From assembly GCF_040546685.1 (NCBI RefSeq), contig NZ_JBEPOH010000001.1:2108001-2172000 (forward strand): a DNA stretch of 64,000 bases, written 5' to 3'. Under the pieces are notes generated by a model. The model was not told where the DNA came from. It saw only the letters and a program-made list of their open reading frames with translations, and ran no database searches. The position numbers and the translations under genes are program-made. This document shows, in pieces, positions 1-64,000 of this stretch (position 1 is its first letter; each line of letters opens with the position of its first letter). Source of the stretch: Variovorax sp. OAS795 (GTDB taxonomy: Bacteria > Pseudomonadota > Gammaproteobacteria > Burkholderiales > Burkholderiaceae_C).

Positions 1-206
1 CGCCGGAACGGGTTGAGCCCGAGCCGCCAGAAGCCGAAATGCATGTTGTAGCTGGGACTCCATGCGCGGTAGTCGTCCGCGACTTCGGTGAAGTAGTCCT
101 GCGTGTCGGCCTTGCTGACCGGCGGGGCAGCATTGGGTTGGGCATCGGCCGTGGGCGCACCGGCGGTTCGGTGCACGAGAAGGTCGGGCTCGAAGACATT
201 CGGCAT
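1..206 (-). CDS. Class I SAM-dependent methyltransferase-like protein, N-terminal part only
   Basis: The ATG at 206 opens a frame that runs off the left edge, so only the first 68 or so residues are visible. They begin [12 protein letters not shown] and include [15 protein letters not shown] followed by YNMHFGFW. That pattern resembles the start of class I methyltransferases, but the SAM-binding glycine motif lies outside the window, so the call is tentative. The start lies 12 bases after the stop of the DUF393 gene, so the two are probably cotranscribed leftward from the promoter region near the palindrome at 658-679. The substrate cannot be guessed. Confidence 0.45.
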
Positions 207-218
207 GAGAACTCCTTT

Positions 219-641
219 TCAGATCCGGCAGTTGCCGCCGGCGCAGGTGCGGGACGACCGCGCCGCCTTGCCGGCCACGAGGGCCACGAGCCAACGCGGC
301 AGCCGGTAGCGGTTGTGCGCAAGCACCGCATAGGCGCGGTCGGCCATCGGCGCGATCCAGGGCAGGTCGAGCAGGAAGCTGCCGCTCGGCAGGCCGACCG
401 CGTCGCGGCAGGCGCGGATGGCCGGCACGCCGACAAACACCTGGCCTGCGGCATCGACCGCGTGGATGGCCGCCATGAGTGCTTCGCGCGGTGCCGGCCC
501 CGCGTTGAACCCCGCGGGCGAGCAGTCCACAAGGTCCAGCCGGGCTGCGGCATCGCGTGCCTTCATGGCGCTCATCTCTGCCGTGCAGAGCACGCAGGTC
601 GCATCGAAGTAGACGGTGAGGGGGTAAGCAACGGCAATCAT
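219..641 (-). CDS. DUF393 (DCC-type thiol-disulfide oxidoreductase-like) protein
   Basis: This 140-residue protein starts at the ATG at 641. It carries the family hallmark near its N-terminus: a strand followed by FDATCVLC, a CxxC-like pair in a thioredoxin-like context. LVDCSPAGF and FLLDLPWIAPMADRAYAVLAHNRYRLPRW also match the DUF393/DCC family layout. Members are predicted redox proteins of unknown substrate. It is the first gene after the palindrome at 658-679 and is followed after 12 bases by the methyltransferase start, which suggests a two-gene leftward operon under the neighbouring GbsR-type regulator. Family assignment is good; function is unknown. Confidence 0.75.
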   Translation of the reverse strand: MIAVAYPLTVYFDATCVLCTAEMSAMKARDAAARLDLVDCSPAGFNAGPAPREALMAAIHAVDAAGQVFVGVPAIRACRDAVGLPSGSFLLDLPWIAPMADRAYAVLAHNRYRLPRWLVALVAGKAARSSRTCAGGNCRI

Positions 642-657
642 TCGGAGTTGTTTTCGT

Positions 658-679
658 TATTTCTGTTAAAACAGAAATA
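658..679. promoter_or_regulatory. Perfect inverted repeat, probable GbsR/MarR operator before the DUF393 gene
   Basis: Ten-base arms TATTTCTGTT and AACAGAAATA flank the two bases AA. The site starts 17 bases upstream of the DUF393 start and 22 bases after the end of the regulator gene. The core ATTTCTG / CAGAAAT recurs in the regulator's own promoter at 1308-1319, which is what a shared operator would look like. Overlap with a promoter is inferred, not shown. Confidence 0.7.
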
Positions 680-700
680 GTTGGGCAAAAAAAAGGAGCC

Positions 701-1288
701 TCAGATCATCGGCAGGCTGGCATGGTGGGCATCGGCATCGCCGTCTTTCCTGGGGGCCGGGACGGCATCTCCGCGCACGAACTTCTGCACGCTGGCGCCC
801 AGCGTCAGCACCTTGTCGAGCGTGCCCGGTGAAAGCCGCAGCATCTCGTCGGCCCAGGTGGCCAGCTTGCCCATCAGGTCCATGGTGGAGCGGATGCGGT
901 CTTGCGCATCGGCGGGCTCCTTCTGGAAATCGGGGCTGGCGACAATTTCGCGCAGCATGCGGACGGTGGGATCGAACTCGCGTTCCTTGCGCTCGCGCAC
1001 CACGGTGCGGAACAGCTCCCACACGTCGACGCTGGTTTCGAAATAATCGCGCCGGTCGCCGAGGATGTGCGTGACCCGCACGAGGTTCCACGCCTGCAGT
1101 TCCTTGAGGCTGTTGCTCACGTTGGAACGCGCCACGCCGAGCGTCTCGGAGAGCTCTTCGGCGTGCATGGGCTTGCCGCGCACGAACAGCAGCGCATGGA
1201 TTTGCGACACCGTGCGGTTGACGCCCCACATCGAGCCCATTTCACCCCAGTGAAGAACGAACTTGCGTTGGATGTCGGTGAGTTCCAT
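701..1288 (-). CDS. GbsR/MarR-family transcriptional regulator
   Basis: I use the ATG at 1288 (MELTDIQRKF), giving 195 residues; the upstream in-frame codons pass through the operator region and are unlikely to be translated. A winged helix-turn-helix is visible at about residues 40-85, with recognition-helix sequence GVARSNVSNSLKELQAW and the wing VRVTHILGDRRDYFE. The C-terminal half is helical, as in GbsR-type MarR relatives. CAGAAATTTCTG lies 19 bases upstream of the start and a related palindrome lies just beyond the gene's 3' end before the DUF393 operon. I infer autoregulation and control of the neighbouring pair. The effector is unknown. Confidence 0.85.
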   Translation of the reverse strand: MELTDIQRKFVLHWGEMGSMWGVNRTVSQIHALLFVRGKPMHAEELSETLGVARSNVSNSLKELQAWNLVRVTHILGDRRDYFETSVDVWELFRTVVRERKEREFDPTVRMLREIVASPDFQKEPADAQDRIRSTMDLMGKLATWADEMLRLSPGTLDKVLTLGASVQKFVRGDAVPAPRKDGDADAHHASLPMI

Positions 1289-1307
1289 GGGCCTGAGTCT
1301 AAGATTC

Positions 1308-1341
1308 CAGAAATTTCTGTCAAGAGAGAAATACAAATTTC
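1308..1341. promoter_or_regulatory. Operator cluster in the GbsR-type regulator promoter
   Basis: A perfect 12-base palindrome CAGAAATTTCTG occupies 1308-1319. It is followed by a looser pair, GAAAT at 1328-1332 and ATTTC at 1337-1341. The half-site is the same as in the perfect palindrome at 658-679. The cluster sits between the regulator start (1288) and the LexA box of the divergent radical SAM gene, so it could affect both directions. Regulator binding is inferred. Confidence 0.65.
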
Positions 1342-1366
1342 GTTTGCGTCCCCAGTCCAAGGAGGA

Positions 1367-1386
1367 TACTGTATTTATATCCAGTA
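1367..1386. promoter_or_regulatory. LexA (SOS) box upstream of the radical SAM gene
   Basis: TACTGT, then ATTTATAT, then CCAGTA. This keeps the LexA core CTG-N10-CAG and matches the classical 20-base consensus at all but two positions, counted by eye against the TACTGTA(TA)3-type ideal. It ends 23 bases before the start codon at 1410 and its AT-rich centre could overlap a -10 element. SOS control of the downstream gene is the natural inference. Confidence 0.8.
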
Positions 1387-1409
1387 TTTTCGACGTGAAA
1401 GGACCCGCC

Positions 1410-2504
1410 ATGCCGGCCGCCTACATTCCCCTCCATGCCATCAAGGGCCGCGGCGCCGCCACGCGCCTGGCCCACCGCTTTACGCGCGACGAGCGCAACG
1501 CCTTCGACGACGGCTGGGGCACGCTCGAAGAAGGCGCAGCCGAGGCGGAGGACCTGCAACCGCTCGCCACCGAAGTGCGCTTCGAAGACGTGAAGTCGGT
1601 GCTGAACGAAAACGACTCGCCCGACGTGTCCTTCGACCGGTCGCTCAACCCGTACCGCGGCTGCGAGCACGGCTGCATCTATTGTTTTGCGCGGCCCACG
1701 CACAGCTATCTCAATTTGTCGCCGGGGCTCGACTTCGAGACCAAGCTCATCGCCAAGCGCAACATCGTCGAGGTGCTGCGCACCGAGTTCGGCCGCAAGG
1801 GCTACAAGCCGAGCCACGTCGCCATCGGTACGGCCACCGACTGCTACCAGCCCATCGAGCGCGATCTGCGGCTCACGCGTTCGGTGATCGAGCTGCTGAA
1901 GGAGACACGCCATCCGTTCGCGCTGGTCACCAAGTCGAGCGCGGTGGAGCGCGACCTGGACCTGATCGCACCCATGGCCGCCGAGCGCCTGGCGGCCGTG
2001 TACATCACGGTGACCACGCTGGACGGCGACCTGGCCCGCAAGCTGGAGCCGCGCGCCGCCGCGCCGCACCGTCGGCTGCGCACCATCCGCACCCTGGCCG
2101 AAGCCGGCGTGCCGGTGGGCGTGAGCGTGGCGCCGCAGATTCCCTTCGTGAACGAAGACATGGAACAGGTGCTCGAAGCCGCCTGGGAAGCCGGTGCGCG
2201 CAGCGCGTTCTACACCGTGATCCGGCTGCCGTGGGAGGTGGCGCCGCTCTTCAAGGAATGGCTCGCGCTGCACTATCCGCAGCGTGCGGACCGCATCATG
2301 GCGCGCATCCACGAGATGCGCGGCGGCAAGGACTACGACGCCGACTTCGCCACGCGCATGAAGGGCACGGGCCTGTGGGCCGACCTGATCCGCCAGCGCT
2401 TCGAGAAGGCGGCCAACCGCATCGGCTTCAACCGCGAGCGCATCGAACTCGACCTCAGCGCGTTCCGGCCGCCTGGCGCATCGGGGCAGGGCAGCCTGTT
2501 CTAG
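1410..2504 (+). CDS. PA0069-family radical SAM protein (SplB-like)
   Basis: A 364-residue protein from the ATG at 1410 (MPAAYIPLHAIKGRG). The radical SAM iron-sulfur cysteines lie in YRGCEHGCIYCFARPTH, C85-x3-C89-x2-C92. TATDCYQPIERDLRLTR and VSVAPQIPFVNEDMEQVLEAA are typical of the PA0069 group, which is related to spore-photoproduct-lyase-like enzymes. The substrate is unknown; damaged nucleic acid is a plausible target. A LexA box immediately upstream supports a role in the DNA damage response, and from memory PA0069 itself is a LexA target in Pseudomonas aeruginosa. The 3' end overlaps the convergent outer-membrane lipoprotein gene by 50 bases. Confidence 0.9.
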   Translation: MPAAYIPLHAIKGRGAATRLAHRFTRDERNAFDDGWGTLEEGAAEAEDLQPLATEVRFEDVKSVLNENDSPDVSFDRSLNPYRGCEHGCIYCFARPTHSYLNLSPGLDFETKLIAKRNIVEVLRTEFGRKGYKPSHVAIGTATDCYQPIERDLRLTRSVIELLKETRHPFALVTKSSAVERDLDLIAPMAAERLAAVYITVTTLDGDLARKLEPRAAAPHRRLRTIRTLAEAGVPVGVSVAPQIPFVNEDMEQVLEAAWEAGARSAFYTVIRLPWEVAPLFKEWLALHYPQRADRIMARIHEMRGGKDYDADFATRMKGTGLWADLIRQRFEKAANRIGFNRERIELDLSAFRPPGASGQGSLF

Positions 2505-3942
2505 GGTCGCTGGGGGTAGAGGCACCGGCGCCGCACCAGTCGCCGCCGAGCGCCTTCACCAGGAACACCGAGGTCAGCAGGCGCTGGCCCTGCAGCTGCG
2601 AGGCCTGGCGCTCCACGGTGAGCAGCGACTGCTGGGCGGTGATCACGTCCAGGTAGGTCGAGGCACCGCCTTCGTAGCGGCTCGTGGCCATGTCGAGCAC
2701 GCGGCGCGCCGCCCCAACCGCGGCCTGCGCCTGGGTGGTCGCGCGGTCGAGCGCGGCAAGTCCGGTGATGCCGTCTTCCACCTCCTGCATGGCGGTGAGC
2801 ACCGTGCGGCGGTAGTTGCCCACGGTGGCGTCGTAGCCGGCCTTGGCAAAGTCGACGTTCGCGCGCACCCGGCCACCGTCGAACAGCACCTGCGTGGCCG
2901 ACACGCCCACCGACCACAGCAGGCTCGGCCCGTTGAACAGCGTCTCGATCATGCGGCTGTCCACACCCACGGTCGGCGAGATGATGAAGCTCGGGTAGAA
3001 GGCCGCGGTGGCCACGCCGATCTGCGCATTGGCCGCGGCCATCGCGCGCTCGGCCGAGGCCACGTCGGGCCGGCGCTGCAGCATCTCGGACGGCACGCCC
3101 AGCGGCACCGCCGGCGGCCTGATCTCGCGCAGGTCCGCGGCCAGCGCGAAGCTCGGCGCCGGCGTGCCCGTGAGGGTGGCCAGTGCGTGCTCGTACTGCG
3201 CACGCTGCTTCTTCAGCACGTCGACCTGCGTCAGCGTGGTGTCGAGCAGCGCCTGCTGCTGCGCCACGTCGAGGCCCGACACCGCGCCCAGCTCATGCCG
3301 CGCCGTGACCAGTTCGAGCGCGCGCCGCTGCAGCGCAATGGAGCGCGAGAGCACGTCGAGTTCGATGTCGGTCGAGCGCAGGTTGAAATAGTTGTTCGCC
3401 ACGTCGGCGGTGAGCACGAGCCGGGTGTTCTCGAGGTCGGCGGCCGATTGTTCGGCCGAGGCGGTGGCGCCTTCGACGCTGCGCTGCACGCGGCCCGCCA
3501 GGTCGAGTTCGTAGCTGGCGTTGAGCGACAGCGCGAAGTCGTTCTGCACCGTCGACGAATTGGCGGTCGCATAGTTGGTGAGCGGCCGGTTGGCGGAAAT
3601 CTTGAGGCGCGATGCGCGGGTGCCGAGCCCGAGCTGCGGAAACTGGCTGGCCGAACTGGCCGACACCGTGGCGCGCGCCTGGGCCAGCCGCGCGTTGGCC
3701 ACGGCCAGCGTCGGGCTGCCGGCCAGCGCCTGCTCCTGCAGCGCATCGAGCTGCGCATCGCCGAAGCGTTTCCACCATGGGCCCTTGTCGGCGCTGTCGT
3801 CCGGTGCGGCCTGGCGCCAGGGCGCCTCGAGCTTCCAGCTCACGGGCAGCGGCGTTGCGGGTGCCTTGTAGTCGGGGCCGACCGCGCAACCCGCGGCCAG
3901 CATTGCCGCGGCCAGGGCAGCAGCGAATGGGCGCAGTTTCAC
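2455..3942 (-). CDS. NodT/OprM-family outer-membrane efflux lipoprotein
   Basis: This 495-residue outer-membrane factor is the last gene of an RND efflux operon. The GTG start at 3942 overlaps the TGA of the adaptor gene (four-base GTGA overlap), so translation is probably coupled. A lipoprotein signal is clear: MKLRPFAAALAAAML then the lipobox AAGC, with mature Cys19. Two OEP repeats follow, with long coiled-coil stretches rich in A, L, Q and E, and the family motif RRPDVASAERAMAAANAQIGVA. Mature length fits OprM/NodT trimers. The C-terminal tail overlaps the convergent radical SAM gene by 50 bases. Confidence 0.92.
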   Translation of the reverse strand: MKLRPFAAALAAAMLAAGCAVGPDYKAPATPLPVSWKLEAPWRQAAPDDSADKGPWWKRFGDAQLDALQEQALAGSPTLAVANARLAQARATVSASSASQFPQLGLGTRASRLKISANRPLTNYATANSSTVQNDFALSLNASYELDLAGRVQRSVEGATASAEQSAADLENTRLVLTADVANNYFNLRSTDIELDVLSRSIALQRRALELVTARHELGAVSGLDVAQQQALLDTTLTQVDVLKKQRAQYEHALATLTGTPAPSFALAADLREIRPPAVPLGVPSEMLQRRPDVASAERAMAAANAQIGVATAAFYPSFIISPTVGVDSRMIETLFNGPSLLWSVGVSATQVLFDGGRVRANVDFAKAGYDATVGNYRRTVLTAMQEVEDGITGLAALDRATTQAQAAVGAARRVLDMATSRYEGGASTYLDVITAQQSLLTVERQASQLQGQRLLTSVFLVKALGGDWCGAGASTPSDPRTGCPAPMRQAAGTR

Positions 3943-5195
3943 GCCGGTTCCTTTCGCGCGGGCGGCTTGGCCTGTGCGGGCGCCGGTGCATCGGGCGCGA
4001 CCGTCACCACGTCGCCCTCGGCCAGGGAATCGGAGGGGTTGAGCACCATGCGGTCGTTGCCGCCGATGCCTTCGACCAGTTCGACGTTCTCGCCGTAGTT
4101 GCGGCCCAGCGTGACGGGACGCAGCTGGATACGGCCTTCTGCATCGACCACCGCGATGCGCGTACCTTCAGCGCGAAACAGCAGCGCGTTGGCCGGCACG
4201 GTGAGCGTCCGGGCCGCGGCCAGCGGCAGCGAGACCTGCACGTAGGCACCCGGCAGCAGCGCGCCGTCGCGGTTGGGCAGCGACACCTCCACCTGCATCA
4301 TCCGCGTGGTGGCGTCGATCGAGCCCGAGGTGCGCGCCACCTCGCCGTTGAAGCGCTGGCCGCGCAGTTCGGCCTGCGTCACCACCACCGGCTGGCCGGC
4401 CTTGACCAGCTGTGCATAGGCCTGCGGCACGTTGATGTACACGCGCAGCGGATCGGTCTGGGCCAGCATAAAGAGCGCGCGTCCGGCGCCGCCGCCCGCA
4501 CCCGCATCGATGAGGTCGCCCACGTCGACGTTGCGGCGCGTGATCACGCCCGCGAACGGCGCCACGATGCGCTTGAAGCCTTCGGTCTGGCGCAGCCGCT
4601 GCACATTGGCATCGGCCGCCGCGACGTTCGAGGTGGCCTGCGCCACGGCGCTGCGGCGCTCGTCCAGGTCCTGCTGCGAGACCACGTCCTTTTTGCGCAG
4701 GTTTTCCCAGCGCTCGGCCGTGCTCTTCGCGAGTTCCAGGCCTGAAGCGGCCTGCGCGCGCGCCGCGATCGCCTGCGACAGCTGCTGGTCGATCTCGGGG
4801 GTTTCGATCTCCGCCAGCAGCTCGCCCTTTTCGACGCGACTGCCGATGTCCCGGGTCCAGCGCTTGAGATAGCCGCTGGCCCGTGCCGAGATCGGCGATT
4901 GCACGAAGCCCTGCAGCGTGCCGGGCAGCGCCAGCGTCTGGCCGGCGGTGGGCGTGCGCGGCAGGGCCGTCTGCACATGCAGCTTGGCACGTTCGGCGGT
5001 GCCGGCCTCGAGCGCACGCGCATTGGCCATGCGCACGATCACCGTGCGCGCCGCGCCGAGCGCCAGCAAGACAAGCACGATGACCACCAGCCAGCGCGTG
5101 CGCTTCACGATCTGCCGCCGCCGCAGCAGCTCGCCTTCGCCCTCTTCGGCCGCGATGGGATGGATGGCCAATGCCGAATGGCGTTGCTCCGTCAT
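3939..5195 (-). CDS. RND efflux periplasmic adaptor subunit (membrane fusion protein)
   Basis: I choose the ATG at 5195 (MTEQRHSALAIHP), giving 418 residues. It lies 4 bases after the permease stop, and further upstream codons lie inside the permease gene. A short cytoplasmic segment is followed by one membrane anchor (RTRWLVVIVLVLLALGAARTV). The lipoyl/barrel-sandwich halves come next (SGYLKRWTRDIGSRVEKGELLAEIETPEIDQQL), then a coiled-coil hairpin (about residues 140-200) and beta-barrel sequence containing APFAGVITRRNVDVGDLI. It links the inner-membrane pump to the outer-membrane channel encoded on either side. The C-terminal tail is rich in P, A and K. Confidence 0.93.
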   Translation of the reverse strand: MTEQRHSALAIHPIAAEEGEGELLRRRQIVKRTRWLVVIVLVLLALGAARTVIVRMANARALEAGTAERAKLHVQTALPRTPTAGQTLALPGTLQGFVQSPISARASGYLKRWTRDIGSRVEKGELLAEIETPEIDQQLSQAIAARAQAASGLELAKSTAERWENLRKKDVVSQQDLDERRSAVAQATSNVAAADANVQRLRQTEGFKRIVAPFAGVITRRNVDVGDLIDAGAGGGAGRALFMLAQTDPLRVYINVPQAYAQLVKAGQPVVVTQAELRGQRFNGEVARTSGSIDATTRMMQVEVSLPNRDGALLPGAYVQVSLPLAAARTLTVPANALLFRAEGTRIAVVDAEGRIQLRPVTLGRNYGENVELVEGIGGNDRMVLNPSDSLAEGDVVTVAPDAPAPAQAKPPARKEPA

Positions 5196-5199
5196 GGAA

Positions 5200-8100
5200 T
5201 CAGTTCTCCTGGGGCGCAGGGCCCGCGTCGGTTGGCGCCGCATCGTGTGCCTGCTCGCGCGCTGCCTTGCGGTGCGCAAGCCGACTGTGCACTCCCGCGA
5301 ACACGGCGGGCACGAAAAACAATGTCGACACCGTGGCAAAGAGCAGGCCGCCGATCACCGCGCGGCCGAGCGGCGCGTTCTGCTCGGCGCCTTCGCCGAG
5401 CCCGAGCGCCATCGGGATCATGCCGATGATCATGGCCAGCGCCGTCATCAGCACCGGCCGGATCCGCGTGGCGCCGCCTTCGAGCGCGGCCGACAGCGGT
5501 GGGATGCCGGCCTGGAGCCGCTCGCGCGCGAACGACACCAGCAGGATCGAGTTGGCCGTCGCCACGCCCATGGTCATGATCGCGCCGGTGAGCGCGGGCA
5601 CGCTGAGCGTCGTGCCGGTGATGAACAGCATCCATGCGATGCCGGCCAGCGCCGCGGGCAGGGCGGTGATGATGATGGCCGCGTCGAGCCACGACTGGAA
5701 GGTGACCACGATCAGCAGGTACACCAGCACGATGGCCATGGCCAGCCCCACGCCGAGCCCGATGAACGACGACTGCATCGTCTGCACCTGGCCGCGGATG
5801 GTGACCTGGCTGCCGCGCGAAAGCTTCGGCCGCATTTCGTCGACCAGCACCTGCACCTTGGAGGCGACGCTCGCGAGGTCGGTGCCCTGCACGCTCACGT
5901 AGACGTCGATCACCGGCGCGATGTTGTAGCGCGACATCACGGCCGGCTGCCGCGCCGCCTGCGCATCGACGAGGTTGCCCAGCAGTTGCTGCGAGGCGCC
6001 GCCCGCGGTTGCCGCGGCGCCGGTGCCCACCGGAATGTTGAGCAGCGAATCGAGCGAGTCGATGTTGTATTGCGGCGTCTGCACGGCAATGCTGTAGACC
6101 ACGCCGTTCTGCGGGTTGAGCCAGAAGGCGGGCGCCGTCTGCGAGCTGCCCGAGAGCGCGATCAGCACGTTCTGCCCCACGTTGGCCGCGGTGAGGCCGT
6201 ATTGCTGCAGCCGCGAGCGGTCCATCTGCAGGCTGAGGCTGGGCGCATCGAGCCGCTGGTGCACGTGGGCATCGACCGCACCGGGAATCTGCCTGATGGC
6301 CTTGGTGAGCTCGGCCGCGCGGGCCGCATTGCCGGCCATGTCGGCGCCGCTGAACTGCACGTCGATGGCGGCGGGCAGGCCGAAGTTGAGAATCTGCGTG
6401 ACGATGTCCGCGGGCTGGAAGAAGAACTCGATGCCCGGAAAGCGCCTGGGCAGTTCGGCGCGCAGCAGGGAGACGAACTCTTCGGTCGGCCGGTGCCCCT
6501 CTTTCAGCGAAAGCAGCAGTTCGGCGTCGAAGGTGCCGATGGTGCCGGCATTGCTGTACGAAAGGTTGATGCCGCTGTTGGGAATGCCCAGGTTGTCGAG
6601 GATGGTCTCGAGCTGGTCGGCCGGCACCAGCTCGCGGATGGCGGCTTCGACCCGGTCGGTGAGGCGCGCGGTTTCCTCGATGCGGGTGCCGGTGGGCGCG
6701 CGCACGTGCAGGCGGATCTGGCCCGCGTCCACGGTCGGGAAGAAATCGCGGCCCAGCACCGGATACAGCAGGCACGACAGCAGGCAGAAGCCGAGGAAGA
6801 GGCCGATGAAGCCGCCGCGCCTGGACAGCACCACCGACAGCAGCAGCGTGTAGGCGCGGCGCACGCGCTCGAAGCGGCGGTCGAAGCTGCGGTAGACGCG
6901 CTGGAGTACGCTGGGCCTGGTTTCGGCCGCCGGTTGCCCGGCCTGCGCGCCGCCCATCAGCAGCATCACCAGCGTGGGCACCAGCGTGCGAGAGAGCAGG
7001 TAGGAGGCCAGCATGGCGAACACCACCGCTTCGGCCAGCGGCACGAACAGGAAGCGCGCCACGCCCGAGAGAAAGAACATCGGCACGAACACGATGCAGA
7101 TGCACAGCGTGGAAACGAAGGCTGCATTGCCGATCTCGCCCGCGCCGACCTCGATGGCTTCTTTCAGCGGCGTGCCCATGTGCAGGTGGCGCTCGATGTT
7201 CTCGATGGTCACGATCGCCTGGTCCACCAGGATGCCCACCGAGAGCGCGAGCCCGCCGAGCGTCATGAGGTTGAGCGTTTCACCGAGCGAATACAAGACC
7301 AGGATCGAGGCCAGGATCGACAGCGGAATGGTGAGCGCGATGATCAGCGTGCTGCGCCAGTTGCCCAGGAAAAGCAGCACCATCGCCGCCGTGAGCGCCG
7401 CCGCCAGGATGGCCTCGAACACCACGCCCTTGACCGCCGCCTTCACGAACACCGACTGGTCGAACAGCGGCGTGATCCTGATGTCCTGCGGCATGGTCTG
7501 CGCGGCCACCGGCAGCATGGCGCGGATGTTCGCGACGATGTCCAGCGTGGAGGCGCCGCCGTTCTTCAGCACCGACAGCAGCACGCCGCGCACGCCGTCC
7601 TGCCGCACGATGTTGGTCTGCGGCGAGAAGCCGTCGCGCACATAGGCCACGTCGCGCAGGTAGGTGGTGGCGCCGTTCACCGTGCGCACCGGCAGGTCGT
7701 TGAGGCCGGCCACCGCATCGGGCGAGCCGTTCATGCGCACGCTGTACTCGGTGGCGCCGAACTTGGCGGTGCCAGAGGGCAGGATCAGGTTCTGCGTGTT
7801 GACCGCGTTCACCACGTCGGCCGGCGTGAGCCCGCGCGCCTGCAGCGCCTGGGTGTCCAGGTCGACCGAGATCAGCCGGTTCTTGCCGCCGTAGGGAAAG
7901 GGAATGGCCGCACCCGGCACGGTGATGAGCTGCGGCCGCAGCTGGTTCACCGTGGCATCGAAGAGCGAATTCTCGGAGCGCGTGGGGCTGGACAGCGCGA
8001 GCTGCACCACCGGCACGCTGGAGGCCGAGTACTTGATCACCAGTGGCGGCGTGATGCCGGGCGGCAGCTGGCGCACCTGGGCCTGCATGGAGGCCACCAC

Positions 8101-8418
8101 CTGCGAGATCGCCATCTCGATGTTGGCCGTGGGCTGGAAGAACACCTTGATGATCGACACGCCCGCGAGCGACTGGGACTCGATATGCTCGATGTCGCTG
8201 ACCGTGGTGGTCAGCCCGCGCTCGACCTGGCCCGAGATGCGCTGTCCCATCTCCTGCGCCGGCAGTCCGGTGTAGTTCCAGATGACGCTGACCACCGGGA
8301 TGTTGATTTCCGGGAAGATGTCGGTCGCCATCCGTGCCAGCACGAACGGCGTGGCCAGCACGATCAGCATCGCCATGACGATGAAGGTGTAGGGGCGGCG
8401 CAATGCGAGCTGGACCAT
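5200..8418 (-). CDS. RND efflux transporter permease subunit (HAE1-like)
   Basis: A full-length 1072-residue RND pump: a first membrane helix at residues 10-30, two large periplasmic loops and twelve membrane segments in all. The porter-domain start DIFPEINIPVVSVIWNYTG is typical. In helix 4 the usual paired aspartates are VDQAIVTIEN (Asp399, Gln400). The helix-10 segment reads GVATANSILLVSFA, with no lysine where AcrB has Lys940. The RIRPVLMTALAMIIGMIPMA segment retains the conserved arginine. It is the first gene of the pump-adaptor-outer membrane operon. Substrate specificity cannot be read from sequence; no regulator is adjacent, and gluconokinase is divergent. Confidence 0.93.
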   Translation of the reverse strand: MVQLALRRPYTFIVMAMLIVLATPFVLARMATDIFPEINIPVVSVIWNYTGLPAQEMGQRISGQVERGLTTTVSDIEHIESQSLAGVSIIKVFFQPTANIEMAISQVVASMQAQVRQLPPGITPPLVIKYSASSVPVVQLALSSPTRSENSLFDATVNQLRPQLITVPGAAIPFPYGGKNRLISVDLDTQALQARGLTPADVVNAVNTQNLILPSGTAKFGATEYSVRMNGSPDAVAGLNDLPVRTVNGATTYLRDVAYVRDGFSPQTNIVRQDGVRGVLLSVLKNGGASTLDIVANIRAMLPVAAQTMPQDIRITPLFDQSVFVKAAVKGVVFEAILAAALTAAMVLLFLGNWRSTLIIALTIPLSILASILVLYSLGETLNLMTLGGLALSVGILVDQAIVTIENIERHLHMGTPLKEAIEVGAGEIGNAAFVSTLCICIVFVPMFFLSGVARFLFVPLAEAVVFAMLASYLLSRTLVPTLVMLLMGGAQAGQPAAETRPSVLQRVYRSFDRRFERVRRAYTLLLSVVLSRRGGFIGLFLGFCLLSCLLYPVLGRDFFPTVDAGQIRLHVRAPTGTRIEETARLTDRVEAAIRELVPADQLETILDNLGIPNSGINLSYSNAGTIGTFDAELLLSLKEGHRPTEEFVSLLRAELPRRFPGIEFFFQPADIVTQILNFGLPAAIDVQFSGADMAGNAARAAELTKAIRQIPGAVDAHVHQRLDAPSLSLQMDRSRLQQYGLTAANVGQNVLIALSGSSQTAPAFWLNPQNGVVYSIAVQTPQYNIDSLDSLLNIPVGTGAAATAGGASQQLLGNLVDAQAARQPAVMSRYNIAPVIDVYVSVQGTDLASVASKVQVLVDEMRPKLSRGSQVTIRGQVQTMQSSFIGLGVGLAMAIVLVYLLIVVTFQSWLDAAIIITALPAALAGIAWMLFITGTTLSVPALTGAIMTMGVATANSILLVSFARERLQAGIPPLSAALEGGATRIRPVLMTALAMIIGMIPMALGLGEGAEQNAPLGRAVIGGLLFATVSTLFFVPAVFAGVHSRLAHRKAAREQAHDAAPTDAGPAPQEN

Positions 8419-8489
8419 GGGCGAGACTCTTTGCTTCCGGCGGTAAAAGGTGTCGCATCATAAGGAAGTAGATTTAAGTACGGCTGATG

Positions 8490-8507
8490 CACGGGGATTG
8501 CCCCGTG
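8490..8507. promoter_or_regulatory. Small hairpin in the leader of the gluconokinase gene
   Basis: CACGGGG and CCCCGTG form a seven-base stem around the loop ATTG, ending 21 bases before the gluconokinase start at 8529. It could be an operator in the divergent region between the RND operon and gluconokinase, or a leader hairpin. No regulator is encoded next to it. The inverted repeat is certain; its role is not. Confidence 0.4.
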
Positions 8508-8528
8508 GTTGCACCAAAAGGGGTACGT

Positions 8529-9035
8529 ATGAGTGGGCTATGGCTGGTGGTGATGGGTGTTTCGGGCTGCGGCAAATCGAGCCTCGCCGCGGCGCTGGCG
8601 GTCGGATTCGAGCTGCCGCTGATCGAGGGCGACGACTTCCATCCGTCCGCCAACGTCCAGAAGATGAGCCAGGGCATCGCGCTGACCGACGCGGACCGTT
8701 CGGGCTGGCTTGCGACGCTCGGGCACACGCTGGCCGACGCGTCGCTGGGCGCGGTGCTGACCTGCTCGGCACTCAAGCGCAGCTACCGCGACCAGCTGCG
8801 CGCGGCCGTGCCGGGCTTGCGCTTCGTGTTCATGGACATCGAGCGCGCGGAGGCCGAGCGCCGCGTGGCCGCGCGGGCGGGCGCCGGCGAGCACATGTTC
8901 CCGGCGAGCCTCGTGGCCAACCAGTTCGCGACGCTGGAGTCGCCGGTCGGCGAAGTGGGGGTGGTGGCCGTCGACGCGACCGCGCCGCTCGGGCAGCTGG
9001 TCGCGCAAGTGAAGGCGTGGCTGCCGGCGGGCTGA
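8529..9035 (+). CDS. gntK: Gluconokinase
   Basis: This 168-residue protein phosphorylates gluconate to 6-phosphogluconate using ATP. I choose the ATG at 8529 (MSGLWLVVMGVSG), preceded by an AAGGGG-type ribosome site; longer versions only add unrelated residues. The P-loop is GVSGCGKSS at residues 10-18. The substrate region IEGDDFHPSANVQKMSQGIALTDADR and CSALKRSYRDQLR are diagnostic of GntK-type gluconokinases, and length matches the family. It converges on gnd, whose product uses 6-phosphogluconate, so the pair links gluconate to the pentose phosphate route. No gluconate permease is adjacent. Confidence 0.95.
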   Translation: MSGLWLVVMGVSGCGKSSLAAALAVGFELPLIEGDDFHPSANVQKMSQGIALTDADRSGWLATLGHTLADASLGAVLTCSALKRSYRDQLRAAVPGLRFVFMDIERAEAERRVAARAGAGEHMFPASLVANQFATLESPVGEVGVVAVDATAPLGQLVAQVKAWLPAG

Positions 9036-9047
9036 CCCGCCCCGGCG

Positions 9048-10472
9048 TCAGCCGATCACTTCGGGCCAGTGGGTGTGGAAGAACTGGCCTTCGGGCTTGT
9101 CGGTGCGCTCGTACGTATGGGCGCCGAAGAAGTCGCGCTGCGCCTGCAGCAGGTTGGCCGGCAGCCGCTCGGTGCGGTAGCTGTCGTAGTAGGCGAGCGA
9201 CGCGCTGAACGCCGGCACCGGAATGCCATTGCCCACCGCCAGCGCCACCACCTCGCGCCAGCTCTGCTGGGTACGATTGAGCAGGTCCTTGAAGAAAGGG
9301 TCGAGCATCAGGTTGCCGAGTGCCGGATCGGTGCGGTAGGCATCGGTGATGCGGTTCAGGAAGCGCGCGCGAATGATGCAGCCGCCGCGCCAGATGGACG
9401 CGATGCCGCTCAGATCGAGCTTCCAGCCCTTCTTTTCGCCCATGGTCTGGATCAGGTCGAAGCCCTGCGTGTAGCTGATCACCTTCGACGCATAGAGCGC
9501 GTCGTGCACCTTGGCCACCAGCGCCTTCTTGTCGAGCGAGAGTTCGATCTTGGGCCCCTGCAACACCTTGCTGGCCGCCACGCGCGCCTTCTTCTGCGAG
9601 GACAGCACGCGTGCCTCGACCGCCGCGTTGATGGTGCTGATGACCACCGCGTTCTCGGCCGCGTTCATCAGCGTCCACTGGCCGGTGCCTTTCTGGCCCG
9701 CCTTGTCGAGGATGAGTTCGACGATCGGCTTCCCGGTTTCCGGGTCTTTCTGTTCGAGCGCCTTGGCGGTGATCTGGATCAGGTAGCTCTGCAGCTCGCC
9801 TTCGTTCCATTCGTTGAACACCGAGGCCGTCTCGTCGGTGCTGAACCCGGCGGCCTTGAACAGGCTGTAGGCCTCGCAGATCAGCTGCATGTCGCCGTAC
9901 TCGATGCCGTTGTGCACCATCTTCACGAAGTGGCCCGCGCCGCCGGGGCCGATGTGGATCACGCAGGGCTCGCCGTCCACCTTGGCCGCGATGCTCTCGA
10001 AGATCGGCTTCATCACCTCCCAGGTGGACAGCGGCCCGCCCGGCATGATCGACGGGCCCTTGCGCGCGCCTTCCTCGCCGCCCGACACGCCCGCGCCGAT
10101 GAAGCGCAGGCCCTTGCCCGCAAGGTAGGCATCGCGGCGTTCGGTGTCGGTATACAGGCTGTTGCCGCCGTCGATCACGATGTCGTCCTTGTCGAGCAGC
10201 GGAATCAGCTGCTCGATGACCTGGTCGACCGGCGCGCCCGCCTTCACCATGATCTGGATCTTGCGCGGCCTGGCGAGGCTCTGGACGAACTCCTCGAGGG
10301 TGGTGGCGCCGACCAGCTTCTTGCCGGGGTTTTCTGCCAGGAACGCTTCGGTGGTGGCTTCGGTGCGGTTGTACACGCTGACCTGGAAGCCGCGGCTTTC
10401 CACGTTCAGCACCAGGTTCTGGCCCATCACGGCCAGGCCGATCAATCCGAAATCGCTTTTGTCGTTGCTCAT
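9048..10472 (-). CDS. gnd: 6-phosphogluconate dehydrogenase, decarboxylating
   Basis: The 474-residue enzyme oxidises 6-phosphogluconate to ribulose 5-phosphate and CO2 with NADP+. The start at 10472 gives MSNDKSDFGLIGLAVMGQNL, placing the Rossmann motif GLAVMGQNL right at the N-terminus as in known Gnd proteins. The substrate signature SGGEEGARKGPSIMPGG is visible, as is the catalytic KMVHNGIEYGDMQLICEAY. The C-terminal helical domain contains WRGGCIIRARFL, and the tail ends FHTHWPEVIG. The gene is monocistronic and convergent with gntK 12 bases away. The AraC-family gene is divergent. Confidence 0.97.
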   Translation of the reverse strand: MSNDKSDFGLIGLAVMGQNLVLNVESRGFQVSVYNRTEATTEAFLAENPGKKLVGATTLEEFVQSLARPRKIQIMVKAGAPVDQVIEQLIPLLDKDDIVIDGGNSLYTDTERRDAYLAGKGLRFIGAGVSGGEEGARKGPSIMPGGPLSTWEVMKPIFESIAAKVDGEPCVIHIGPGGAGHFVKMVHNGIEYGDMQLICEAYSLFKAAGFSTDETASVFNEWNEGELQSYLIQITAKALEQKDPETGKPIVELILDKAGQKGTGQWTLMNAAENAVVISTINAAVEARVLSSQKKARVAASKVLQGPKIELSLDKKALVAKVHDALYASKVISYTQGFDLIQTMGEKKGWKLDLSGIASIWRGGCIIRARFLNRITDAYRTDPALGNLMLDPFFKDLLNRTQQSWREVVALAVGNGIPVPAFSASLAYYDSYRTERLPANLLQAQRDFFGAHTYERTDKPEGQFFHTHWPEVIG

Positions 10473-10590
10473 GGCCCTTCTTTCGTCTGCATGGATGTGA
10501 CGGGCATTGTGCCGGGGGCGTCCGGGCGCTGCCACGGGAGGGCGTCTATACCCGCTTGGCAAGTGCGCGTGGCTTGGGTATGTTGGCGCG

Positions 10591-11580
10591 ATGAATGGAA
10601 ACGCCTCGCCCATGGCCCACGCGCCCGTGGTCCACACCTGGTCCACCGACGCCGTGCCGCCGCCGCAGCGGCTCGACTACTGGATCGGCGCCGTCTGCGA
10701 AGGCTTTCTCGAAATGGACGTGACCAGTCGTCTTGGCGGCAGCTTCGGCGCCACGCTCGAATCGGCGCCGCTCGGCGCCATCGGCGTGAACCGGGTGCGC
10801 GGCAGTGCGCAGGACGTGTACCGCACGCGCCGCGCCATCGCGCACAGCCGCAGCAACTACTACTACCTGCTGTGCAAGACCGATTCGCCCTGGGTCGCCG
10901 TGCAGGACGGCCGATCGGCGCGCATGCTGCCGGGCGACGTGGTGCTGGTCGATTCGCGGCGCTGCTATGAATTCCATCTGCTCCAGTCCGCCGATACGCT
11001 GTCGTTCGAACTGCCCACGGCCTGGGTCGAATCCTGGCTCCCCGATGCCGGCAGCCAGGTGGCGCGGCGCATCGACGGGCAGTCGGGCTGGGGCCGCGTG
11101 CTGAGCGGCTTTGCCCAGCAGCTGTCGCCCGAGAGCGTGTTGGCGCCGCCGCTGCCCGCGGCGTTGCTGGCCGACCAGCTTGGCGGGCTGCTCGCCTTGG
11201 CCGCCGGCACCGCTGGCGACACGGGCGGCCCGGCCGCGCCCGGCGAAAGCGCCCGCGCCGCGCTGCGCCGCCGCGTGCTCGACGCCACGCACGAACGCCA
11301 TGCCGAGCCGGGCCTCACGGCGGCCGGCGTGGCGGGTGGACTGGGCATCTCGGAACGCAGCCTGCACCGCAGCCTCGGCGAAGGAGCGACCACTTTCGCG
11401 GCCGCGCTGGCCGGCTTTCGCATGCAGGTGGCGCGCCGCATGCTCGGCGACCCGCGCTTCGATCGCCTGGGCATCGCGGAGATCGGATTCCGCGTCGGCT
11501 TCACCGACGCATCGCACTTCATCCGGCAGTGCCGCCGGCACTTGGGCCTGACCCCGGGTGCCCTGCGGCGCCAGCGCTGA
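10591..11580 (+). CDS. AraC-family transcriptional regulator
   Basis: The start at 10591 (MNGNASPMAHAPVVHTWSTD) gives 329 residues. The N-terminal half resembles the AraC_binding_2 sensing domain: PPPQRLDYWIGAVCEGFLEM, then LCKTDSPWVAVQDGRSARMLPGD and a strand with VLVDSRRCYEF. The C-terminal half has two helix-turn-helix units (LTAAGVAGGLGISERSLHRSL and IAEIGFRVGFTDASHFIRQC) ending RHLGLTPGALRRQR, the standard AraC ending. It is divergent from gnd and 120 bases upstream of the alpha/beta hydrolase on the same strand, which is a plausible target. The inducer is unknown. Confidence 0.9.
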   Translation: MNGNASPMAHAPVVHTWSTDAVPPPQRLDYWIGAVCEGFLEMDVTSRLGGSFGATLESAPLGAIGVNRVRGSAQDVYRTRRAIAHSRSNYYYLLCKTDSPWVAVQDGRSARMLPGDVVLVDSRRCYEFHLLQSADTLSFELPTAWVESWLPDAGSQVARRIDGQSGWGRVLSGFAQQLSPESVLAPPLPAALLADQLGGLLALAAGTAGDTGGPAAPGESARAALRRRVLDATHERHAEPGLTAAGVAGGLGISERSLHRSLGEGATTFAAALAGFRMQVARRMLGDPRFDRLGIAEIGFRVGFTDASHFIRQCRRHLGLTPGALRRQR

Positions 11581-11700
11581 GAGGCATCGGCTGCGCAAGA
11601 GGCGCAAAGCGGCCATCGGGGTGGCAGCTTGCGGCCATTCGTTCAGGCCCATGTTCCCTAAAGTCCTCGGCATTCAACGACGCCCCAGAAGGAAACACGC

Positions 11701-12429
11701 ATGTCCGATACCTATGTTCTGATCCATGGCGCCTGGCACACCGGGGCCGAGATGGAGGCCGTGGCCGCCGGCCTGCGCGAAGCCGGCCACGTGGTGCATT
11801 GCCCCACGCTCGCGGGCAACCGCGCCAGCGACGACCGCTCGCGCACCGGCCTTGCGGATGCGATCGAATCGGCCGTGCGCTTCATCGAGGACAAGGACTT
11901 GGCGGAGGTTCGCCTGGTGGGCCACAGCTATGGCGGGATGGTGATCTCGGGCGTGGCGGACCGCATCGCGCAACGACTCAGGCGCCTGGTCTACGTCAAC
12001 GCGTTCGTGCCGCTGGACGGCGAATCGCTCAACGACATGGTGCCGCCGCACTACGTCGGGATGTTCGATGCGGTAGCCGCAGCCAACAAAAACGCGGTGA
12101 CCCTTCCGTTCCCGATCTGGCGCGAGGCCTTCATCAACGACGCCGACCTGCCCTTGGCGCAGGCGAGCTACGAGAAGCTGAATCCGCATCCCTACCGTAC
12201 CTTCACCGACAAGATCCGCCTGCGCGAGCCGCTGGCAGCGCTGCAGATCGGCAAGTCCTACGTCAACTGCCAGCAGGACACGGCCTTGCCGCACAGCCTG
12301 CCGTGGCATCCGCGCCTGTCGGAACGGCTCGGCCTGTTCAGGCTGGTGGAGTGCCCGGGCAGCCACGAGATGTTCTTCTCGAACCCGAAGCGGCTCGCGC
12401 AGGCGATCCTGGAGGCGGGGCGGGACTAG
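11701..12429 (+). CDS. Alpha/beta hydrolase, esterase-like
   Basis: A 242-residue cytoplasmic hydrolase with start at 11701 after an AAGGA ribosome site. YVLIHGAWHTGAEM gives the oxyanion region. The nucleophile elbow is GHSYGG (Ser at about residue 80), and the catalytic His is in CPGSHEMFFSNPKRLA near the C-terminus. The fold resembles the small plant-type methylesterase/salicylate esterase group and many bacterial relatives of unknown substrate. It follows the AraC gene in the same direction and may be its target. The downstream neighbour is convergent 15 bases away. Confidence 0.85.
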   Translation: MSDTYVLIHGAWHTGAEMEAVAAGLREAGHVVHCPTLAGNRASDDRSRTGLADAIESAVRFIEDKDLAEVRLVGHSYGGMVISGVADRIAQRLRRLVYVNAFVPLDGESLNDMVPPHYVGMFDAVAAANKNAVTLPFPIWREAFINDADLPLAQASYEKLNPHPYRTFTDKIRLREPLAALQIGKSYVNCQQDTALPHSLPWHPRLSERLGLFRLVECPGSHEMFFSNPKRLAQAILEAGRD

Positions 12430-12444
12430 GGCCCGTCGGCAGCG

Positions 12445-13056
12445 TCAGGCCTGGGCGAACAGCGCATCGAACACGCGGATCGACGCATAGGCATCGTTGG
12501 CCGCATAGCGGATCTGCGCTTCGGTGAGTTGCTTGTTGGCCCAGTTCGACGTGGTCGCCTTGCGCGACTTGACGAAGCGCCGGTTGAACACCAGCGCCAC
12601 GGCCGCCTTCACGCCCACCGATTTGCGGTAGCCCCGACGGCGGAATTCGCTGTCGATGTCGAACACCGCCTTGGGCTCGATGTTCAGGCGGTTGCGTATC
12701 AGGGTGAGGTCGGTCGACAGGCCGAAGCCGACCTTCCTGAGCTCGGTCGACGCGATCAGCGCCGCCACCACCGGGTTGCATTCGGTGCGGTGCAACTGAA
12801 AGAGCCAAGCGGTTTCGCGCGTGGAAAACTGCACCACGTGCGGGCCGCCGGACACTTCGTTCTTGGCGAAGGTGGGCTTGGATTCGGTGTCGAAGCCCGC
12901 AACGCCGGCGGCCAGCAGCACGGTGGCCGCATGCTCGGCCTCGGCCAGCGTGGAAACGACTACGATGTCCTTCAGCCCCAGGCCTTCGAAGGCGTCGAGC
13001 AGAGCGATCTGCTCGCGCTCGGGAAGGGGCGGCAAGGCGAGGGTGTCGTCGCTCAA
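12445..13056 (-). CDS. 3'-5' exonuclease of the DEDDy (RNase D-like) superfamily
   Basis: This 203-residue protein starts with TTG at 13056, overlapping the stop of the TfoX-like gene by four bases (TTGA), so translation is likely coupled. The first metal motif is FDTES (Asp56, Glu58). The second aspartate is in GFGLSTDLTLIRNRL and the final Tyr/Asp pair in YAANDAYASIRVFDAL, so the DEDDy set is present. There is no HRDC domain, unlike full RNase D; the size matches single-domain 3'-5' exonucleases. It is the last gene of the long leftward run starting at 19615. RNA or DNA as substrate is undecided. Confidence 0.88.
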   Translation of the reverse strand: MSDDTLALPPLPEREQIALLDAFEGLGLKDIVVVSTLAEAEHAATVLLAAGVAGFDTESKPTFAKNEVSGGPHVVQFSTRETAWLFQLHRTECNPVVAALIASTELRKVGFGLSTDLTLIRNRLNIEPKAVFDIDSEFRRRGYRKSVGVKAAVALVFNRRFVKSRKATTSNWANKQLTEAQIRYAANDAYASIRVFDALFAQA

Positions 13057-13466
13057 GGGGAGGCTGCTTTCTTTTTCTTCACTGGAGCTTTCTTGACTGC
13101 GGCTTTCTTCACTGCAGTTTTCCTTGCGGGTTTCTTCCTGGGTGGCTGGCCGGAGCGCAGTGCCGCCTCGTAGGCGCGGCGGCCCCAGAGGGCGGCTTCC
13201 TCGCGGTCCTCGAAGAGATCGGCGGGCGCTTGACGGTACGACATGGGCATCGTCTTGCCGTTGCGTTCGTAGGTGAAGGGCGGCAGGTTCTGCTTGTCGA
13301 AATGCTCGGCGCTTTCGGCGTCCGACTTGAGGTAGAGCGTGTCTTTCAAGACGATGGCGATCATCCGGCCTTCGTGGAAGATGCCGTGGCCGCCGAACAT
13401 GCGCCGCGGCTCGATGCGGCCGAAGCGCTCGAAGATCTCGTGCAGGCTGTCGACGAATTCACTCAT
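13053..13466 (-). CDS. TfoX N-terminal domain protein with lysine/alanine-rich tail
   Basis: A 137-residue protein. Residues 1-100 match the TfoX/Sxy N-terminal domain (IFERFGRIEPRRMFGGHGIF, then LKSDAESAEHF and PMSYRQAPADLFED). From residue 109 the sequence becomes a basic repeat of the type KPARKTAVKKAAVKKAPV, similar to histone H1-like tails of beta-proteobacteria. This suggests nucleic acid binding. The TfoX C-terminal helix-hairpin-helix domain is absent, so it should not be equated with the competence regulator. It overlaps the exonuclease start by four bases and follows the VOC gene after 12 bases. Confidence 0.85.
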   Translation of the reverse strand: MSEFVDSLHEIFERFGRIEPRRMFGGHGIFHEGRMIAIVLKDTLYLKSDAESAEHFDKQNLPPFTYERNGKTMPMSYRQAPADLFEDREEAALWGRRAYEAALRSGQPPRKKPARKTAVKKAAVKKAPVKKKKAASP

Positions 13467-13478
13467 CGCGCAAGCGGC

Positions 13479-13868
13479 TCATGCGGTGATCTCGATGCGG
13501 TTGCCGTCGGGATCGAGCACCACGCTCTCGTAGTAGCCGTCGCCGGTGCGGCGCGGCCCGTCGACGAGCGGGTAGCCGTCGGCCTCAAGGCGCTGCGTGA
13601 GCGCATCGACCGCCGCATCGGAACCCACGCTGATCGCCAGGTGGGTCCATCCCATGCGCTGTGCGCCGGGTTCGGCGGGCACGGGCGAGAGCGTGCGAGT
13701 GGTCATGGCTTCGATGCGGGCCCCGTCGCCCAGGCTCAGGAAGCAGGAAGCGAAGCCCTTCGCGGGATTGACGTAGCCCTCGCCGGGCGTGGCGCCGAAA
13801 TAGTCGATGTAGAAACGCTTGCAGCGTTCGAGGTCGGTGGTCCAGAGGGCGATGTGGTCGATGCGCAT
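13479..13868 (-). CDS. VOC-family (glyoxalase/bleomycin-resistance-like) protein
   Basis: The 129-residue protein has one vicinal-oxygen-chelate unit. It opens MRIDHIALWTTDLERCKRFYIDYFG with the first metal histidine, has GWTHLAISVGS mid-protein, and ends with YYESVVLDPDGNRIEITA, where the final glutamate is the usual metal ligand. This is the layout of glyoxalase I-like lyases and dioxygenases; the substrate is unknown. Its location downstream of frmA and fghA would suit detoxification of a reactive carbonyl, but that is only context. It lies 21 bases after the GNAT gene and 12 bases before the TfoX-like gene. Confidence 0.88.
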   Translation of the reverse strand: MRIDHIALWTTDLERCKRFYIDYFGATPGEGYVNPAKGFASCFLSLGDGARIEAMTTRTLSPVPAEPGAQRMGWTHLAISVGSDAAVDALTQRLEADGYPLVDGPRRTGDGYYESVVLDPDGNRIEITA

Positions 13869-13889
13869 GAGAGACGAGAAAGAAAGAGC

Positions 13890-14402
13890 TCAGCCGATGC
13901 GTCGAGGCTGGCGCGGCGGGCTCTGCGGATACCAATGGTAGGCCACCCGTTCGCGCCCGCTCGAGGGGTGCCGGTCGATGGTGCCGCGCACCAGGCCGTA
14001 GCGCTCGTAGAAGCGTTGCGCCGCGGTGTTGCTCGTGGCCACGTGCAGTTTCCAGCCGAAGGGCATGCGCACGCTGGCTTCGTCGAGCAGCGCCTGCCCG
14101 AGGCCCTGGTTGCGCAGGTGAGGCTCGACGAAGAGCTGCGCCACATATTCGCGCCGCGCCAGCATCACCATGAATGCGAGCACCTGGCCTTCGCGCTCGG
14201 CCAGCACGACGTCGGCGGGCGGCACGAACTCGGTCTGGACGCGCCTGAGCCAGTGCGTGATCGGCTCGATCACCGTGGCCCTGCGATTGGCCGCGATCCA
14301 GGCCCGGCGCCAGATGCCGGCGAGCACCAGGTTCTCTTCGGCGGCGCCGTCGCGTGAGCGCAAATGGAAGGCAGGAATCTGTGCTGCGGACATGCGCTCC
14401 AT
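13890..14402 (-). CDS. GNAT-family N-acetyltransferase
   Basis: A 170-residue acetyltransferase. The acetyl-CoA motif A is visible as LFVEPHLRNQGLGQALLDEA (Q/R-x-x-G-x-G form), followed by KLHVATSNTAAQRFYERYGLV, the usual beta-bulge and tyrosine region. The N-terminal half contains the WRRAWIAANRRATVIEP segment. The start could be the ATG at 14402 or at 14393; I keep the first. It follows fghA after 27 bases and precedes the VOC gene after 21, so it belongs to the same leftward run. The acceptor substrate is unknown. Confidence 0.88.
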   Translation of the reverse strand: MERMSAAQIPAFHLRSRDGAAEENLVLAGIWRRAWIAANRRATVIEPITHWLRRVQTEFVPPADVVLAEREGQVLAFMVMLARREYVAQLFVEPHLRNQGLGQALLDEASVRMPFGWKLHVATSNTAAQRFYERYGLVRGTIDRHPSSGRERVAYHWYPQSPPRQPRRIG

Positions 14403-14429
14403 GATACGGCGGCCCTGCGCGGAGGTCGA

Positions 14430-15305
14430 TCAGCCGTTCAGCGTTTGTGCATGGTGGGCGATGTGGTCCGCCATGAAGCTCTGGACGAAGTAGTAGCCGT
14501 GGTCGTAGCTCGCGTGCCTGCGCAGCGTGAGCGGCTGGCCGGCGGCAAAGCAGGCGGCCTCGAAGGCTTCCGGGTACAGCTGCTCGGCAAGGAATTTGTC
14601 GCCCAGGCCCTGGTCGATCAGGATGCCTTGCGGGTAGGGCGCGGCGGTTTGCGATTTCATGAGCGCGCTGGCGTCGTGCGCAAGCCATTGCGCGCGGTCG
14701 CCCCCCGGCTCGCCCAGGTAGCCGGCGAACGCCTTCTCGCCCCACGGGCACTGTGTGGGCGCGCAGATGGGGGCAAAGGCCGACAGCGACCTGAAGCGCC
14801 CCGGGTGCCGCATCGCGAGCGTGAGCGCGCCATGGCCGCCCATCGAATGGCCGCAGATGCCCAGCCGCTGGTCGTCGATGGCGAAGTGCCGCGCGGCGAA
14901 GGGCAGCAGCTCATGCACGATCCAGCTTTCCATGCGCCAGTGGGCGGACCACGGGGCTTCGGTGGCGTCGAGATAGAAGCCCGCGCCAATGCCGAAGTCG
15001 TAGCTGGCGGTGGCGCCGGGCAGGCTTTCGACGGCGCTGCCGCGCGGGCTGGTGTCGGGCGCGATCAGCGCGAGGCCCAGGCTGGCGGCCATGCGCTGGG
15101 CGCCGGCCTTCACTGCGAAGGTTTCCTCGTTGCAGGTCAGCCCCGCAAGGTAGAGCAGGGCGGGCACGCGGGCGTTGGCAGCCTGCGGCGGCAGGTACAC
15201 CGAGAAGCGCATCGGCAGGCCGATTTCGTGCGAGGCGTGCTCGTAGAAGCCTTGCACGCCGCCGAAGGCGTGGTGCTCGGAAAGGGTCTTGAGAAAGTCG
15301 GTCAT
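14430..15305 (-). CDS. fghA: S-formylglutathione hydrolase
   Basis: The 291-residue esterase D-type enzyme hydrolyses S-formylglutathione to formate and glutathione, the second step of glutathione-dependent formaldehyde oxidation. The ATG at 15305 gives MTDFLKTLSEHHAFGGVQGF. Diagnostic features are the LYLAGLTCNEETF motif, the nucleophile elbow CGHSMGGHGAL, the acid in IDQGLGDKFLAEQ and the histidine in SYDHGYYF. The start overlaps the preceding hydrolase stop by four bases (ATGA) and frmA lies one gene upstream, so the two pathway enzymes are made together. Confidence 0.96.
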   Translation of the reverse strand: MTDFLKTLSEHHAFGGVQGFYEHASHEIGLPMRFSVYLPPQAANARVPALLYLAGLTCNEETFAVKAGAQRMAASLGLALIAPDTSPRGSAVESLPGATASYDFGIGAGFYLDATEAPWSAHWRMESWIVHELLPFAARHFAIDDQRLGICGHSMGGHGALTLAMRHPGRFRSLSAFAPICAPTQCPWGEKAFAGYLGEPGGDRAQWLAHDASALMKSQTAAPYPQGILIDQGLGDKFLAEQLYPEAFEAACFAAGQPLTLRRHASYDHGYYFVQSFMADHIAHHAQTLNG

Positions 15306-16228
15306 CGTGCGGTCTTGTCGTTGTGAAGCGCGGGAACCAGTTCGAGCACGGCGTCGGCAAAGATGCGCGGTGCCTCCTGCGGCATGTTGTGGCCGACGCC
15401 GGGCACCAGCCGGTGCGAGCGCGGCCCGCTGAAGCGGTGCGCGTGGGCCGATGCGTCGGCGGGCGGCCGCACGCCGTCGTCGAGGCCGTCGAATGTGATG
15501 GCGGGCACCGATATCGCAGGCTGCGCGGCCAGGCGGCGCTCGATGCCGGCATACGCCGGGTCGCCGGCCACGAGCCCGAAGCGGTGGCGGTACGAGTGGA
15601 TCACCACCTCGACGAAATCGGGATGGTCGAAGGCCGCCGCGCTGCGCTCGAAGGTGGCGTCGTCGAACTTCCAGGTCGGCGACCAGAGCTGCCACAGCAG
15701 GCGGGTGAGCGCCTTGCGGTCTTTCGCCAGCCCGGCACGGCCGCGCTCGCTGTGGAAGTAGTACTGGTACCAGAGGCTGTGCTCGTTGGCGGGCGTGTCG
15801 GGCACCATCGCGTGGGCGATGTCCTGGATGTTGTAGCTGTTGAACGAGACCAGCCCCGCACAACGCTCGGGCCACAGCGCCGCCACGACGCAGGCAGCGC
15901 GGCCGCCCCAGTCGTAGCCTGCGAGCACCGCGCGCGGAATGGCCAGCGCATCGAGCAGCGCGAGCAGGTCGGCGCCGAGTGCGGCCTGTTCACCCGAGCG
16001 CGGCGTGGCTTCGCGGAGGAAGCGCGTGGCGCCGTAGCCGCGCAGGCAAGGCACGATGACGCGGCAGCCCTGGCCGGCGAGCATCGGCGCCACCTCGGCG
16101 TAGGCGTGGATGTCGTAGGGGAAGCCGTGCATCAGCACAACGGGCGGGCCGTCAGAGGGGCCAGACTCGTGGTAGGCGATCTCGAGAACGCCCGCCTCGA
16201 TCTGGCGCAAGGGCTCCATGCGGTTCAT
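15302..16228 (-). CDS. Alpha/beta hydrolase with Asp nucleophile (epoxide hydrolase / haloacid dehalogenase-like fold group)
   Basis: A 308-residue alpha/beta hydrolase encoded between frmA and fghA. The start is MNRMEPLRQIEAG at 16228; a second in-frame ATG at 16219 is possible. VVLMHGFPYDIHAYAEV supplies the oxyanion region. The nucleophile elbow is AGYDWGGRAACV, so the nucleophile is Asp rather than Ser, as in epoxide hydrolases and haloalkane or haloacetate dehalogenases. The catalytic His is in PGVGHNMPQEAP. The lid region (SLWYQYYFHSERGRAGL) has the paired tyrosines seen in epoxide-hydrolase-like enzymes. It is not a known member of the formaldehyde pathway; its operon position suggests a substrate handled by the upstream oxygenase or GST. 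Confidence 0.85.
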   Translation of the reverse strand: MNRMEPLRQIEAGVLEIAYHESGPSDGPPVVLMHGFPYDIHAYAEVAPMLAGQGCRVIVPCLRGYGATRFLREATPRSGEQAALGADLLALLDALAIPRAVLAGYDWGGRAACVVAALWPERCAGLVSFNSYNIQDIAHAMVPDTPANEHSLWYQYYFHSERGRAGLAKDRKALTRLLWQLWSPTWKFDDATFERSAAAFDHPDFVEVVIHSYRHRFGLVAGDPAYAGIERRLAAQPAISVPAITFDGLDDGVRPPADASAHAHRFSGPRSHRLVPGVGHNMPQEAPRIFADAVLELVPALHNDKTAR

Positions 16229-16248
16229 GGCGGGCGCTCCCTGCGAGC

Positions 16249-17355
<1,107 letters not shown>

Positions 17356-17405
17356 GGGGATTCAGGCAAAGAGGAAGGTGGCAGGCAAGGATACCCAGGC
17401 CGCGT

Positions 17406-18044
17406 TCATGCGGGGCTGGCGGCAAAGATACCCGACATTCCGACAAAGCCGGGCAGGTGGCGAAAGTCCCAGGCCCAGCTTCGCAAGGCCGGGTATGCGT
17501 CGAGCGGTATTCCGCCTTCGCCGGCCAGCGCCACGTAGGGAAAGCAGGCGAGATCGGCCACGGTGGCGTGCGGCCCGGCCAGCCACTGGAAGCCGTCGCT
17601 GGCGCGTTCGGCCAGGTGATCGTCGAGCAGTCGAAAGACCTCATGCGCACCGCGGCGGCAGGCCTGGACATCAATGGCCTCGTAGCCGAAAACATCGTGC
17701 AGCCGCGCCGCCGAGGCCGTGCGGGTGATCTCTTCGGCCGTGGCAAGCCACATCGCGACCTGGCCGCGCAGTGGCGGATCGGCGGGGTACCAGCGGGCCT
17801 GGGTGTCGTATTTGCCCGCGAGGTACACGAGGATGGCCTGCGCATCGCGCAGCACGAAGCCGTCGTCGTCGATCACCGGCAGCTGGCCGAGCGGATTGAC
17901 CTGCGCCAGGAACGCGGCCGACTTGTGCTCCCGCCCCGGATGGAAGTCGACCGGCACGCTCTGGTAGGCGAGGTCGAGCCAGGCGAGCATCTGCCGCACC
18001 TTGAAGCAGTTGCCCGACAGCGCGTAGTCGTAGAGCCGGATCAT
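17406..18044 (-). CDS. Glutathione S-transferase family protein
   Basis: A 212-residue GST. The start at 18044 (MIRLYDYALSGNCFKVRQML) overlaps the oxygenase catalytic-subunit stop by four bases. The N-terminal thioredoxin-like domain has LSGNCFK near the active-site position, NPLGQLPVIDDDGFVLRDAQAILVYL with the cis-proline VPVI-type turn, then a helical domain with LAGPHATVADLACFPYVALAG, the N-capping box of GSTs. It sits between a Rieske-type oxygenase and the glutathione-dependent formaldehyde dehydrogenase, so a glutathione adduct of an oxygenase product is a plausible substrate. Confidence 0.9.
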   Translation of the reverse strand: MIRLYDYALSGNCFKVRQMLAWLDLAYQSVPVDFHPGREHKSAAFLAQVNPLGQLPVIDDDGFVLRDAQAILVYLAGKYDTQARWYPADPPLRGQVAMWLATAEEITRTASAARLHDVFGYEAIDVQACRRGAHEVFRLLDDHLAERASDGFQWLAGPHATVADLACFPYVALAGEGGIPLDAYPALRSWAWDFRHLPGFVGMSGIFAASPA

Positions 18045-18904
18045 GCCGCCGGCCTCACGCCGAAGCGCATGCCACGTTCGCGCAGCCAGCGCCGGTAGGT
18101 GACCGAAGAGGTGTCGCCGCGCGTCGGCGTCTCGGCGCGGCCTTCGAGCGGCATGCGCTTGAAGGCATGGTTCTCCAGGATCGGCTTGTCCTGCCCGAAG
18201 ATCGCCTGCTGGAACGCAATGAGCTCGGCATCGGTCGACGTGTCGTCGTAGCAGGCCAGGAGCGTGTGGGCGATCACATGCTCGTCGTCCAGCGGTTGCA
18301 GGAACAGGCCGATGGCGTCGAGTGCGCCGTCGCGCGAGCTCGACTTGTAGAGCATGGCGGTGAGCGGCTGCATCACCCGGTACTTGTAGATCACCTCGCT
18401 GCCGCTGCCATGGGCGGCCGAGGCGCGCGGTTGCCAGAAGCGGCAATCGGTGGCCCAGATCTCGCGCGTGGCGGGATCGACCTGCACCTGGTAGCGGGCC
18501 ACCTCGGTGTGCGGCACCTGGCCCAGAATGCCGCCGTGCACGAAGGGGAAGTGCGCCATGTCGAGAAAGTTCTCGATCACGCGCAGGCGCGACACGGCCA
18601 CGCCGATGCCGCCGCAATCGACGGTGCGGCGCCCGGCTTCGCCGTATTCCGGAAAGTCGAACAGCGGCCTGGCCGGCTTGCCGCCGGGGCAGACCCAGAG
18701 ATAGCCGTGGCGCGACTGGACCGCCAGAACCTGCGAGCCCAGGCGGCATTGCGGCTTTCCGGACGCATCGCGCCACAGGTGAAGCGTTTCGCCGAGCAGC
18801 CGCACGGGGCGGGGCGCTGTGTCGCTGGTGCCGGCCAATGCGGCGGCGGGGCCGGCGACCAGCCAGTCGTCGAGCATGTTGGGGTCGTCGGTGTTGAAGG
18901 GCAT
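18041..18904 (-). CDS. Rieske-type oxygenase catalytic protein lacking the Rieske cluster ligands
   Basis: A 287-residue protein resembling the alpha subunit of VanA-like aromatic demethylases. It has the opening LDDWLVAGPAAAL and the mononuclear iron site ENFLDMAHFPFVH (His118-x4-His123 after Asn112/Asp115). The QDKPILENHAFKRMPLEGR stretch could supply the third ligand (Asp239 or Glu244), and the ending is SVTYRRWLRERG. The region that should hold CxH and CxxH runs from LLGETLHLWRDASGKPQC directly into HGYLWVCPGG, so the cluster-binding subdomain is missing. A separate Rieske protein is encoded 18 bases upstream. I infer that the two proteins act together as a split oxygenase. The start MPFNTDDPNM lies at 18904. 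Confidence 0.85.
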   Translation of the reverse strand: MPFNTDDPNMLDDWLVAGPAAALAGTSDTAPRPVRLLGETLHLWRDASGKPQCRLGSQVLAVQSRHGYLWVCPGGKPARPLFDFPEYGEAGRRTVDCGGIGVAVSRLRVIENFLDMAHFPFVHGGILGQVPHTEVARYQVQVDPATREIWATDCRFWQPRASAAHGSGSEVIYKYRVMQPLTAMLYKSSSRDGALDAIGLFLQPLDDEHVIAHTLLACYDDTSTDAELIAFQQAIFGQDKPILENHAFKRMPLEGRAETPTRGDTSSVTYRRWLRERGMRFGVRPAA

Positions 18905-18922
18905 GAAGTTCTTTTTTTTCCG

Positions 18923-19615
18923 TCAGGCTGACGGCTGCGATGCCTCGATCTCGCCGCGCAGCACGCGCGCGGCGATGTGCAGCGCCTTCATCGCTTCGGA
19001 GCCCAGCGCGGCCGCGGTCCAGAGGTGGATGAAAGCCAGCCGGGGTTGCGCATCGAGCACCAGCGCCGCGGTGTCCACCTGCCCGAGCGCGCCGCGGAGG
19101 GCGGGAGACGACGCATCCGGCGCGAAACCCCGGCTCGCGAGCGCGTCGCGCACGCCGGCTGCATCGGCGCGCACCGAGAGCGTGCGGCAGAAGGTCCAGC
19201 CCGGCGGCACGGCATCGTCGAGCGCCGGAGCGGATGGCGGCGCCGCATCCGCAAGATTGACCCACAGCATGCCGGCCGCCTCGATGGCGCTGAAGGTCTT
19301 CGCGCAGACGGCGGGCGGGGTCATGTCGGGGTGCGCAGGAATGCGCATGCACTGGCCGCTGCCCGCGGCGTACTGCCAGCCGTGGTACGCACAGGCGAGG
19401 CGGTTTTCCACCACGCGCCCCAGCGTGAGGCGCACGCTGCGGTGCGGGCAGCGGTTTTCCCACGCCTGCACCGTGCCGTCGGCCGAGCGCCAGAGCGCGA
19501 TTTCCTGGCCTTGCGCAAAGCCGGCGGCGATGTTGGCGCCGGGGCGCAGCCCGGCCGAGCGTGCCACCGGATGCCAGGTCGAAATGCTGCTGTCTGTGCT
19601 GCTGTCTGCGCTCAT
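18923..19615 (-). CDS. Rieske [2Fe-2S] protein, probable partner of the split oxygenase
   Basis: A 230-residue protein starting at 19615. Residues about 14-105 form a Rieske domain: WHPVARSAGLRPG, then RCPHRSVRLTLG and ACAYHGWQYAAG, giving cluster ligands Cys56, His58, Cys75 and His78. It continues with KTFSAIEAAGMLWVNLAD as in oxygenase alpha subunits. After that there is no mononuclear-iron motif of the D-x2-H-x4-H type; the last 100 residues (FCRTLSVRADAAGVRDALASRGF and onward) are unassigned. It is first in the leftward run and divergent from aroQ (74 bases). It is longer than a simple ferredoxin and probably docks to the catalytic protein next door. Confidence 0.85.
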   Translation of the reverse strand: MSADSSTDSSISTWHPVARSAGLRPGANIAAGFAQGQEIALWRSADGTVQAWENRCPHRSVRLTLGRVVENRLACAYHGWQYAAGSGQCMRIPAHPDMTPPAVCAKTFSAIEAAGMLWVNLADAAPPSAPALDDAVPPGWTFCRTLSVRADAAGVRDALASRGFAPDASSPALRGALGQVDTAALVLDAQPRLAFIHLWTAAALGSEAMKALHIAARVLRGEIEASQPSA

Positions 19616-19689
19616 GATGCGCGTTACCTTATCGCAAGTCGCTGGCAGGGCGCTCGCCCATAATGGCGGCTCGCTTCGACGCCATCATC

Positions 19690-20127
19690 ATGAAAATACT
19701 CGTCCTCAACGGCCCCAATCTCAACCTGCTCGGCACGCGCGAGCCAGAGCAATACGGACGCGACACGCTGACCGACGTCGAGCGCCTGTGCGCCGCGGCG
19801 GGTGCAAAGCACGGCGTGGAGATCGAATGCCGCCAGTCGAACCACGAAGGCGTGCTGATCGACTGGATCCAGGAGGCGGGCCGCGAGGTGGCCGCAGGCA
19901 GCATGCTCGGGGTGGTGATGAACCCGGGCGCCTACACGCACACATCGATTGCGCTGCACGACGCGATCAAGGGCGCGAGCGTGCCGCTGATCGAGCTGCA
20001 CATCTCGAACGTGCACGCGCGCGAGGAGTTTCGCCACCGCTCTTACATTTCGCCCGCCGCGCGCGGCATCATCGTGGGGCTCGGCGTCAAAGGCTACGCA
20101 CTGGCGATCGCCGCACTGGTGCCCTGA
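19690..20127 (+). CDS. aroQ: 3-dehydroquinate dehydratase, type II
   Basis: A 145-residue cytoplasmic shikimate-pathway enzyme converting 3-dehydroquinate to 3-dehydroshikimate. The ATG at 19690 gives [19 protein letters not shown], the canonical type II N-terminus with the catalytic tyrosine shortly after in [43 protein letters not shown] and [21 protein letters not shown] complete the active site. Length is typical of the dodecameric family. It is monocistronic as far as can be seen, divergent from the Rieske gene and convergent with spoVR. Confidence 0.97.
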
Positions 20128-20164
20128 GGGCTCGACGCCCCTGCGAACACCCGCCATCAGCGGG

Positions 20165-21704
20165 TCAGTCGTTCTGCTTGGGAGCGGCGGCCTTCCAGCT
20201 GCGGGTGATATGGCCGTGCGCATCGACGCTTTCCAGATGAACGTCGAAGCCCCACAGCCGCGCCACGTGCTTCAGCACTTCTTCCGCATCGTCGTGCAGC
20301 GGCAGGTTGTTGCGCTGCGTGTGGCGCAGCGTCAAGGCCCGATCGCCGCGCATGTTGACATTCCACACCTGGATGTCGGGCTCCCTGCTGCCGATGTCGT
20401 ACTGGCGTGACAGCGATTCTCTCAGCGCGTGATAGCCGCTGTCGTCGTGAATGGCGGACACCTCGAGCTCGGGTTCGCTCTGGTGGTCGCGGATCGCGAA
20501 CAGCCTGAAATCGCGCATGGTCTTGGGGCTCAGGAACTGGCCCACAAAGCTCTCGTCCTTGAAGTTGCGCATCGCGTAGTCGAGCGTCTTGACCCAGTCG
20601 GTGCCGGCGAAATCGGGGAACCAGCGCCGGTCTTCCTCGGTCGGGTTTTCGCACACGCGCCGCAGCTCGGTGAACATCGAGAAGCCGAGCGCGTAGGGGT
20701 TGATGCCACTGTAGGCACGGTGTCCGACCGGCGGCTGGAAGATCACGCCGGTGTGCGAACTGAGCCATTCCATCATGAAGCCGTCGGCAAGCTGGCCGCG
20801 GTCGTACATGGTGTTGAGCAGGGTGTAGTGCCAGAACGTGGCCCAGCCCTCGTTCATGACCTGCGTCTGGCGCTGCGGATAGAAATACTGCGCGATCTTG
20901 CGCACGATGCGCACCACCTCGCGCTGCCAGGGTTCGAGCAGCGCGGCATTCTTCTCGAAGAAATAGAGCAGGTTCTCCTGCGGTTCGGAAGGAAAGCGGC
21001 GGGACGCGTCGGACTTCCGTGGCTTGCTCGCTCTTGCGGGGCAGGGTGCGCCAGAGGTCATTGACCTGCTGCTGCATGTGGCGCTCGCGTTCGGCGCGCT
21101 GTGCGCCTTCGCGCGCGAGCGACCGCTTCTGCGGCCGGCGGTAGCGGTCGACGCCGTAGTTCATCAGCGCATGGCAGGAGTCGAGCAGCTGCTCGACGGC
21201 GTCGACGCCGTGGCGTTCCTCGCATTCGGCAATGTAGTGGCGCGCGTACACCAGGTAGTCGATGATGGACGAGGCATCGGTCCACATCCGGAACAGGTAG
21301 TTGCCCTTGAAGAAGCTGTTGTGGCCGTAGGCCGCATGCGCGATCACCAGGGCCTGCATGGCCATGGTGTTTTCTTCCATCAGGTAGGCAATGCAGGGGT
21401 CGGAGTTGATGACGATCTCGTAGGCCAGTCCCATGTGGCCGCGGCGGTAGTTCTTCTCGGTGGCAATGAACTGCTTGCCGTACGACCAATGCCTGTAGAT
21501 CATGGGCATGCCGACGCTCGCATAGGCGTCCATCATCTGCTCGGCGGTGATCACCTCGAGCTGGTTCGGATACACATCGAGCCCGAAGCCCCTGGCCGTC
21601 TTCGCGATCTCGGTGTGGTAGGTCTCGATGAGGTCGAAGGTCCAGTCCGAAGGGCTCGGCAGGCGCTCCAGGCGTTCCAGCGGAGGGTGGTCGAAGGTCG
21701 TCAT
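20165..21704 (-). pseudogene. SpoVR-family protein, interrupted by a frameshift
   Basis: The start at 21704 (MTTFDHPPLERLERLPSPSDW) opens a typical SpoVR N-terminal half: FGLDVYPNQLEVITAEQMMDAY, MIYRHWSYGKQF, AHAAYGHNSFFKGNYLF. After NDLWRTLPRKSEQATEVRR the frame runs into unrelated sequence, while the remaining half (ENLLYFFEKNAALLEPWQRE, MNEGWATFWHYTLL, ALGFSMFTELRR, through NNLPLHDDAEE) is found in another leftward frame ending at 20165. The junction lies near 20985-21015. The 1540-base span is one base over a multiple of three, which fits a one-base insertion or two-base deletion. It may be a sequencing error or a real lesion. Otherwise it is the third gene of the prkA-yeaH-spoVR cluster, coupled by an ATGA overlap. 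Confidence 0.85.
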
Positions 21705-22993
21705 GCGGGCACCCCTTCCTTCTTGAAGAGGTCGCGGAACACGGGGTAGATGTCCCGCGCGTCCGACACCTTGCGCATCGCGAAGTTGGGCTGTATGCCC
21801 TGCAGCTGCGCATATTCCTGCCAGAGGTTCTGCTCGGTTTCGGCGACCTGCACGTACGCGTAGTAGCGCACCACGGGCAGGATGTGGTCGACCAGCAGTT
21901 CGCGGCAGCGTCCGCTGTCCTGGTGCCAGTTGTCGCCGTCGCTGGCCTGCGCGCCGTACACGTTCCATTCGCCGCTCGGGTAGCGTGCCTTGATGATCTC
22001 GTCCATGAGCACCAGCGCGCTCGACACCACGGTGCCCCCGGTTTCCGTGGCGTGGAAGAATTCTTCCTCGGTCACTTCCTGCGCCTGCGTATGGTGGCGC
22101 AGGAACACGAGGTCGATGCGCTCGTAGTGGCGCGTGAGGAACATGTACAGCAGCATGAAGAAGCGCTTGGCCATGTCCTTGCGCGCCTCGTCCATCGAAC
22201 CCGACACGTCCATGAGGCAGAACATCACGGCCTTGGCGCTGGGCACCGGGGTCTTCACGCGGTTGCGGTAGCGCAGGTCGATGGGATCGATGTAGGGCAC
22301 GTGCCGCATGGTGCGGCGCATCTCTTCGATCCGCTCCTCGGTTTCGCGGATCTCGTTCTTGATGAGTCCTTGCGTGGCCTGCGGATGCGACTGCAGGTGC
22401 AGCAGGTGGGCTTCGAGGCGCTTGAGTTCCTTGCGCGGCTCGCCGCCGAGCGCAATTCGCCGGGCCAGGGCACCGCGCATCGAGCGCACCACGTGCAGGT
22501 TGTTGGGAGAGCCGTCGCTCGTGAAACCAGCCCGGTGGCTCTTCCATTCGGGCACCTCGGCGATCTGCGTGCGGATGAGATGCGGCAGCGCCAGGTCGTC
22601 GAAGAAGACGCGCATGAATTCCTCGCGCGTGAGGCGAAAGACGAAGTCGTCCTCGCCCTCGCCGCCGTCCCCGGCCTCGCCGCTGCCCGAGCCGCCGCCG
22701 GCCTGCCCCTCGGGCCGCGCGATGCGGTCGCCCTTGAGGTACTCCTGGTTGCCCGGGTGCACGTACTCGCGATCGCCGCCGCGCGCATGGCCGAACACGG
22801 GCTCGGACACGTCGTGGCGCGGCAGGGTGACATCTTCGCCTTGCTCGAGTTCGCGGATGTTGCGCCCGCTGACCGCACGCCGCACGGCCTCCTGGATCTG
22901 CCCCTTGTAGCGCCGGAGAAAGCGCTCGCGGTTGCCAATGGACTTGTTCTTGCCCGAAAGCCGGCGGTCGATGATCTGCTGCAGGATGGCCAC
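21701..22993 (-). CDS. yeaH: YeaH/YhbH-family protein (DUF444, UPF0229)
   Basis: A 430-residue protein beginning MAILQQIIDRRLSGKNKSIGNRERFLRRYK, the standard start of this family. A glycine-rich linker (EGQAGGGSGSGEAGDGGEG) is followed by a von Willebrand A-like domain: AVMFCLMDVSGSMDEARKDMAKRFF has the DxSxS metal site, and ETGGTVVSSALVLMDEII the later threonine region. It works with the PrkA/YeaG kinase and SpoVR in stress and stationary-phase responses; the molecular role is not established. It is 63 bases downstream of prkA and overlaps spoVR by four bases. Confidence 0.94.
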   Translation of the reverse strand: MAILQQIIDRRLSGKNKSIGNRERFLRRYKGQIQEAVRRAVSGRNIRELEQGEDVTLPRHDVSEPVFGHARGGDREYVHPGNQEYLKGDRIARPEGQAGGGSGSGEAGDGGEGEDDFVFRLTREEFMRVFFDDLALPHLIRTQIAEVPEWKSHRAGFTSDGSPNNLHVVRSMRGALARRIALGGEPRKELKRLEAHLLHLQSHPQATQGLIKNEIRETEERIEEMRRTMRHVPYIDPIDLRYRNRVKTPVPSAKAVMFCLMDVSGSMDEARKDMAKRFFMLLYMFLTRHYERIDLVFLRHHTQAQEVTEEEFFHATETGGTVVSSALVLMDEIIKARYPSGEWNVYGAQASDGDNWHQDSGRCRELLVDHILPVVRYYAYVQVAETEQNLWQEYAQLQGIQPNFAMRKVSDARDIYPVFRDLFKKEGVPA

Positions 22994-23056
22994 GATGATG
23001 TCAAAGCTCCTTGCAAAAAGGGGGCGAAGCCTTCGCCTCGCCGCTATGAACTGTCG

Positions 23057-24979
23057 CTACGAACTCTTGCGCACCCGCAGGTACCACTCGCAGAGCAGAC
23101 GCACCTGCTTGGCCGTATAGCCCTTCTCGACCATGCGGGTGACGAAATCTTCGTGCTTCTTCTGCTCGTCGGCGCTGCTCTTGGTGTTGAAGCTGATCAC
23201 CGGCAGGAGTTCCTCGGTGTTGGAGAACATCTTCTTCTCGATGACGGCCCGCAGCTTCTCGTAGCTGGTCCATGCGGGGTTGCGCCCGGCATTGCCGGCA
23301 CGCGCACGCAGCACGAAGTTGACGATCTCGTTGCGGAAGTCCTTCGGATTGCCGATGCCCGCGGGCCGCTCGATCTTCTCGAGTTCGGCGTTGAGCGAGG
23401 CGCGGTCGAACACCTCGCCGGTGTCTACGTCGCGGAACTCCTGGTCCTGGATCCAGTAGTCGGCGTAGGTGACGTAGCGGTCGAAGATGTTCTGGCCGTA
23501 TTCGCTGTAGCTCTCCAGGTAGGCGGTCTGGATCTCCTTGCCGATGAACTCGGCATAGCGCGGCGCCAGCAGCTCCTTGATGTAGCTGATGTATTTCTGC
23601 TCGGTTTCCGGCGGAAACTGCTCGCGCTCGATCTGCTGCTCGAGCACGTACATCAGGTGCACCGGGTTGGCCGCCACCTCGGAGCTGTCGAAGTTGAACA
23701 CCTTGGAGATGATCTTGAAGGCGAAGCGCGTGGAGACGCCGCTCATGCCTTCGTCGACCCCGGCGTAGTCACGGTACTCCTGGATCGACTTGGCCTTGGG
23801 GTCGGTGTCCTTGAGGTTCTCGCCGTCGTAGACCTGCATCTTGCTGTAGATGCTGGAGTTCTCGGGTTCCTTCAGGCGCGTGAGCACCGACAGCTGGGCC
23901 ATCATGCGCAGCGTGCCGGGCGCGCAGGGCGCCTTGGCCAGCGATGAGTTGCGCACCAGCTTCTCGTAGATCTTGATTTCTTCCGAGGCGCGCAGGCAGT
24001 AGGGCACCTTGACGATGTAGATCCGGTCGAGGAAAGCCTCGTTGTTCTTGTTGTTGCGGAACGCCTTCCATTCGCTCTCGTTGCTGTGCGCCAGCACGAT
24101 GCCGTCGAACGGAATGGCGCCGAAGCCTTCGGTGCCCTTGAAGTTGCCTTCCTGGGTGGCCGTGAGCAGCGGGTGCAGCACCTTGATGGGTGCCTTGAAC
24201 ATTTCCACGAATTCCAGCAGGCCCTGGTTGGCCAGGCACAGGCCACCCGAGTAGGCATAGGCGTCGGGATCGTCCTGCGCGTAGGTCTCTAGCTTGCGGA
24301 TGTCGATCTTGCCCACCAGCGAGGAGATGTCCTGGTTGTTCTCGTCGCCGGGCTCGGTCTTGGCGACCGCGATCTGCCGCAGCACCGACGGATAGCGCTT
24401 GACCACCTTGAACTGGCGAATGTCGCCGCCGTACTCCTCGAGCCGCTTGACGGCCCAAGGGGAAAGAATGCGGTTCAGGTAACGGCGGGGGATGCCGTAT
24501 TCCTTCTCGAGGATCTCGCCGTCCTCGACGGCGTCGAACAGGCCCAGAGGCGTTTCGTTGACCGGCGAGCCCTGGATCGCATAGAACGGCACGTGCTCCA
24601 TGAGCTGCTTCAGGCGCTCGGCGATCGAGCTCTTGCCGCCGCCGACGGGTCCGAGCAGGTAGAGGATCTGCTTTTTCTCCTCGAGTCCCTGCGCGGCATG
24701 CCTGAAGTACGACACCACCTGCTCGATGGCGTCCTCCATGCCGTAGAACTCCTTGAACGCCGGGTAGATCTTGATGACCTTGTTCGCGAAGATCCGCGAC
24801 AGCCGGGAATCGTTGCGCGTGTCGACCAGCTCGGGTTCGCCGATGGCCTTGAGCATCCGCTCGGAAGCAGTGGCATACGCTGTGGGATCGCGTTTGCAGA
24901 TATCCAGGTAGTCCTGCAGCGACAGGACCTCCTCGCGGGTGCGCTCGTAACGGGCGGCAAAGTTGCTGATCACATCCAT
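23057..24979 (-). CDS. prkA: PrkA/YeaG-family serine protein kinase
   Basis: The 640-residue protein has an AAA-type N-terminal domain with P-loop LGPVGGGKSSIAERL and sensor region FDGIVLAHSNESEW, and a C-terminal kinase-like part. I place the start at the ATG at 24979 because GGAGG lies seven bases before it; a GTG two codons earlier would have almost no spacing. The opening MDVISNFAARYERTREEVLSLQDYL is typical. It heads the prkA-yeaH-spoVR operon, widely conserved and linked to stationary phase and nitrogen stress in enterobacteria. The upstream 600-base AT-richer region probably holds its promoter. Confidence 0.95.
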   Translation of the reverse strand: MDVISNFAARYERTREEVLSLQDYLDICKRDPTAYATASERMLKAIGEPELVDTRNDSRLSRIFANKVIKIYPAFKEFYGMEDAIEQVVSYFRHAAQGLEEKKQILYLLGPVGGGKSSIAERLKQLMEHVPFYAIQGSPVNETPLGLFDAVEDGEILEKEYGIPRRYLNRILSPWAVKRLEEYGGDIRQFKVVKRYPSVLRQIAVAKTEPGDENNQDISSLVGKIDIRKLETYAQDDPDAYAYSGGLCLANQGLLEFVEMFKAPIKVLHPLLTATQEGNFKGTEGFGAIPFDGIVLAHSNESEWKAFRNNKNNEAFLDRIYIVKVPYCLRASEEIKIYEKLVRNSSLAKAPCAPGTLRMMAQLSVLTRLKEPENSSIYSKMQVYDGENLKDTDPKAKSIQEYRDYAGVDEGMSGVSTRFAFKIISKVFNFDSSEVAANPVHLMYVLEQQIEREQFPPETEQKYISYIKELLAPRYAEFIGKEIQTAYLESYSEYGQNIFDRYVTYADYWIQDQEFRDVDTGEVFDRASLNAELEKIERPAGIGNPKDFRNEIVNFVLRARAGNAGRNPAWTSYEKLRAVIEKKMFSNTEELLPVISFNTKSSADEQKKHEDFVTRMVEKGYTAKQVRLLCEWYLRVRKSS

Positions 24980-25592
24980 GGTCACGCCTCCATCAGGTCT
25001 GCGGGTTCAGTGGCCCCGAAAGCCTGCAGCCAAATGCGTCGCAACTTTTTAAAGGTGTGCCCGCCCATGGCTGCAAGCCGTGGAAAACTCCCTTAATCAC
25101 ATCTTCACAAACAGCATAAAGCAAAGAGTGCACCCGGAAAATTCTTTGTTAAATGAGAACCACAGTGCCGAGTAAAGTTTCCGAGGAAAACCCGCAGCAT
25201 TTGGCAATTCCAGCTAAATTTCAGGGTTCGGCAACCGAACTTCGCGCGACCCTTCCGTCCAGTGAAAATACCTATGGCGATCGGCATATGCAGCCATTGC
25301 ATCTTTTCCGGCGAAAGCACCTCCTAAAGAGCCTCATGCGGCCCAAAACGGTTACATACCAATAACGCGCCGCATCCTGTTTAGGTTTATTGCTCAATCG
25401 AAAAATATATAAAAGCAATCCCCGCGCCATCTTTTGATGGGCATGTCGCGCATGTGGGCGTGGGAAAGCGCGCCAAGGCGTGGTCAGCGTGTTTCCGGGG
25501 GGAAGGAACTGCCTTGGTGCGTGGCACCGAACAAGGTCGGTGGGCACCGTTCGCGTGCGCGAGGGTGGGCAGTGCGGGCGGGGAGGGAAGCG
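24980..25592. other. Gene-free intergenic region between prkA and the dnaJ terminator
   Basis: About 610 bases with clearly lower GC than the flanks from 25090 to 25430. Frames of 60-90 codons exist on both strands but have no recognisable protein character, so I call none. A small hairpin, GTTCGG-CAA-CCGAAC, lies at 25226-25240. The prkA ribosome site (GGAGG) lies at the left edge. I could not find a convincing sigma-54 or sigma-70 promoter by eye. A regulatory RNA or long leader for prkA is possible but unsupported. Confidence 0.6.
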
Positions 25593-25616
25593 GCCGGCGC
25601 AGCGTGCTGCGCCGGC
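25593..25616 (-). terminator. Strong hairpin after dnaJ, probable terminator of the grpE-dnaK-dnaJ region
   Basis: GCCGGCGCAGC and GCTGCGCCGGC are perfect 11-base arms around a two-base centre, 43 bases past the dnaJ stop at 25659. The T-tract expected for leftward termination is weak (CGCTTCCCTCCC follows), so a factor-assisted terminator or mRNA 3'-end stabiliser is also possible. Confidence 0.65.
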
Positions 25617-25658
25617 GGCATCAGGTGCGTGGGGCCGGCCTGTTGCTCAGCTGAAGGC

Positions 25659-26795
25659 TCAGCTGAAGAATTCCTTGGCCTTGTCGAGCCATCCCTTGTC
25701 GGTCGGGCTGTGCTTGTCCCCGCCCTTCTTGAGCGACTCGTCCAGGTCTTTCAGCAGCTTGCGCTGGTGCTCGGTGAGCTTGACCGGTGTCTCGACGCGC
25801 ACGTGGCAGTACAGGTCGCCCGGATAGCTCGAGCGCACGCCCTTGATGCCCTTGCCGCGCAGGCGGAACTGCTTGCCGCTCTGGGTGCCATCGGGGATGT
25901 CGATGGCCGCGGCGCCCTTGAGCGTGGGCACGCTGATCTCGCCGCCCAAGGCGGCGGTGGTCATGCTGACGGGCACCACGCAGTGCAGGTCGTCGCCGTC
26001 GCGCTCGAACAACTCATGCTTCTTGATGCGGATCTCGATGTAGAGGTCCCCGGGCGGGCCGCCATTGGTGCCGGGCTCGCCGTTGCCGGTGCTGCGGATG
26101 CGCATGCCGTCGTCGATGCCGGCCGGGATCTTGACCTCGAGCGTCTTGTTGTTCTTGATCTTTCCCTGGCCATGGCAGGTGGTGCAGGGCTCGGGAATGA
26201 TCTTGCCGCTGCCGTGGCAGGTGGGGCAGGTCTGTTGCACGCTGAAGAAGCCCTGGCGCATCTGCACTGCGCCGGCACCGTGACAGGTTGTGCAGGTTAT
26301 GGGCTTGGTGCCGGGTTTGGCGCCGGAGCCGTGGCAGGTGCCGCAGTCGTCCCAGCTCGGGATGCGGATCTGCGCTTCCTTGCCGTCGGCCGCTTCTTCC
26401 AGCGTGATCTCCATCGCGTAGCTCAGGTCGCTGCCGCGAAACACCTGGCGCCCGCCGCTGGTGCGGCCACGGCCGCCGCCGAACACGTCGCCGAAGATGT
26501 CGCCGAAGGCCTCGGCAAAGCCGCCGAAGCCATCGGCGCCCGGGCCGCCGCGCATGTTCGGGTCGACGCCGGCGTGGCCGTACTGGTCGTAGGCCGCGCG
26601 TTTCTGCCCGTCGGACAGCATTTCGTAGGCTTCCTTGACCTCCTTGAACTTGGCTTCGGCATCCTTGCTGGTGTCGCCGTGGTTGCGGTCCGGGTGGTGC
26701 TTCATCGCAAGCTTGCGATAAGCCTTCTTGATCTCCTCCTCGCTCGCGTTCTTGGGGACGCCGAGGGTTTCGTAGTAGTCGCGTTTTGTGGCCAT
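25659..26795 (-). CDS. dnaJ: Chaperone protein DnaJ
   Basis: This 378-residue type I Hsp40 stimulates DnaK ATPase and delivers substrates. The J domain is at the N-terminus with [10 protein letters not shown] (HPD motif), then a Gly/Phe-rich linker ([22 protein letters not shown]). Four zinc-binding repeats [24 protein letters not shown] and CTTCHGQG follow, then two substrate-binding beta domains ending near [19 protein letters not shown]. All expected parts are present and length is typical. It lies 97 bases downstream of dnaK, with a hairpin in the gap, and a strong inverted repeat follows the gene. Confidence 0.98.
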
Positions 26796-26841
26796 GGCAG
26801 GTTCTGTCGGGGCGGGCGGGAAGCCGTAACTTGAAGCGAGA

Positions 26842-26875
26842 AAGGCTGGAGCACCCGCTCAGGTGATCCAGCCTT
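26842..26875 (-). promoter_or_regulatory. Hairpin in the dnaK-dnaJ intercistronic gap
   Basis: AAGGCTGGA and TCCAGCCTT form a nine-base stem, extended inside by CACC and GGTG around the loop CGCTCA. There is no T-run on the leftward side, so it reads better as a partial attenuator or RNA-stability element that lowers dnaJ relative to dnaK than as a full terminator. Its role is inferred from position. Confidence 0.5.
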
Positions 26876-26892
26876 GTAGGAAGGGCCGAGGA

Positions 26893-28830
<1,938 letters not shown>

Positions 28831-28948
28831 GTTCTTACTCCTGAAAGCCTGAAAAATATGTTGTTATGAACTTGTGGATAACCCGGCGCGATTCAAGGTA
28901 TGAAGCGGGGATTTCCTGTGGGAATCTTGTGTGCGGTTGCGCGCTCGA

Positions 28949-29524
28949 CTACTTGGGCGCGCTGACCGTGACCAGCGCCGGGCGCAGCACGCGCTCGTTG
29001 ATGGTGTAGCCCTTCTGGAGCACGCTCACCACGGTGTTGGGTTCCTGCTCGGGCGCGGGCACCACCGAGATGGCCTGGTGCTGGTGCGGGTCGAATTTGG
29101 TGCCGGGGGCTGGGGCCACTTCGATCACCTTGTTGCGTTCGAGCGCGCTCTTGAGCTGGCGCAGCGTGGCTTCGGCGCCTTCGCGAATCTGCTCGGGGGT
29201 TGCATCCTGGATGGCCAGGCCGGCTTCGAGGCTGTCCGTCACGGGCAGCAGGCTCTCGGCAAAGGCCTCGACCGCGAACTTGCGGGCCTTGGTGATCTCG
29301 TCGTCGGCGCGGCGGCGGGCGTTCTGCACGTCGGCCTGGGCACGAAGATATTGGTCGGCCAGTTCGGCGTTCTTGGCTTGCAGAGCGGCAAGCTCGCCTT
29401 GGGCCGCGGCCAGGGCGTCTTGTGCCTCGGCTTCGTTGGCAGCCTGCGCGGCTTCCAGTTCTTCGGGGCTTGGCTCGCCTTGCAGCATTTGGGAATTCTG
29501 TGCGGATTGTTGCGGGTCAGACAT
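28949..29524 (-). CDS. grpE: Nucleotide exchange factor GrpE
   Basis: The 191-residue dimeric exchange factor for DnaK. The N-terminal half is a long coiled coil rich in A, E, L and Q ([23 protein letters not shown]). The conserved [28 protein letters not shown] segment and the C-terminal beta domain with [14 protein letters not shown] and [20 protein letters not shown] are diagnostic. Length is typical. A heat-shock promoter matching the sigma-32 pattern lies about 50-70 bases upstream. The next genes downstream are dnaK and dnaJ. Confidence 0.97.
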
Positions 29525-29570
29525 TTTTCAAAGAACCGGCCTGCGCCGGGAAACAAGCGATAGCCAGCCA

Positions 29571-29597
29571 CTTGGGGCTGCTCGGGGGCTTTTCAAG
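29571..29597 (-). promoter_or_regulatory. Sigma-32 (RpoH) type promoter of grpE-dnaK-dnaJ
   Basis: Reading leftward, CTTGAAA (29597-29591) is followed after 13 bases by CCCCAAG (29577-29571). The established sigma-32 pattern is CTTGAAA, 11-16 bases, then CCCCATNT. The -35 is perfect and the -10 close. The distance to the grpE start at 29524 is about 47 bases, which fits a normal leader. Confidence 0.85.
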
Positions 29598-29653
29598 CGA
29601 AAAAATGCGGCCTGAGTGGCCGCGACGACGGGGGTGAAGTGAATTTCACCGGA

Positions 29654-29745
29654 GACACCGCGGAACCGGCTTTGCCGGGCCGCTGGTGTCGCCCCCGGCA
29701 GGGGTTGGCGAAGCGGACACGAAGTGCCGCGCAGCCTGGGGGCGA
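29654..29745. repeat. REP-like palindromic element between the FKBP gene and grpE
   Basis: Two nested hairpins. The first is GACACC-GCGG-AA-CCGGC-TTT-GCCGG-G-CCGC-T-GGTGTC (29654-29690). The second pairs TCGCCCCC (29689-29696) with GGGGGCGA (29738-29745). The element begins 6 bases beyond the FKBP stop and ends before the heat-shock promoter, so it may terminate the FKBP transcript. From memory, very similar intergenic palindromes are scattered through Comamonadaceae genomes; there is only this copy in the window. Confidence 0.6.
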
Positions 29746-29751
29746 GCTTGC

Positions 29752-30102
29752 TCAGTGCGCGTCGAGGAGTTCGACGTCGAACTTCAGCGTGGCGTTCGGG
29801 GGGATCACGCCGCCGGCGCCGCGTGCGCCATAGCCGAGGGATGCGGGAATGATCAGCGTGCGCTTGCCGCCGATCTTCATGCCGGCAACGCCTTCGTCCC
29901 AGCCCTTGATGACCTGGCCGGCGCCCAGCGAGAAAGCGAATGGATCGTTGCGGTCACGGCTCGAGTCGAACTTGGCGCCTTGAACGCCGTCGTTGTAGAG
30001 CCAGCCGGTGTAGTGCACATGCACGTGCTGGCCGGCCTTGGCTTCGGCGCCGTCGCCCACGGTGGTGTCTTCGTATTGCAGGCCGGAGGGAGTGGTTGGC
30101 AT
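29752..30102 (-). CDS. FKBP-type peptidyl-prolyl cis-trans isomerase
   Basis: A 116-residue single-domain FKBP without signal peptide, so cytoplasmic. It starts MPTTPSGLQYEDTTVGDGAEA. VHVHYTGWLYNDG, FDSSRDRNDPFAFSLGAGQVIKGWDEGVAGM and GKRTLIIPASLGYGARGAGGVIPPNATLKFDVELL cover the active-site pocket. It catalyses proline isomerisation during folding. It lies upstream of, and on the same strand as, grpE-dnaK-dnaJ, but the REP-like element and the heat-shock promoter between them suggest separate transcription. Confidence 0.95.
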   Translation of the reverse strand: MPTTPSGLQYEDTTVGDGAEAKAGQHVHVHYTGWLYNDGVQGAKFDSSRDRNDPFAFSLGAGQVIKGWDEGVAGMKIGGKRTLIIPASLGYGARGAGGVIPPNATLKFDVELLDAH

Positions 30103-30197
30103 GTCGAACGCTCCTTGCGTCTATGAAATGGATGAATGGATAAGCAGACCGAAGGCGCGAAGTTTACCGACGCTCCGGGCCCCGCCCGCCGACCTGC

Positions 30198-30662
30198 TCA
30201 ATTGCCTGTGTCCAGGGGCGGGCTGGAAGACGGTGCCGCAGGAGAGGACGATGAAACGGAGGGGGCCGCCGGTGCCGGGGCTTGCGCCGCGGCTGGCGAT
30301 GGCGGCATCGAAGCAGAAGCAGAAGGCGTGGAAGATGGCGCCGTTGCCGGCGCCGCAGCCTTCTTGACCTGTCCCAGCTGCCACTTGCCCGCGAAGGCCT
30401 GCAGGTCGGACAGCCGCTTGAGCAGGTCCTGCCCGCTGACGGTGAGGCTGTAGCCGTCGCCCCCGTGGCCGACGAGGCCGGCCTCGCGCAGCTCCTTGAT
30501 GCGGGTGTTCAGCGTATTGGGGGTGATGCTGCCGACGCTGTCCTGCAGCAGGCGGAACGTCTGGGCATGGCCATCGCGCAAGGCCCAGAGCACTCTCATC
30601 GCGTAGCGGGCCTCGAGAAGCGCGAGCAGCTGGCTGACGGCTGCGTTTTCCTTGATGCTCAT
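30198..30662 (-). CDS. HxlR-like winged-helix regulator with low-complexity C-terminal tail
   Basis: A 154-residue protein. I choose the ATG at 30662 (MSIKENAAVSQLLALLEARY) because GAGGAG lies nine bases before it and abuts the ATG at 30671. Residues 1-85 form a winged helix of the HxlR type: YAMRVLWALRDGHAQTFRLL, SITPNTLNTRIKELREAGLV, then a wing GHGGDGYSLTVSGQDLL. After about residue 100 the sequence becomes a run of A, P and S. HxlR proteins usually have a conserved N-terminal cysteine, absent here. The promoter it controls is unknown; the flanking psd and FKBP genes are on the same strand. Confidence 0.75.
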   Translation of the reverse strand: MSIKENAAVSQLLALLEARYAMRVLWALRDGHAQTFRLLQDSVGSITPNTLNTRIKELREAGLVGHGGDGYSLTVSGQDLLKRLSDLQAFAGKWQLGQVKKAAAPATAPSSTPSASASMPPSPAAAQAPAPAAPSVSSSSPAAPSSSPPLDTGN

Positions 30663-30792
30663 CGACTTCATCTCCTCGGGGCTGGTGGCCTGCTTGTGGG
30701 GCTCGTTGGCCGGCGACTATAGCGCAGGGATCACGATGCTACTAGTTTTATAGCTACGGGTGCATGCTGCACGGGGCCCCTGAGACAAAGCT

Positions 30793-31644
30793 TCACAATT
30801 TGCCGAAATTGGCCATGGCCTCGCCCAAGCGCACCGCGCGGGTGGGCGACCATTGCGGATTGAAGGCCAGCGCGGGCGGCGGAAACAGCATGACGACGGT
30901 GGACCCGAGCAGGAACCGCCCCATCTCCTCGCCTTTCCTGATCACGACCTGCTGGTCGCCGTAGTGCCACTCTCGCAGCTCGCCGCCGCGCGGCGGATTG
31001 ACCACGCCGTGCCACACGGTCGCCATGCTGCCGACGATGGTGGCCCCCACCAGCACCAGCACGAAGGGCCCGCGCGCCGATTCGAAGACGCAGACCACGC
31101 GCTCGTTGCGCGCGAACAGGCCGGGCACGCCGCGCGCGGTGGCCGGATTCACCGAGAACAGGTCGCCGGGCACGTAGATCATGCGCAGCAGCCGCCCGTC
31201 GCAAGGCATGTGGATGCGGTGGTAGTCCCTCGGGCTCAGGTACAACGTCGCGAAGCTGCCGTGCGCGAACTGGTTCGCAAGCGCCGCGTCGCCGCCGACC
31301 AGCGCGGTGGTCGTGTAGTTGTGGCCCTTGGCCTGGAAGATCTGGTGGCCCTCGATGGGGCCGAACTGGCTGATGGCCCCGTCCACCGGGCACACGAGGT
31401 CGGCCTGTGCGAGGGGCCGCACGCCGGGCTTGAGCGCGCGCGTGAAAAACTGGTTGAAGCTCTTGTAGTGGTGGATGTCCGATTCGAGCGCCTCGTCCAT
31501 GTCGACGCCGTACTTGGCCACGAAGCGCCGGATGATCCACGTGGTGACGGCGCCGCGTTCCTTGCCTGCGACCCAGCCGGCGAAGTTCGTCAGGGCCTGC
31601 TTCGGAAACAGGTATTGGTGCAGTACGGCTGAGCGGTCGGACAC
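30793..31644 (-). CDS. psd: Phosphatidylserine decarboxylase proenzyme
   Basis: The 283-residue inner-membrane enzyme makes phosphatidylethanolamine from phosphatidylserine. The self-cleavage site that generates the pyruvoyl group is LGST in GRFLLGSTVVMLF near the C-terminus, giving a large beta and a small alpha chain. FNQFFTRALKPGVRPL, CPVDGAISQFG and YLSPRDYHRIHMPCDGRL are characteristic. Length matches the short proteobacterial form. It is followed leftward by the HxlR-like gene, probably in separate transcription. Upstream, 142 bases separate it from a Bug-protein gene on the same strand. Confidence 0.97.
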   Translation of the reverse strand: MSDRSAVLHQYLFPKQALTNFAGWVAGKERGAVTTWIIRRFVAKYGVDMDEALESDIHHYKSFNQFFTRALKPGVRPLAQADLVCPVDGAISQFGPIEGHQIFQAKGHNYTTTALVGGDAALANQFAHGSFATLYLSPRDYHRIHMPCDGRLLRMIYVPGDLFSVNPATARGVPGLFARNERVVCVFESARGPFVLVLVGATIVGSMATVWHGVVNPPRGGELREWHYGDQQVVIRKGEEMGRFLLGSTVVMLFPPPALAFNPQWSPTRAVRLGEAMANFGKL

Positions 31645-31786
31645 GGGTGAAAGGCCGGTAAAGCCTGGAATGCGGATCGGAGGGGCATTCTATAAAGGGG
31701 CCGCGCGGCCGGACGTAGGAAGCTTCCCTTGGATGGAGCCCTCTTCGTCCGCGCCACGGCGCCCCTCGGCAGGCACGCAGCCGGGC

Positions 31787-32779
31787 TCAGTCCGCCTTGA
31801 TGCCGGCCGCCTTGATCACCTGGGCCCACTTGTCGACCTCGGCCTTCTGGAAGGCCGCGATCTTTGCCGTGCTCAGGTCGGCCGGCTCCATGCCGAAGCC
31901 CTTGAGCTTTTCCTGCATCTCGGGCGTTGCGAGGATCTTGCGGATCTCGGTGTGCAGCCGGTCGACGATGGGCGCCGGCGTCCCTGCAGGCACGAAGATC
32001 GCCTGCCACGACAGCACCTCGAAATCCTGCAGGCCCGCGATGCCGGATTCCGCGACCGTGGGCACGTCGGGCATCGATGCCAGGCGCTTGGCCGAGGTCA
32101 CCGCGATGGCGCGCAGCTTGCCGCTCTGCACGTGCGGGCCGGCCACCACGGTGGTGTCGAACATCATGTCGACCTGGCCGCCGATCACGTCCTGGATCGC
32201 CGGGCCGCTGCCCTTGTACGGAATGTGCGTGAACTTCACGCCCGACTTGAACGCCAGCAATTCGAGCGACAGGTGCTGCGAAGTGCCCGTGCCGGCCGAT
32301 GCCGACGAGAGTCCGCCCGACTTGGTCTTGCTGGCTTCCAGCACGTCCTTCAGCGTCTTGTAGGGGCTGGCCTGGTTCACCACCAGCACCAGCGGGTTGG
32401 TGCCGATGAGCGTGACGGGCGCAAACGACTTTTGCGGGTCGTAGCCGAGCTTCGGGTACAGGCTGATGTTGATCGCGTGCGAGCTGATGGTGCCGCCCAC
32501 CATCGTGAAGCCGTCGGGCGCCGCGCGCGCGCCGATCTCGGAGCCGACGCTGCCGCCGGCACCGCCCTTGTTGTCGATGATCACGCTCGTGCCCAGCACG
32601 GTGCCGAGCTTCTGGCCGATCAGGCGCGCCAGCACGTCGGTGGTGCCGCCTGCGGGAAACGGCACGAGGTAGGTGATGGCCTTGCCCGTGGGCCAGTTGC
32701 CGGGGCCTTGCGCGAATGCGGGCAGGCCCGCGGCCAGCGAAGAGGCGAGGGCGGTTCGGATCAGTGTGCGGCGTTGCAT
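31787..32779 (-). CDS. Bug-family (TctC-like) periplasmic binding protein
   Basis: A 330-residue binding protein. The ATG at 32779 gives MQRRTLIRTALASSLAAGLPAFAQ, a signal peptide cleaved near AFA/QG. Typical Bug features follow: ITYLVPFPAGGTTDVLARLIGQKL, VIIDNKGGAGGSVGSEI, FTHIPYKGSGPAIQDVIGGQVDM and RLASMPDVPTVAESG. Bug proteins bind carboxylated small molecules. No TctA/TctB membrane partners are encoded in this window, as is usual for orphan Bug genes. It is the last gene of the leftward aldarate run, 37 bases after the beta-propeller lactonase gene, so an aldarate or lactone ligand is plausible. Confidence 0.93.
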   Translation of the reverse strand: MQRRTLIRTALASSLAAGLPAFAQGPGNWPTGKAITYLVPFPAGGTTDVLARLIGQKLGTVLGTSVIIDNKGGAGGSVGSEIGARAAPDGFTMVGGTISSHAINISLYPKLGYDPQKSFAPVTLIGTNPLVLVVNQASPYKTLKDVLEASKTKSGGLSSASAGTGTSQHLSLELLAFKSGVKFTHIPYKGSGPAIQDVIGGQVDMMFDTTVVAGPHVQSGKLRAIAVTSAKRLASMPDVPTVAESGIAGLQDFEVLSWQAIFVPAGTPAPIVDRLHTEIRKILATPEMQEKLKGFGMEPADLSTAKIAAFQKAEVDKWAQVIKAAGIKAD

Positions 32780-32816
32780 TGCAGTATCTCCTTTGATGAT
32801 GTGCTTGAGGGAATCG

Positions 32817-33947
32817 TCACGGTGTGTCGACGATCTCGATCCAGTTCGGGTTCTTGCCCGCATCGGTGCGCGACGGCTTGCCGAGTGCGCCGGTCGCGGG
32901 GTCGATGGCGTAGAGCGAAATGCCGTGCGATTCCTGGCCGGCGGCAATCAGGTAGCGGCCGCTCGGGTCGATCGCAAAGCCGCGCGGGCCTTTCTCGGTC
33001 GGTGTGTTGCCGAGCGGCTGCAGCTGCCCGGTGGCGGCATCCACCTTGAACGCGGCGAGCGTGCTCGACGTGCGCTCCGAGGCATACAGGAAGCGCCCAT
33101 CGGGCGTCAGGTGCAGGTCGGCCGCCCAGGGCTTGCCCGTGAATCCCGGCGGCAGCGCGGTGGTGCTCTGCTCGAGCTTGAGCGTGCCGCGCGCGGCGTC
33201 CCAGGCGTACACCTGCAAGCTCGCATCAAGCTCGTTCAGCAGGTAGACGCGGCGCTGGGCCTTGTCCCACACGAAGTGGCGCGGCCCCGATTTGGGCGTG
33301 CTCGTGGTCAGCGCCGGATCGTTGGCCGACAGCAGCCCCTTCTCCGCATCGAAGCGCCAGCTGGACACGTTGTCGGCGCCCAGGCTGGTGGCCAGCACGA
33401 AGCGGTTGCTGGCATCCGCGTGGATCGCGTGCGCATTCGGCCCGGTCTGCACCAGTTGCTGGATCGGGCCCACCGCGCCGTCCTTGCCGATGGCGTTGAC
33501 CGAGATCTTGCCGCCCTGGTAGGAGGCCGCGAAGAGCCACTTGCCGCTCGCATCGAGGTCGATGTTGGCCATGCTGTCGGCCAGCGGCGCTTCGCCGAGC
33601 TTCTGCAGCTTGCCCGTGGCGGCGTCGATCGACATCGAGACCACGCGGAACGGCTGCGAACGAAGCGCCGCGTACAGCACGCGCTTGTCGGGGCTCACCG
33701 CCATGGGCATCACGGTGCCGCCGACGTTGAGCGTCTGCACCGGCTTGAGCACGCCCTGGGCGCGGTCCAGTTCGAGCACCGAGATCTCCTGGCTGTCCGC
33801 GTTGGACACGTAGACCCAGGTGGCCGCGGCCGCGTGGCCGATGGCAGCCAGGGACAGCAGCGCGGCGGCGCCGCGGATCATGGCGCGCGGCAGGCGGGTG
33901 CGCAAGGAGATGCGGGCGGGGTGGATCATGGAGGTGTGCCGGTTCAT
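32817..33947 (-). CDS. Periplasmic lactonase-family beta-propeller protein
   Basis: A 376-residue protein of the YbhE-type lactonase family. Repeated blades of the form DASGKWLFAASYQGGKISV, DASNRFVLATSLGADNVSS and DPSGRYLIAAGQESHGIS make up a seven-bladed propeller. Unlike cytoplasmic 6-phosphogluconolactonase YbhE it has a leader (MIRGAAALLSLAAIGHAAAA), so it is probably periplasmic; the exact start among several ATGs is uncertain. The start at 33947 overlaps the upstream Bug stop by four bases. In this operon a sugar-acid lactone is the likely substrate. Confidence 0.85.
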   Translation of the reverse strand: MNRHTSMIHPARISLRTRLPRAMIRGAAALLSLAAIGHAAAATWVYVSNADSQEISVLELDRAQGVLKPVQTLNVGGTVMPMAVSPDKRVLYAALRSQPFRVVSMSIDAATGKLQKLGEAPLADSMANIDLDASGKWLFAASYQGGKISVNAIGKDGAVGPIQQLVQTGPNAHAIHADASNRFVLATSLGADNVSSWRFDAEKGLLSANDPALTTSTPKSGPRHFVWDKAQRRVYLLNELDASLQVYAWDAARGTLKLEQSTTALPPGFTGKPWAADLHLTPDGRFLYASERTSSTLAAFKVDAATGQLQPLGNTPTEKGPRGFAIDPSGRYLIAAGQESHGISLYAIDPATGALGKPSRTDAGKNPNWIEIVDTP

Positions 33948-34930
33948 GGCTTGATGTTCAGCTTGGCGATCAGCGCCTTGAAATAGGCGTTGTCCTTGGC
34001 CAGCGTTTCCTTGAACACCGCGCCGTCGGTGTAGACGTAGCCGAGGTTCTGCTTGTCCATCACTTCATGCATCAGCGGTTCGGCCGCCGTCTTGGCGGTG
34101 ATCTCGCGCAGCCTGGCCATGACTTCGGGCGGCGTGTTCTTGGGAGCGCCGAGGCCGCGCCAGGTGCCGATCGACAGGTCGATGCCGCGCTCCTTGGCGG
34201 TGGGCACGTTGTCGAAGCCTTTCACGCGCTTGTCGGCCATGACCATCAGCACCTTGAGCTTGCCGGACTGGACATGCGTGGTCACTTCGGCCGGGCTCAC
34301 CGCCACCGCCTCGATGTGCCCGCCCAGCAGCGCCAGCACCGCGGGCGCGGCGCCCTGGAACGGGATGTGGCCGAACCGGGTGCCGGTCTTGTCTTCCAGC
34401 GCCGCCGCGGCCAGGTGCCAGATCGAGCCGTTGCCAGAATTGCCCACGCGCACGCCCTCGGGCGACTTCCTTGCCGCCGCCAGGAATTCCTCGATCGTGT
34501 TCCACGGTGCGTCGGCCTTGACGGTGATCGCGGCCGGGTCTGCGTTGAGCTGCGCGATCGGCTGGAAGTCGTCGTAGTTGAACTTGGCCAGGCCCAGGTG
34601 CGGCAGCGTCAGAAGCTCCACCGTGAGCACCGCAAGCTTGTAGCCGTCGGGCCGGGAGTTGATCACCTCGTTCCACCCGATGGCGCCACCGGCGCCAGGT
34701 CGGTTGACGATCACGATGCTCTGCGAGATGTGCTTGCGGCTCGCTTCGGAAAAGGCGCGCGCCAGGCCGTCGGTGCCGCCGCCGGGCTGGTAGGGCACCA
34801 GGAGCTCGATGGCATGGGTCGGGAAGCTGCTGCCATTGCCTTGCGCGGCGGCCACTGCCGCATATCCGAACGAGAGGCTCGCGGTTGCCGACATGGCGGC
34901 CAGGGCGCGAACGAATCTGCTTCTTTTCAT
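33944..34930 (-). CDS. Bug-family (TctC-like) periplasmic binding protein
   Basis: A 328-residue binding protein, with start at 34930 (MKRSRFVRALAAMSATASLSFGYAAVAAAQ) and a clear signal peptide. IELLVPYQPGGGTDGLARAFSEA, VIVNRPGAGGAIGWNEVINSRPDGYK, FGHIPFQGAAPAVLALLGGHI and GFDNVPTAKERGIDLS define the family. It is encoded between the SDR and the lactonase, whose start it overlaps by four bases, so the three are probably cotranslated. It is only distantly similar by eye to the Bug protein at 31787-32779, so the ligands may differ. Confidence 0.93.
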   Translation of the reverse strand: MKRSRFVRALAAMSATASLSFGYAAVAAAQGNGSSFPTHAIELLVPYQPGGGTDGLARAFSEASRKHISQSIVIVNRPGAGGAIGWNEVINSRPDGYKLAVLTVELLTLPHLGLAKFNYDDFQPIAQLNADPAAITVKADAPWNTIEEFLAAARKSPEGVRVGNSGNGSIWHLAAAALEDKTGTRFGHIPFQGAAPAVLALLGGHIEAVAVSPAEVTTHVQSGKLKVLMVMADKRVKGFDNVPTAKERGIDLSIGTWRGLGAPKNTPPEVMARLREITAKTAAEPLMHEVMDKQNLGYVYTDGAVFKETLAKDNAYFKALIAKLNIKP

Positions 34931-34998
34931 TGGTTGTCGTCTCCGTTGTTGATCTTGATTCCGCGAGCCTCGGAAGGAGGCTGGACGGCTGTCTCCCG

Positions 34999-35760
34999 TC
35001 AGGGCATGTACTGTCCGCCGTTCACCTCGATCACCTGGCCCGTGACATAGCCCGAAAGCTGCTCCGAGGCGAGATAGAGGAAGGCGCCCACGCATTCGTC
35101 CGGGGTGCCGATGCGCGCCATCGGGATGCCGGCGCGGAACGATTCGAGCATCGCGGGCGTCGAGAAGCGGTCCTGGAACGGCGTCTGGATCACGCCGGGC
35201 GCCACCGCGTTCACACGGATCTTGTCGCCCACGAGTTCCCTGGCGAGCCCGTGCGTGGCGGTGCTCACGAAACCCTTGGAGCCCGCGTAGAGGTAGGCGC
35301 CCGGTCCGCCGCCGGTGCGTGCCGCGACCGAGGTCACGTTGATGATGTTGCCGCCGCCGTGGCCGCGCATCACCGGAACCACCTCGCGCGCAAACGCGAG
35401 CACGGAACGCGCGTTGATGTGCATCACCTCGTCGAACAGCGCGTCGTCGAACTCGGCGATCGGCACCCGCTTCACCAGGCTGCCGGCGTTGTTCACCAGC
35501 ACGTCGATGCGGCCGAAGCGCGACGCGGTCTGCTTGACGCATTCGCGGATCGCGGCCGTGTCGCGCACGTCGGCCTGGAGCGCGAAGGCGTCGCCGCCGG
35601 CCGCGCGGATGGTCTCGACGACCTGGTTGGCGGCGTCGGCCGAGCTGTTGTAGTGCACCGCCACGCGCATGCCGCGCGCCGCGAATGCAATGGCCACCGC
35701 GGCGCCGATGCCGGTGCTGGCACCGGTGACGAGTGCGGTCTTGCCCTTGAGATCTTCCAT
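34999..35760 (-). CDS. SDR-family NAD(P)-dependent oxidoreductase
   Basis: A 253-residue classical SDR. The ATG at 35760 gives MEDLKGKTALVTGASTGIGAAVA with the TGxxxGxG cofactor motif. NNAG is present in VLVNNAGSLVKRVP, the catalytic Ser is in NVTSVAARTGGG and the Tyr-x3-Lys in YAGSKGF. NGGQYMP closes the protein. An Arg-containing turn after beta-2 (AVHYNSSADA) gives no firm NAD/NADP preference. It sits 17 bases after garD in the aldarate operon, so oxidation of a sugar acid or reduction of a keto acid is likely, but it is not part of the standard pathway. Confidence 0.9.
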   Translation of the reverse strand: MEDLKGKTALVTGASTGIGAAVAIAFAARGMRVAVHYNSSADAANQVVETIRAAGGDAFALQADVRDTAAIRECVKQTASRFGRIDVLVNNAGSLVKRVPIAEFDDALFDEVMHINARSVLAFAREVVPVMRGHGGGNIINVTSVAARTGGGPGAYLYAGSKGFVSTATHGLARELVGDKIRVNAVAPGVIQTPFQDRFSTPAMLESFRAGIPMARIGTPDECVGAFLYLASEQLSGYVTGQVIEVNGGQYMP

Positions 35761-35777
35761 GGTGTTTCCTTTCGGGG

Positions 35778-37385
35778 TCAGGTCACGGGAGCCGGGTTGA
35801 ACAGCACCAGTGCGTTGTGAAGCTTCCACTGCTCGGCCCAGGTTTTCTTCCTGCCGCTGGCCACGTCGAGCATCAGGCGGAACATCTCCCAGCCCACGTC
35901 CTCGATGGTGGCATCGCCGTCGGCGATGCGGCCCGCGTTCACGTCCATCAGGTCATGCCAGCGGCGCGCCAGGTCGCTGCGCGTTGCGACCTTGATCACC
36001 GGCACCTCGGCCAGGCCATAGGGCGTGCCGCGCCCGGTGGTGAACACATGCAGGGTCATGCCCGCGGCCAGCTGCAGCGTGCCGCAGATGAAATCGCTGG
36101 CTGGCGTGGCGGTATAGAGCAGGCCCTTCTGCCGGGCTTTCTCGCCCGGCGGGACCACGCCGGAGATCGGCGCGCTGCCGCTCTTGACGATCGAGCCCAT
36201 GGCTTTCTCGACGATGTTGGAGAGCCCGCCCTTCTTGTTGCCCGGCGTGGTGTTGGCGCTGCGGTCGACGCGGCCGCGGTCCAGGTAGGCGTCGTACCAG
36301 GCCATCTCGCGGATCATGGCTTCGGCCACCTCGGGCGTGGTGGCGCGCGAAGTGAGCTGGTCGATGCCGTCGCGCACCTCGGTCACTTCCGAGAACATCA
36401 CGGTGGCGCCGGCGCGCACCAGCAGGTCGGTGCAAAAGCCCACGGCCGGGTTGGCCGTGACGCCCGAGAAGGCATCGCTGCCGCCGCACTGCACGCCCAC
36501 CACCAGCTCGCTCGCGGGCACGGTCTCGCGCCGCCGCGCATTGAGCCGCTCCAGGTGCTCCTCGGCCTGCCGCATGATCGAATCGATCATCGACATGAAG
36601 CCCACGTGCGCGTCGTCCTGCAGGCACACCACGTCGAGCCTGGCATTGGCCGTCTCGCCGATGTCGGCCACGTTGCGCTCGTCCACCAGCGCAATGCTGC
36701 CCGGCGGCAGCAGGCGCTCGGGCTGCAGCTTTTCGCAGCCCAGGCTGATGACCATCACCTCGCCGCCGAAGTTCGGGTTGAGGCTGATGTTGCGCAGCGT
36801 GCGGATCGGGATGACCGCGTCGGGCGCGTCGATGGCCACGCCGCAGCCGTAGCTGTGCGACAGGCCCACCACATCGTCGACGTGGGGGTACTTGGGCAGC
36901 AGCTCGGCCTTGATCCGCTGCACCGCGAAATCGACCACGCCCGCCACGCACTGCACCGTCTGCGTGATCGCGAGGATGTTGCGCGTGCCCACCGATCCGT
37001 CGAGGTTGCGATAGCCCTCGAAGGTGTAGCCCTCCAGCGGCGGTTGCGCGGGCGGCTTCACGGTGGCGATGGGCAGGCCTTCGAGCTCGCGCGCCGCGGG
37101 CATCCGGAGCAGGCGCTCGTGCACCCAGCTGCCGCGCGGAATGGCCTTCAGCGCATAGCCGATCACCACGTTGTAGCGCACGACCGCATCGCCTTCGGCC
37201 AGGTCGGCCAGCGCGACCTTGTGGCCCTGCGGCACGTTGTCGACCAGCACCAGGCCGTCGGCAAAGGCGGCGCCGGCCTTCAGGCCGCCATCGTTGGCCA
37301 CGATGGCGACGTTGTCCGCCGCGTGCATGTGGATGCGGTGCGGCGGGCGCACTGCGGAGGAAGGGGACACTGATGAGTCGGCCAT
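35778..37385 (-). CDS. garD: Galactarate dehydratase (UxaA family)
   Basis: A 535-residue enzyme dehydrating galactarate to 5-dehydro-4-deoxy-glucarate. From memory it aligns closely with E. coli GarD over its whole length: [93 protein letters not shown]. An N-terminal SAF-type domain precedes the UxaA catalytic part. The start [11 protein letters not shown] is at 37385. It is placed between the TRAP permease (32-base gap) and an SDR. Its product is the substrate of KdgD encoded on the other arm of the locus. Confidence 0.95.
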
Positions 37386-37417
37386 CGAAACGAACTCCAC
37401 GTTGCTTGTGTTTGCCG

Positions 37418-38716
37418 TCACTTGACCGCGTTGACGAGGTCCGGCAGCCACATCGAGAACGCCGGAACGTAGGTCACGAGCATCAGGCAGATCAAGAGGG
37501 CACCATAGAACGGCCAGATCGACCGCATCACCTGCCCGACCGATACCCCTCCGATCGCACAGCCTATGAACTGCGTGGTGCCCACCGGCGGCGTGTTGAG
37601 GCCCAGGGCGCAATTGATCAGCATGACGATGCCGAACTGCACCGGGCTCATGCCGAACTGCATCGCGATGGGCAGGAAGATGGGCGTGCAGATCAGGATC
37701 GTCGCGGCCATGTCCAGGAAGGTGCCGAGCACGAACAGCAGCACGTTGATCATCAGGAAGATGACCCACGGATCGCTCGAGACGCTGGTCATGAGCTCGC
37801 CGGTCTTCTGCGGCACTTCGTACAGCGCCATGAAGTAGCCGAAGGCCGACGAGATTCCGATCAGCAGCAGCACCACGCCGGTCGTCTTGCAAGCCTTGGC
37901 GCAGGCCTTGAAGAAGTCCTTGCGGCTGAGCGAGCGGTAGACGAACACGGTCACGCCCAGGGCCCAGAGCACCGCCGTCGCGGCCGACTCGGTGGCGGTG
38001 AACACGCCCGACAGGATGCCCACGAGGATGATCGCCACGATCATCAGGCCCGGCAGCGCGCCGATGAAGGCCGCGAGCACTTCGCCCCAGCCGGGAAACG
38101 CGCCGCGAATCGGGTAGCCGCGGCGGATGGCCACGTAGTAGGCCGCGCCCAGGTTGCACAGCGTGAGGATCAGCGCGGGAATCAGGCCCGCGAGAATCAG
38201 GCTCAGCACGCTGACCGATGCGATGCCGGTGGTTGCGAGCGTGAAGATGATCAGGTTGTGCGACGTGGGCATCAGTGCGCCCACCAGGGCCGCGTGCGTC
38301 GTCACGTTGACGGCGTAGTCGGCGTCGTAGCCTTCCTTCTTCATCAGCGGGATCATCACCGAGCCCATGGCCGAGACGTCGGCCACCGGAGAGCCGGCCA
38401 CGCCGCCGAACAGCGTGCAGCCGATCACGTTGCTCATGCCGAGGCCGCCGCGCACGTGGCCCACCAGGCTGTTGGCAAAGCGCACGATGCGCTGGGCGAT
38501 ACCGCCGTAGAGCATCAGCTCCCCGGCGAACACGAAGAACGGGATCGCCAGGAACGAGAAGATCTGCATGCCGCCGACCATCTTCTGGAACACCACCGCA
38601 ACGGGCAGGCCCGCATAGAGCACGGTGGCGACCGAGGCCAGGCCGATCGAGAACGCGACCGGCACGCCCAGCACCAGCAGCACCAGGAAAACGAGGGAGA
38701 GGACAGTCAGTTCCAC
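37418..38716 (-). CDS. TRAP transporter large permease subunit (DctM type)
   Basis: A 432-residue membrane protein with about 12 hydrophobic helices. It starts with GTG at 38716 and overlaps the small-permease stop by ten bases. Family markers are [74 protein letters not shown] and the final [17 protein letters not shown]. It forms the ion-coupled channel of a TRAP system with the adjacent DctQ and DctP-type proteins. The operon context (uronate dehydrogenase, garD) points to hexuronate or aldarate import. Confidence 0.95.
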
Positions 38717-39294
38717 GCGGGCACCACTTCTTCATCGCGCAGCAGGGCGACGATATGTTCAATCGAAAAAAGCACGATCAGGAGGCCCGCGATCACGAGC
38801 GCCAGGTAGTCGAGCCCCACCGGAATGCCCATCATGGGCTTGATGTCGCTCCACTTGAGCGTGGTCCAGACCCAGCCGCTCCAGGTCATGATCCCGCCGA
38901 AGAGCGCGACCAGTGCATGAATCAGGATCTCGATCTTCAGGCGCAGCGATTCGGGAAGCAGCACCACCAGCGAATCGAGCCCGATGTGGCCCGCATCGCG
39001 CACGCCCACGGCAACGCCCAGCGCGGTGACATACAGCACCAGCTGCAGCGCGAGCCCTTCGGCCCAGGTCGGCGTGTCGTTGAACACATAGCGGCCGACC
39101 ACCTGGTATTGGACGCACACGATGATGGTGATGAGCATCGCCACGGCGAGCATCAGGCTGGCCTTGGACAGGAACGCGCAAAAGCGCGAATACGCGTGGT
39201 CGGACGGCGGGCGTCCGTGCGGATCGACCAGGTCTTCGAGTTCGACCGGCACGCCGGTCGCCATCGTGTCTACCGCGGGGACGGTAAGAGTCAT
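38707..39294 (-). CDS. TRAP transporter small permease subunit (DctQ type)
   Basis: A 195-residue protein with four membrane helices after a soluble N-terminus of about 35 residues. The helices include [42 protein letters not shown] and [21 protein letters not shown]. The short stretch [16 protein letters not shown] with conserved W and E is typical of DctQ. It pairs with the large permease, whose GTG start overlaps its 3' end by ten bases. A hairpin and 60 bases separate it from the binding-protein gene upstream. Confidence 0.93.
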
Positions 39295-39321
39295 GGGAAT
39301 TTCCCTGAATTTGGGTGAAAG

Positions 39322-39346
39322 GGCCCTCCCCGGAAGCGGGAGGGCC
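39322..39346 (-). promoter_or_regulatory. Hairpin between the TRAP binding protein and permease genes
   Basis: GGCCCTCCC and GGGAGGGCC form a nine-base stem around a seven-base loop, beginning 9 bases beyond the binding-protein stop at 39355. Such intercistronic stems commonly protect the abundant binding-protein mRNA and lower expression of the permease genes behind it. There is no T-tract, so full termination is unlikely. Confidence 0.6.
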
Positions 39347-39354
39347 GGGGCGCG

Positions 39355-40323
39355 TTACTTGTTGTCCTGAACGGCCTTGACGAGGCGCTGCAGATCGGGC
39401 GTCGAGATGAACTTCGTGTACACCGGGGTCATGGCCGAGCGGAACGATGCCTTGTCGACGTCGGCAACGATCTGGGCGCCGCCCTTGGTCACCACTTCGA
39501 GCGACTTGGCTTCCTGCTCGTCCCACTTCTTGCGCTGGAACGCGACCGATTCCTTGGCCGTGGCGCGGAACAGGTCCTGGTCGGCCTTGGGCAGCTTGTC
39601 GTAGACGGCCTTCGACATCACCAGCATTTCAGGCGCCATCGAGTGCTCGGTGCGCGAATAGAACTTCACCGCTTCGTAGTGCTTGAAGCCGTCGTACGAA
39701 GGAATGTTGTTTTCAGCTGCGTCGATGAGGCCGGTCTTGAGCGCGGTGAACACTTCGCCGGCGGGCATCGGCGTGGCGTTGGCGCCCATGGCGCTCACCA
39801 GCGCAACCCACAGGTCGGACTGCTGCACGCGGATCTTGAGGCCCTTGGCATCGGCCAGCGTCTTGACCGGCTTCTTGGCGTAGATCGAACGCGCGCCGCT
39901 GTCGTAGAAGGCCAGGCCGACCAGGCCTTCATGCTCGCAGCCCTTGAGGATCTCTTCGCCGATGGGGCCGTCGAGCGACTTGCGCATGTGCGCGATCGAG
40001 TCGAACAGGAAGGGCATCGTCGGCACCAGCGTCTTGGGGCAGATCGAATTCAGGGCGCTGATGTTGACGCGGTTCATCTCGAGCGCGCCGATCTTCACCT
40101 GGTCGAGCGTTTCTTTCTCGCTGCCGAGCGCGCTCTTGTTGAACACCTTGATCTTGTACTTGCCGTTGCTGCGCTTCTCCAGCAGTTCGCTCATGTGCTT
40201 GACGGCTGCGACCGTGGGGTAGTCGTCGCTGTTGTGCACGTCGGCCGAACGGAACTCGACCGCATTCGCTGCCATGGCCAGGGCGCCGACGGCCAGCGCG
40301 ATGAGGTGGCGGGTGTATTTCAT
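39355..40323 (-). CDS. TRAP transporter substrate-binding protein (DctP type)
   Basis: A 322-residue periplasmic protein with start at 40323 and signal peptide [21 protein letters not shown]. Diagnostic stretches are [68 protein letters not shown] and [43 protein letters not shown]; the arginine in IRVQQS is the usual carboxylate ligand. Uronate or aldarate binding is inferred from the neighbouring udh, lactonase and garD genes. It is 35 bases after the lactonase gene. Confidence 0.95.
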
Positions 40324-40358
40324 TTGTCTTCCTCTTGGGGGTTGGTGGTTGAAAGCAA

Positions 40359-41270
40359 TCAGAAACGGCATTCGGGTTCCGGCAGCCCCTGGACACCCGG
40401 GCGCAGCGCAAAGACGCCGCCCGCCAGCGGCTGGTCGGACAGGTCGCCGCCGGGGCGGATCGAGGTCACGTAGAGCGTGTCGAGCGTCGGACCGCCAAAG
40501 GCGCACATCGCGGGCTTCTTCACCGGCACGGCCAGCGAACGGTCGAGCCGCCCGTCCGGCGTGAAGCGGTGCACGAGCCCGGCGTCGTTGCCGCAGATCC
40601 AGTAGCAGCCGTCGGCATCGACGGCTGCGCCGTCGGGGCGTCCCGGCAGCGGCTTCATGTCGACGAACACGCGCCGGCCGTGCGGCGTACCGGTATCGGT
40701 GTCGTAGTCGAAAGCCCAGATGGTCTGCACCGCCGGGTGCGAATCCGAGAGGTACATGGTCTTGCCGTCGGGGCTGAAGGCGAGGCCGTTCGGAACGATC
40801 ATGCGGTCGAACTGCGCGCGCAGCGCGACCTCCGCGTTGACGTCGCCCTGGTAGCGGTAGACGCGGCCGACCTCGTGGGCTGCCGCCATGTCCATCTGCA
40901 TGGTGCCGGCCCAGAAGCGGCCCTGCCGGTCGCAGCGGCCGTCGTTGAAGCGCATGCCGCGCTCCGCATGGACAGCGCCGGCGACCGGGCTTGCGGCCAG
41001 CGTGCCGTCGTCGCGCGTGGCGATGGCGAAGAGGCCGCTTTCCATGCCCGCGATCCATTCGCCCGGGTGGCCCGCGCGCGGCGCGATGCAGGCCAGCATC
41101 TCGTCGCCGGTCCACGAGCGGTGCGCGCCCGTGGCGGCGTGCCAGCGGTGCAGTTGCCGTGCCGGAATGTCGACCCAGTAGAGCGCCTGCTCTTCGGCGC
41201 GCCAGACCGGGCTTTCGCCGGTCGCGCACTGCACATCGAGGACGAGTTCGGCCTGCATGCCGGTGGTCAT
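40359..41270 (-). CDS. SMP-30/gluconolactonase/LRE-family lactonase
   Basis: A 303-residue six-bladed propeller without signal peptide, start [23 protein letters not shown] at 41270. Metal and substrate residues are recognisable: the Glu in [37 protein letters not shown] with the Asn, [20 protein letters not shown] with Asn and Asp, and [16 protein letters not shown]. The start overlaps the udh stop by four bases. In this context it most likely opens the aldarolactone released by uronate dehydrogenase, giving galactarate or glucarate. Confidence 0.92.
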
Positions 41271-42097
41271 TGGTCGCCGAACGGGCCCTGCGCCGTGAAC
41301 GCGCCGCCCTGGTAGATGGCGTTGGGATCGGTCGGCGCCACGGGAGGCTGGGCCTCGACCTTGTCGCGGAACACTTCGGAGCTGTCTTGCGGCACGAAGC
41401 CCAGGTGCGCCGCCGCGCTGTTGTCCCACCACAGGTCGCGATTGGCCGACATGCCGTAGACGACGGTGTGCTTCACGTCCGGCGTGAAGATCGACTTCTC
41501 CATCAGCGTGGTGAGGTCGCGGTAGCTGAGCCAGGTGCTCATCATCCGGCGGTTGAGCGGCTCGGGGAACGAGGAGCCGATGCGGATGCTCACCGTCTCG
41601 ATGCCATAGCGGTCGTAGTAGAACTGCGCGACGTCTTCGCCGAACGACTTGGACAGGCCGTAGTAGCCGTCGGGGCGGCGCGGCACGGCGGCATCGAGCC
41701 GCTCGTCCTGCTTGTAGAAGCCGATCACGTGGTTCGAGCTTGCGAACACCACGCGCTTCACGCCATGGCGGCGGGCGGCTTCATAGATGTGGAACACGCC
41801 CTTGATGTTGGCTTCGAGGATTTCCTCGAACGGGCGCTCGACCGAGACGCCGCCAAGGTGCACGATGGCGTCGCAGCCCTCGACCAGCGCATGGACCGCG
41901 GCCTTGTCGGACAGGTTGCAAGGCACCACCTCCTCGTGCGCGCCCTCGGAAGGCGCGAGCGCGGCGATGTCGGAAAGGCGCAGGATCGCGGCATAGGGGC
42001 GCAGGCGTTCGCGCAGCACCTTGCCCAGGCCGCCGGCCGCGCCGGTCAGGAGAATCCGATGGAGCTTGTTGTGCGAGGCTTGTGGAGTCGTCGACAT
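41267..42097 (-). CDS. udh: Uronate dehydrogenase (NAD-dependent epimerase/dehydratase family)
   Basis: A 276-residue extended SDR-like enzyme that oxidises galacturonate or glucuronate to the aldarolactone with NAD+. The nucleotide motif [15 protein letters not shown] opens the protein. [51 protein letters not shown] and [31 protein letters not shown] contain the Ser/Tyr-x3-Lys centre and the features of characterised Udh enzymes. It is the first gene of the left arm, divergent from the FadR-type regulator, and is coupled to the lactonase that would use its product. Confidence 0.93.
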
Positions 42098-42257
42098 ATG
42101 TGAGCGTTCAATGGTTGGTTCTGGCGCGCTGGAGGCCCACCTGCACCAGCCGGCCCGCGGACCCGAGGCGGCCTCGTCGGGGCAGGGGAGTCGTCCGACC
42201 GGCGGCGGTCCAAATAACCGGCCGGCGGATAGAACAGCACTGGCGAAGGTTTAAAGT

Positions 42258-42282
42258 GATAAGTTATCTGTTGTCGTACAAC
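42258..42282. promoter_or_regulatory. Tandem palindromes in the udh / FadR-type regulator divergent promoter
   Basis: GATAAGTTATC (42258-42268) and GTTGTCGTACAAC (42270-42282) are adjacent inverted repeats just upstream of the regulator start. The second fits the known FadR/FCD operator form TNGTNNNACNA exactly (TTGTCGTACAA). A similar site, in opposite orientation, lies before the Bug gene at 43163. I infer autoregulation and control of the whole locus. Confidence 0.75.
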
Positions 42283-42300
42283 TAAGAGGGGATTATTATC

Positions 42301-43122
42301 GTGACCATGGTCCAAACGGCTACGGGTAATCCCTCAATTTCTGGCGCGTCAACCGAAGTCGGAGGCGGCGGCTCCTTCGTGGGACGCCCGCGTCCGCGCG
42401 GTCTCGCCCATGGCCTGGTGGAAGACCTGGGCGAGAAGATCCGCTCCCAGTCGCTGCGCCCGGGCGACAAGCTGCCCACCGAATCGGCCATCATGAAAAC
42501 CTTCGGCGTGAGCCGCACGGTGGTGCGCGAGGCGCTGTCGAAGCTGCAGGCCGCCGGGCTGGTCGAAACGCACCATGGCGTCGGCACCTTCGTGCTGCAG
42601 CCGCGCGCGGCGGGCATGTTCCGGCTCGATTCGGCCGACATCGCCACCTCGGTGGACGTGCTGGCCGTGCTGGAGCTGCGCATCAGCCTGGAGACCGAGT
42701 CCGCCGGGCTGGCCGCCACGCGCCGCACTGAAGAGAACCTGCTGGCCATGCGCCAGGCGCTCGACGATTTCGAGCGCAACGTGGCGGTAGCGGGGGACAC
42801 CGTGGCGCCCGATTTCCGCTTTCACCTGCAGATCGCCCAGGCCACCGGCAACCCGTATTTCGCGGACATCATGAGCCACCTGGGCACCACGATCATTCCG
42901 CGCACGCGCATCACGGCCATTCGCAACTACGACCGGCGCGGTGAATACCTGAGCCGCGTGAACCGGGAGCATGAAGAGATCTATGCGGCCATCGCGCGCC
43001 GCGATCCGGAGTCGGCCCGCGCGGCCATGCGCATCCACCTGACCAACAGCCGCGAGCGGCTGCGCCTGGCGCAGGAAGCGGCCCAGCAGGCCGCCGCCAA
43101 GACGCCGCCCGCAACCACCTGA
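42301..43122 (+). CDS. FadR-subfamily GntR transcriptional regulator
   Basis: A 273-residue regulator. The GTG at 42301 has GAGGGGA eight bases before it and is preferred over the ATG two codons on. The N-terminal winged helix contains LGEKIRSQSLRPGDKLPTESAIMKTFGVSRTVVREALSKLQAAGLVETHHGVGTFVL. The C-terminal FCD domain has LELRISLETESAGLAATRR, the metal-binding DFRFHLQIAQATGNPYFADIMSHLG and EHEEIYAAIARRDPESARAAMRIHL. It stands at the centre of the divergent uronate/aldarate locus. Repression relieved by a sugar acid is the likely mechanism, from family precedent. Confidence 0.93.
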   Translation: MTMVQTATGNPSISGASTEVGGGGSFVGRPRPRGLAHGLVEDLGEKIRSQSLRPGDKLPTESAIMKTFGVSRTVVREALSKLQAAGLVETHHGVGTFVLQPRAAGMFRLDSADIATSVDVLAVLELRISLETESAGLAATRRTEENLLAMRQALDDFERNVAVAGDTVAPDFRFHLQIAQATGNPYFADIMSHLGTTIIPRTRITAIRNYDRRGEYLSRVNREHEEIYAAIARRDPESARAAMRIHLTNSRERLRLAQEAAQQAAAKTPPATT

Positions 43123-43162
43123 GAGAAATTTCGGGTGCGACGCTGGACAAGCGTCATCTGTA

Positions 43163-43175
43163 GTTGTACGATGAC
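43163..43175 (+). promoter_or_regulatory. Second FadR-type operator, before the Bug gene
   Basis: GTTGTACGATGAC matches the reverse complement of the operator at 42270-42282 (GTTGTACGACAAC) in 11 of 13 positions; including the preceding TA, the run TAGTTGTACGA is identical. It lies 29 bases before the Bug start at 43204, in promoter position. This supports regulation of the right arm of the locus by the adjacent FadR-type protein. Confidence 0.65.
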
Positions 43176-43203
43176 TGACAACACAACCCTGCAGGAGACC
43201 TGA

Positions 43204-44178
43204 ATGAGCTTGAAACGACGTGACCTGATGCTCGGCGCCCTGGGCGGCGGCGTGCTGGCCGCCGGCGGTGTGCATGCCGCCGACGCCTGGCCCACCAAGC
43301 CGCTGCGCATCGTGGTGCCGTACCCGCCGGGCGGTTCGTCCGACATCATCGCGCGCTCCATCAGCCAGCCGCTGTCGGAAGCGCTCGGCCAGCCGGTCAT
43401 CGTCGAGAACAAGCCGGGCGCCAACGGCAACCTCGGCGCCGATTTCGTCGCCAAGTCCAAGCCCGATGGCTACACGCTGCTGCTGTGCGACGTCGGCGCG
43501 CTGGCCATCAGCCCCTCGGTCTACACGCGCCTGCCTTTCGATCCTTCGAAAGACCTGCGCGGCGTGACGATGCTGGCCTATTCGCCGCACCTGCTGGTGG
43601 TGCATCCGTCGGTCCAGGCCAACAGCCTGAAGGAACTGATCGCGCTGTCGAAGAAGTCGGAAATCAATTTCGCCGTCACCGCCACGGGCAGCGCGCCGCA
43701 CCTTGCCGGCGTGGCGCTCGAGCGCGCCAGCGGCGCACGCTGGCAATACGTGCCCTACAAGGGCGGCGTGCAGGCGGTGCAAGACACGGTTGCCGGCCAG
43801 ACCCAGATTCTCATGAACGGCATGCTGGCCACCTTGCCGCACGTGCAAAGCGGCAAGCTCAAGGTGCTCGGCGTTTCCAAGTCGACGCGCATGCCGCTTA
43901 TCGGCAACGTGCCCACCATCGCGGAGCAGGGCGTTCCGGGGTTCGAGTCGGGCACCTGGCAGGGCATCAGGGTTGCCAAGGGCACGCCCGATGCGATCGT
44001 GCAGCGCCTCAACAAGGAACTCATCACCGTCATTCGCGCCGCCGACATCCGCTCGCGCCTTGCAGGGCAGGGTGCCGAAGTGGTGACCATGGCGCCGGCC
44101 GAGGAAGAGCAGTTCTTCAGCAAGGAACGCGCACGCTGGGCCAAGGTAGTGGCAGATGCCGGCATCAAGCTGGATTAA
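43204..44178 (+). CDS. Bug-family (TctC-like) periplasmic binding protein
   Basis: A 324-residue binding protein. Its leader [25 protein letters not shown] contains paired arginines, so Tat export is possible. [72 protein letters not shown] and [15 protein letters not shown] define the family. It heads the right-arm genes, behind a FadR-type operator, and is followed by kdgD after 76 bases. No permease partner is adjacent, so it may feed a TctAB or act as a sensor component elsewhere. An aldarate ligand is plausible. Confidence 0.94.
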
Positions 44179-44254
44179 GAAGCTCTCCGTCGTCTTCGCG
44201 CATTTCAAATCAGATCATTTCTCCCCTTCAACCCACTTGTCCATTGGTGCCTCG

Positions 44255-45166
44255 ATGAACCCTCAAGAACTTAAATCCATCATGGGCTCCGGCCTGCTCT
44301 CGTTCCCGTTGACCGACTTCGACGCGAACGGCGATTTCAACCGCAAGGGCTACGAGAAGCGTCTCGAATGGCTCGCGCCCTATGGCGCCAGCGCGCTGTT
44401 CGCGGCCGGCGGCACGGGTGAATTCTTCTCGCTCACCGGCGACGAGTACCCCGGCATCATCCAGAGCGCGGTCGACACCTGCCGCGGCGTGGTGCCGATC
44501 ATTGCCGGCGCCGGCGGCCCGACGCGCTTCGCGATCCAGTGCGCACAGGCGGCCGAGAAGGCCGGCGCGCACGGCATCCTGCTGCTGCCGCACTACCTCA
44601 CAGAAGCCGGCCAGGAAGGCCTGGCCGCGCACGTGGAAGCGGTGTGCAAGAGCGTGAAGTTCGGCGTCATCGTCTACAACCGCGCCGCCAGCCGCCTCAA
44701 ACCCGACACGCTGGCCGGCCTGGCCGAGCGCAATCCGAACCTCGTCGGCTTCAAGGACGGCGTCGGCGACATCGAAGCCATGGTCGCCATCTACCAGAAG
44801 ATGGGCGACCGCTTCGCCTACCTGGGCGGCCTGCCCACGGCCGAGGTCTATGCAGCGGCCTACAAGGCCCTCGGCACGCCGGTGTACTCGTCGGCCGTGT
44901 TCAACTTCATCCCGAAGACCGCGGTGCAGTTCTACGAAGCCGTGCGCGACGACGACATGGCCACCCAGCATCGGCTGCTGAAGAACTTCTTCATGCCCTA
45001 CCTCGAGCTGCGCAACCGCACGCCGGGCTACGCCGTGAGCATCGTCAAGGCCGGCGCCAAGATCGTCGGCCACGATGCCGGCCCGGTGCGCGCGCCGCTG
45101 ACCGACCTGAAGCCTGCCGAGATGGAACAGCTCAAGGTGCTGATCGACGCGCTCGGCCCGCAGTAA
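44255..45166 (+). CDS. kdgD: 5-dehydro-4-deoxyglucarate dehydratase (decarboxylating)
   Basis: A 303-residue DHDPS/NAL-superfamily enzyme making 2-oxoglutarate semialdehyde from the ketodeoxyaldarate produced by garD or gudD. The ATG at 44255 gives [22 protein letters not shown], the standard family start. [16 protein letters not shown], the Tyr in [13 protein letters not shown] and the Schiff-base Lys in [15 protein letters not shown] are visible, with [30 protein letters not shown] near the end. It is the shared central step of the locus and precedes a small lipoprotein gene after 40 bases. Confidence 0.96.
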
Positions 45167-45206
45167 CCGCACCTGCCACCAGCAACAACAACGGAGACAA
45201 CACGGC

Positions 45207-45656
45207 ATGCTCATGAAAAAGCTTCTTCTCATCGCCGCCTCGGCGGTCCTGTTCAGCGGCTGCGCGATGGTTCCGGCCAGCGGTGGCGCTTCGGCCGAGC
45301 CGGCGGTGGCCGCGGCCGCCGAGCGCCTGCGCATCGCGATGATCGACCCGACACCGGCCGCCCTGGGCGCACTGGTGTCCGACGACCTGAGCTACGGCCA
45401 TTCGGGCGGCAAGGTCGACACCAAGGCCAGCTTCATCGCGGACCTGGTGGCCGGCAGGTCGGACTTCGTGTCCATCACGATCACCGAGCAGACCGTCAAG
45501 GTGGTGGACGGCCAGACGGCCATCGTGCGCCACACGCTCGCGGCCGACACGCTCGATTCGGGCAAGCCCGGCAAGGTGGCGCTGAAGATTCTCGGCATCT
45601 GGCAGAAGCAGGGCGGCGACTGGAAGCTGCTGGCCCGCCAGGCCGTGAGAATCTAG
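45207..45656 (+). CDS. Small lipoprotein with SnoaL/NTF2-like (DUF4440) domain
   Basis: A 149-residue lipoprotein: [19 protein letters not shown] provides a signal and lipobox FSGC, with mature Cys19. Residues 35-149 look like a DUF4440/NTF2-like domain: [29 protein letters not shown], then a strand-rich second half ending [20 protein letters not shown]. Such domains bind small molecules or act as enzymes. It is embedded between kdgD and gudD on the same strand with short gaps (40 and 25 bases), so it is likely coexpressed with aldarate catabolism. No role there is known to me. Confidence 0.85.
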
Positions 45657-45681
45657 CCACTGCATCTCCAGGTTCGCGCAA

Positions 45682-47040
45682 ATGACACTTTCATCCGCCT
45701 CCACTTCCTCCGTCTCCGGCGCGCCGGTCGTCACCGGCATGCGCGTGGTTCCCGTCGCGGGCCACGACAGCATGCTGATGAACCTGAGCGGCGCGCACGG
45801 CCCGTTCTTCACGCGCAACCTGCTGATCCTGACCGACAGCGCGGGCCACACCGGCGTCGGCGAAGTGCCGGGCGGCGAGAAGATCCGCCAGACCCTGGAG
45901 GATGCGCGCGACCTCATCGTGGGCCAGCCCCTGGGCAAGCACCACGCGGTGCTCAACAGCATGCGCAGTGCCTTCGCCAACCGCGACAGCGGCGGCCGGG
46001 GCCAGCAGACCTTCGACCTGCGCGTGACCATCCATGCGGTCACGGCCGTCGAGGCGGCGCTGCTCGACCTGCTGGGCCAGCACCTCGAAGTGCCGGTGGC
46101 CGCATTGCTGGGCGAAGGCCAGCAGCGCGACGCGGTGCAGATGCTGGGCTACCTGTTCTACGTGGGCGACCGCAACAAGACCGATCTGCCGTACGAGACC
46201 GATCCCGGTGCGGACAACGACTGGTTCCGCCTGCGCCATGAAGAAGCGATGACGCCCGAAGCCATCGTGCGGCTGGCCGAGGCCACGCATGCGCGCTACG
46301 GCTTCACCGACTTCAAGCTCAAGGGCGGCGTGCTGCGCGGCGAGGAAGAGGTCGAGGCCATCCGCGCGCTGCACGAGCGCTTTCCGGACGCGCGCGTCAC
46401 GCTGGATCCGAATGGCGGCTGGCTGCTGGCCGACGCGATCCGCCTGTGCCGCGACCTGCATGGCGTGATGGCCTATGCCGAAGACCCCTGCGGCGCCGAA
46501 GGCGTGTTCTCCGGCCGCGAGGTGATGGCCGAGTTCCGGCGCGCCACGGGCCTGCCGACGGCCACCAACATGGTGGCCACCGATTGGCGCGAGATGGTGC
46601 ACAGCCTCTCGCTGCAATCGGTCGACATTCCGCTGGCCGATCCGCACTTCTGGACGATGCAGGGCTCGGTGCGCGTGGCGCAGCTGTGCCAGGCCTGGGG
46701 CCTGACCTGGGGATCGCACTCCAACAACCACTTCGATGTGTCGTTGGCGATGTTCACGCACGTGGCGGCCGCGGCGCCGGGCAAGGTCACGGCCATCGAC
46801 ACGCACTGGATCTGGCAGGACGGCCAACGCCTCACGAAGGCACCGCTGCAGATCGAAGGCGGCTACGTGAAGGTGCCCACGCGCGGCGGACTGGGCGTGG
46901 AGCTCGACATGGACGAGGTCGAGAAGGCGCACCAGCTGTACCTGAAGCACGGCCTCGGCGCGCGCAACGACGCGCAGGCCATGCAATACCTGATCCCCGG
47001 ATGGACTTTCGACAACAAGAAACCCTGCATGGTCCGTTGA
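45682..47040 (+). CDS. gudD: Glucarate dehydratase (enolase superfamily)
   Basis: A 452-residue enzyme dehydrating glucarate (and idarate) to 5-dehydro-4-deoxyglucarate. It matches E. coli GudD in layout: [29 protein letters not shown] at the start, the KxK base [13 protein letters not shown], metal ligands in [17 protein letters not shown] and [10 protein letters not shown], and the catalytic His in [19 protein letters not shown]. The end [15 protein letters not shown] is typical. Together with garD it lets the locus use both galactarate and glucarate. A hairpin with a T-rich tail follows 34 bases after the stop. Confidence 0.97.
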
Positions 47041-47073
47041 AGGTTTAGTCTCTTCACGTTTCGATTTTCCGCA

Positions 47074-47105
47074 GCCGGACACGCAGTGCTCCGGCTTCTT
47101 TCTTT
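47074..47105 (+). terminator. Rho-independent terminator or attenuator after gudD
   Basis: GCCGGA and TCCGGC form the stem, separated by CACGCAGTGC, directly followed by TTCTTTCTTT. It lies 34 bases after gudD and 24 before the GTG of the aldehyde dehydrogenase. It would end or partly reduce transcription into that gene, which may therefore have a reduced level or its own promoter. Confidence 0.7.
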
Positions 47106-47128
47106 CCATCGAGCAGCAAGGAATATCA

Positions 47129-48565
47129 GTGCAAAACCACGACAACCTGATCAACGGCGAATGGCGCGCCGGCGCCAGCTACAGCCCCAACGTCAACCCC
47201 AGCAACCTTGGCGACGTGCTGGGCCACTACGCCCAGGGCAGCGCCGCCGACGTCCAAGCCGCCGTGGCCGCCGCCACTGCCGCCTTCCCCGCCTGGGCCA
47301 CCGGCAGCATCCAGGCGCGCTCCGACGCCCTGGACAAGATCGGCACCGAGATCCTCGCGCGCAAGGAAGAACTGGGCACCCTGCTTGCGCGCGAAGAAGG
47401 CAAGACGCGCGCCGAAGGCATCGGCGAAGCCACCCGCGCCGGCCAGATCTTCAAGTTCTTCGCCGGCGAGTGCCTGCGCCTGTCGGGCGAACTGCTGCCC
47501 TCGGTGCGCCCCCACATCGGCGTGGAGATCACCCGCGAGCCCGTGGGCGTGGTGGGCCTCATCACCCCGTGGAACTTCCCCATCGCCATTCCGGCCTGGA
47601 AGATCGCCCCGGCCCTGGCCTTCGGCAACTGCGTGGTCCTGAAGCCCGCGGACCTCGTGCCCGGCTGCGCCTGGGCCTTGTCCGAGATCATCCACCGCTC
47701 GGGCATCCCCGCGGGCGTGTTCAACCTGGTGATGGGCCGCGGCAGCGTCATCGGCAACGCCCTGGTCGAGCATCCTGGCATCCACGCCATCAGCTTCACG
47801 GGTTCCGTGGGCGTGGGGCGCAACATCGCCGTGCAGTGCGTCACCAACCACAAGAAGGTGCAGCTGGAGATGGGCGGCAAGAACCCGCAGGTGATCCTGG
47901 ACGACGCCGACCTGGCCCAGGCGGTGGAGCTGAGCGTGCAAAGCGCCTTCTACTCCACCGGCCAGCGCTGCACGGCGTCCAGCCGGCTGATCGTGACCGA
48001 GGGCATCTATCCGAAGTTCATCGAGGCGATGAAGACGCGCATGGCCAGGATCAAGGTGGGCGATGCGCTGGCGCAGGGCACGGACATCGGGCCGGTGTCG
48101 TCCAGGTCGCAGCTGGACCAGGACCTGGAGTACGTGGCCATCGGCCGGGGCGAAGGGGCCACGCTGGCCGCGGGCGGCGAGCTGCTGAAGCTGGAGACGG
48201 ACGGCTACTACATGTCGCCGGCGCTTTTCAGCGAATCGGCCGCGGCGATGCGCATCAACAAGGAGGAGATCTTCGGGCCGGTGGCGAGCGTGATCCGGGT
48301 GAAGGACTATGAAGAAGCGCTGGCCACGGCCAACGACACGGAGTTCGGCCTGTCGGCAGGGATCGCGACCACGAGCCTGAAGCATGCGACGCACTTCAAG
48401 CGCCACAGCCAGGCGGGCATGGTGATGGTGAACCTGCCCACGGCGGGGGTGGACTATCACGTGCCGTTCGGCGGGCGCAAGGGTTCGAGCTACGGGCCGC
48501 GGGAGCAGGGCAAGTATGCGCAGGAGTTCTTCACCACGGTGAAGACGGCTTATACGCTGGCTTGA
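47129..48565 (+). CDS. Aldehyde dehydrogenase, probable 2-oxoglutarate semialdehyde dehydrogenase
   Basis: A 478-residue ALDH starting at the GTG at 47129 (MQNHDNLINGEWRAGASYSPNVNPSN) after AAGGA. TPWNFPIAIPAWKIAPALAFGN, the general base Glu in LEMGGKNPQVI and the nucleophile Cys in FYSTGQRCTASSRLIV are in place, with EEIFGPVASVIRV and AGVDYHVPFGGRKGSSYGPREQG at the C-terminus. In this context the substrate is 2-oxoglutarate semialdehyde from KdgD, giving 2-oxoglutarate, the final step. The terminator-like hairpin upstream and the terminator downstream make it partly separable from gudD. Confidence 0.93.
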   Translation: MQNHDNLINGEWRAGASYSPNVNPSNLGDVLGHYAQGSAADVQAAVAAATAAFPAWATGSIQARSDALDKIGTEILARKEELGTLLAREEGKTRAEGIGEATRAGQIFKFFAGECLRLSGELLPSVRPHIGVEITREPVGVVGLITPWNFPIAIPAWKIAPALAFGNCVVLKPADLVPGCAWALSEIIHRSGIPAGVFNLVMGRGSVIGNALVEHPGIHAISFTGSVGVGRNIAVQCVTNHKKVQLEMGGKNPQVILDDADLAQAVELSVQSAFYSTGQRCTASSRLIVTEGIYPKFIEAMKTRMARIKVGDALAQGTDIGPVSSRSQLDQDLEYVAIGRGEGATLAAGGELLKLETDGYYMSPALFSESAAAMRINKEEIFGPVASVIRVKDYEEALATANDTEFGLSAGIATTSLKHATHFKRHSQAGMVMVNLPTAGVDYHVPFGGRKGSSYGPREQGKYAQEFFTTVKTAYTLA

Positions 48566-48574
48566 TGTTCTGCT

Positions 48575-48597
48575 GGCCGGGCGCGCCGCGCCCGGCC
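48575..48597. terminator. Bidirectional terminator hairpin between the ALDH and MFS genes
   Basis: Perfect 11-base arms GGCCGGGCGCG and CGCGCCCGGCC around a single central C, lying exactly between the convergent stops at 48565 and 48605. TTCGTTT follows on the plus strand. It probably terminates both transcripts. Confidence 0.75.
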
Positions 48598-48604
48598 GTT
48601 CGTT

Positions 48605-49840
48605 TCAGCGAACCCTGCGCGCCAGCGAGCGCCGCAGCCCCAGTGCGAGCAGCACGCCGCACACGCCCGCCACCGCAACGATGGCGGCCGCCGCGGGCCA
48701 GCCCGCCGCGTCCACCGCGCCCCCGACCACCACCGGGCCGATCATCTGGCCCAGGTTGCTCCCCAGCATGAGCAGCCCCATCGACATCGGTGCCAGCCGC
48801 TCGCTCGGCGCCACGAGGGCGGAGGTGCCGATCAGCGTCGCCGGCAGCAGGCCGCCCGCGCCCGAAAACGCCAGGCACAGCGCAAAGGCCGGCACCGCAC
48901 CCAGCACCGGCAGGAAGATGCCGAGCGCCGCGAGGCCCATCAAGGCGCTTGCGGACGCCGCCAGCAGCCAGCGCGGCGCGCCGCGCCCGAGCAGCACGCC
49001 GGCCACCAGATTGCCCGCCACGTTGACGCAGCAGGCCACCGCACTCAGCGATCCGGCCATCGCCGTCCCCACGCCCATGCGCTCGATCAGCAGCACCGGC
49101 AGGAAGCTGAAGAGCGCGAAGAACTGCAGGCTGTAGACCACGAACGACGCCGAGATCAGCGCCGGCGCACCGGCTTTCAGCGTGGCGGCTGCGTCGCGCG
49201 CCATGCCGCGCCACGACACGAGCGCCTCGCGGCCGAGCGGGCCGCGCGGAACGCCCATTGCCAACAGCATCGCGAGCACTGCGGAAAGCGCGGCATTGCC
49301 GAGCCAGAAGCCTCGCCACTCTTCGAGCAGCGAGCCGCTGAACAGCGCCATCGCAATCCCCGCGGGCATGAAGCAGCTCCAGATCGCGAAGGCCAGGTCC
49401 TTGCCGCCCGGCGCAACCATGCGCCGCAGCACCGAGGGACCGGCAATGGTGATCAGCACGAAACCCAGGCCTTCGACGATGCGGCTGGCCAGCAGCACCG
49501 CAACGCCGTTCGCGATGGCGCCGGCCGCACTGCCCATGGCTATGGCCAACAGGCCGGCCACCAACAGGCGCCTGTCGCCGGCACGCGCGACCCATGCGCC
49601 GACAGGCACGGCGCCAATCACGCCCAGCAGCGAGAACATCGCCATCAGCCATCCGACCATCGAGAGATCGAGGCCGAAGTCCGCGCGCAACTGCGGCACC
49701 GCGATGGCGACCTTGCCGACCTGAAGGGAAGCGGCCACGCCGGCGGCAACGACCAGCGCCACGCCGCACCAGTGCGTCGAGGAAGGGGGGAGGGACGGCG
49801 CCGAGGACGGCGCGCCGGCCATTTCGAATTGCTTTTGCAT
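48605..49840 (-). CDS. MFS transporter (CynX/NimT-like)
   Basis: A 411-residue, 12-helix major facilitator protein starting at 49840 (MQKQFEMAGAPSSAPSLPP). The first-loop motif appears as GVIGAVPVGAWVARAGDRRLLVAGLLA (GxxxD/R-R-R form). LQVGKVAIAVPQLRADFGLDLSMVGWLMAMFSL and LGSNLGQMIGPVVVGGAVDAAGWPAAA are typical of the drug/nitrate/cyanate antiporter branch. The substrate is unknown. It is divergent from a LysR-type regulator with 73 bases between them, the usual arrangement for a regulated transporter. Confidence 0.9.
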   Translation of the reverse strand: MQKQFEMAGAPSSAPSLPPSSTHWCGVALVVAAGVAASLQVGKVAIAVPQLRADFGLDLSMVGWLMAMFSLLGVIGAVPVGAWVARAGDRRLLVAGLLAIAMGSAAGAIANGVAVLLASRIVEGLGFVLITIAGPSVLRRMVAPGGKDLAFAIWSCFMPAGIAMALFSGSLLEEWRGFWLGNAALSAVLAMLLAMGVPRGPLGREALVSWRGMARDAAATLKAGAPALISASFVVYSLQFFALFSFLPVLLIERMGVGTAMAGSLSAVACCVNVAGNLVAGVLLGRGAPRWLLAASASALMGLAALGIFLPVLGAVPAFALCLAFSGAGGLLPATLIGTSALVAPSERLAPMSMGLLMLGSNLGQMIGPVVVGGAVDAAGWPAAAAIVAVAGVCGVLLALGLRRSLARRVR

Positions 49841-49865
49841 GCCGCCACTTTGCGGCGGATGCCCG

Positions 49866-49904
49866 ATCGATGAAAGCGAATAATATCGACCGACCCAATC
49901 GATT
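49866..49904. promoter_or_regulatory. Three ATCGA repeats between the MFS and LysR genes
   Basis: ATCGAT at 49866, ATCGAC at 49885 and the palindrome AATCGATT at 49897-49904 occupy the 73-base divergent region. Spaced half-sites of this kind are common for LysR-type regulators that control a divergent neighbour. The match is suggestive only, because LysR sites are degenerate. Confidence 0.45.
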
Positions 49905-49913
49905 GAAGTGATC

Positions 49914-50939
49914 ATGCTGGACATCCTCACACTGAGCCAGATGCAGATGTTCGTCGCGGTGGCGGACGCCGGGAGCTTTCGCGCCGGCGCCGCCCGGCTG
50001 CACCGCGTGCAATCGGCCGTGAGCCATGCCATCGCGAACCTGGAAGAGCAGCTGCAGGTGCGGCTTTTCGACCGCTCGGGCCACAAGCCGGTGCTCACGC
50101 CCACGGGCAAGGCGCTGCTGGGCGACGTGAGGGTCATCCTGTCGAAGGTCGAGGCCTTGCGCTCGCGTGCGCACGGGCTGGAGCAGGGCATCGAACTCGG
50201 GCTGGCACTGGCGGTGGACACGCTCTTTCCGCCGGCCATGGTGGCCAATGCCCTGCGCGGGATGCATGCGGTGTATCCGGACATCGCGATACGCATCGAA
50301 TACAGCTCGATGGGCGGCACCATCGATGCGCTGACCTCGGGGCGATGCGATCTCGCGGTTGCGGCCTTCGGCCATGCCGATGAAAAGATCAGCCGCGAAT
50401 TCCTGATGCAGCTTCATACGGTGGCCGTCGCCGCGCCGTCGCATGCGCTCTCGGCGCATGCAGGGCGGCAAGGCGGCGCGGGCCTGGATGCCGCCCTGGC
50501 GGAGCAGGTGCAGATCGTGGTGGAAGACCCGAGCATGCTGAGCCAGGGCTACGACATCGACGTGCTCTCGCCCGCGACCTGGCGCGTGACCGACATGTAC
50601 ATCAAGCTCGAACTGCTGCGCACCGGCCTCGGATGGGGAAAGATGCCGGCATGGCTGGTGGCCGGCGACCTGGCCGCCGGCACGCTGGTGCGGCTGCCGG
50701 TGAGCCGCATCGGACCCGGCGGCGGAACGGAACAGCCGTCGTACTTCTGCCACCGCGCCGACCAGGCGCTCGGCGCCGGCGCCACGCTGCTGCGCGACTG
50801 CCTCATTGCGGAAGTGCAGACGGCGGCGCTGTCCGGCGGCGGCGCAACAGCATCTCGAGCAGTTCGAAGATCCCCTCGCTCAACAGCGCCAGCGCCGCGG
50901 CCGGCAGCGCGCCCGCCAGCAGCAGCTCGCGGTCGTTGA
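49914..50939 (+). CDS. LysR-family transcriptional regulator
   Basis: From the ATG at 49914 (MLDILTLSQMQMFVAVADAGSF) the protein has 341 residues; a GTG two codons earlier is also possible. The N-terminal helix-turn-helix reads RAGAARLHRVQSAVSHAIANLEEQLQVRLFDR, followed by the linker helix and a periplasmic-binding-like effector domain (AVDTLFPPAMVANALRGMHAVYPDI). The last 30-odd residues (from about GGATASRAVRRSPRS) are a low-complexity basic tail encoded antisense to the end of the convergent ABC gene. LysR proteins usually end before this, so a lost stop codon or small frameshift is possible. Probable target: the divergent MFS gene. Confidence 0.88.
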   Translation: MLDILTLSQMQMFVAVADAGSFRAGAARLHRVQSAVSHAIANLEEQLQVRLFDRSGHKPVLTPTGKALLGDVRVILSKVEALRSRAHGLEQGIELGLALAVDTLFPPAMVANALRGMHAVYPDIAIRIEYSSMGGTIDALTSGRCDLAVAAFGHADEKISREFLMQLHTVAVAAPSHALSAHAGRQGGAGLDAALAEQVQIVVEDPSMLSQGYDIDVLSPATWRVTDMYIKLELLRTGLGWGKMPAWLVAGDLAAGTLVRLPVSRIGPGGGTEQPSYFCHRADQALGAGATLLRDCLIAEVQTAALSGGGATASRAVRRSPRSTAPAPRPAARPPAAARGR

Positions 50940-52350
50940 GCGCCAGCCCCGTCACGATGCGCTCGCCGAAGCCTCCGGCCCCGATGAAGGCCGCGATGGT
51001 CGCGGTGCCGATGGCAATGGCCGTGGCGGTCCGCACTCCCGCCAGCAGCGTGGGGAGCGCCAGCGGCAGCAGCACCAGCCGAAGGCTTTGCGGCGGCGTC
51101 ATGCCCAGGGCAGTGCCGGCCATGCGCAGCCCGTTCGGCACTTCGGCCAGGCCGGTCACCGTGTTGCGCATGATCGGCAGCAGCGAATAGAGCGTGAGCG
51201 CAATCAGCGCGGGCAGCGCACCGATCGCGCCGAGCAGCGAGATCAGCACCGCCAGCAATGCGAGCGACGGCACGGTCTGCAGGATGCTGGCGATGCCGAG
51301 CACCAGCGCGCGCAGCCGCACGTGCGCAAACACGAGGATCGCGAGCGGCACGCCGAGCAGGATCGCAATGCCCACCGACACCACCACCAGCAGCAGATGC
51401 TGCCGTGCGAGCTGCCAGAGATCGGGGCCGAACAGCTTGGCTGCGAACCCCCGCCTCGGTTCCCGGGGCTGCGCCTTGCCACCCGCGTTGGCCAGGAAGT
51501 CGCGCGCAATCGCGTCGAAGGGCACGCTTTGCAACTCGGCGCGCGCATTCATCGCGATCATCGCTTTTTCGTCGATGCGGCCTTCGAGCGCCTGCAGCGC
51601 GGCCCATGCCTTCGGCAGCCGCGCCGGCAGGTCGAGCCGGTAAAGCACCACGGCGTCATAACGGGGAAAGTACTTCCTGTCGTCTTCCAGCACGCGCAGG
51701 CCGAGGTGGTCGATCTTGGCATCGGTGGTGTAGATGTCGATCGCATCGATCTGCTTCGCGGCCATGGCTTCATAGGCCAGGCCGTGGTCGAGGCCGGTCG
51801 GCGCCTGCGTGAAGCCGTAGCGCGCGGCCAGGCCCTTCCAGCCGTCGGCGCGGCCGATGAACTCGTTCGAGAGGCCGAGCTTGAGTTCGGGGTGCCTGGC
51901 CAGGTCGCTGAGCGTGCGCAGGCCGAGGCGTTCGGCATCCGCCGCCCGCACCGCCAGCGCATAGCCGTCATTGAAGCCGAGCGGAATGGCCACCCCCAGG
52001 CCCAGCGGCGCCAGCGCCGCATTCATCGCCTCGCGCGTCTCCGCCGGCGAACCCTTGAGGATCTCGAGGGCGATGGTGCCGGTGTATTCGGCATAAAGGT
52101 CGATCGCACCCGAGCGCAGCGCTTCGTAGACGATGGCGGTGTTGCCCAGCCCCTGCCGCAGCACGGGCGGCGACGGGGTGTGCGGCGCTGCCGTCTGCGC
52201 CAGCAGCTCGGCCAGGATGTACGACTCGGTGAAGCGCTTGGACCCGACGCGCAGCGTGCCCTCGCCGGGTTGCGCCGATGCCGCGGCGCCGAGCCAGGCC
52301 AGGGTGAGCAGCAGCAGGGCGCTGCGAAGGATGCGATGGGGCAGGTGCAT
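50803..52350 (-). CDS. Osmoprotectant/betaine ABC transporter, fused substrate-binding and permease protein
   Basis: A 515-residue fusion. I use the ATG at 52350 (MHLPHRILRSALLLLTLAWLGAAASAQ), which gives a good signal peptide; ATGs at 52371 and 52395 are alternatives. Residues about 28-300 form an OpuAC/ProX-like binding domain: LRVGSKRFTESYILAELLAQ, NTAIVYEALRSGAIDLYAEYTGT. The rest is a permease with about five or six helices (HLLLVVVSVGIAILLGVPLAILV, ILQTVPSLALLAVLISLLGAIGALPALIALTLYSLLPIMRNT). No ATP-binding gene is adjacent, so the ATPase must come from elsewhere. Its 3' end overlaps the LysR gene by 137 bases. Confidence 0.9.
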   Translation of the reverse strand: MHLPHRILRSALLLLTLAWLGAAASAQPGEGTLRVGSKRFTESYILAELLAQTAAPHTPSPPVLRQGLGNTAIVYEALRSGAIDLYAEYTGTIALEILKGSPAETREAMNAALAPLGLGVAIPLGFNDGYALAVRAADAERLGLRTLSDLARHPELKLGLSNEFIGRADGWKGLAARYGFTQAPTGLDHGLAYEAMAAKQIDAIDIYTTDAKIDHLGLRVLEDDRKYFPRYDAVVLYRLDLPARLPKAWAALQALEGRIDEKAMIAMNARAELQSVPFDAIARDFLANAGGKAQPREPRRGFAAKLFGPDLWQLARQHLLLVVVSVGIAILLGVPLAILVFAHVRLRALVLGIASILQTVPSLALLAVLISLLGAIGALPALIALTLYSLLPIMRNTVTGLAEVPNGLRMAGTALGMTPPQSLRLVLLPLALPTLLAGVRTATAIAIGTATIAAFIGAGGFGERIVTGLALNDRELLLAGALPAAALALLSEGIFELLEMLLRRRRTAPPSALPQ

Positions 52351-52461
52351 CGGGGGCCAGTGTATAGACATCGCCCCCGTGGGCGCACCCGCCAATCTCC
52401 TACAACCCCTGGTGCGGGCTACCGATGCTTCGTGGATGAGATCTCACCCATCATTGCCGCC

Positions 52462-53514
52462 ATGAAGAAGAAACCCGAGCGCCAGCCAGACCCCGACGTG
52501 CACGGCCTGCGCGAACTTCCGGGCCTCAGGGTGGAGGGCTACAGCCTGCAGCTGCGCGACAAGGACGGCTTTGTCGGCGACCAGGCCAGCCAGACGGCGT
52601 TCAGGGAATTGCTCGAACGCTGGCGCAAGCGCCGCCGCAAGACCGGCACCGATCCGCTGGGCAAGCAACATTCGCGCGACCTCAGCAAGAAGCAGCTGGA
52701 CCGCGTGCTGCGCGAGCCCTCGGACGCGGGCGACCTGATGCACGGCGCCATCGAGGAATTCGCCGAGGAACTGGCCTTCGTGATCCAGCGTTTCACGCGG
52801 CAGCCCTCATGGAAGAAGGTGGAGCGCATCGTGGTGGGCGGCGGTTTCATCGAAAGCGACGTGGGCGAGCGCGCCATCCTTCAGACCGCGGCCATCCTCG
52901 AGGACATGGGCGTGCACGTGCAGCTCGGCCGGCTCTCGCACGACGTCGACGACGGCGGCCTGATCGGCTGGGTCCACCTCACGCCGAAGGACATGCTGAA
53001 AAAGCACGACGCCATCCTGGCCGTGGACATCGGCGGCACCAACGTGCGTTGCGGCATCGTCAAGACTCGCCGGCGCAAGGCGTCGGACCTGTCGCTGGCC
53101 AGGGTGGTGCGGCGCGAGAAATGGCGCCATGCGGACGACGGCCCGAACCGCACCGACATGGTCGAGCGGATCGCGCTGATGCTGGAGGACATGGTCCGCT
53201 ATTGCGAGCGCAAGGACATCAGCCTGGCGCCCTTCATCGGCATTGCATGCCCGGGCCTGATCCGCAAGGACGGTTCGATCGAGCGCGGCACGCAGAACCT
53301 GCCGGGTGACTGGCAGAGCCGCGCGTTCCACCTGCCCAGCGCGCTGTGGCAGCGCATGCCGATGATCGGCTCCGGCCCGACGCTGATCCTCATGCACAAC
53401 GACGCGGTGGTGCAGGGCCTGAGCGAGCTGCCGTTCATGCGCGATGTTTCGCACTGGGGCGTGCTGACCATCGGCACCGGCCTTGGCAACGCGAGCTTCA
53501 CCAACACCTTCTAG
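52462..53514 (+). CDS. ROK-family protein, probable sugar kinase
   Basis: A 350-residue protein starting at 52462 (MKKKPERQPDPDVHGLRELPG). The first 180 residues are unusual: a basic segment (LERWRKRRRKTGTDPLGKQHSRDLSKKQ), then FVIQRFTRQPSWKKVERIVVGGGFIESDVGERAI. The ROK/ASKHA core follows: ILAVDIGGTNVRCGIVKTRRRK (phosphate-1 motif), IGIACPGLIRKDGSIERGTQNLPGDW and a final TIGTGLGNASFTN. The order of motifs is unlike standard glucokinase, with GGGFIESDVG preceding the ATP site; this may be a permuted or extended ROK variant. Substrate unknown. The antisense strand of its second half is read through by the outer-membrane factor frame. Confidence 0.82.
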   Translation: MKKKPERQPDPDVHGLRELPGLRVEGYSLQLRDKDGFVGDQASQTAFRELLERWRKRRRKTGTDPLGKQHSRDLSKKQLDRVLREPSDAGDLMHGAIEEFAEELAFVIQRFTRQPSWKKVERIVVGGGFIESDVGERAILQTAAILEDMGVHVQLGRLSHDVDDGGLIGWVHLTPKDMLKKHDAILAVDIGGTNVRCGIVKTRRRKASDLSLARVVRREKWRHADDGPNRTDMVERIALMLEDMVRYCERKDISLAPFIGIACPGLIRKDGSIERGTQNLPGDWQSRAFHLPSALWQRMPMIGSGPTLILMHNDAVVQGLSELPFMRDVSHWGVLTIGTGLGNASFTNTF

Positions 53515-55047
53515 CCCCGGTGCCGCGGCGGCCCCGGACGGCGCGGCACCGCCGAGCGCCTTGTAGATTGCCACCAGGCCGACCGCCATGCGGCTCGCGC
53601 TCTGCACCTGGTCGCGCCGCGCCTGCAGCAGCGTGCGGCGGGCGTCGAGCTCGACGCCGAAATCCGTCAGCCCGTTCGCATAGCGCGCATGCGCCAGCGT
53701 GAGCGCGTCGCGGCTGTTGCGCTCGCGCTCGACCAGCTCCGCATGGCGCTGGCGCTCGGCCGTGTAGGCGCTCAGCGCCGAATCGATCTCGTGCCACGCC
53801 TTGAGCACCGCCTGCTGGAAAGCCACCGCGGCCTCCTGCTGCTGCAGCTCGCGCAGGGTCACGGTGCTGCGGCGACGTCCGTGGTCGAAGATCGGCAGGC
53901 TGATCGAAGGGCCGACGTGCCATTGGCGGCTGCCCCATTCGCCGAACCGCTCGCTGCCGGCCGATTCGAAGCCGAAGCCCGCACCGAGCGTCACGCGCGG
54001 GTAGAGGTCGGCCACGGCCACGCCGATGCGGGCGGTGGCGGCATGCAGTTGCGCCTCCGCTGCGGCAATGTCGGGGCGACGGCGCACGAGGTCCGAAGGC
54101 AGCCCGAGGGCGAGGTCGGGCAGTTGCGGCGCGGCCAGCGCCTGGCGCGTGTCGATCGTTCCGTCCGAAGGCGGCTCGGCGAGTTCGGCGTTCAGCGCGC
54201 CCGGCAACGCGCCGGCCAGCAGCGTGATCTGGTTCATGGCCTGCGCTTCCTGCTGCAACAGCATCGGAAGGCGCGCCTTGAGCTCGGCCAGCTGCGTGCG
54301 CTGGCGCGTGGGGTCGAGGTCGGCCACCAGGCCGCCGTCGGCACGGGCCTGCACCAGCTCGAGCGCTTCGGCCGCGGCCGCGACGTCGGCGCGCGCCAGC
54401 CGCAGCTCGCGCTGCGCGCCGCGCAACTCGAAGTAGCTGCGCGCCACCTCGGCCTGCACGCTCTGCTGCGCCTGCCGCAACAACGCGGCCGAGGCGCCGG
54501 AGTCCGCATCGGCGGCCTCGATGCTGCGCCGCACGCGGCCCCACAGGTCGATTTCCCATGATGCATCGAAGCCGGCCTGGTAGAGGTTGTAGGGCTCGCT
54601 CAGATTGCGGATCAGCTGGTCGCGGTTGGCCACCGACGAACCCAGCGCATCGATCATGCGTGTGGCGGCGCCGGTTTCGCTTTGCCGCTGCCGGTTGATG
54701 CCGCCGCTGGCGCCGAGCTGCGGTCCCTGCTGCGATGCCGCCGCGGTGCGCTGGACGCGGCTTTGCGCAAAGCGCAGCGCGGCGGTCTGGAGGTCATGGT
54801 TGGCCTGCAGCGATAGCGCGAGCAGGCGGTCGAGCAGCGGATCGCCGAAGGCTTTCCAGTCGCCGGACGGGGTGCCCACGGGCGCGGCATTCCGCTCGGG
54901 CCCGAGCAGTGCCGGCGAGCCGCCGTGCCCTGCAGACCAATCCGCCGGCGCCGGCGCTTGCGCAGGCCGGTGGTCCGGCCCCACGGCACAACCGGCGAGA
55001 AGGAGCATGAGCGCGGAACAGGAAACGAGGAGGCGTGAGGCAGGCAT
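52807..55047 (-). CDS. NodT/OprM-family outer-membrane efflux lipoprotein with anomalous 3' read-through
   Basis: The start at 55047 gives MPASRLLVSCSALMLLLAGC, a lipoprotein signal with mature Cys20. Typical OMF features follow (AFGDPLLDRLLALSLQANHDLQTA, DLVRRRPDIAAAEAQLHAATARIGVAVADLYPRV). Recognisable sequence ends at about residue 510 (VGLVAIYKALGGAA). The open frame then continues for some 235 residues antisense to the ROK gene, making 746 residues, far longer than any normal family member. A TAG exists at 53513-53511 in the next frame, so a one-base insertion or two-base deletion near 53515-53570 would explain the read-through. It is the last gene of the YbhGFSR-like exporter set, 15 bases after the second permease gene. 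Confidence 0.8.
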   Translation of the reverse strand: MPASRLLVSCSALMLLLAGCAVGPDHRPAQAPAPADWSAGHGGSPALLGPERNAAPVGTPSGDWKAFGDPLLDRLLALSLQANHDLQTAALRFAQSRVQRTAAASQQGPQLGASGGINRQRQSETGAATRMIDALGSSVANRDQLIRNLSEPYNLYQAGFDASWEIDLWGRVRRSIEAADADSGASAALLRQAQQSVQAEVARSYFELRGAQRELRLARADVAAAAEALELVQARADGGLVADLDPTRQRTQLAELKARLPMLLQQEAQAMNQITLLAGALPGALNAELAEPPSDGTIDTRQALAAPQLPDLALGLPSDLVRRRPDIAAAEAQLHAATARIGVAVADLYPRVTLGAGFGFESAGSERFGEWGSRQWHVGPSISLPIFDHGRRRSTVTLRELQQQEAAVAFQQAVLKAWHEIDSALSAYTAERQRHAELVERERNSRDALTLAHARYANGLTDFGVELDARRTLLQARRDQVQSASRMAVGLVAIYKALGGAAPSGAAAAPGLEGVGEARVAKAGADGQHAPVRNIAHERQLAQALHHRVVVHEDQRRAGADHRHALPQRAGQVERAALPVTRQVLRAALDRTVLADQARACNADEGRQADVLALAIADHVLQHQRDPLDHVGAVRAVVRMAPFLAPHHPGQRQVRRLAPASLDDAATHVGAADVHGQDGVVLFQHVLRREVDPADQAAVVDVVREPAELHVHAHVLEDGRGLKDGALAHVAFDETAAHHDALHLLP

Positions 55048-55062
55048 GGGAAGCTCCGGGGT

Positions 55063-56181
55063 TCAGGCCAGGCGATGGCGAAACAGCCAGGCTGCCAGCG
55101 GCAGCGTGACGATGGCGATGATGGAAAGCGGAACGAGGTCGTGCCACACCGTGCCCAGGCCCACGCCCTCCAGGTACACGCGCTGCACCAGGTCGATGGC
55201 AAAGCGCAGCGGGTTGGCCATGGTGATCGACTGCAGCACCTGCGGCATGTTGCGCACCGGCGTGGTCAGGCCCGACAGCAGCATCATCGGCATCAGCAGC
55301 ACGAAGGTGTAGAGCATGGCCTGCTGCATGTTGGCCGACACCGCGGAGATCGACAGGCCGATGCCCACGCTGGCCACGGTGAAGAAGACCAGCCCGGTGT
55401 AGAGCGTGGCCAGCGAGCCCGCCATCGGAATGCCGAACCAGAACAGCGCCACCAGCAGGATGAGCGTCGATTGCGCAAGGCCGACCAGCACCGGCGGCAG
55501 TGCCTTGCCGATCATGATTTCGAGCGGCGACATCGGCGTGACCAGCAGCTGGTCGAAGGTGCCTTGCTCGCGCTCGCGTGCCACCGAGAGCGCGGTGAGC
55601 AGCAGCGTCTGCAGCATGCTGAGCGCCGCGATCAGGCCGGGCAGCAGGTTCCACCGTGTTTCGAGGTTTGGGTTGAACCAGGCACGCGACTCGATGGTGA
55701 GCGGGTTCGGCGGCGCGCCGGCGCGCGTGCGCAGCTCGGCGTTGTACCGCTCGACCACCGCGCTCACGTAGCCGGCCGCAGAACCTGCGGTGTTGGAGTT
55801 GCGCGCATCCAGGATCAGCTGGACGGCCGCGGGCTGGCCCGCGCTGAGCTGCTGCTCGAAGTTGGGCGCAATCTGGATCACCAGCAGCGCCTCTTCGGTG
55901 TCGATCACCTCGCGGATGTCGGCCTGCGTGCGCAGCGTGGCCACGCGATGGAAGACGCCGGTGCTGTCCAGGTGTGCGATGAGTTCGGTCGATGCGCCCG
56001 TGCGGCTCTGGTCGAGCAACGCATAGGGCACGTTCGAGAGGTCGTAGGTGGCGCCGTAGCCGAAGATCAGGCTCTGCATGATGGCCGGCACGAACAGGAT
56101 CACGCGGCTTGCCGGATCCTTGAAGATGGCGAGCAGCTCTTTCCGGCAGAGGTTCGCGATGCGCAGCAGGAAGTCGGTCAT
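55063..56181 (-). CDS. ABC-2 type transporter permease (YbhR-like)
   Basis: A 372-residue ABC-2 permease starting at 56181 (MTDFLLRIANLCRKELLAIFKD). One N-terminal helix (RVILFVPAIMQSLIFGYGATYDL) is followed by a large extracytoplasmic domain of about 140 residues. Five C-terminal helices follow, with the ABC-2 signature region LSVAREREQGTFDQLLVTPMSPLEIMIGKALPPVLVG. It forms the export channel with the permease encoded 13 bases upstream and the fused ATPase. Same layout as E. coli ybhR, at the end of the ybhGFSR order. Confidence 0.93.
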   Translation of the reverse strand: MTDFLLRIANLCRKELLAIFKDPASRVILFVPAIMQSLIFGYGATYDLSNVPYALLDQSRTGASTELIAHLDSTGVFHRVATLRTQADIREVIDTEEALLVIQIAPNFEQQLSAGQPAAVQLILDARNSNTAGSAAGYVSAVVERYNAELRTRAGAPPNPLTIESRAWFNPNLETRWNLLPGLIAALSMLQTLLLTALSVAREREQGTFDQLLVTPMSPLEIMIGKALPPVLVGLAQSTLILLVALFWFGIPMAGSLATLYTGLVFFTVASVGIGLSISAVSANMQQAMLYTFVLLMPMMLLSGLTTPVRNMPQVLQSITMANPLRFAIDLVQRVYLEGVGLGTVWHDLVPLSIIAIVTLPLAAWLFRHRLA

Positions 56182-56194
56182 GGCAGCGGGTCCT

Positions 56195-57334
56195 TCAGTC
56201 GAGGCTCTTGCGCGTGACGGCGCGGGCCAGCAAAAGCAGCCCCACCGCATAGGCGGTCAGGATCGCGCAGTTGCGCCAGATCAGCGGCCAGACGTCGCCC
56301 GCAAGGAACAGCGTCTTGATCAGGTCCATGAAATAGGTGGCCGGCAGCACGTGGCCGATCACGCGCACGGCGGTGGGCACGTTGCGCAGGTCGAACAGGA
56401 AGCCCGACAGCATCATCGACGGCATGAAGGTCGCGATCAGTGCCACCTGGCTGGCAAGGAACTGGTTGCGCGTGACCGACGAGATCACCAATCCCAGGCT
56501 CACCGCCACGATCAGGTAGAGCATCGAGCTGAGCACCACCACGAGCAGCGAGCCGTGCATCGGCACTGCAAAGAGAAAGCGCGCAGCCAGAAGGCACAGC
56601 GCCAGACCCAGCATGCCGACCGCGAAGTACGGAATGATCTTGGCCAGCAGTATTTCCACCGGCCGCACCGGCGTGACGAACAACGCCTCGAGCGTGCCGC
56701 GCTCCCATTCGCGGGCCATGACCAGCGCGGTGAGAAAGGCGCCGACCAGGGTCATGATCAGCACGATGAGACCTGGCACGAGGTACCAGGTGCTGGTGTT
56801 CGCGGCGTTGAACCACATGCGCTGCTCCACGGTCACGCGGCCCGTTGCGGGAGCGTCCGCGCCGCCGGCCCTGCCGCCGCGATCGGCCCGGCGCACGGCC
56901 GCCTGCGCGAGGGCGCCGCTCACATAAGCCTGGATGATGGACGCGCGCCCGGCGTCCGCCCCGTGAACGATGAGCTGCACGCGCGCGTTGCCCGCAGCGA
57001 GCGAACGGCTGAAATCGGAGGGCACGCGCACGATGCCGTCGATCTTGCGTTCCCGCATCAGGGCCTCGGCGTCGTGCATGGAGGCCAGCAGCACGGGCGC
57101 GATGGTCGGCGAGAGCTGCAGGCCCGCAATGGCTTCGTGCGCCGTGGGCGAGGGGTCTTCGAGCACCACCCCCACCGGCGCGTTCTTCACGTCGAGCGAC
57201 ATGCCGTAGCCGAAGATCAGGATCAGCACCATCGGCAGCAGGATGCCGATGGCCAGGTTGCTGCGGTCGCGCAGCAGCTGGCGGAATTCCTTGCGCGTGA
57301 GCGAGACCAGCCGCAACCAGAATTTCGCGTTCAT
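56195..57334 (-). CDS. ABC-2 type transporter permease (YbhS-like)
   Basis: A 379-residue permease with start at 57334 (MNAKFWLRLVSLTRKEFRQLLRDRSN), overlapping the ATPase stop by four bases. Helix 1 (IGILLPMVLILIFGYGMSLDV), a large outer domain, then LVPGLIVLIMTLVGAFLTALVMAREWERGTLEALFVTPVRPVEILLAKIIPYF, the ABC-2 signature segment. Four further helices end in YAVGLLLLARAVTRKSLD. It is paralogous to the next gene and likely forms a heterodimer with it. In E. coli the corresponding pair is ybhS and ybhR, in a drug/cation export system. Confidence 0.93.
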   Translation of the reverse strand: MNAKFWLRLVSLTRKEFRQLLRDRSNLAIGILLPMVLILIFGYGMSLDVKNAPVGVVLEDPSPTAHEAIAGLQLSPTIAPVLLASMHDAEALMRERKIDGIVRVPSDFSRSLAAGNARVQLIVHGADAGRASIIQAYVSGALAQAAVRRADRGGRAGGADAPATGRVTVEQRMWFNAANTSTWYLVPGLIVLIMTLVGAFLTALVMAREWERGTLEALFVTPVRPVEILLAKIIPYFAVGMLGLALCLLAARFLFAVPMHGSLLVVVLSSMLYLIVAVSLGLVISSVTRNQFLASQVALIATFMPSMMLSGFLFDLRNVPTAVRVIGHVLPATYFMDLIKTLFLAGDVWPLIWRNCAILTAYAVGLLLLARAVTRKSLD

Positions 57335-59130
57335 TGCACGGCCTTTGCTTGCGTCGAGGATTTCCTGCCTTGCGTGCGCGCCTTCTCGACGATGCCGATG
57401 AAGGCCTGTTCCATGTCGATGCGCCTTTCGCCTTCCTCTCCGTCGAGCGCCTGCAGGCGCACTTCACGCGGCGTGCCGATGGCCAGTACCTTGCCCGCAT
57501 CCTGGATCACGATGCGGTCGCAGTATTCGGCCTCTTCCATGAAGTGCGTCGTGATGACGATGGTGGTGCCGCCTTCGGCCAGCGCCGTGATGCGGCGCCA
57601 GAACTCGCGCCGCGCCAGCGGGTCGGCGCCGCTGGTCGGCTCGTCCAGGAACAGGATCTCGGGCTCGTGCAGCAGGCCGGTCGCCATCGCCAGGCGCTGC
57701 TTGTAGCCGCCGGGCAGCTGTCCGCTGGGCGCGTCGAGTTCACGTCCCAGGTCGAACTGCCTCAGCACGGTGTCCATGCGTTCGCGCAGCCTGTCTCCGC
57801 GCAGCCCGTAGGCGCCGCCGAAGAACGAGAGGTTCTCGCGCACCGTGAGGTTGCCGTAGAGCGCGAACTTCTGCGACACGTAGCCGATGCGCTGGCGGGC
57901 TTGCGCGCGGGCATGGCGCAGGTCGACGCCGGCCACGCGCAGCTGTCCGCCGCTCGCAGGCAGCAGTCCGCAGAGCATGCGGAAGGTGGTGGTCTTGCCC
58001 GCGCCGTTGGGGCCGAGCAGGCCGAAGATCTCGCCGCGCCGCACCGAAAAGCTGGTGCTCGCCACGGCCACGAAATCGCCGAATCGGCGCACCAGGTCTT
58101 TCACCTCGATGACGATTTCACCGGGCTGTCCCTTGGCAGTTGCAGGGCCCGGGGGCGCGGCCGGCGCCATGTCTGTGGGAGCACCCCGCTGCGTGCGCAG
58201 CAGCATCATGAAACCGTCTTCGAGGCGAGGCGGCACCGGCTCGGCGCGTGCGCCCGCCAGCAGTGCGGCAAGCGCCGCGTCGGTCGCGCCCTGGCGGCGG
58301 ATGAAGTGCACCTCGCCGCCGTGCGGCACGGCGTCGACGATGTCCTGGTGCGCGTCGAGCAGGCGGGCCTGCATCCAACGCGGCGCCTCGCCGGCCGGCG
58401 GCGTGGCGACGAAGCACAGGCCCTCCGCGCGGCCACGGATCTCGGCTGGCGTGCCCTCGGCGATCAACTGGCCTTCCTGCAGCACGAACACCTGGCTGCA
58501 GCGCTCGGCTTCGTCGAGGTATGCGGTGCTCACGATGACCGAGAGCTTTTCGTCGTCGACCAGCTGCTGCACGATCTGCCAGAGCTCGCGCCGCGAGAGC
58601 GGATCGACGCCCACCGTGGGCTCGTCGAGCAGCAGCAGGTCGGGCGAACGCACCAGCGCGCAGGCCAGGCCGAGTTTCTGCTTCATGCCGCCGGAGAGTT
58701 TGCCCGCCGGACGAGCGGTGAAGCGGCCGAGGTCGGTCATTTCCATCAGGCGCGCATAGCGCTCGCGGCGTTTTCCGGCAGAAACCCCGTGCAGGTCGGC
58801 GTAGAGGTCGAGGTTCTCCTGCACGCTCAGGTCTTCATAGAGCCCGAAGCGCTGGGGCATGTAGCTGATGCGGTCCTGCACCGCTTGAGGGTCGGCGGAC
58901 ACGTCGATGCCGAGCACGCGCAGTTCGCCCTCGTCGGCGCGCATCAGGCCGGCCATGAGGCGCAGCAGCGTGGTCTTGCCCGCGCCGTCGGGTCCGACCA
59001 GCGCGGTGAGCGTGCCTGCCGCCACGTCGAGCGACACGCCGCCGAGTGCGCGCACCACCTGCTTCGAGGCCTTGGCGACGAAGCGCTTGTGCAGGGAGCG
59101 GGCGGCCACGGCGGGCCCGGTGGCATGCAT
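57331..59130 (-). CDS. Fused tandem-domain ABC transporter ATPase (YbhF-like)
   Basis: A 599-residue protein with two complete nucleotide-binding domains in one chain. The first has Walker A GPDGAGKTT, signature LSGGMKQK and Walker B LLLLDEPTVGVD. The second has Walker A GPNGAGKTT, signature LPGGYKQR and Walker B ILFLDEPTSGAD; the proline in place of serine in the second signature is worth noting. The ATG at 59130 shares its A with the stop of the adaptor gene (TGATG). This tandem architecture is typical of YbhF and supports the assignment of the whole operon. Confidence 0.95.
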   Translation of the reverse strand: MHATGPAVAARSLHKRFVAKASKQVVRALGGVSLDVAAGTLTALVGPDGAGKTTLLRLMAGLMRADEGELRVLGIDVSADPQAVQDRISYMPQRFGLYEDLSVQENLDLYADLHGVSAGKRRERYARLMEMTDLGRFTARPAGKLSGGMKQKLGLACALVRSPDLLLLDEPTVGVDPLSRRELWQIVQQLVDDEKLSVIVSTAYLDEAERCSQVFVLQEGQLIAEGTPAEIRGRAEGLCFVATPPAGEAPRWMQARLLDAHQDIVDAVPHGGEVHFIRRQGATDAALAALLAGARAEPVPPRLEDGFMMLLRTQRGAPTDMAPAAPPGPATAKGQPGEIVIEVKDLVRRFGDFVAVASTSFSVRRGEIFGLLGPNGAGKTTTFRMLCGLLPASGGQLRVAGVDLRHARAQARQRIGYVSQKFALYGNLTVRENLSFFGGAYGLRGDRLRERMDTVLRQFDLGRELDAPSGQLPGGYKQRLAMATGLLHEPEILFLDEPTSGADPLARREFWRRITALAEGGTTIVITTHFMEEAEYCDRIVIQDAGKVLAIGTPREVRLQALDGEEGERRIDMEQAFIGIVEKARTQGRKSSTQAKAVQ

Positions 59131-60149
59131 CAGGGCTTGCCGGTGGATGCGGGGGCGGCGAGCTGCAGCCGCACGGTGGCCGGCATGCCGAGCCGCAGGC
59201 GGTCTTCCCTGTCGTCGACCATGACGCGGATCTCGTAGACCAGGCTGCTGCGCAGCTCCTCGGTCTGCACCGTCTTGGGCGTGAACTCGGCCACCGACGA
59301 GATGTAGCCCACCTTGCCCATGATCGGCTGGCCGGGCTGGCTGTCGGTGGTCACGCGGGCTTCCTGGCCGGGTTGGACGCGGCCGAGGTCGGGCTCGGCC
59401 ACATAGGCGCGCACCCACTTGGGATCGGTGATCGCGAGCGTGAAGGCCGGGCGCTGCGGAGAAGCCATGTCGCCGGGCTCGAGCAGGCGGGCGCGCACCA
59501 CGGCGTCGATGGGGGCCTTGAGCTCGGCCTCGGCCAGCTGGTGGTTCATGAGCGCGAGGTCGGCGCGCGCGGATTCGAGCTGGGCCTGCGCCTGCGCGAT
59601 GTCTTCCTTGCGCGGGCCGGCGACGGCGAGCTGCTGCGCCCTGCGCACGTTGTCCAGCTGCGCCAGCGCCACCTTGCGGCGGGCCTGGGCGCTGTCCAGG
59701 TCCTGCTGGCTCACGGCGCGGCCGGCGGTGGTCTGGCCGATGGACTGCAGGCGCGCGAGCTGCTGCTGCGCAAGGTCGGCATCGGCCTGCGCCGCGGCCA
59801 CCTGGGCGCCGGCCTGCGCGAGTTCCTCGGGGCGGCTGCCGGTCTTCAGGCGCAGCAGCGCCTGCTCCTGCACGCCGATGCGCGCCTGCGACTGCGCCAC
59901 GCGCAGCGCGAGCGACCGGGTGTCCAGCCTTCCGAGCAGCTGCCCGGCCCGCACACGGTCACCCTCGCGCACCGCGAGTTCGGCGACGCGCTCGTTGGCG
60001 TTGAAGGCCAGCGAGACCTGGCGCAGGTCGACGTTGCCGTACAGCACGAGCTGGCTGGACGGCTCGGCCGAACGATGCGCGTACCACCAGCCACCTGCGG
60101 CGGCGGCCAGCACCAGGACGGCGGCGGCAATGAGGGGTTTCTTGTTCAT
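59130..60149 (-). CDS. HlyD/YbhG-family secretion adaptor
   Basis: A 339-residue adaptor with start at 60149 (MNKKPLIAAAVLVLAAAAGGWWYAH), one membrane anchor and a periplasmic part. The lipoyl halves are YGNVDLRQVSLAFNANERVAELAVREGDRVRAGQLLGRLDT and the later AELKAPIDAVVRARLLEPGDMASP. Between them lies a long coiled coil (about residues 80-185) with QAQLESARADLALMN. YbhG-like proteins carry such a hairpin to contact an outer-membrane channel; the NodT-type gene at the end of the operon fits. It is the first gene of the exporter operon, downstream of the palindrome at 60199. Confidence 0.94.
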   Translation of the reverse strand: MNKKPLIAAAVLVLAAAAGGWWYAHRSAEPSSQLVLYGNVDLRQVSLAFNANERVAELAVREGDRVRAGQLLGRLDTRSLALRVAQSQARIGVQEQALLRLKTGSRPEELAQAGAQVAAAQADADLAQQQLARLQSIGQTTAGRAVSQQDLDSAQARRKVALAQLDNVRRAQQLAVAGPRKEDIAQAQAQLESARADLALMNHQLAEAELKAPIDAVVRARLLEPGDMASPQRPAFTLAITDPKWVRAYVAEPDLGRVQPGQEARVTTDSQPGQPIMGKVGYISSVAEFTPKTVQTEELRSSLVYEIRVMVDDREDRLRLGMPATVRLQLAAPASTGKP

Positions 60150-60198
60150 GAGAGGCGGGCTCCTGCCGGGTTCCAGATCGGGAGAGGCCCGGATCTTA

Positions 60199-60220
60199 TC
60201 AAATTCAAATTTGAATTTGA
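60199..60220. promoter_or_regulatory. Perfect 22-base palindrome, probable operator of the TetR regulator and exporter operon
   Basis: The arms are TCAAATTCAAA and TTTGAATTTGA with no spacer, so the whole 22 bases equal their own reverse complement. It lies in the 102-base divergent region, 49 bases before the adaptor start and 31 bases before the TetR gene, in AT-rich promoter surroundings. TetR proteins typically bind palindromes of this length. Binding is inferred. Confidence 0.85.
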
Positions 60221-60251
60221 AGTATTTTTTCAATTCGATTAATCTCGGGCC

Positions 60252-60977
60252 ATGGCTTCCCGTTCTTCCAGCACTCCTTCTCCCGCCCCGCGCCCGGCTG
60301 CGGCGCGCATTCCCCGCACCTCCCGGCCCGACGGCAGCACCACGCGCCTGCACATCCTGGAAACCGCCGGCCAGCTGTTCGCGGAGCGCGGCTTTGCCGA
60401 GAGCACCAGCAAGGAAATCTGCACCCGCGCGGGCACCAACATGGCGGCCGTGAACTACCACTTCGGCAGCAGGGACGGGCTCTACGAGGCCGTGCTGATC
60501 GAGGCGCACCGCCAGCTCGTGAGCATCGACGAGCTGGTCAGCCTGGCCAGCGCCGCGGCCGATCCGCGGCTCAAGCTGCGCGCATTTCTCACGCACCTGA
60601 TCGAGATGGGCAGCCAGCCCAAGGCGCCCTGGGGATTCCGCGTCGTGCTGCGCGAGGCGCTCTCGCCGTCGCCGGCCCTGCCGGTGATGATCCGTCAGGC
60701 GGTGTTGCCCAAGGCCAAGCTGATCCGAGGCTTGATCGGCGGCATCATGGACCTGCCGGACGACCATCCCTCGGTGCAGCGCGCCATGCTGTTCGTGGTG
60801 CTCCCGTGCATCGTGATGACGGTGGCGCCCAGGAACCTGCGCAGCGAGGTGCTCCCGGCGCTGAAGAATGCCGAAGGCCTCGCGGACGACCTGATGCGCT
60901 ATGTCTTCGCCGGACTCGACGCCATGGCAAAGGAGGCCAAGGCCGCCGCGCGCCCTACAGCTGGAAAGCGACGGTGA
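60252..60977 (+). CDS. TetR/AcrR-family regulator (CecR/YbiH-like)
   Basis: A 241-residue regulator. After a proline/alanine-rich leader, the helix-turn-helix is HILETAGQLFAERGFAESTSKEICTRAGTNMAAVNYHFGSRDGLYEAVLIEAHR. The C-terminal domain (PWGFRVVLREALSPSPALPVMI, HPSVQRAMLFVVLPCIVMTVAPRNL) resembles the CecR/YbiH group, which in E. coli controls the ybhGFSR exporter. Here it is divergent from the equivalent exporter operon with a perfect palindrome between them, so it is very probably its repressor. The 3' end overlaps the convergent phospholipase D gene by 23 bases. Confidence 0.93.
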   Translation: MASRSSSTPSPAPRPAAARIPRTSRPDGSTTRLHILETAGQLFAERGFAESTSKEICTRAGTNMAAVNYHFGSRDGLYEAVLIEAHRQLVSIDELVSLASAAADPRLKLRAFLTHLIEMGSQPKAPWGFRVVLREALSPSPALPVMIRQAVLPKAKLIRGLIGGIMDLPDDHPSVQRAMLFVVLPCIVMTVAPRNLRSEVLPALKNAEGLADDLMRYVFAGLDAMAKEAKAAARPTAGKRR

Positions 60978-62334
60978 GCAGCAGCCCTTCGGCCACGTCG
61001 CGCAGCAGGCCCGGGCGCCGCGCGCGGTAGGGCTCGCCGGCGGAAGCCGTGGTGCCGATCCACTCGGCCAGCCAGTCGATCTCGCGCGGGCCGTAGAACA
61101 CCACCGCCGCCTCGTGGTTGAGCAGCAGGCTGCGCAGGTCCAGGTTGATGGAGCCGCACATGGCCAGCTCGTCGTCGACCACCACGGCCTTGGCGTGCGC
61201 CATGAAGGGCAGCATGCGAAAGCTCACGCCCGCGCGCGCCAGGTCGCGCATGGCGCGCGTGCGCACGAAGTCGGCCAGCCGGTGGTTCGACTGCGCGGGG
61301 ATGGCGATGGTCACTTCCACGCCGCGCCGCGCGGCCAGCCGCAGCGCATCGCGCAAGCCGTCGCCGGGCACGAAGTAGGGCGTGATCGCGAGCACCCGGT
61401 GCTCGGCCCGGAAGCAGGCGTCGATCAGCAGCGCGTGGGCCGTGTCCTCGGTCTGGTCGGGGCCGCTCGGCAGGAACTGCGCCATGGCGCCGTCCGTGCT
61501 TTCATCGATGTCGTCGGCCGTGATGGCGCGCGCCTTGCGCCCGCGCACCGAGCTCCAGTCGTGGTCGAACTGGCGCGCCGCGGCCGCGGCCACGCTGCCG
61601 CGCAGGTCGAAGGAAAGATCGCGCCAGGCTTCAGGGTACCTGTCGTTGCCGGTGAAGTATTCGCCCGCCAGGTTGCGCCCGCCCGACCACAGCCAGCCGT
61701 CGTCCGCGATGGTGAACTTGCGGTGGTTGCGCAGGTTGCGCGGCCCGATGCGGCGCAGGCTGAAGAAGGGGCGGAACACCGCGACCTCGCCGCCCGCCGC
61801 GCACAGCACTTCGAAGTGGCGGCGCGGCAGCGTCAGCGCGCCGAAGCCATCGAGCAGCACGCGCACCTTGATGCCCTCGCGCGCACGCTCCGCCAGCCGC
61901 GCGATGATTGCGCGGCCCAGCGCGTCGTCGCCGATGATGAAGGTGCACACGTCGATGCGCTCGCGCGCACCGTCGATCACCTGCCACAGCGCCTCGCGCG
62001 CTGCCTCGCCATCGGCATGCAGGCGGATCGCGCAGCGCCCCGGCGGCGCAAGGCCGAAGCTCTCGATCAGGTCGGCCGCCCAGTGGCCCGGCGGCACCGA
62101 GCGCGGCGGCCGCGGAGAACCGGCCGGGCGCAGCTTGCGCTGGCCGAAGAGCAGGTAGATCGGCAGGATGACGTAGGGCATGAGCACCAGCCCCATGACC
62201 CACGCAATGGCCGTGGTGGGCGCGCGCTGCTCGCGGCGCGCGCGCGTGGTCAGTATGTAGACCAGCAGCGCGAAGGTGACGACAAGAAAATGCTGTGAGG
62301 GTGAAGGCAGCCAGTCGAGTCGCGTGTTCGGCAT
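60955..62334 (-). CDS. Phospholipase D-family protein, cardiolipin synthase-like
   Basis: A 459-residue membrane protein. The ATG at 62334 gives MPNTRLDWLPSPSQHFLVVT, followed by two helices (FLVVTFALLVYILTT and TTAIAWVMGLVLMPYVILPIYLLFG), the PLDc_N arrangement. Two HKD motifs are visible: NHRKFTIADDGWLWSGGRNL and MAHAKAVVVDDELAMCGSINLDLRS. This is the bacterial cardiolipin synthase layout, which condenses phosphatidylglycerol. The first HKD has the form H-x-K-x4-D but lacks the common GG-x-N spacing seen in ClsA, so another PLD activity is possible. It is followed leftward by the convergent TetR gene. Confidence 0.88.
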   Translation of the reverse strand: MPNTRLDWLPSPSQHFLVVTFALLVYILTTRARREQRAPTTAIAWVMGLVLMPYVILPIYLLFGQRKLRPAGSPRPPRSVPPGHWAADLIESFGLAPPGRCAIRLHADGEAAREALWQVIDGARERIDVCTFIIGDDALGRAIIARLAERAREGIKVRVLLDGFGALTLPRRHFEVLCAAGGEVAVFRPFFSLRRIGPRNLRNHRKFTIADDGWLWSGGRNLAGEYFTGNDRYPEAWRDLSFDLRGSVAAAAARQFDHDWSSVRGRKARAITADDIDESTDGAMAQFLPSGPDQTEDTAHALLIDACFRAEHRVLAITPYFVPGDGLRDALRLAARRGVEVTIAIPAQSNHRLADFVRTRAMRDLARAGVSFRMLPFMAHAKAVVVDDELAMCGSINLDLRSLLLNHEAAVVFYGPREIDWLAEWIGTTASAGEPYRARRPGLLRDVAEGLLLTVAFQL

Positions 62335-62375
62335 GCGGCAATGATGCCTGAGGATCCGCGGGTTGCCGCCAGCGG

Positions 62376-63053
62376 TCAGCGCGGCACCAGGAACGAGGCC
62401 ACGTCGCGCCCTTCGGAGGCCAGGAACTGCATCATCGGCTCGACCACCGTACGCACGGCGTCCCGCTCGCCCATGCGGCCGCGCCAGGCCACGAGGCGCG
62501 GCGTGGCCGGCGTCATCCGCGCACCCTTTCGGTCGGCGAAGATGCAGGCCATGTAGAAGGCGATGTCCGCGAAGGAGTAGGGTCCGGCCAGGTACTCGCG
62601 CGCGGCCAGCAGGCTTTCCATCTCGTCGTAGTAGCGGGCGCACGCGGCGCAGGCCGCCACCGCGGGCGCGCTCTGCATGTCGTGCTGCAGGCCGAAGAGC
62701 CGGATCACGTTCGGGAAGAAGACCTCGTCCGACTTCTGCTCGAGCTGCCGCGCGCGGGCCCGTTCGGCAACGCCCCGGGGCCACAGCGCGGGCGCGGGGT
62801 AGCGGTCTTCGAGGTACTCGAAGATCTGCGTGGAGTCGAACAGTTCGACTTCGTCGTCGACCAGCACCGGGACCTGCTGCTTCACCGGGCTCACGCGCAG
62901 CACCTCGGGGTGCTTGGGCTCGTAGGCGTCGTCCTTGGTGAACGGCACCATGACGAGGTCGAAGTCGATGCCTTTCTCGAGCGCGGCGATCTGCACCTTC
63001 GCGCCGAACATGCTGAGGGGGCCTGAGTAGATTTTTGTAGCGGTCTTCGTCAT
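62376..63053 (-). CDS. Glutathione S-transferase family protein
   Basis: A 225-residue GST starting at 63053 (MTKTATKIYSGPLSMFGAKVQIAAL). The thioredoxin-like domain has SPVKQQVPVLVDDEVELFDSTQIFEYLEDRYP, with the VPVL cis-proline turn and the glutathione-contacting DST. The helical domain has YLAGPYSFADIAFYMACIFADRKG, the N-capping box. The active-site Ser/Cys position is PLSMFGAK. It is unlike the GST at 17406-18044 in detail. The start is 27 bases downstream of the MetE-like gene, so the two may be cotranscribed. Substrate unknown. Confidence 0.9.
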   Translation of the reverse strand: MTKTATKIYSGPLSMFGAKVQIAALEKGIDFDLVMVPFTKDDAYEPKHPEVLRVSPVKQQVPVLVDDEVELFDSTQIFEYLEDRYPAPALWPRGVAERARARQLEQKSDEVFFPNVIRLFGLQHDMQSAPAVAACAACARYYDEMESLLAAREYLAGPYSFADIAFYMACIFADRKGARMTPATPRLVAWRGRMGERDAVRTVVEPMMQFLASEGRDVASFLVPR

Positions 63054-63080
63054 GCCCCCGACTTCACCAGAAATGGCGCG

Positions 63081-64000
63081 TCAGGTCGAGCCCCAGACCT
63101 CCTGCGCCGTCTCGACCACGAGGCGCAGCTTGTTGCGCTGCGCTTCCACCGCGATGTTGTTGCCGTGCACCGTGCTCGAGAAGCCGCATTGCGGCGACAG
63201 CGCGAGCTGTTCGATCGGGGCGTACTTGGCGGCATCCTCGATGCGGCGCTTGAGTTCGTCCTTGTCTTCCATCTGGCCGAACTTGGTGGTCACGAGGCCC
63301 AGCACCACGGTCTTGCCCTTGGGCAGGTAGCGCAGCGGCTTGAAGTCGCCCGAGCGGGCGTCGTCGTATTCCATGAAGTAGGCGTCCAGGTCCATCTCCT
63401 TCAGGAGCGCCTCGGCCACCGGCTCGTAGTTGCCGGCCGCGGCATGCGTGCTCTTGAAGTTGCCGCGGCACAGGTGCATGGCCAGCAGCATGCCCGGCGG
63501 CTTCTGCGCCACCACCTTGTTGATGAAGGCGGCATAGCGGTGCGGCAGTTCGTTCGGGTCGTCGCCGCGCTTGCGGGCCGCCTCGCGCATGTGCTCGTCG
63601 CACAGGTAGGCCAGATTGGTGTCGTCCATCTGCACGTAGGTGCATCCCGCCGCGGCCAGCGAGCGCAGTTCGTCGCCATAGGCCTTGGCCACGTCGTCGT
63701 AGAACACCGGGTCGAGTTCGGGATACGCGTCCTTGCTGATGCCTGCGCGGCCGCCGCGGAAGTGCAGCATCGTCGGCGAGGGAATCGTCACCTTGGGCGT
63801 GCGGCCCGCCGAGACCTGGCTCTTCAGGTACTGGAAGTCCGCCAGCTGGATGTCCTTGACGTGGCGCACCTTGTCGATCACGCGCATGGCAGGCGGCGCG
63901 AGTTCCTCGGTGCCGTCGGGCCTGCGGATGGTGACCGGGATGTCGGTCTTCACGCCGCCGAGCTGGTCGAGAAAGTCGATGTGGAAATACGTGCGGCGGA
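63081..64000 (-). CDS. MetE C-terminal domain-like (UROD/MetE superfamily) methyltransferase, 5' end outside the window
   Basis: The frame enters from the right edge (RTYFHIDFLDQLGGVKTDIP...) and ends at 63081, giving about 305 visible residues of an expected 370. It matches short cobalamin-independent methionine synthase-like proteins of the YxjG/YxjH type. Visible markers are SPTMLHFRGGRAG, GCTYVQMDDTNLAYLCDE, MHLCRGNFKSTHAAAGNYEPVAEALL (zinc-ligand His and Cys in HLCRGN), and a final LALSPQCGFSSTVHGN with the last zinc cysteine. It probably transfers a methyl group to homocysteine or a related thiol. There is no N-terminal MetE domain in the visible part; the true start cannot be seen. Confidence 0.88.
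   Translation of the reverse strand, partial: RRTYFHIDFLDQLGGVKTDIPVTIRRPDGTEELAPPAMRVIDKVRHVKDIQLADFQYLKSQVSAGRTPKVTIPSPTMLHFRGGRAGISKDAYPELDPVFYDDVAKAYGDELRSLAAAGCTYVQMDDTNLAYLCDEHMREAARKRGDDPNELPHRYAAFINKVVAQKPPGMLLAMHLCRGNFKSTHAAAGNYEPVAEALLKEMDLDAYFMEYDDARSGDFKPLRYLPKGKTVVLGLVTTKFGQMEDKDELKRRIEDAAKYAPIEQLALSPQCGFSSTVHGNNIAVEAQRNKLRLVVETAQEVWGST

Follow-up and report, generated by a model that had tools for sequence, protein, structure and literature searches.

A probable split Rieske oxygenase of the NdmC lineage with a stand-alone Rieske subunit in Variovorax sp. OAS795

Background

Electron transfer between subunits is a defining step of Rieske oxygenases and is hard to study when both centres lie on one chain, as they do in VanA and DdmC. 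In intact enzymes the cluster lies about 12 angstroms from the iron. The Rieske ferredoxins of multi-component systems serve oxygenases that have complete cofactors of their own. N7-demethylation of 7-methylxanthine is a feature of the N-demethylases of NdmCDE type. Work by Kunugi from 2013 is said to place the Rieske centre of a Micromonas enzyme on one chain and the iron on the other.

The closest described system, NdmCDE, is the caffeine-pathway N7-demethylase of Pseudomonas putida CBB5 (Summers et al. 2013, via PMC4408171). According to the excerpted text of PMC4408171, NdmC is devoid of a Rieske cluster, NdmD supplies it and NdmE is GST-like; the same excerpts list 18 further organisms with homologous ndmCDE clusters, to which no function was assigned. 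Among the papers listed from the open-licence PMC literature (10 of 201 for one query) none describes an NdmCDE variant with a stand-alone Rieske protein, and no biochemistry of such a variant was found. The chlorophyllide a oxygenase of Micromonas pusilla is described in the excerpted text of PMC9615114 as made of two chains, suggested to form a heterodimer or a trimer of dimers, and as active with a VanB reductase.

Here we describe a locus in a 64,000-nucleotide stretch of DNA from the soil bacterium Variovorax sp. OAS795 (the window), where the cluster ligands and the iron ligands of a putative oxygenase of this kind are divided between two proteins, RSK and CAT.

Results

The ORF list of the window places RSK and CAT on the minus strand with 18 bases between them, which reproduces the spacing given in the preliminary description. 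They open an operon of the order RSK-CAT-GST-FrmA-hydrolase-FrmB (Table 1), in which the alpha/beta hydrolase scored above the cut-off of no NCBIfam model.

Table 1 Features of the RSK-CAT locus in window coordinates
Feature	Position	Strand	Evidence
RSK, stand-alone Rieske subunit, 230 aa	18923..19615	-	Pfam, ORF, AF2, Foldseek
RSK ligand stretch C56-x-H58 ... C75-x-x-H78	19382..19450	-	32/32 rows invariant
RSK residues 136-230, without iron site; probable shrunken catalytic-domain remnant	18926..19210	-	AF2, Foldseek, hhalign
CAT, Rieske-less catalytic subunit, NdmC-like, 287 aa	18041..18904	-	Pfam, alignment, AF2, Foldseek
CAT residues 12-55, half-Rieske remnant (N-terminal half), cluster loops gone	18740..18871	-	hhalign to RSK
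CAT His pair H118, H123, after conserved N112-x-x-D115	18536..18553	-	40/40 rows
CAT D239, probable third iron ligand	18188..18190	-	40/40 rows; aligns with SxtDIOX Asp
GST-like protein, NdmE-like, 212 aa	17406..18044	-	Pfam; 53% identity to P. caffeinilytica NdmE-like
FrmA, S-(hydroxymethyl)glutathione dehydrogenase	16249..17355	-	TIGR02818, 631.5 bits (cut-off 543.95)
Alpha/beta hydrolase, no substrate assigned	15302..16228	-	PF00561
FrmB/FghA, S-formylglutathione hydrolase	14430..15305	-	TIGR02821, 406.5 bits (cut-off 281.7)

RSK matches the Rieske model PF00355 over residues 13-97 (71.6 bits, cut-off 20.3) and no catalytic-domain model (Pfam, E <= 1), and its 230 residues hold no reductase domain recognized by Pfam. 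C56, H58, C75 and H78 are invariant in all 32 aligned rows, the window row included; Pfam and alignment agree with the earlier assignment of all four cluster ligands to a protein that has no mononuclear-iron motif. The Rieske domain (approximately residues 11-135) is followed by a small helix-grip-like domain (136-230), modelled by AF2 as strand-helix-strands-helix with pLDDT block means of 92-98; the mean pLDDT of the single-chain models is 92 for RSK and for CAT. Foldseek aligns the whole RSK chain over intact oxygenases (rmsd 4.3-7.5), and hhalign pairs its C-terminus with CAT over 25 columns with a probability of 11% and E of 0.0027, better than all 20 shuffles. Residues 136-230 are probably the shrunken remnant of a catalytic domain; the sequence match is only suggestive, and the rmsd of the Foldseek fits is at least 4.

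The complementary situation is found in CAT, where VanA_C (PF19112) matches residues 107-276 (72.2 bits, cut-off 23.5) and no Rieske model does at E <= 1, in keeping with its first description as a VanA-like iron-site protein without the cluster subdomain. N112, D115, H118, H123 and D239 do not vary in any of the 18 rows of one alignment or the 40 rows of a second; H118 and H123 would be iron ligands, as elsewhere in the family. Of the two acidic residues put forward as the third ligand, D239 is the probable one: it is invariant and aligns with an Asp of SxtDIOX that is presumably an iron ligand, while E244 does not so align. CAT 12-55 matches the N-terminal half of the RSK Rieske domain (RSK 12-53; hhalign probability 97%, E 2.5e-11, the lowest E in 20 column shuffles being 0.058), and the next segment, CAT 57-283, can be aligned to SxtDIOX 104-333. 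About 50 cluster-bearing residues are therefore missing from CAT, and the skipped CxH...CxxH stretch, noticed before from the letters, is real by homology. The AF2 model of CAT is placed by Foldseek over intact oxygenase subunits. SxtT and GxtA/SxtDIOX (PDB 6wn3, 6wnc) are the best PDB matches of both chains in sequence and in fold; they differ in carrying cluster and iron on one chain, share 20-26% identity in the fold alignments, and the match is no evidence for a shared substrate.

NdmCDE supplies the characterised precedent that the preliminary description could not name. Like NdmC, CAT is Rieske-less, has the iron triad and belongs to the same clade, and it is 40% identical to the NdmC-like protein of P. 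caffeinilytica; the RSK Rieske domain shares a clade with that of NdmD, and RSK is 39% identical to the P. caffeinilytica NdmD N-terminus over 151 aa. Both systems have a GST-like third gene in the operon and frmA and frmB in the cluster. In P. caffeinilytica NdmC-, NdmD- and NdmE-like genes precede FrmA and FghA, nearly the same set and order, except that there the Rieske gene follows NdmC whereas in the window it precedes CAT. The oxygenases adjoining that cluster match the solved NdmB (689 bits) and NdmA (649 bits); the reductase of the cluster scores 135 bits against the solved NdmD domain. NdmD, however, is a Rieske domain fused to an FMN/plant-ferredoxin reductase, whereas RSK is a separate protein encoded before CAT, and the operon studied here has neither a reductase nor ndmA/ndmB nearby: no further CAT or RSK match lies in the window, the nearest Rieske match being 443 bases past its right end. 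What differs from the known split enzyme is that the electron-carrying Rieske subunit is a separate protein.

Other systems are less alike. VanAB and dicamba monooxygenase share the VanA_C catalytic domain with CAT, and a PDR/VanB-type reductase is annotated in the P. caffeinilytica ndm-type cluster. Rieske ferredoxins such as T4moC and that of naphthalene dioxygenase are small separate Rieske proteins, as is RSK, but RSK carries a further, oxygenase-like domain, and CAT, its partner, has no cluster. The M. pusilla enzyme, compared by description only, also has two polypeptide chains; it is eukaryotic, has another substrate, and no GST-like partner is mentioned in the excerpts of PMC9615114. 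With cluster and iron on separate chains the locus does not encode a single-chain alpha subunit; cluster ligands, iron triad and bridging Asp occur in a co-inherited pair, as in a heteromeric Rieske oxygenase.

Co-occurrence across genomes, proposed earlier as a check, was borne out: among 101 Variovorax genomes 50 have both genes, four CAT alone, none RSK alone and 47 neither, and in 49 of the 50 with both the matches are 16-44 bases apart. The four genomes with CAT alone carry a CAT relative of 46-47% identity and no RSK at E <= 1e-40. At the order level RSK and CAT were found in the same 3 of 300 genomes, our own counted. RSK was not found in the stored stretch at 20 of 80 loci (genome level covered for part), and a split-type RSK was present in all 19 genomes examined whose CAT stretch has no whole RSK. 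These 19, our own not among them, were picked because no whole RSK lies near their CAT; 12 of them have more Rieske-less catalytic genes than split Rieske genes. Median dN/dS against 29 relatives is 0.23 for CAT, 0.32 for RSK and 0.21 for GST; among the six genes compared, RSK is under the weakest constraint.

In trees of 98 and 83 rows, a chosen subset of loci, the 63 Rieske-less catalytic domains form one clade (support 99/96) that spans three phyla, and the 43 split Rieske domains lie on one side of a branch (100/96). A single Rieske clade of all rows first labelled split was rejected by the AU test (p 8.4e-54). A score cut-off had given that label to two intact 359-aa oxygenases (L078_11621, L109_10335) and to L136_5509, a fragment of 129 aa whose plasmid record has several broken frames; their relabelling as not split, which leaves the 43 rows above, was decided after the tree had been seen and is backed by their sequences. 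The "Rieske-less" row L136_4787, another fragment of that plasmid record, groups with NdmA/NdmB-like rows in the catalytic tree. In relatives the modules are all separate, joined as Rieske plus reductase (NdmD type) or joined as CAT plus reductase (L137, L148). The 12 rows labelled fused, held together, were not rejected at 0.05 (AU p 0.0566), and 14 fused rows make one branch (100/98) once L136_7860 (broken frame) and L072_5412 (merged ORF) are included.

The start of the GST-like gene overlaps the CAT stop (ATGA). Its product shares 53% identity with the P. caffeinilytica NdmE-like protein and may have a catalytic role, since in 11 rows S10, N12 and C13 hardly vary and P56 is constant. The earlier reading had passed over this overlapping gene and the formaldehyde genes downstream.

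No reductase was found by the operon within the window, nor in the stored stretch of any of 28 Variovorax loci (L032-L057, L063, L065), the stretch being short upstream for L039 and downstream for L050 and L052. The OAS795 genome gave 15 reductase homologue matches. One of them, G000:C1:2742966-2743883, shares 50-57% identity with the reductases in the clusters of L058, L062 and L064, where the runner-up stays at or below 46%. Compared with those of L087, L088 and L096 it again has the top score, with only 42-44% identity, and for two of the three its identity does not exceed that of another reductase of the genome. Our guess is that it is the trans partner, its lead being clear for no more than three of the six reductases compared.

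Discussion

Conservation, co-occurrence, the trees with their single clades, the models of both chains and natural fusions give strong support to a split oxygenase made up of RSK and CAT. The sequences show the split, its ligands, the gene cluster, the co-inheritance, the single-clade origin and the fusions in relatives. We consider it quite probable that the two proteins together form a single Rieske non-heme iron oxygenase, heteromeric and of NdmC lineage, which is a formaldehyde-releasing demethylase with a reductase in trans; the GST-like and formaldehyde genes beside RSK-CAT point to demethylation.

We infer complex formation, the electron path, demethylation, the role of the GST-like protein and the reductase partner as follows. 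Electrons from NAD(P)H would reach the RSK [2Fe-2S] cluster by way of a VanB/NdmD-like reductase whose gene lies elsewhere in the genome, and would then cross the subunit interface to the mononuclear iron that CAT binds through H118, H123 and D239, with D115 as the likely bridge between the centres. The iron would activate O2 and hydroxylate a substrate methyl group, and the product would collapse to release formaldehyde, which FrmA and FrmB of the operon may oxidise to formate. The GST-like protein might hold the complex together or solubilise it, as proposed for NdmE.

The opposing reading left by the preliminary description, decay of a single gene, to which an assembly error may be added, could draw on the 18-base spacing and on the reading frame that RSK and CAT share in the window, with a single in-frame stop between them; the same frame would allow read-through of that stop into one product. 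Of 28 named Variovorax loci (a 29th, L060, with overlapping genes, is left out of the count), however, only 5 have an exact gap divisible by three, so the frame differs in the other 23, and in other taxa the genes lie on opposite strands or kilobases apart; read-through is rejected on these grounds and we give it hardly any credence. Just as negligible is decay or misassembly, refuted by a split whose short gap is conserved in nearly all Variovorax genomes with both genes, by purifying selection on RSK and CAT and by a Rieske-less clade of three phyla. Nor are the two chains halves of one ordinary subunit, since CAT has its own Rieske remnant.

It is improbable, though less remote, that RSK is a free ferredoxin for other oxygenases and that CAT uses another donor or is no oxygenase. 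RSK does match Rieske ferredoxins (four at E 8e-4 to 3e-3, far weaker than oxygenases), the genome has further Rieske proteins (15 matches), and in some genomes a single RSK goes with two CATs that lie kilobases away; Bradyrhizobium genomes G691 and G693 have two CATs and one RSK. Against this stand its co-inheritance with CAT, the conserved iron triad and Asp115 of CAT, the second domain that aligns RSK with intact oxygenase subunits, and the NdmCDE precedent. The strongest competitor, unlikely in our judgement but well ahead of the others, keeps the split enzyme and assigns it a non-purine substrate with O-demethylation or plain hydroxylation, the formaldehyde genes being mere neighbours. 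No purine transporter, xanthine dehydrogenase or deaminase is among the 15 window ORFs scanned, the closest solved relatives, SxtT and GxtA, are presumably hydroxylases, and an alpha/beta hydrolase sits in the operon. FrmA and FrmB nevertheless follow the GST gene as in an ndm-type cluster, and in other clades CAT lies beside 8-oxoguanine deaminase (L110) or has a gene for a BMP-type transporter in its vicinity (L137). No gene of the window singles out a substrate; for the demethylase we favour, methylated purines lead as a class.

Each chain seemingly keeps both oxygenase folds, one functional and the other shrunken. The probable origin of the pair is therefore a duplication followed by reciprocal loss, as the remnant of the lost domain in each chain suggests. 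Tentatively, and with somewhat less than even confidence, we propose a class of modular heteromeric Rieske oxygenases in which opposite sites were lost after duplication, the stand-alone Rieske protein is ancestral and NdmD a later fusion, and one Rieske subunit is shared in many bacteria by at least two interchangeable catalytic subunits. The ancestral state of RSK rests on the deepest forks of the split Rieske group, with support of only 81/59 and 93/93. NdmCDE would then be one variant of a wider class. The data suggest that one Rieske subunit can serve several catalytic subunits, and if so, the substrate range could shift as different catalytic chains are paired with the same electron donor. 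With cluster and iron on separately expressible proteins each site could be removed, titrated or swapped alone, and the three fusion states of the same modules in relatives offer natural constructs for structure work, the CAT-reductase fusion of L137 being a good one. The names met in annotated public records of such genes were generic, 'Rieske (2Fe-2S) protein' and 'aromatic ring-hydroxylating dioxygenase subunit alpha', which hides that RSK- and CAT-type genes may be one enzyme.

The RSK-CAT gene pair

The neighbouring genes for the Rieske protein RSK and the Rieske-less catalytic protein CAT are a real split Rieske oxygenase gene pair of the kind of NdmCDE, the N7-demethylase of the caffeine pathway, novel in its free Rieske subunit. 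Open reading frames were found where the preliminary description had put the two genes, and each product matches one domain only: in Pfam no catalytic domain was matched in RSK and no Rieske domain in CAT. The Rieske ligands assigned to the upstream protein (C56, H58, C75 and H78) show no variation across the 32 aligned rows. The iron site claimed for the downstream protein stands in H118, H123 and D239, invariant like N112 and D115 in all 40 aligned rows, and is revised in its other acidic candidate, E244. The third ligand is likely D239, because it aligns with an Asp of the intact oxygenase SxtDIOX which we take, from known Rieske oxygenases, to bind iron; D115 is presumably the residue that ordinarily bridges to a Rieske histidine in the adjacent subunit.

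Features of the putative operon, flanking genes and candidate reductase region (window coordinates unless the genome, G000, is indicated)
Feature	Coordinates	Strand	Characteristics
RSK	18923-19615	minus	230 aa, Rieske Pfam domain match
RSK-CAT gap	18905-18922		18 bases
CAT	18041-18904	minus	287 aa, VanA_C catalytic domain match
GST-like gene	17406-18044	minus	start overlaps CAT end, ATGA
FrmA	16249-17355	minus	above NCBIfam equivalog cut-off
Alpha/beta hydrolase	15302-16228	minus	between FrmA and FrmB
FrmB	14430-15305	minus	above NCBIfam equivalog cut-off
SpoVR-like ORF	20165-21061	minus	matches only second half of SpoVR profile (208-406 of 407)
Overlapping ORF	20157-22547	minus	SpoVR N-terminal-like sequence by eye
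SpoVR region	20157-24985	minus	SpoVR, YhbH/PRK05325-type protein and PrkA serine kinase (1276 bits) side by side
Candidate reductase	G000:C1:2742966-2743883		adjoins another Rieske protein frame, 376 aa
Further Rieske and reductase matches	G000:C1:2172443-2175200		Rieske match from 443 bases past the right end of the window, then NdmD/VanB-like reductase match

The earlier claim that CAT skips the cluster stretch held up in its details. The N-terminal half of the Rieske domain in RSK (residues 12-53) has a counterpart in CAT residues 12-55, aligned at 27% identity over 41 columns with probability 97% and E = 2.5e-11 (0.058 for the best of 20 column shuffles), and from residue 57 on CAT is in register with SxtDIOX from 104 on. 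As judged from these alignments, the cluster-bearing ~50 residues are missing from CAT and the base of the Rieske domain is retained. In the gap between the genes a run of eight A stands shortly after the RSK stop, ahead of the CAT start, and the ribosome-binding site for CAT looks poor by eye.

Putative operon context and precedents

In the window the genes lie on one strand in the order RSK, CAT, GST, FrmA, hydrolase, FrmB. FrmA and FrmB dispose of formaldehyde in the form of its glutathione adduct and are frequent companions of demethylases; the formaldehyde genes point to demethylation as the reaction.

According to a review (PMC4408171), the caffeine degrader P. putida CBB5 has in NdmC a non-heme iron monooxygenase that lacks a Rieske cluster, in NdmD a reductase bearing an extra Rieske cluster and in NdmE a GST-like protein needed for solubility and activity; together they form NdmCDE, frmA and frmB lie within the cluster, and homologous clusters in 18 further organisms were found by the authors of the primary paper. 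Micromonas offers a second two-chain precedent in its chlorophyllide a oxygenase (PMC9615114). The statement that no characterised enzyme of this kind was known is therefore untenable. A description of the stand-alone-Rieske variant of NdmCDE was not found in the literature searched, which did not extend to the primary NdmCDE paper.

A P. caffeinilytica plasmid carries an NdmCDE-type cluster; gene names in the record are generic and the ndm names were assigned in this analysis. Of two oxygenases adjoining it, one matches solved NdmB (689 bits) and the other solved NdmA (649 bits); the reductase of the cluster gave 135 bits with the solved NdmD domain. Identity to the proteins of this cluster is 40% for CAT with NdmC, 39% for RSK with the N-terminus of NdmD (151 residues) and 53% for the GST-like protein with NdmE. 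Genes of the plasmid cluster run NdmC, NdmD, NdmE, FrmA, FghA, whereas in the window the Rieske gene comes first; the Rieske domain, located on the reductase in NdmCDE, is here a protein of its own.

Module arrangements among relatives

A scan of genome contigs with CAT gave at least 555 confirmed relatives, and the analysis went on with the 80 best loci. Within these 80, CAT lacks the cluster motif throughout (80/80); a stand-alone RSK is present in the stored stretch in 48, seven of them with a separate reductase, an NdmD-type fusion in eight (L072 assigned by hand), an RSK cut by the stretch end in four and no RSK in the stretch in 20. Nineteen of the 24 loci with a cut or missing RSK were examined genome-wide (all but L071, L080, L082, L091 and L098), and split-type RSK was present in all 19 genomes (best E 2.3e-56 or lower). 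The best match extends to position 193 or further of 231 in 18 of them; in the remaining genome, G688, it ends at 164, and a second (E = 2.2e-55) extends to 228. Outside the CAT scan, L137 (a 2.5 Mb V. paradoxus plasmid) and L148 carry a stand-alone RSK beside a CAT-reductase fusion. Three module states were thus seen: all separate (L058, L147), Rieske-reductase fusion and catalytic-reductase fusion. Fusions in both directions are evidence that the parts work together.

The same 19 genomes, selected because their CAT has no complete RSK close by, were used to compare copy numbers. Rieske-less CATs outnumber split-type RSKs in 12 of them, with two CATs and one RSK except in G688, which has four CATs and two RSKs, one of the latter a partial match. 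The RSK of G691, like that of G701, sits between its two CATs. These findings suggest that one electron-transfer subunit is common to catalytic chains which can be exchanged. According to the review, NdmD is likewise common to several enzymes, serving NdmA and NdmB and joining NdmC (PMC4408171). The window genome itself has a single CAT and a single RSK.

Several other clusters were observed. On S. meliloti 1021 pSymA (L135, 7956-12237) two Rieske-less catalytic genes in tandem are followed by one NdmD-type and one GST-like gene. Stretches from Paracoccus and kin (L078, L087, L088, L096, L109) hold Rieske-less CATs, small Rieske proteins and GST-like genes, two of each, together with one reductase, and include intact NdmA/NdmB-like oxygenases; split enzymes for an entire multi-step demethylation pathway are perhaps encoded there. 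An ndm-like cluster on a Cupriavidus sp. EM10 plasmid (L136) has oxygenase, NdmD-like, GST-like and FrmB genes seemingly in broken frames, through either decay or poor assembly.

Origin of the two chains

A tree was built of 98 catalytic domains, taken from a selected subset of loci. Of these, 63 Rieske-less domains, the NdmC-like one included, form one clade (99/96); a 64th motif-less row comes from a record with broken frames and is itself a fragment. The Rieske tree has 83 domains, with three rows relabelled after a first test had rejected the split clade; in it the 43 split domains form one side of a branch (100/96), with 14 reductase-fused domains as one branch within them (100/98). NdmD looks like a later fusion in this tree because the first fork inside the split group has the stand-alone state on either side; the deep forks there have only moderate support (81/59, 93/93).

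AF2 models were obtained for both CAT (mean pLDDT 92.0, pTM 0.91) and RSK (92.2, 0.87). By Foldseek the CAT model matches SxtT/GxtA chains with TM by query 0.79-0.87, and the RSK model aligns along intact oxygenases beyond their Rieske domains (273-300 columns including gaps against SxtT/GxtA, TM by query 0.68-0.76, rmsd 4.3-7.5). The confidently predicted RSK C-terminal domain (strand, helix, strands, long last helix) resembles, in the order of elements, a much reduced catalytic helix-grip. The sequence match for such a remnant is no more than suggestive (E = 0.0027; the 20 shuffles gave at least 0.14, the reversed profile 0.72). The simplest reading would be two duplicated subunits, each having lost the active site of the other.

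Co-inheritance and selection

The proposed check by co-occurrence bore the pair out. Among 101 genomes of the genus, CAT (E <= 1e-60) was detected in 54 and RSK (E <= 1e-40) in 50: both in 50, CAT alone in four, RSK alone in none and neither in 47. The four CAT-alone genomes contain only a 46-47% CAT relative and no RSK at E <= 1e-40; in three, this relative lies in an open frame of 625-652 aa, perhaps of the CAT-reductase type. The matches are separated by 16-44 bases in 49 of the 50 genomes; in the exception, G675, the gap is 354 and the match covers only part of RSK. Across the order (300 genomes, own included, no more than nine candidates scored per genome), a Rieske match (E <= 1e-30) reached the C-terminal domain in three genomes, and in the same three a catalytic match (E <= 1e-60) started at the N-terminus; among the matches listed, the remaining 18 Rieske-positive and 10 catalytic-positive genomes gave only parts common to intact oxygenases.

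Decay of a single gene was rejected, since all six genes compared are constrained: median dN/dS against 29 Variovorax relatives is 0.23 for CAT, 0.32 for RSK (the least constrained) and 0.21 for GST, with 0.07 for FrmA (27 relatives), 0.15 for the hydrolase and 0.18 for FrmB (26 each). Stop read-through joining the two chains would be compatible with the window, where the gap keeps the frame between RSK and CAT; the frame is kept in only five of 28 named Variovorax loci (in a 29th, L060, the genes overlap), and read-through is therefore not a conserved design.

Electron donor and substrate

Neither the putative operon of the window nor the stretches analysed for 28 Variovorax loci, three of them with a short flank, yielded a reductase. 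The own genome gave 15 matches to the NdmD-type reductase part. The candidate listed in the table is 50-57% identical to the cluster reductases of L058, L062 and L064 (next best at most 46%); against the Paracoccus-type reductases of L087, L088 and L096 it has the top score at 42-44%, with no clear identity lead. This reductase would likely be the shared electron donor.

In Rhizobium locus L110, CAT is flanked by an 8-oxoguanine deaminase (604 bits, cut-off 532) and another amidohydrolase. In V. paradoxus L137 the Rieske gene is preceded by a BMP-type transporter gene. Methylated purines are therefore the leading candidate substrate class. The L110 stretch (4572-9557, Rhizobium sp. Root708) has CAT among three amidohydrolases and an ABC transporter ATPase upstream, which hints that rhizobia may have a pathway for methylpurines.

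SpoVR region

Upstream of the pair, the SpoVR gene appears to be split over two frames (see table), by a real frameshift or a sequencing error.
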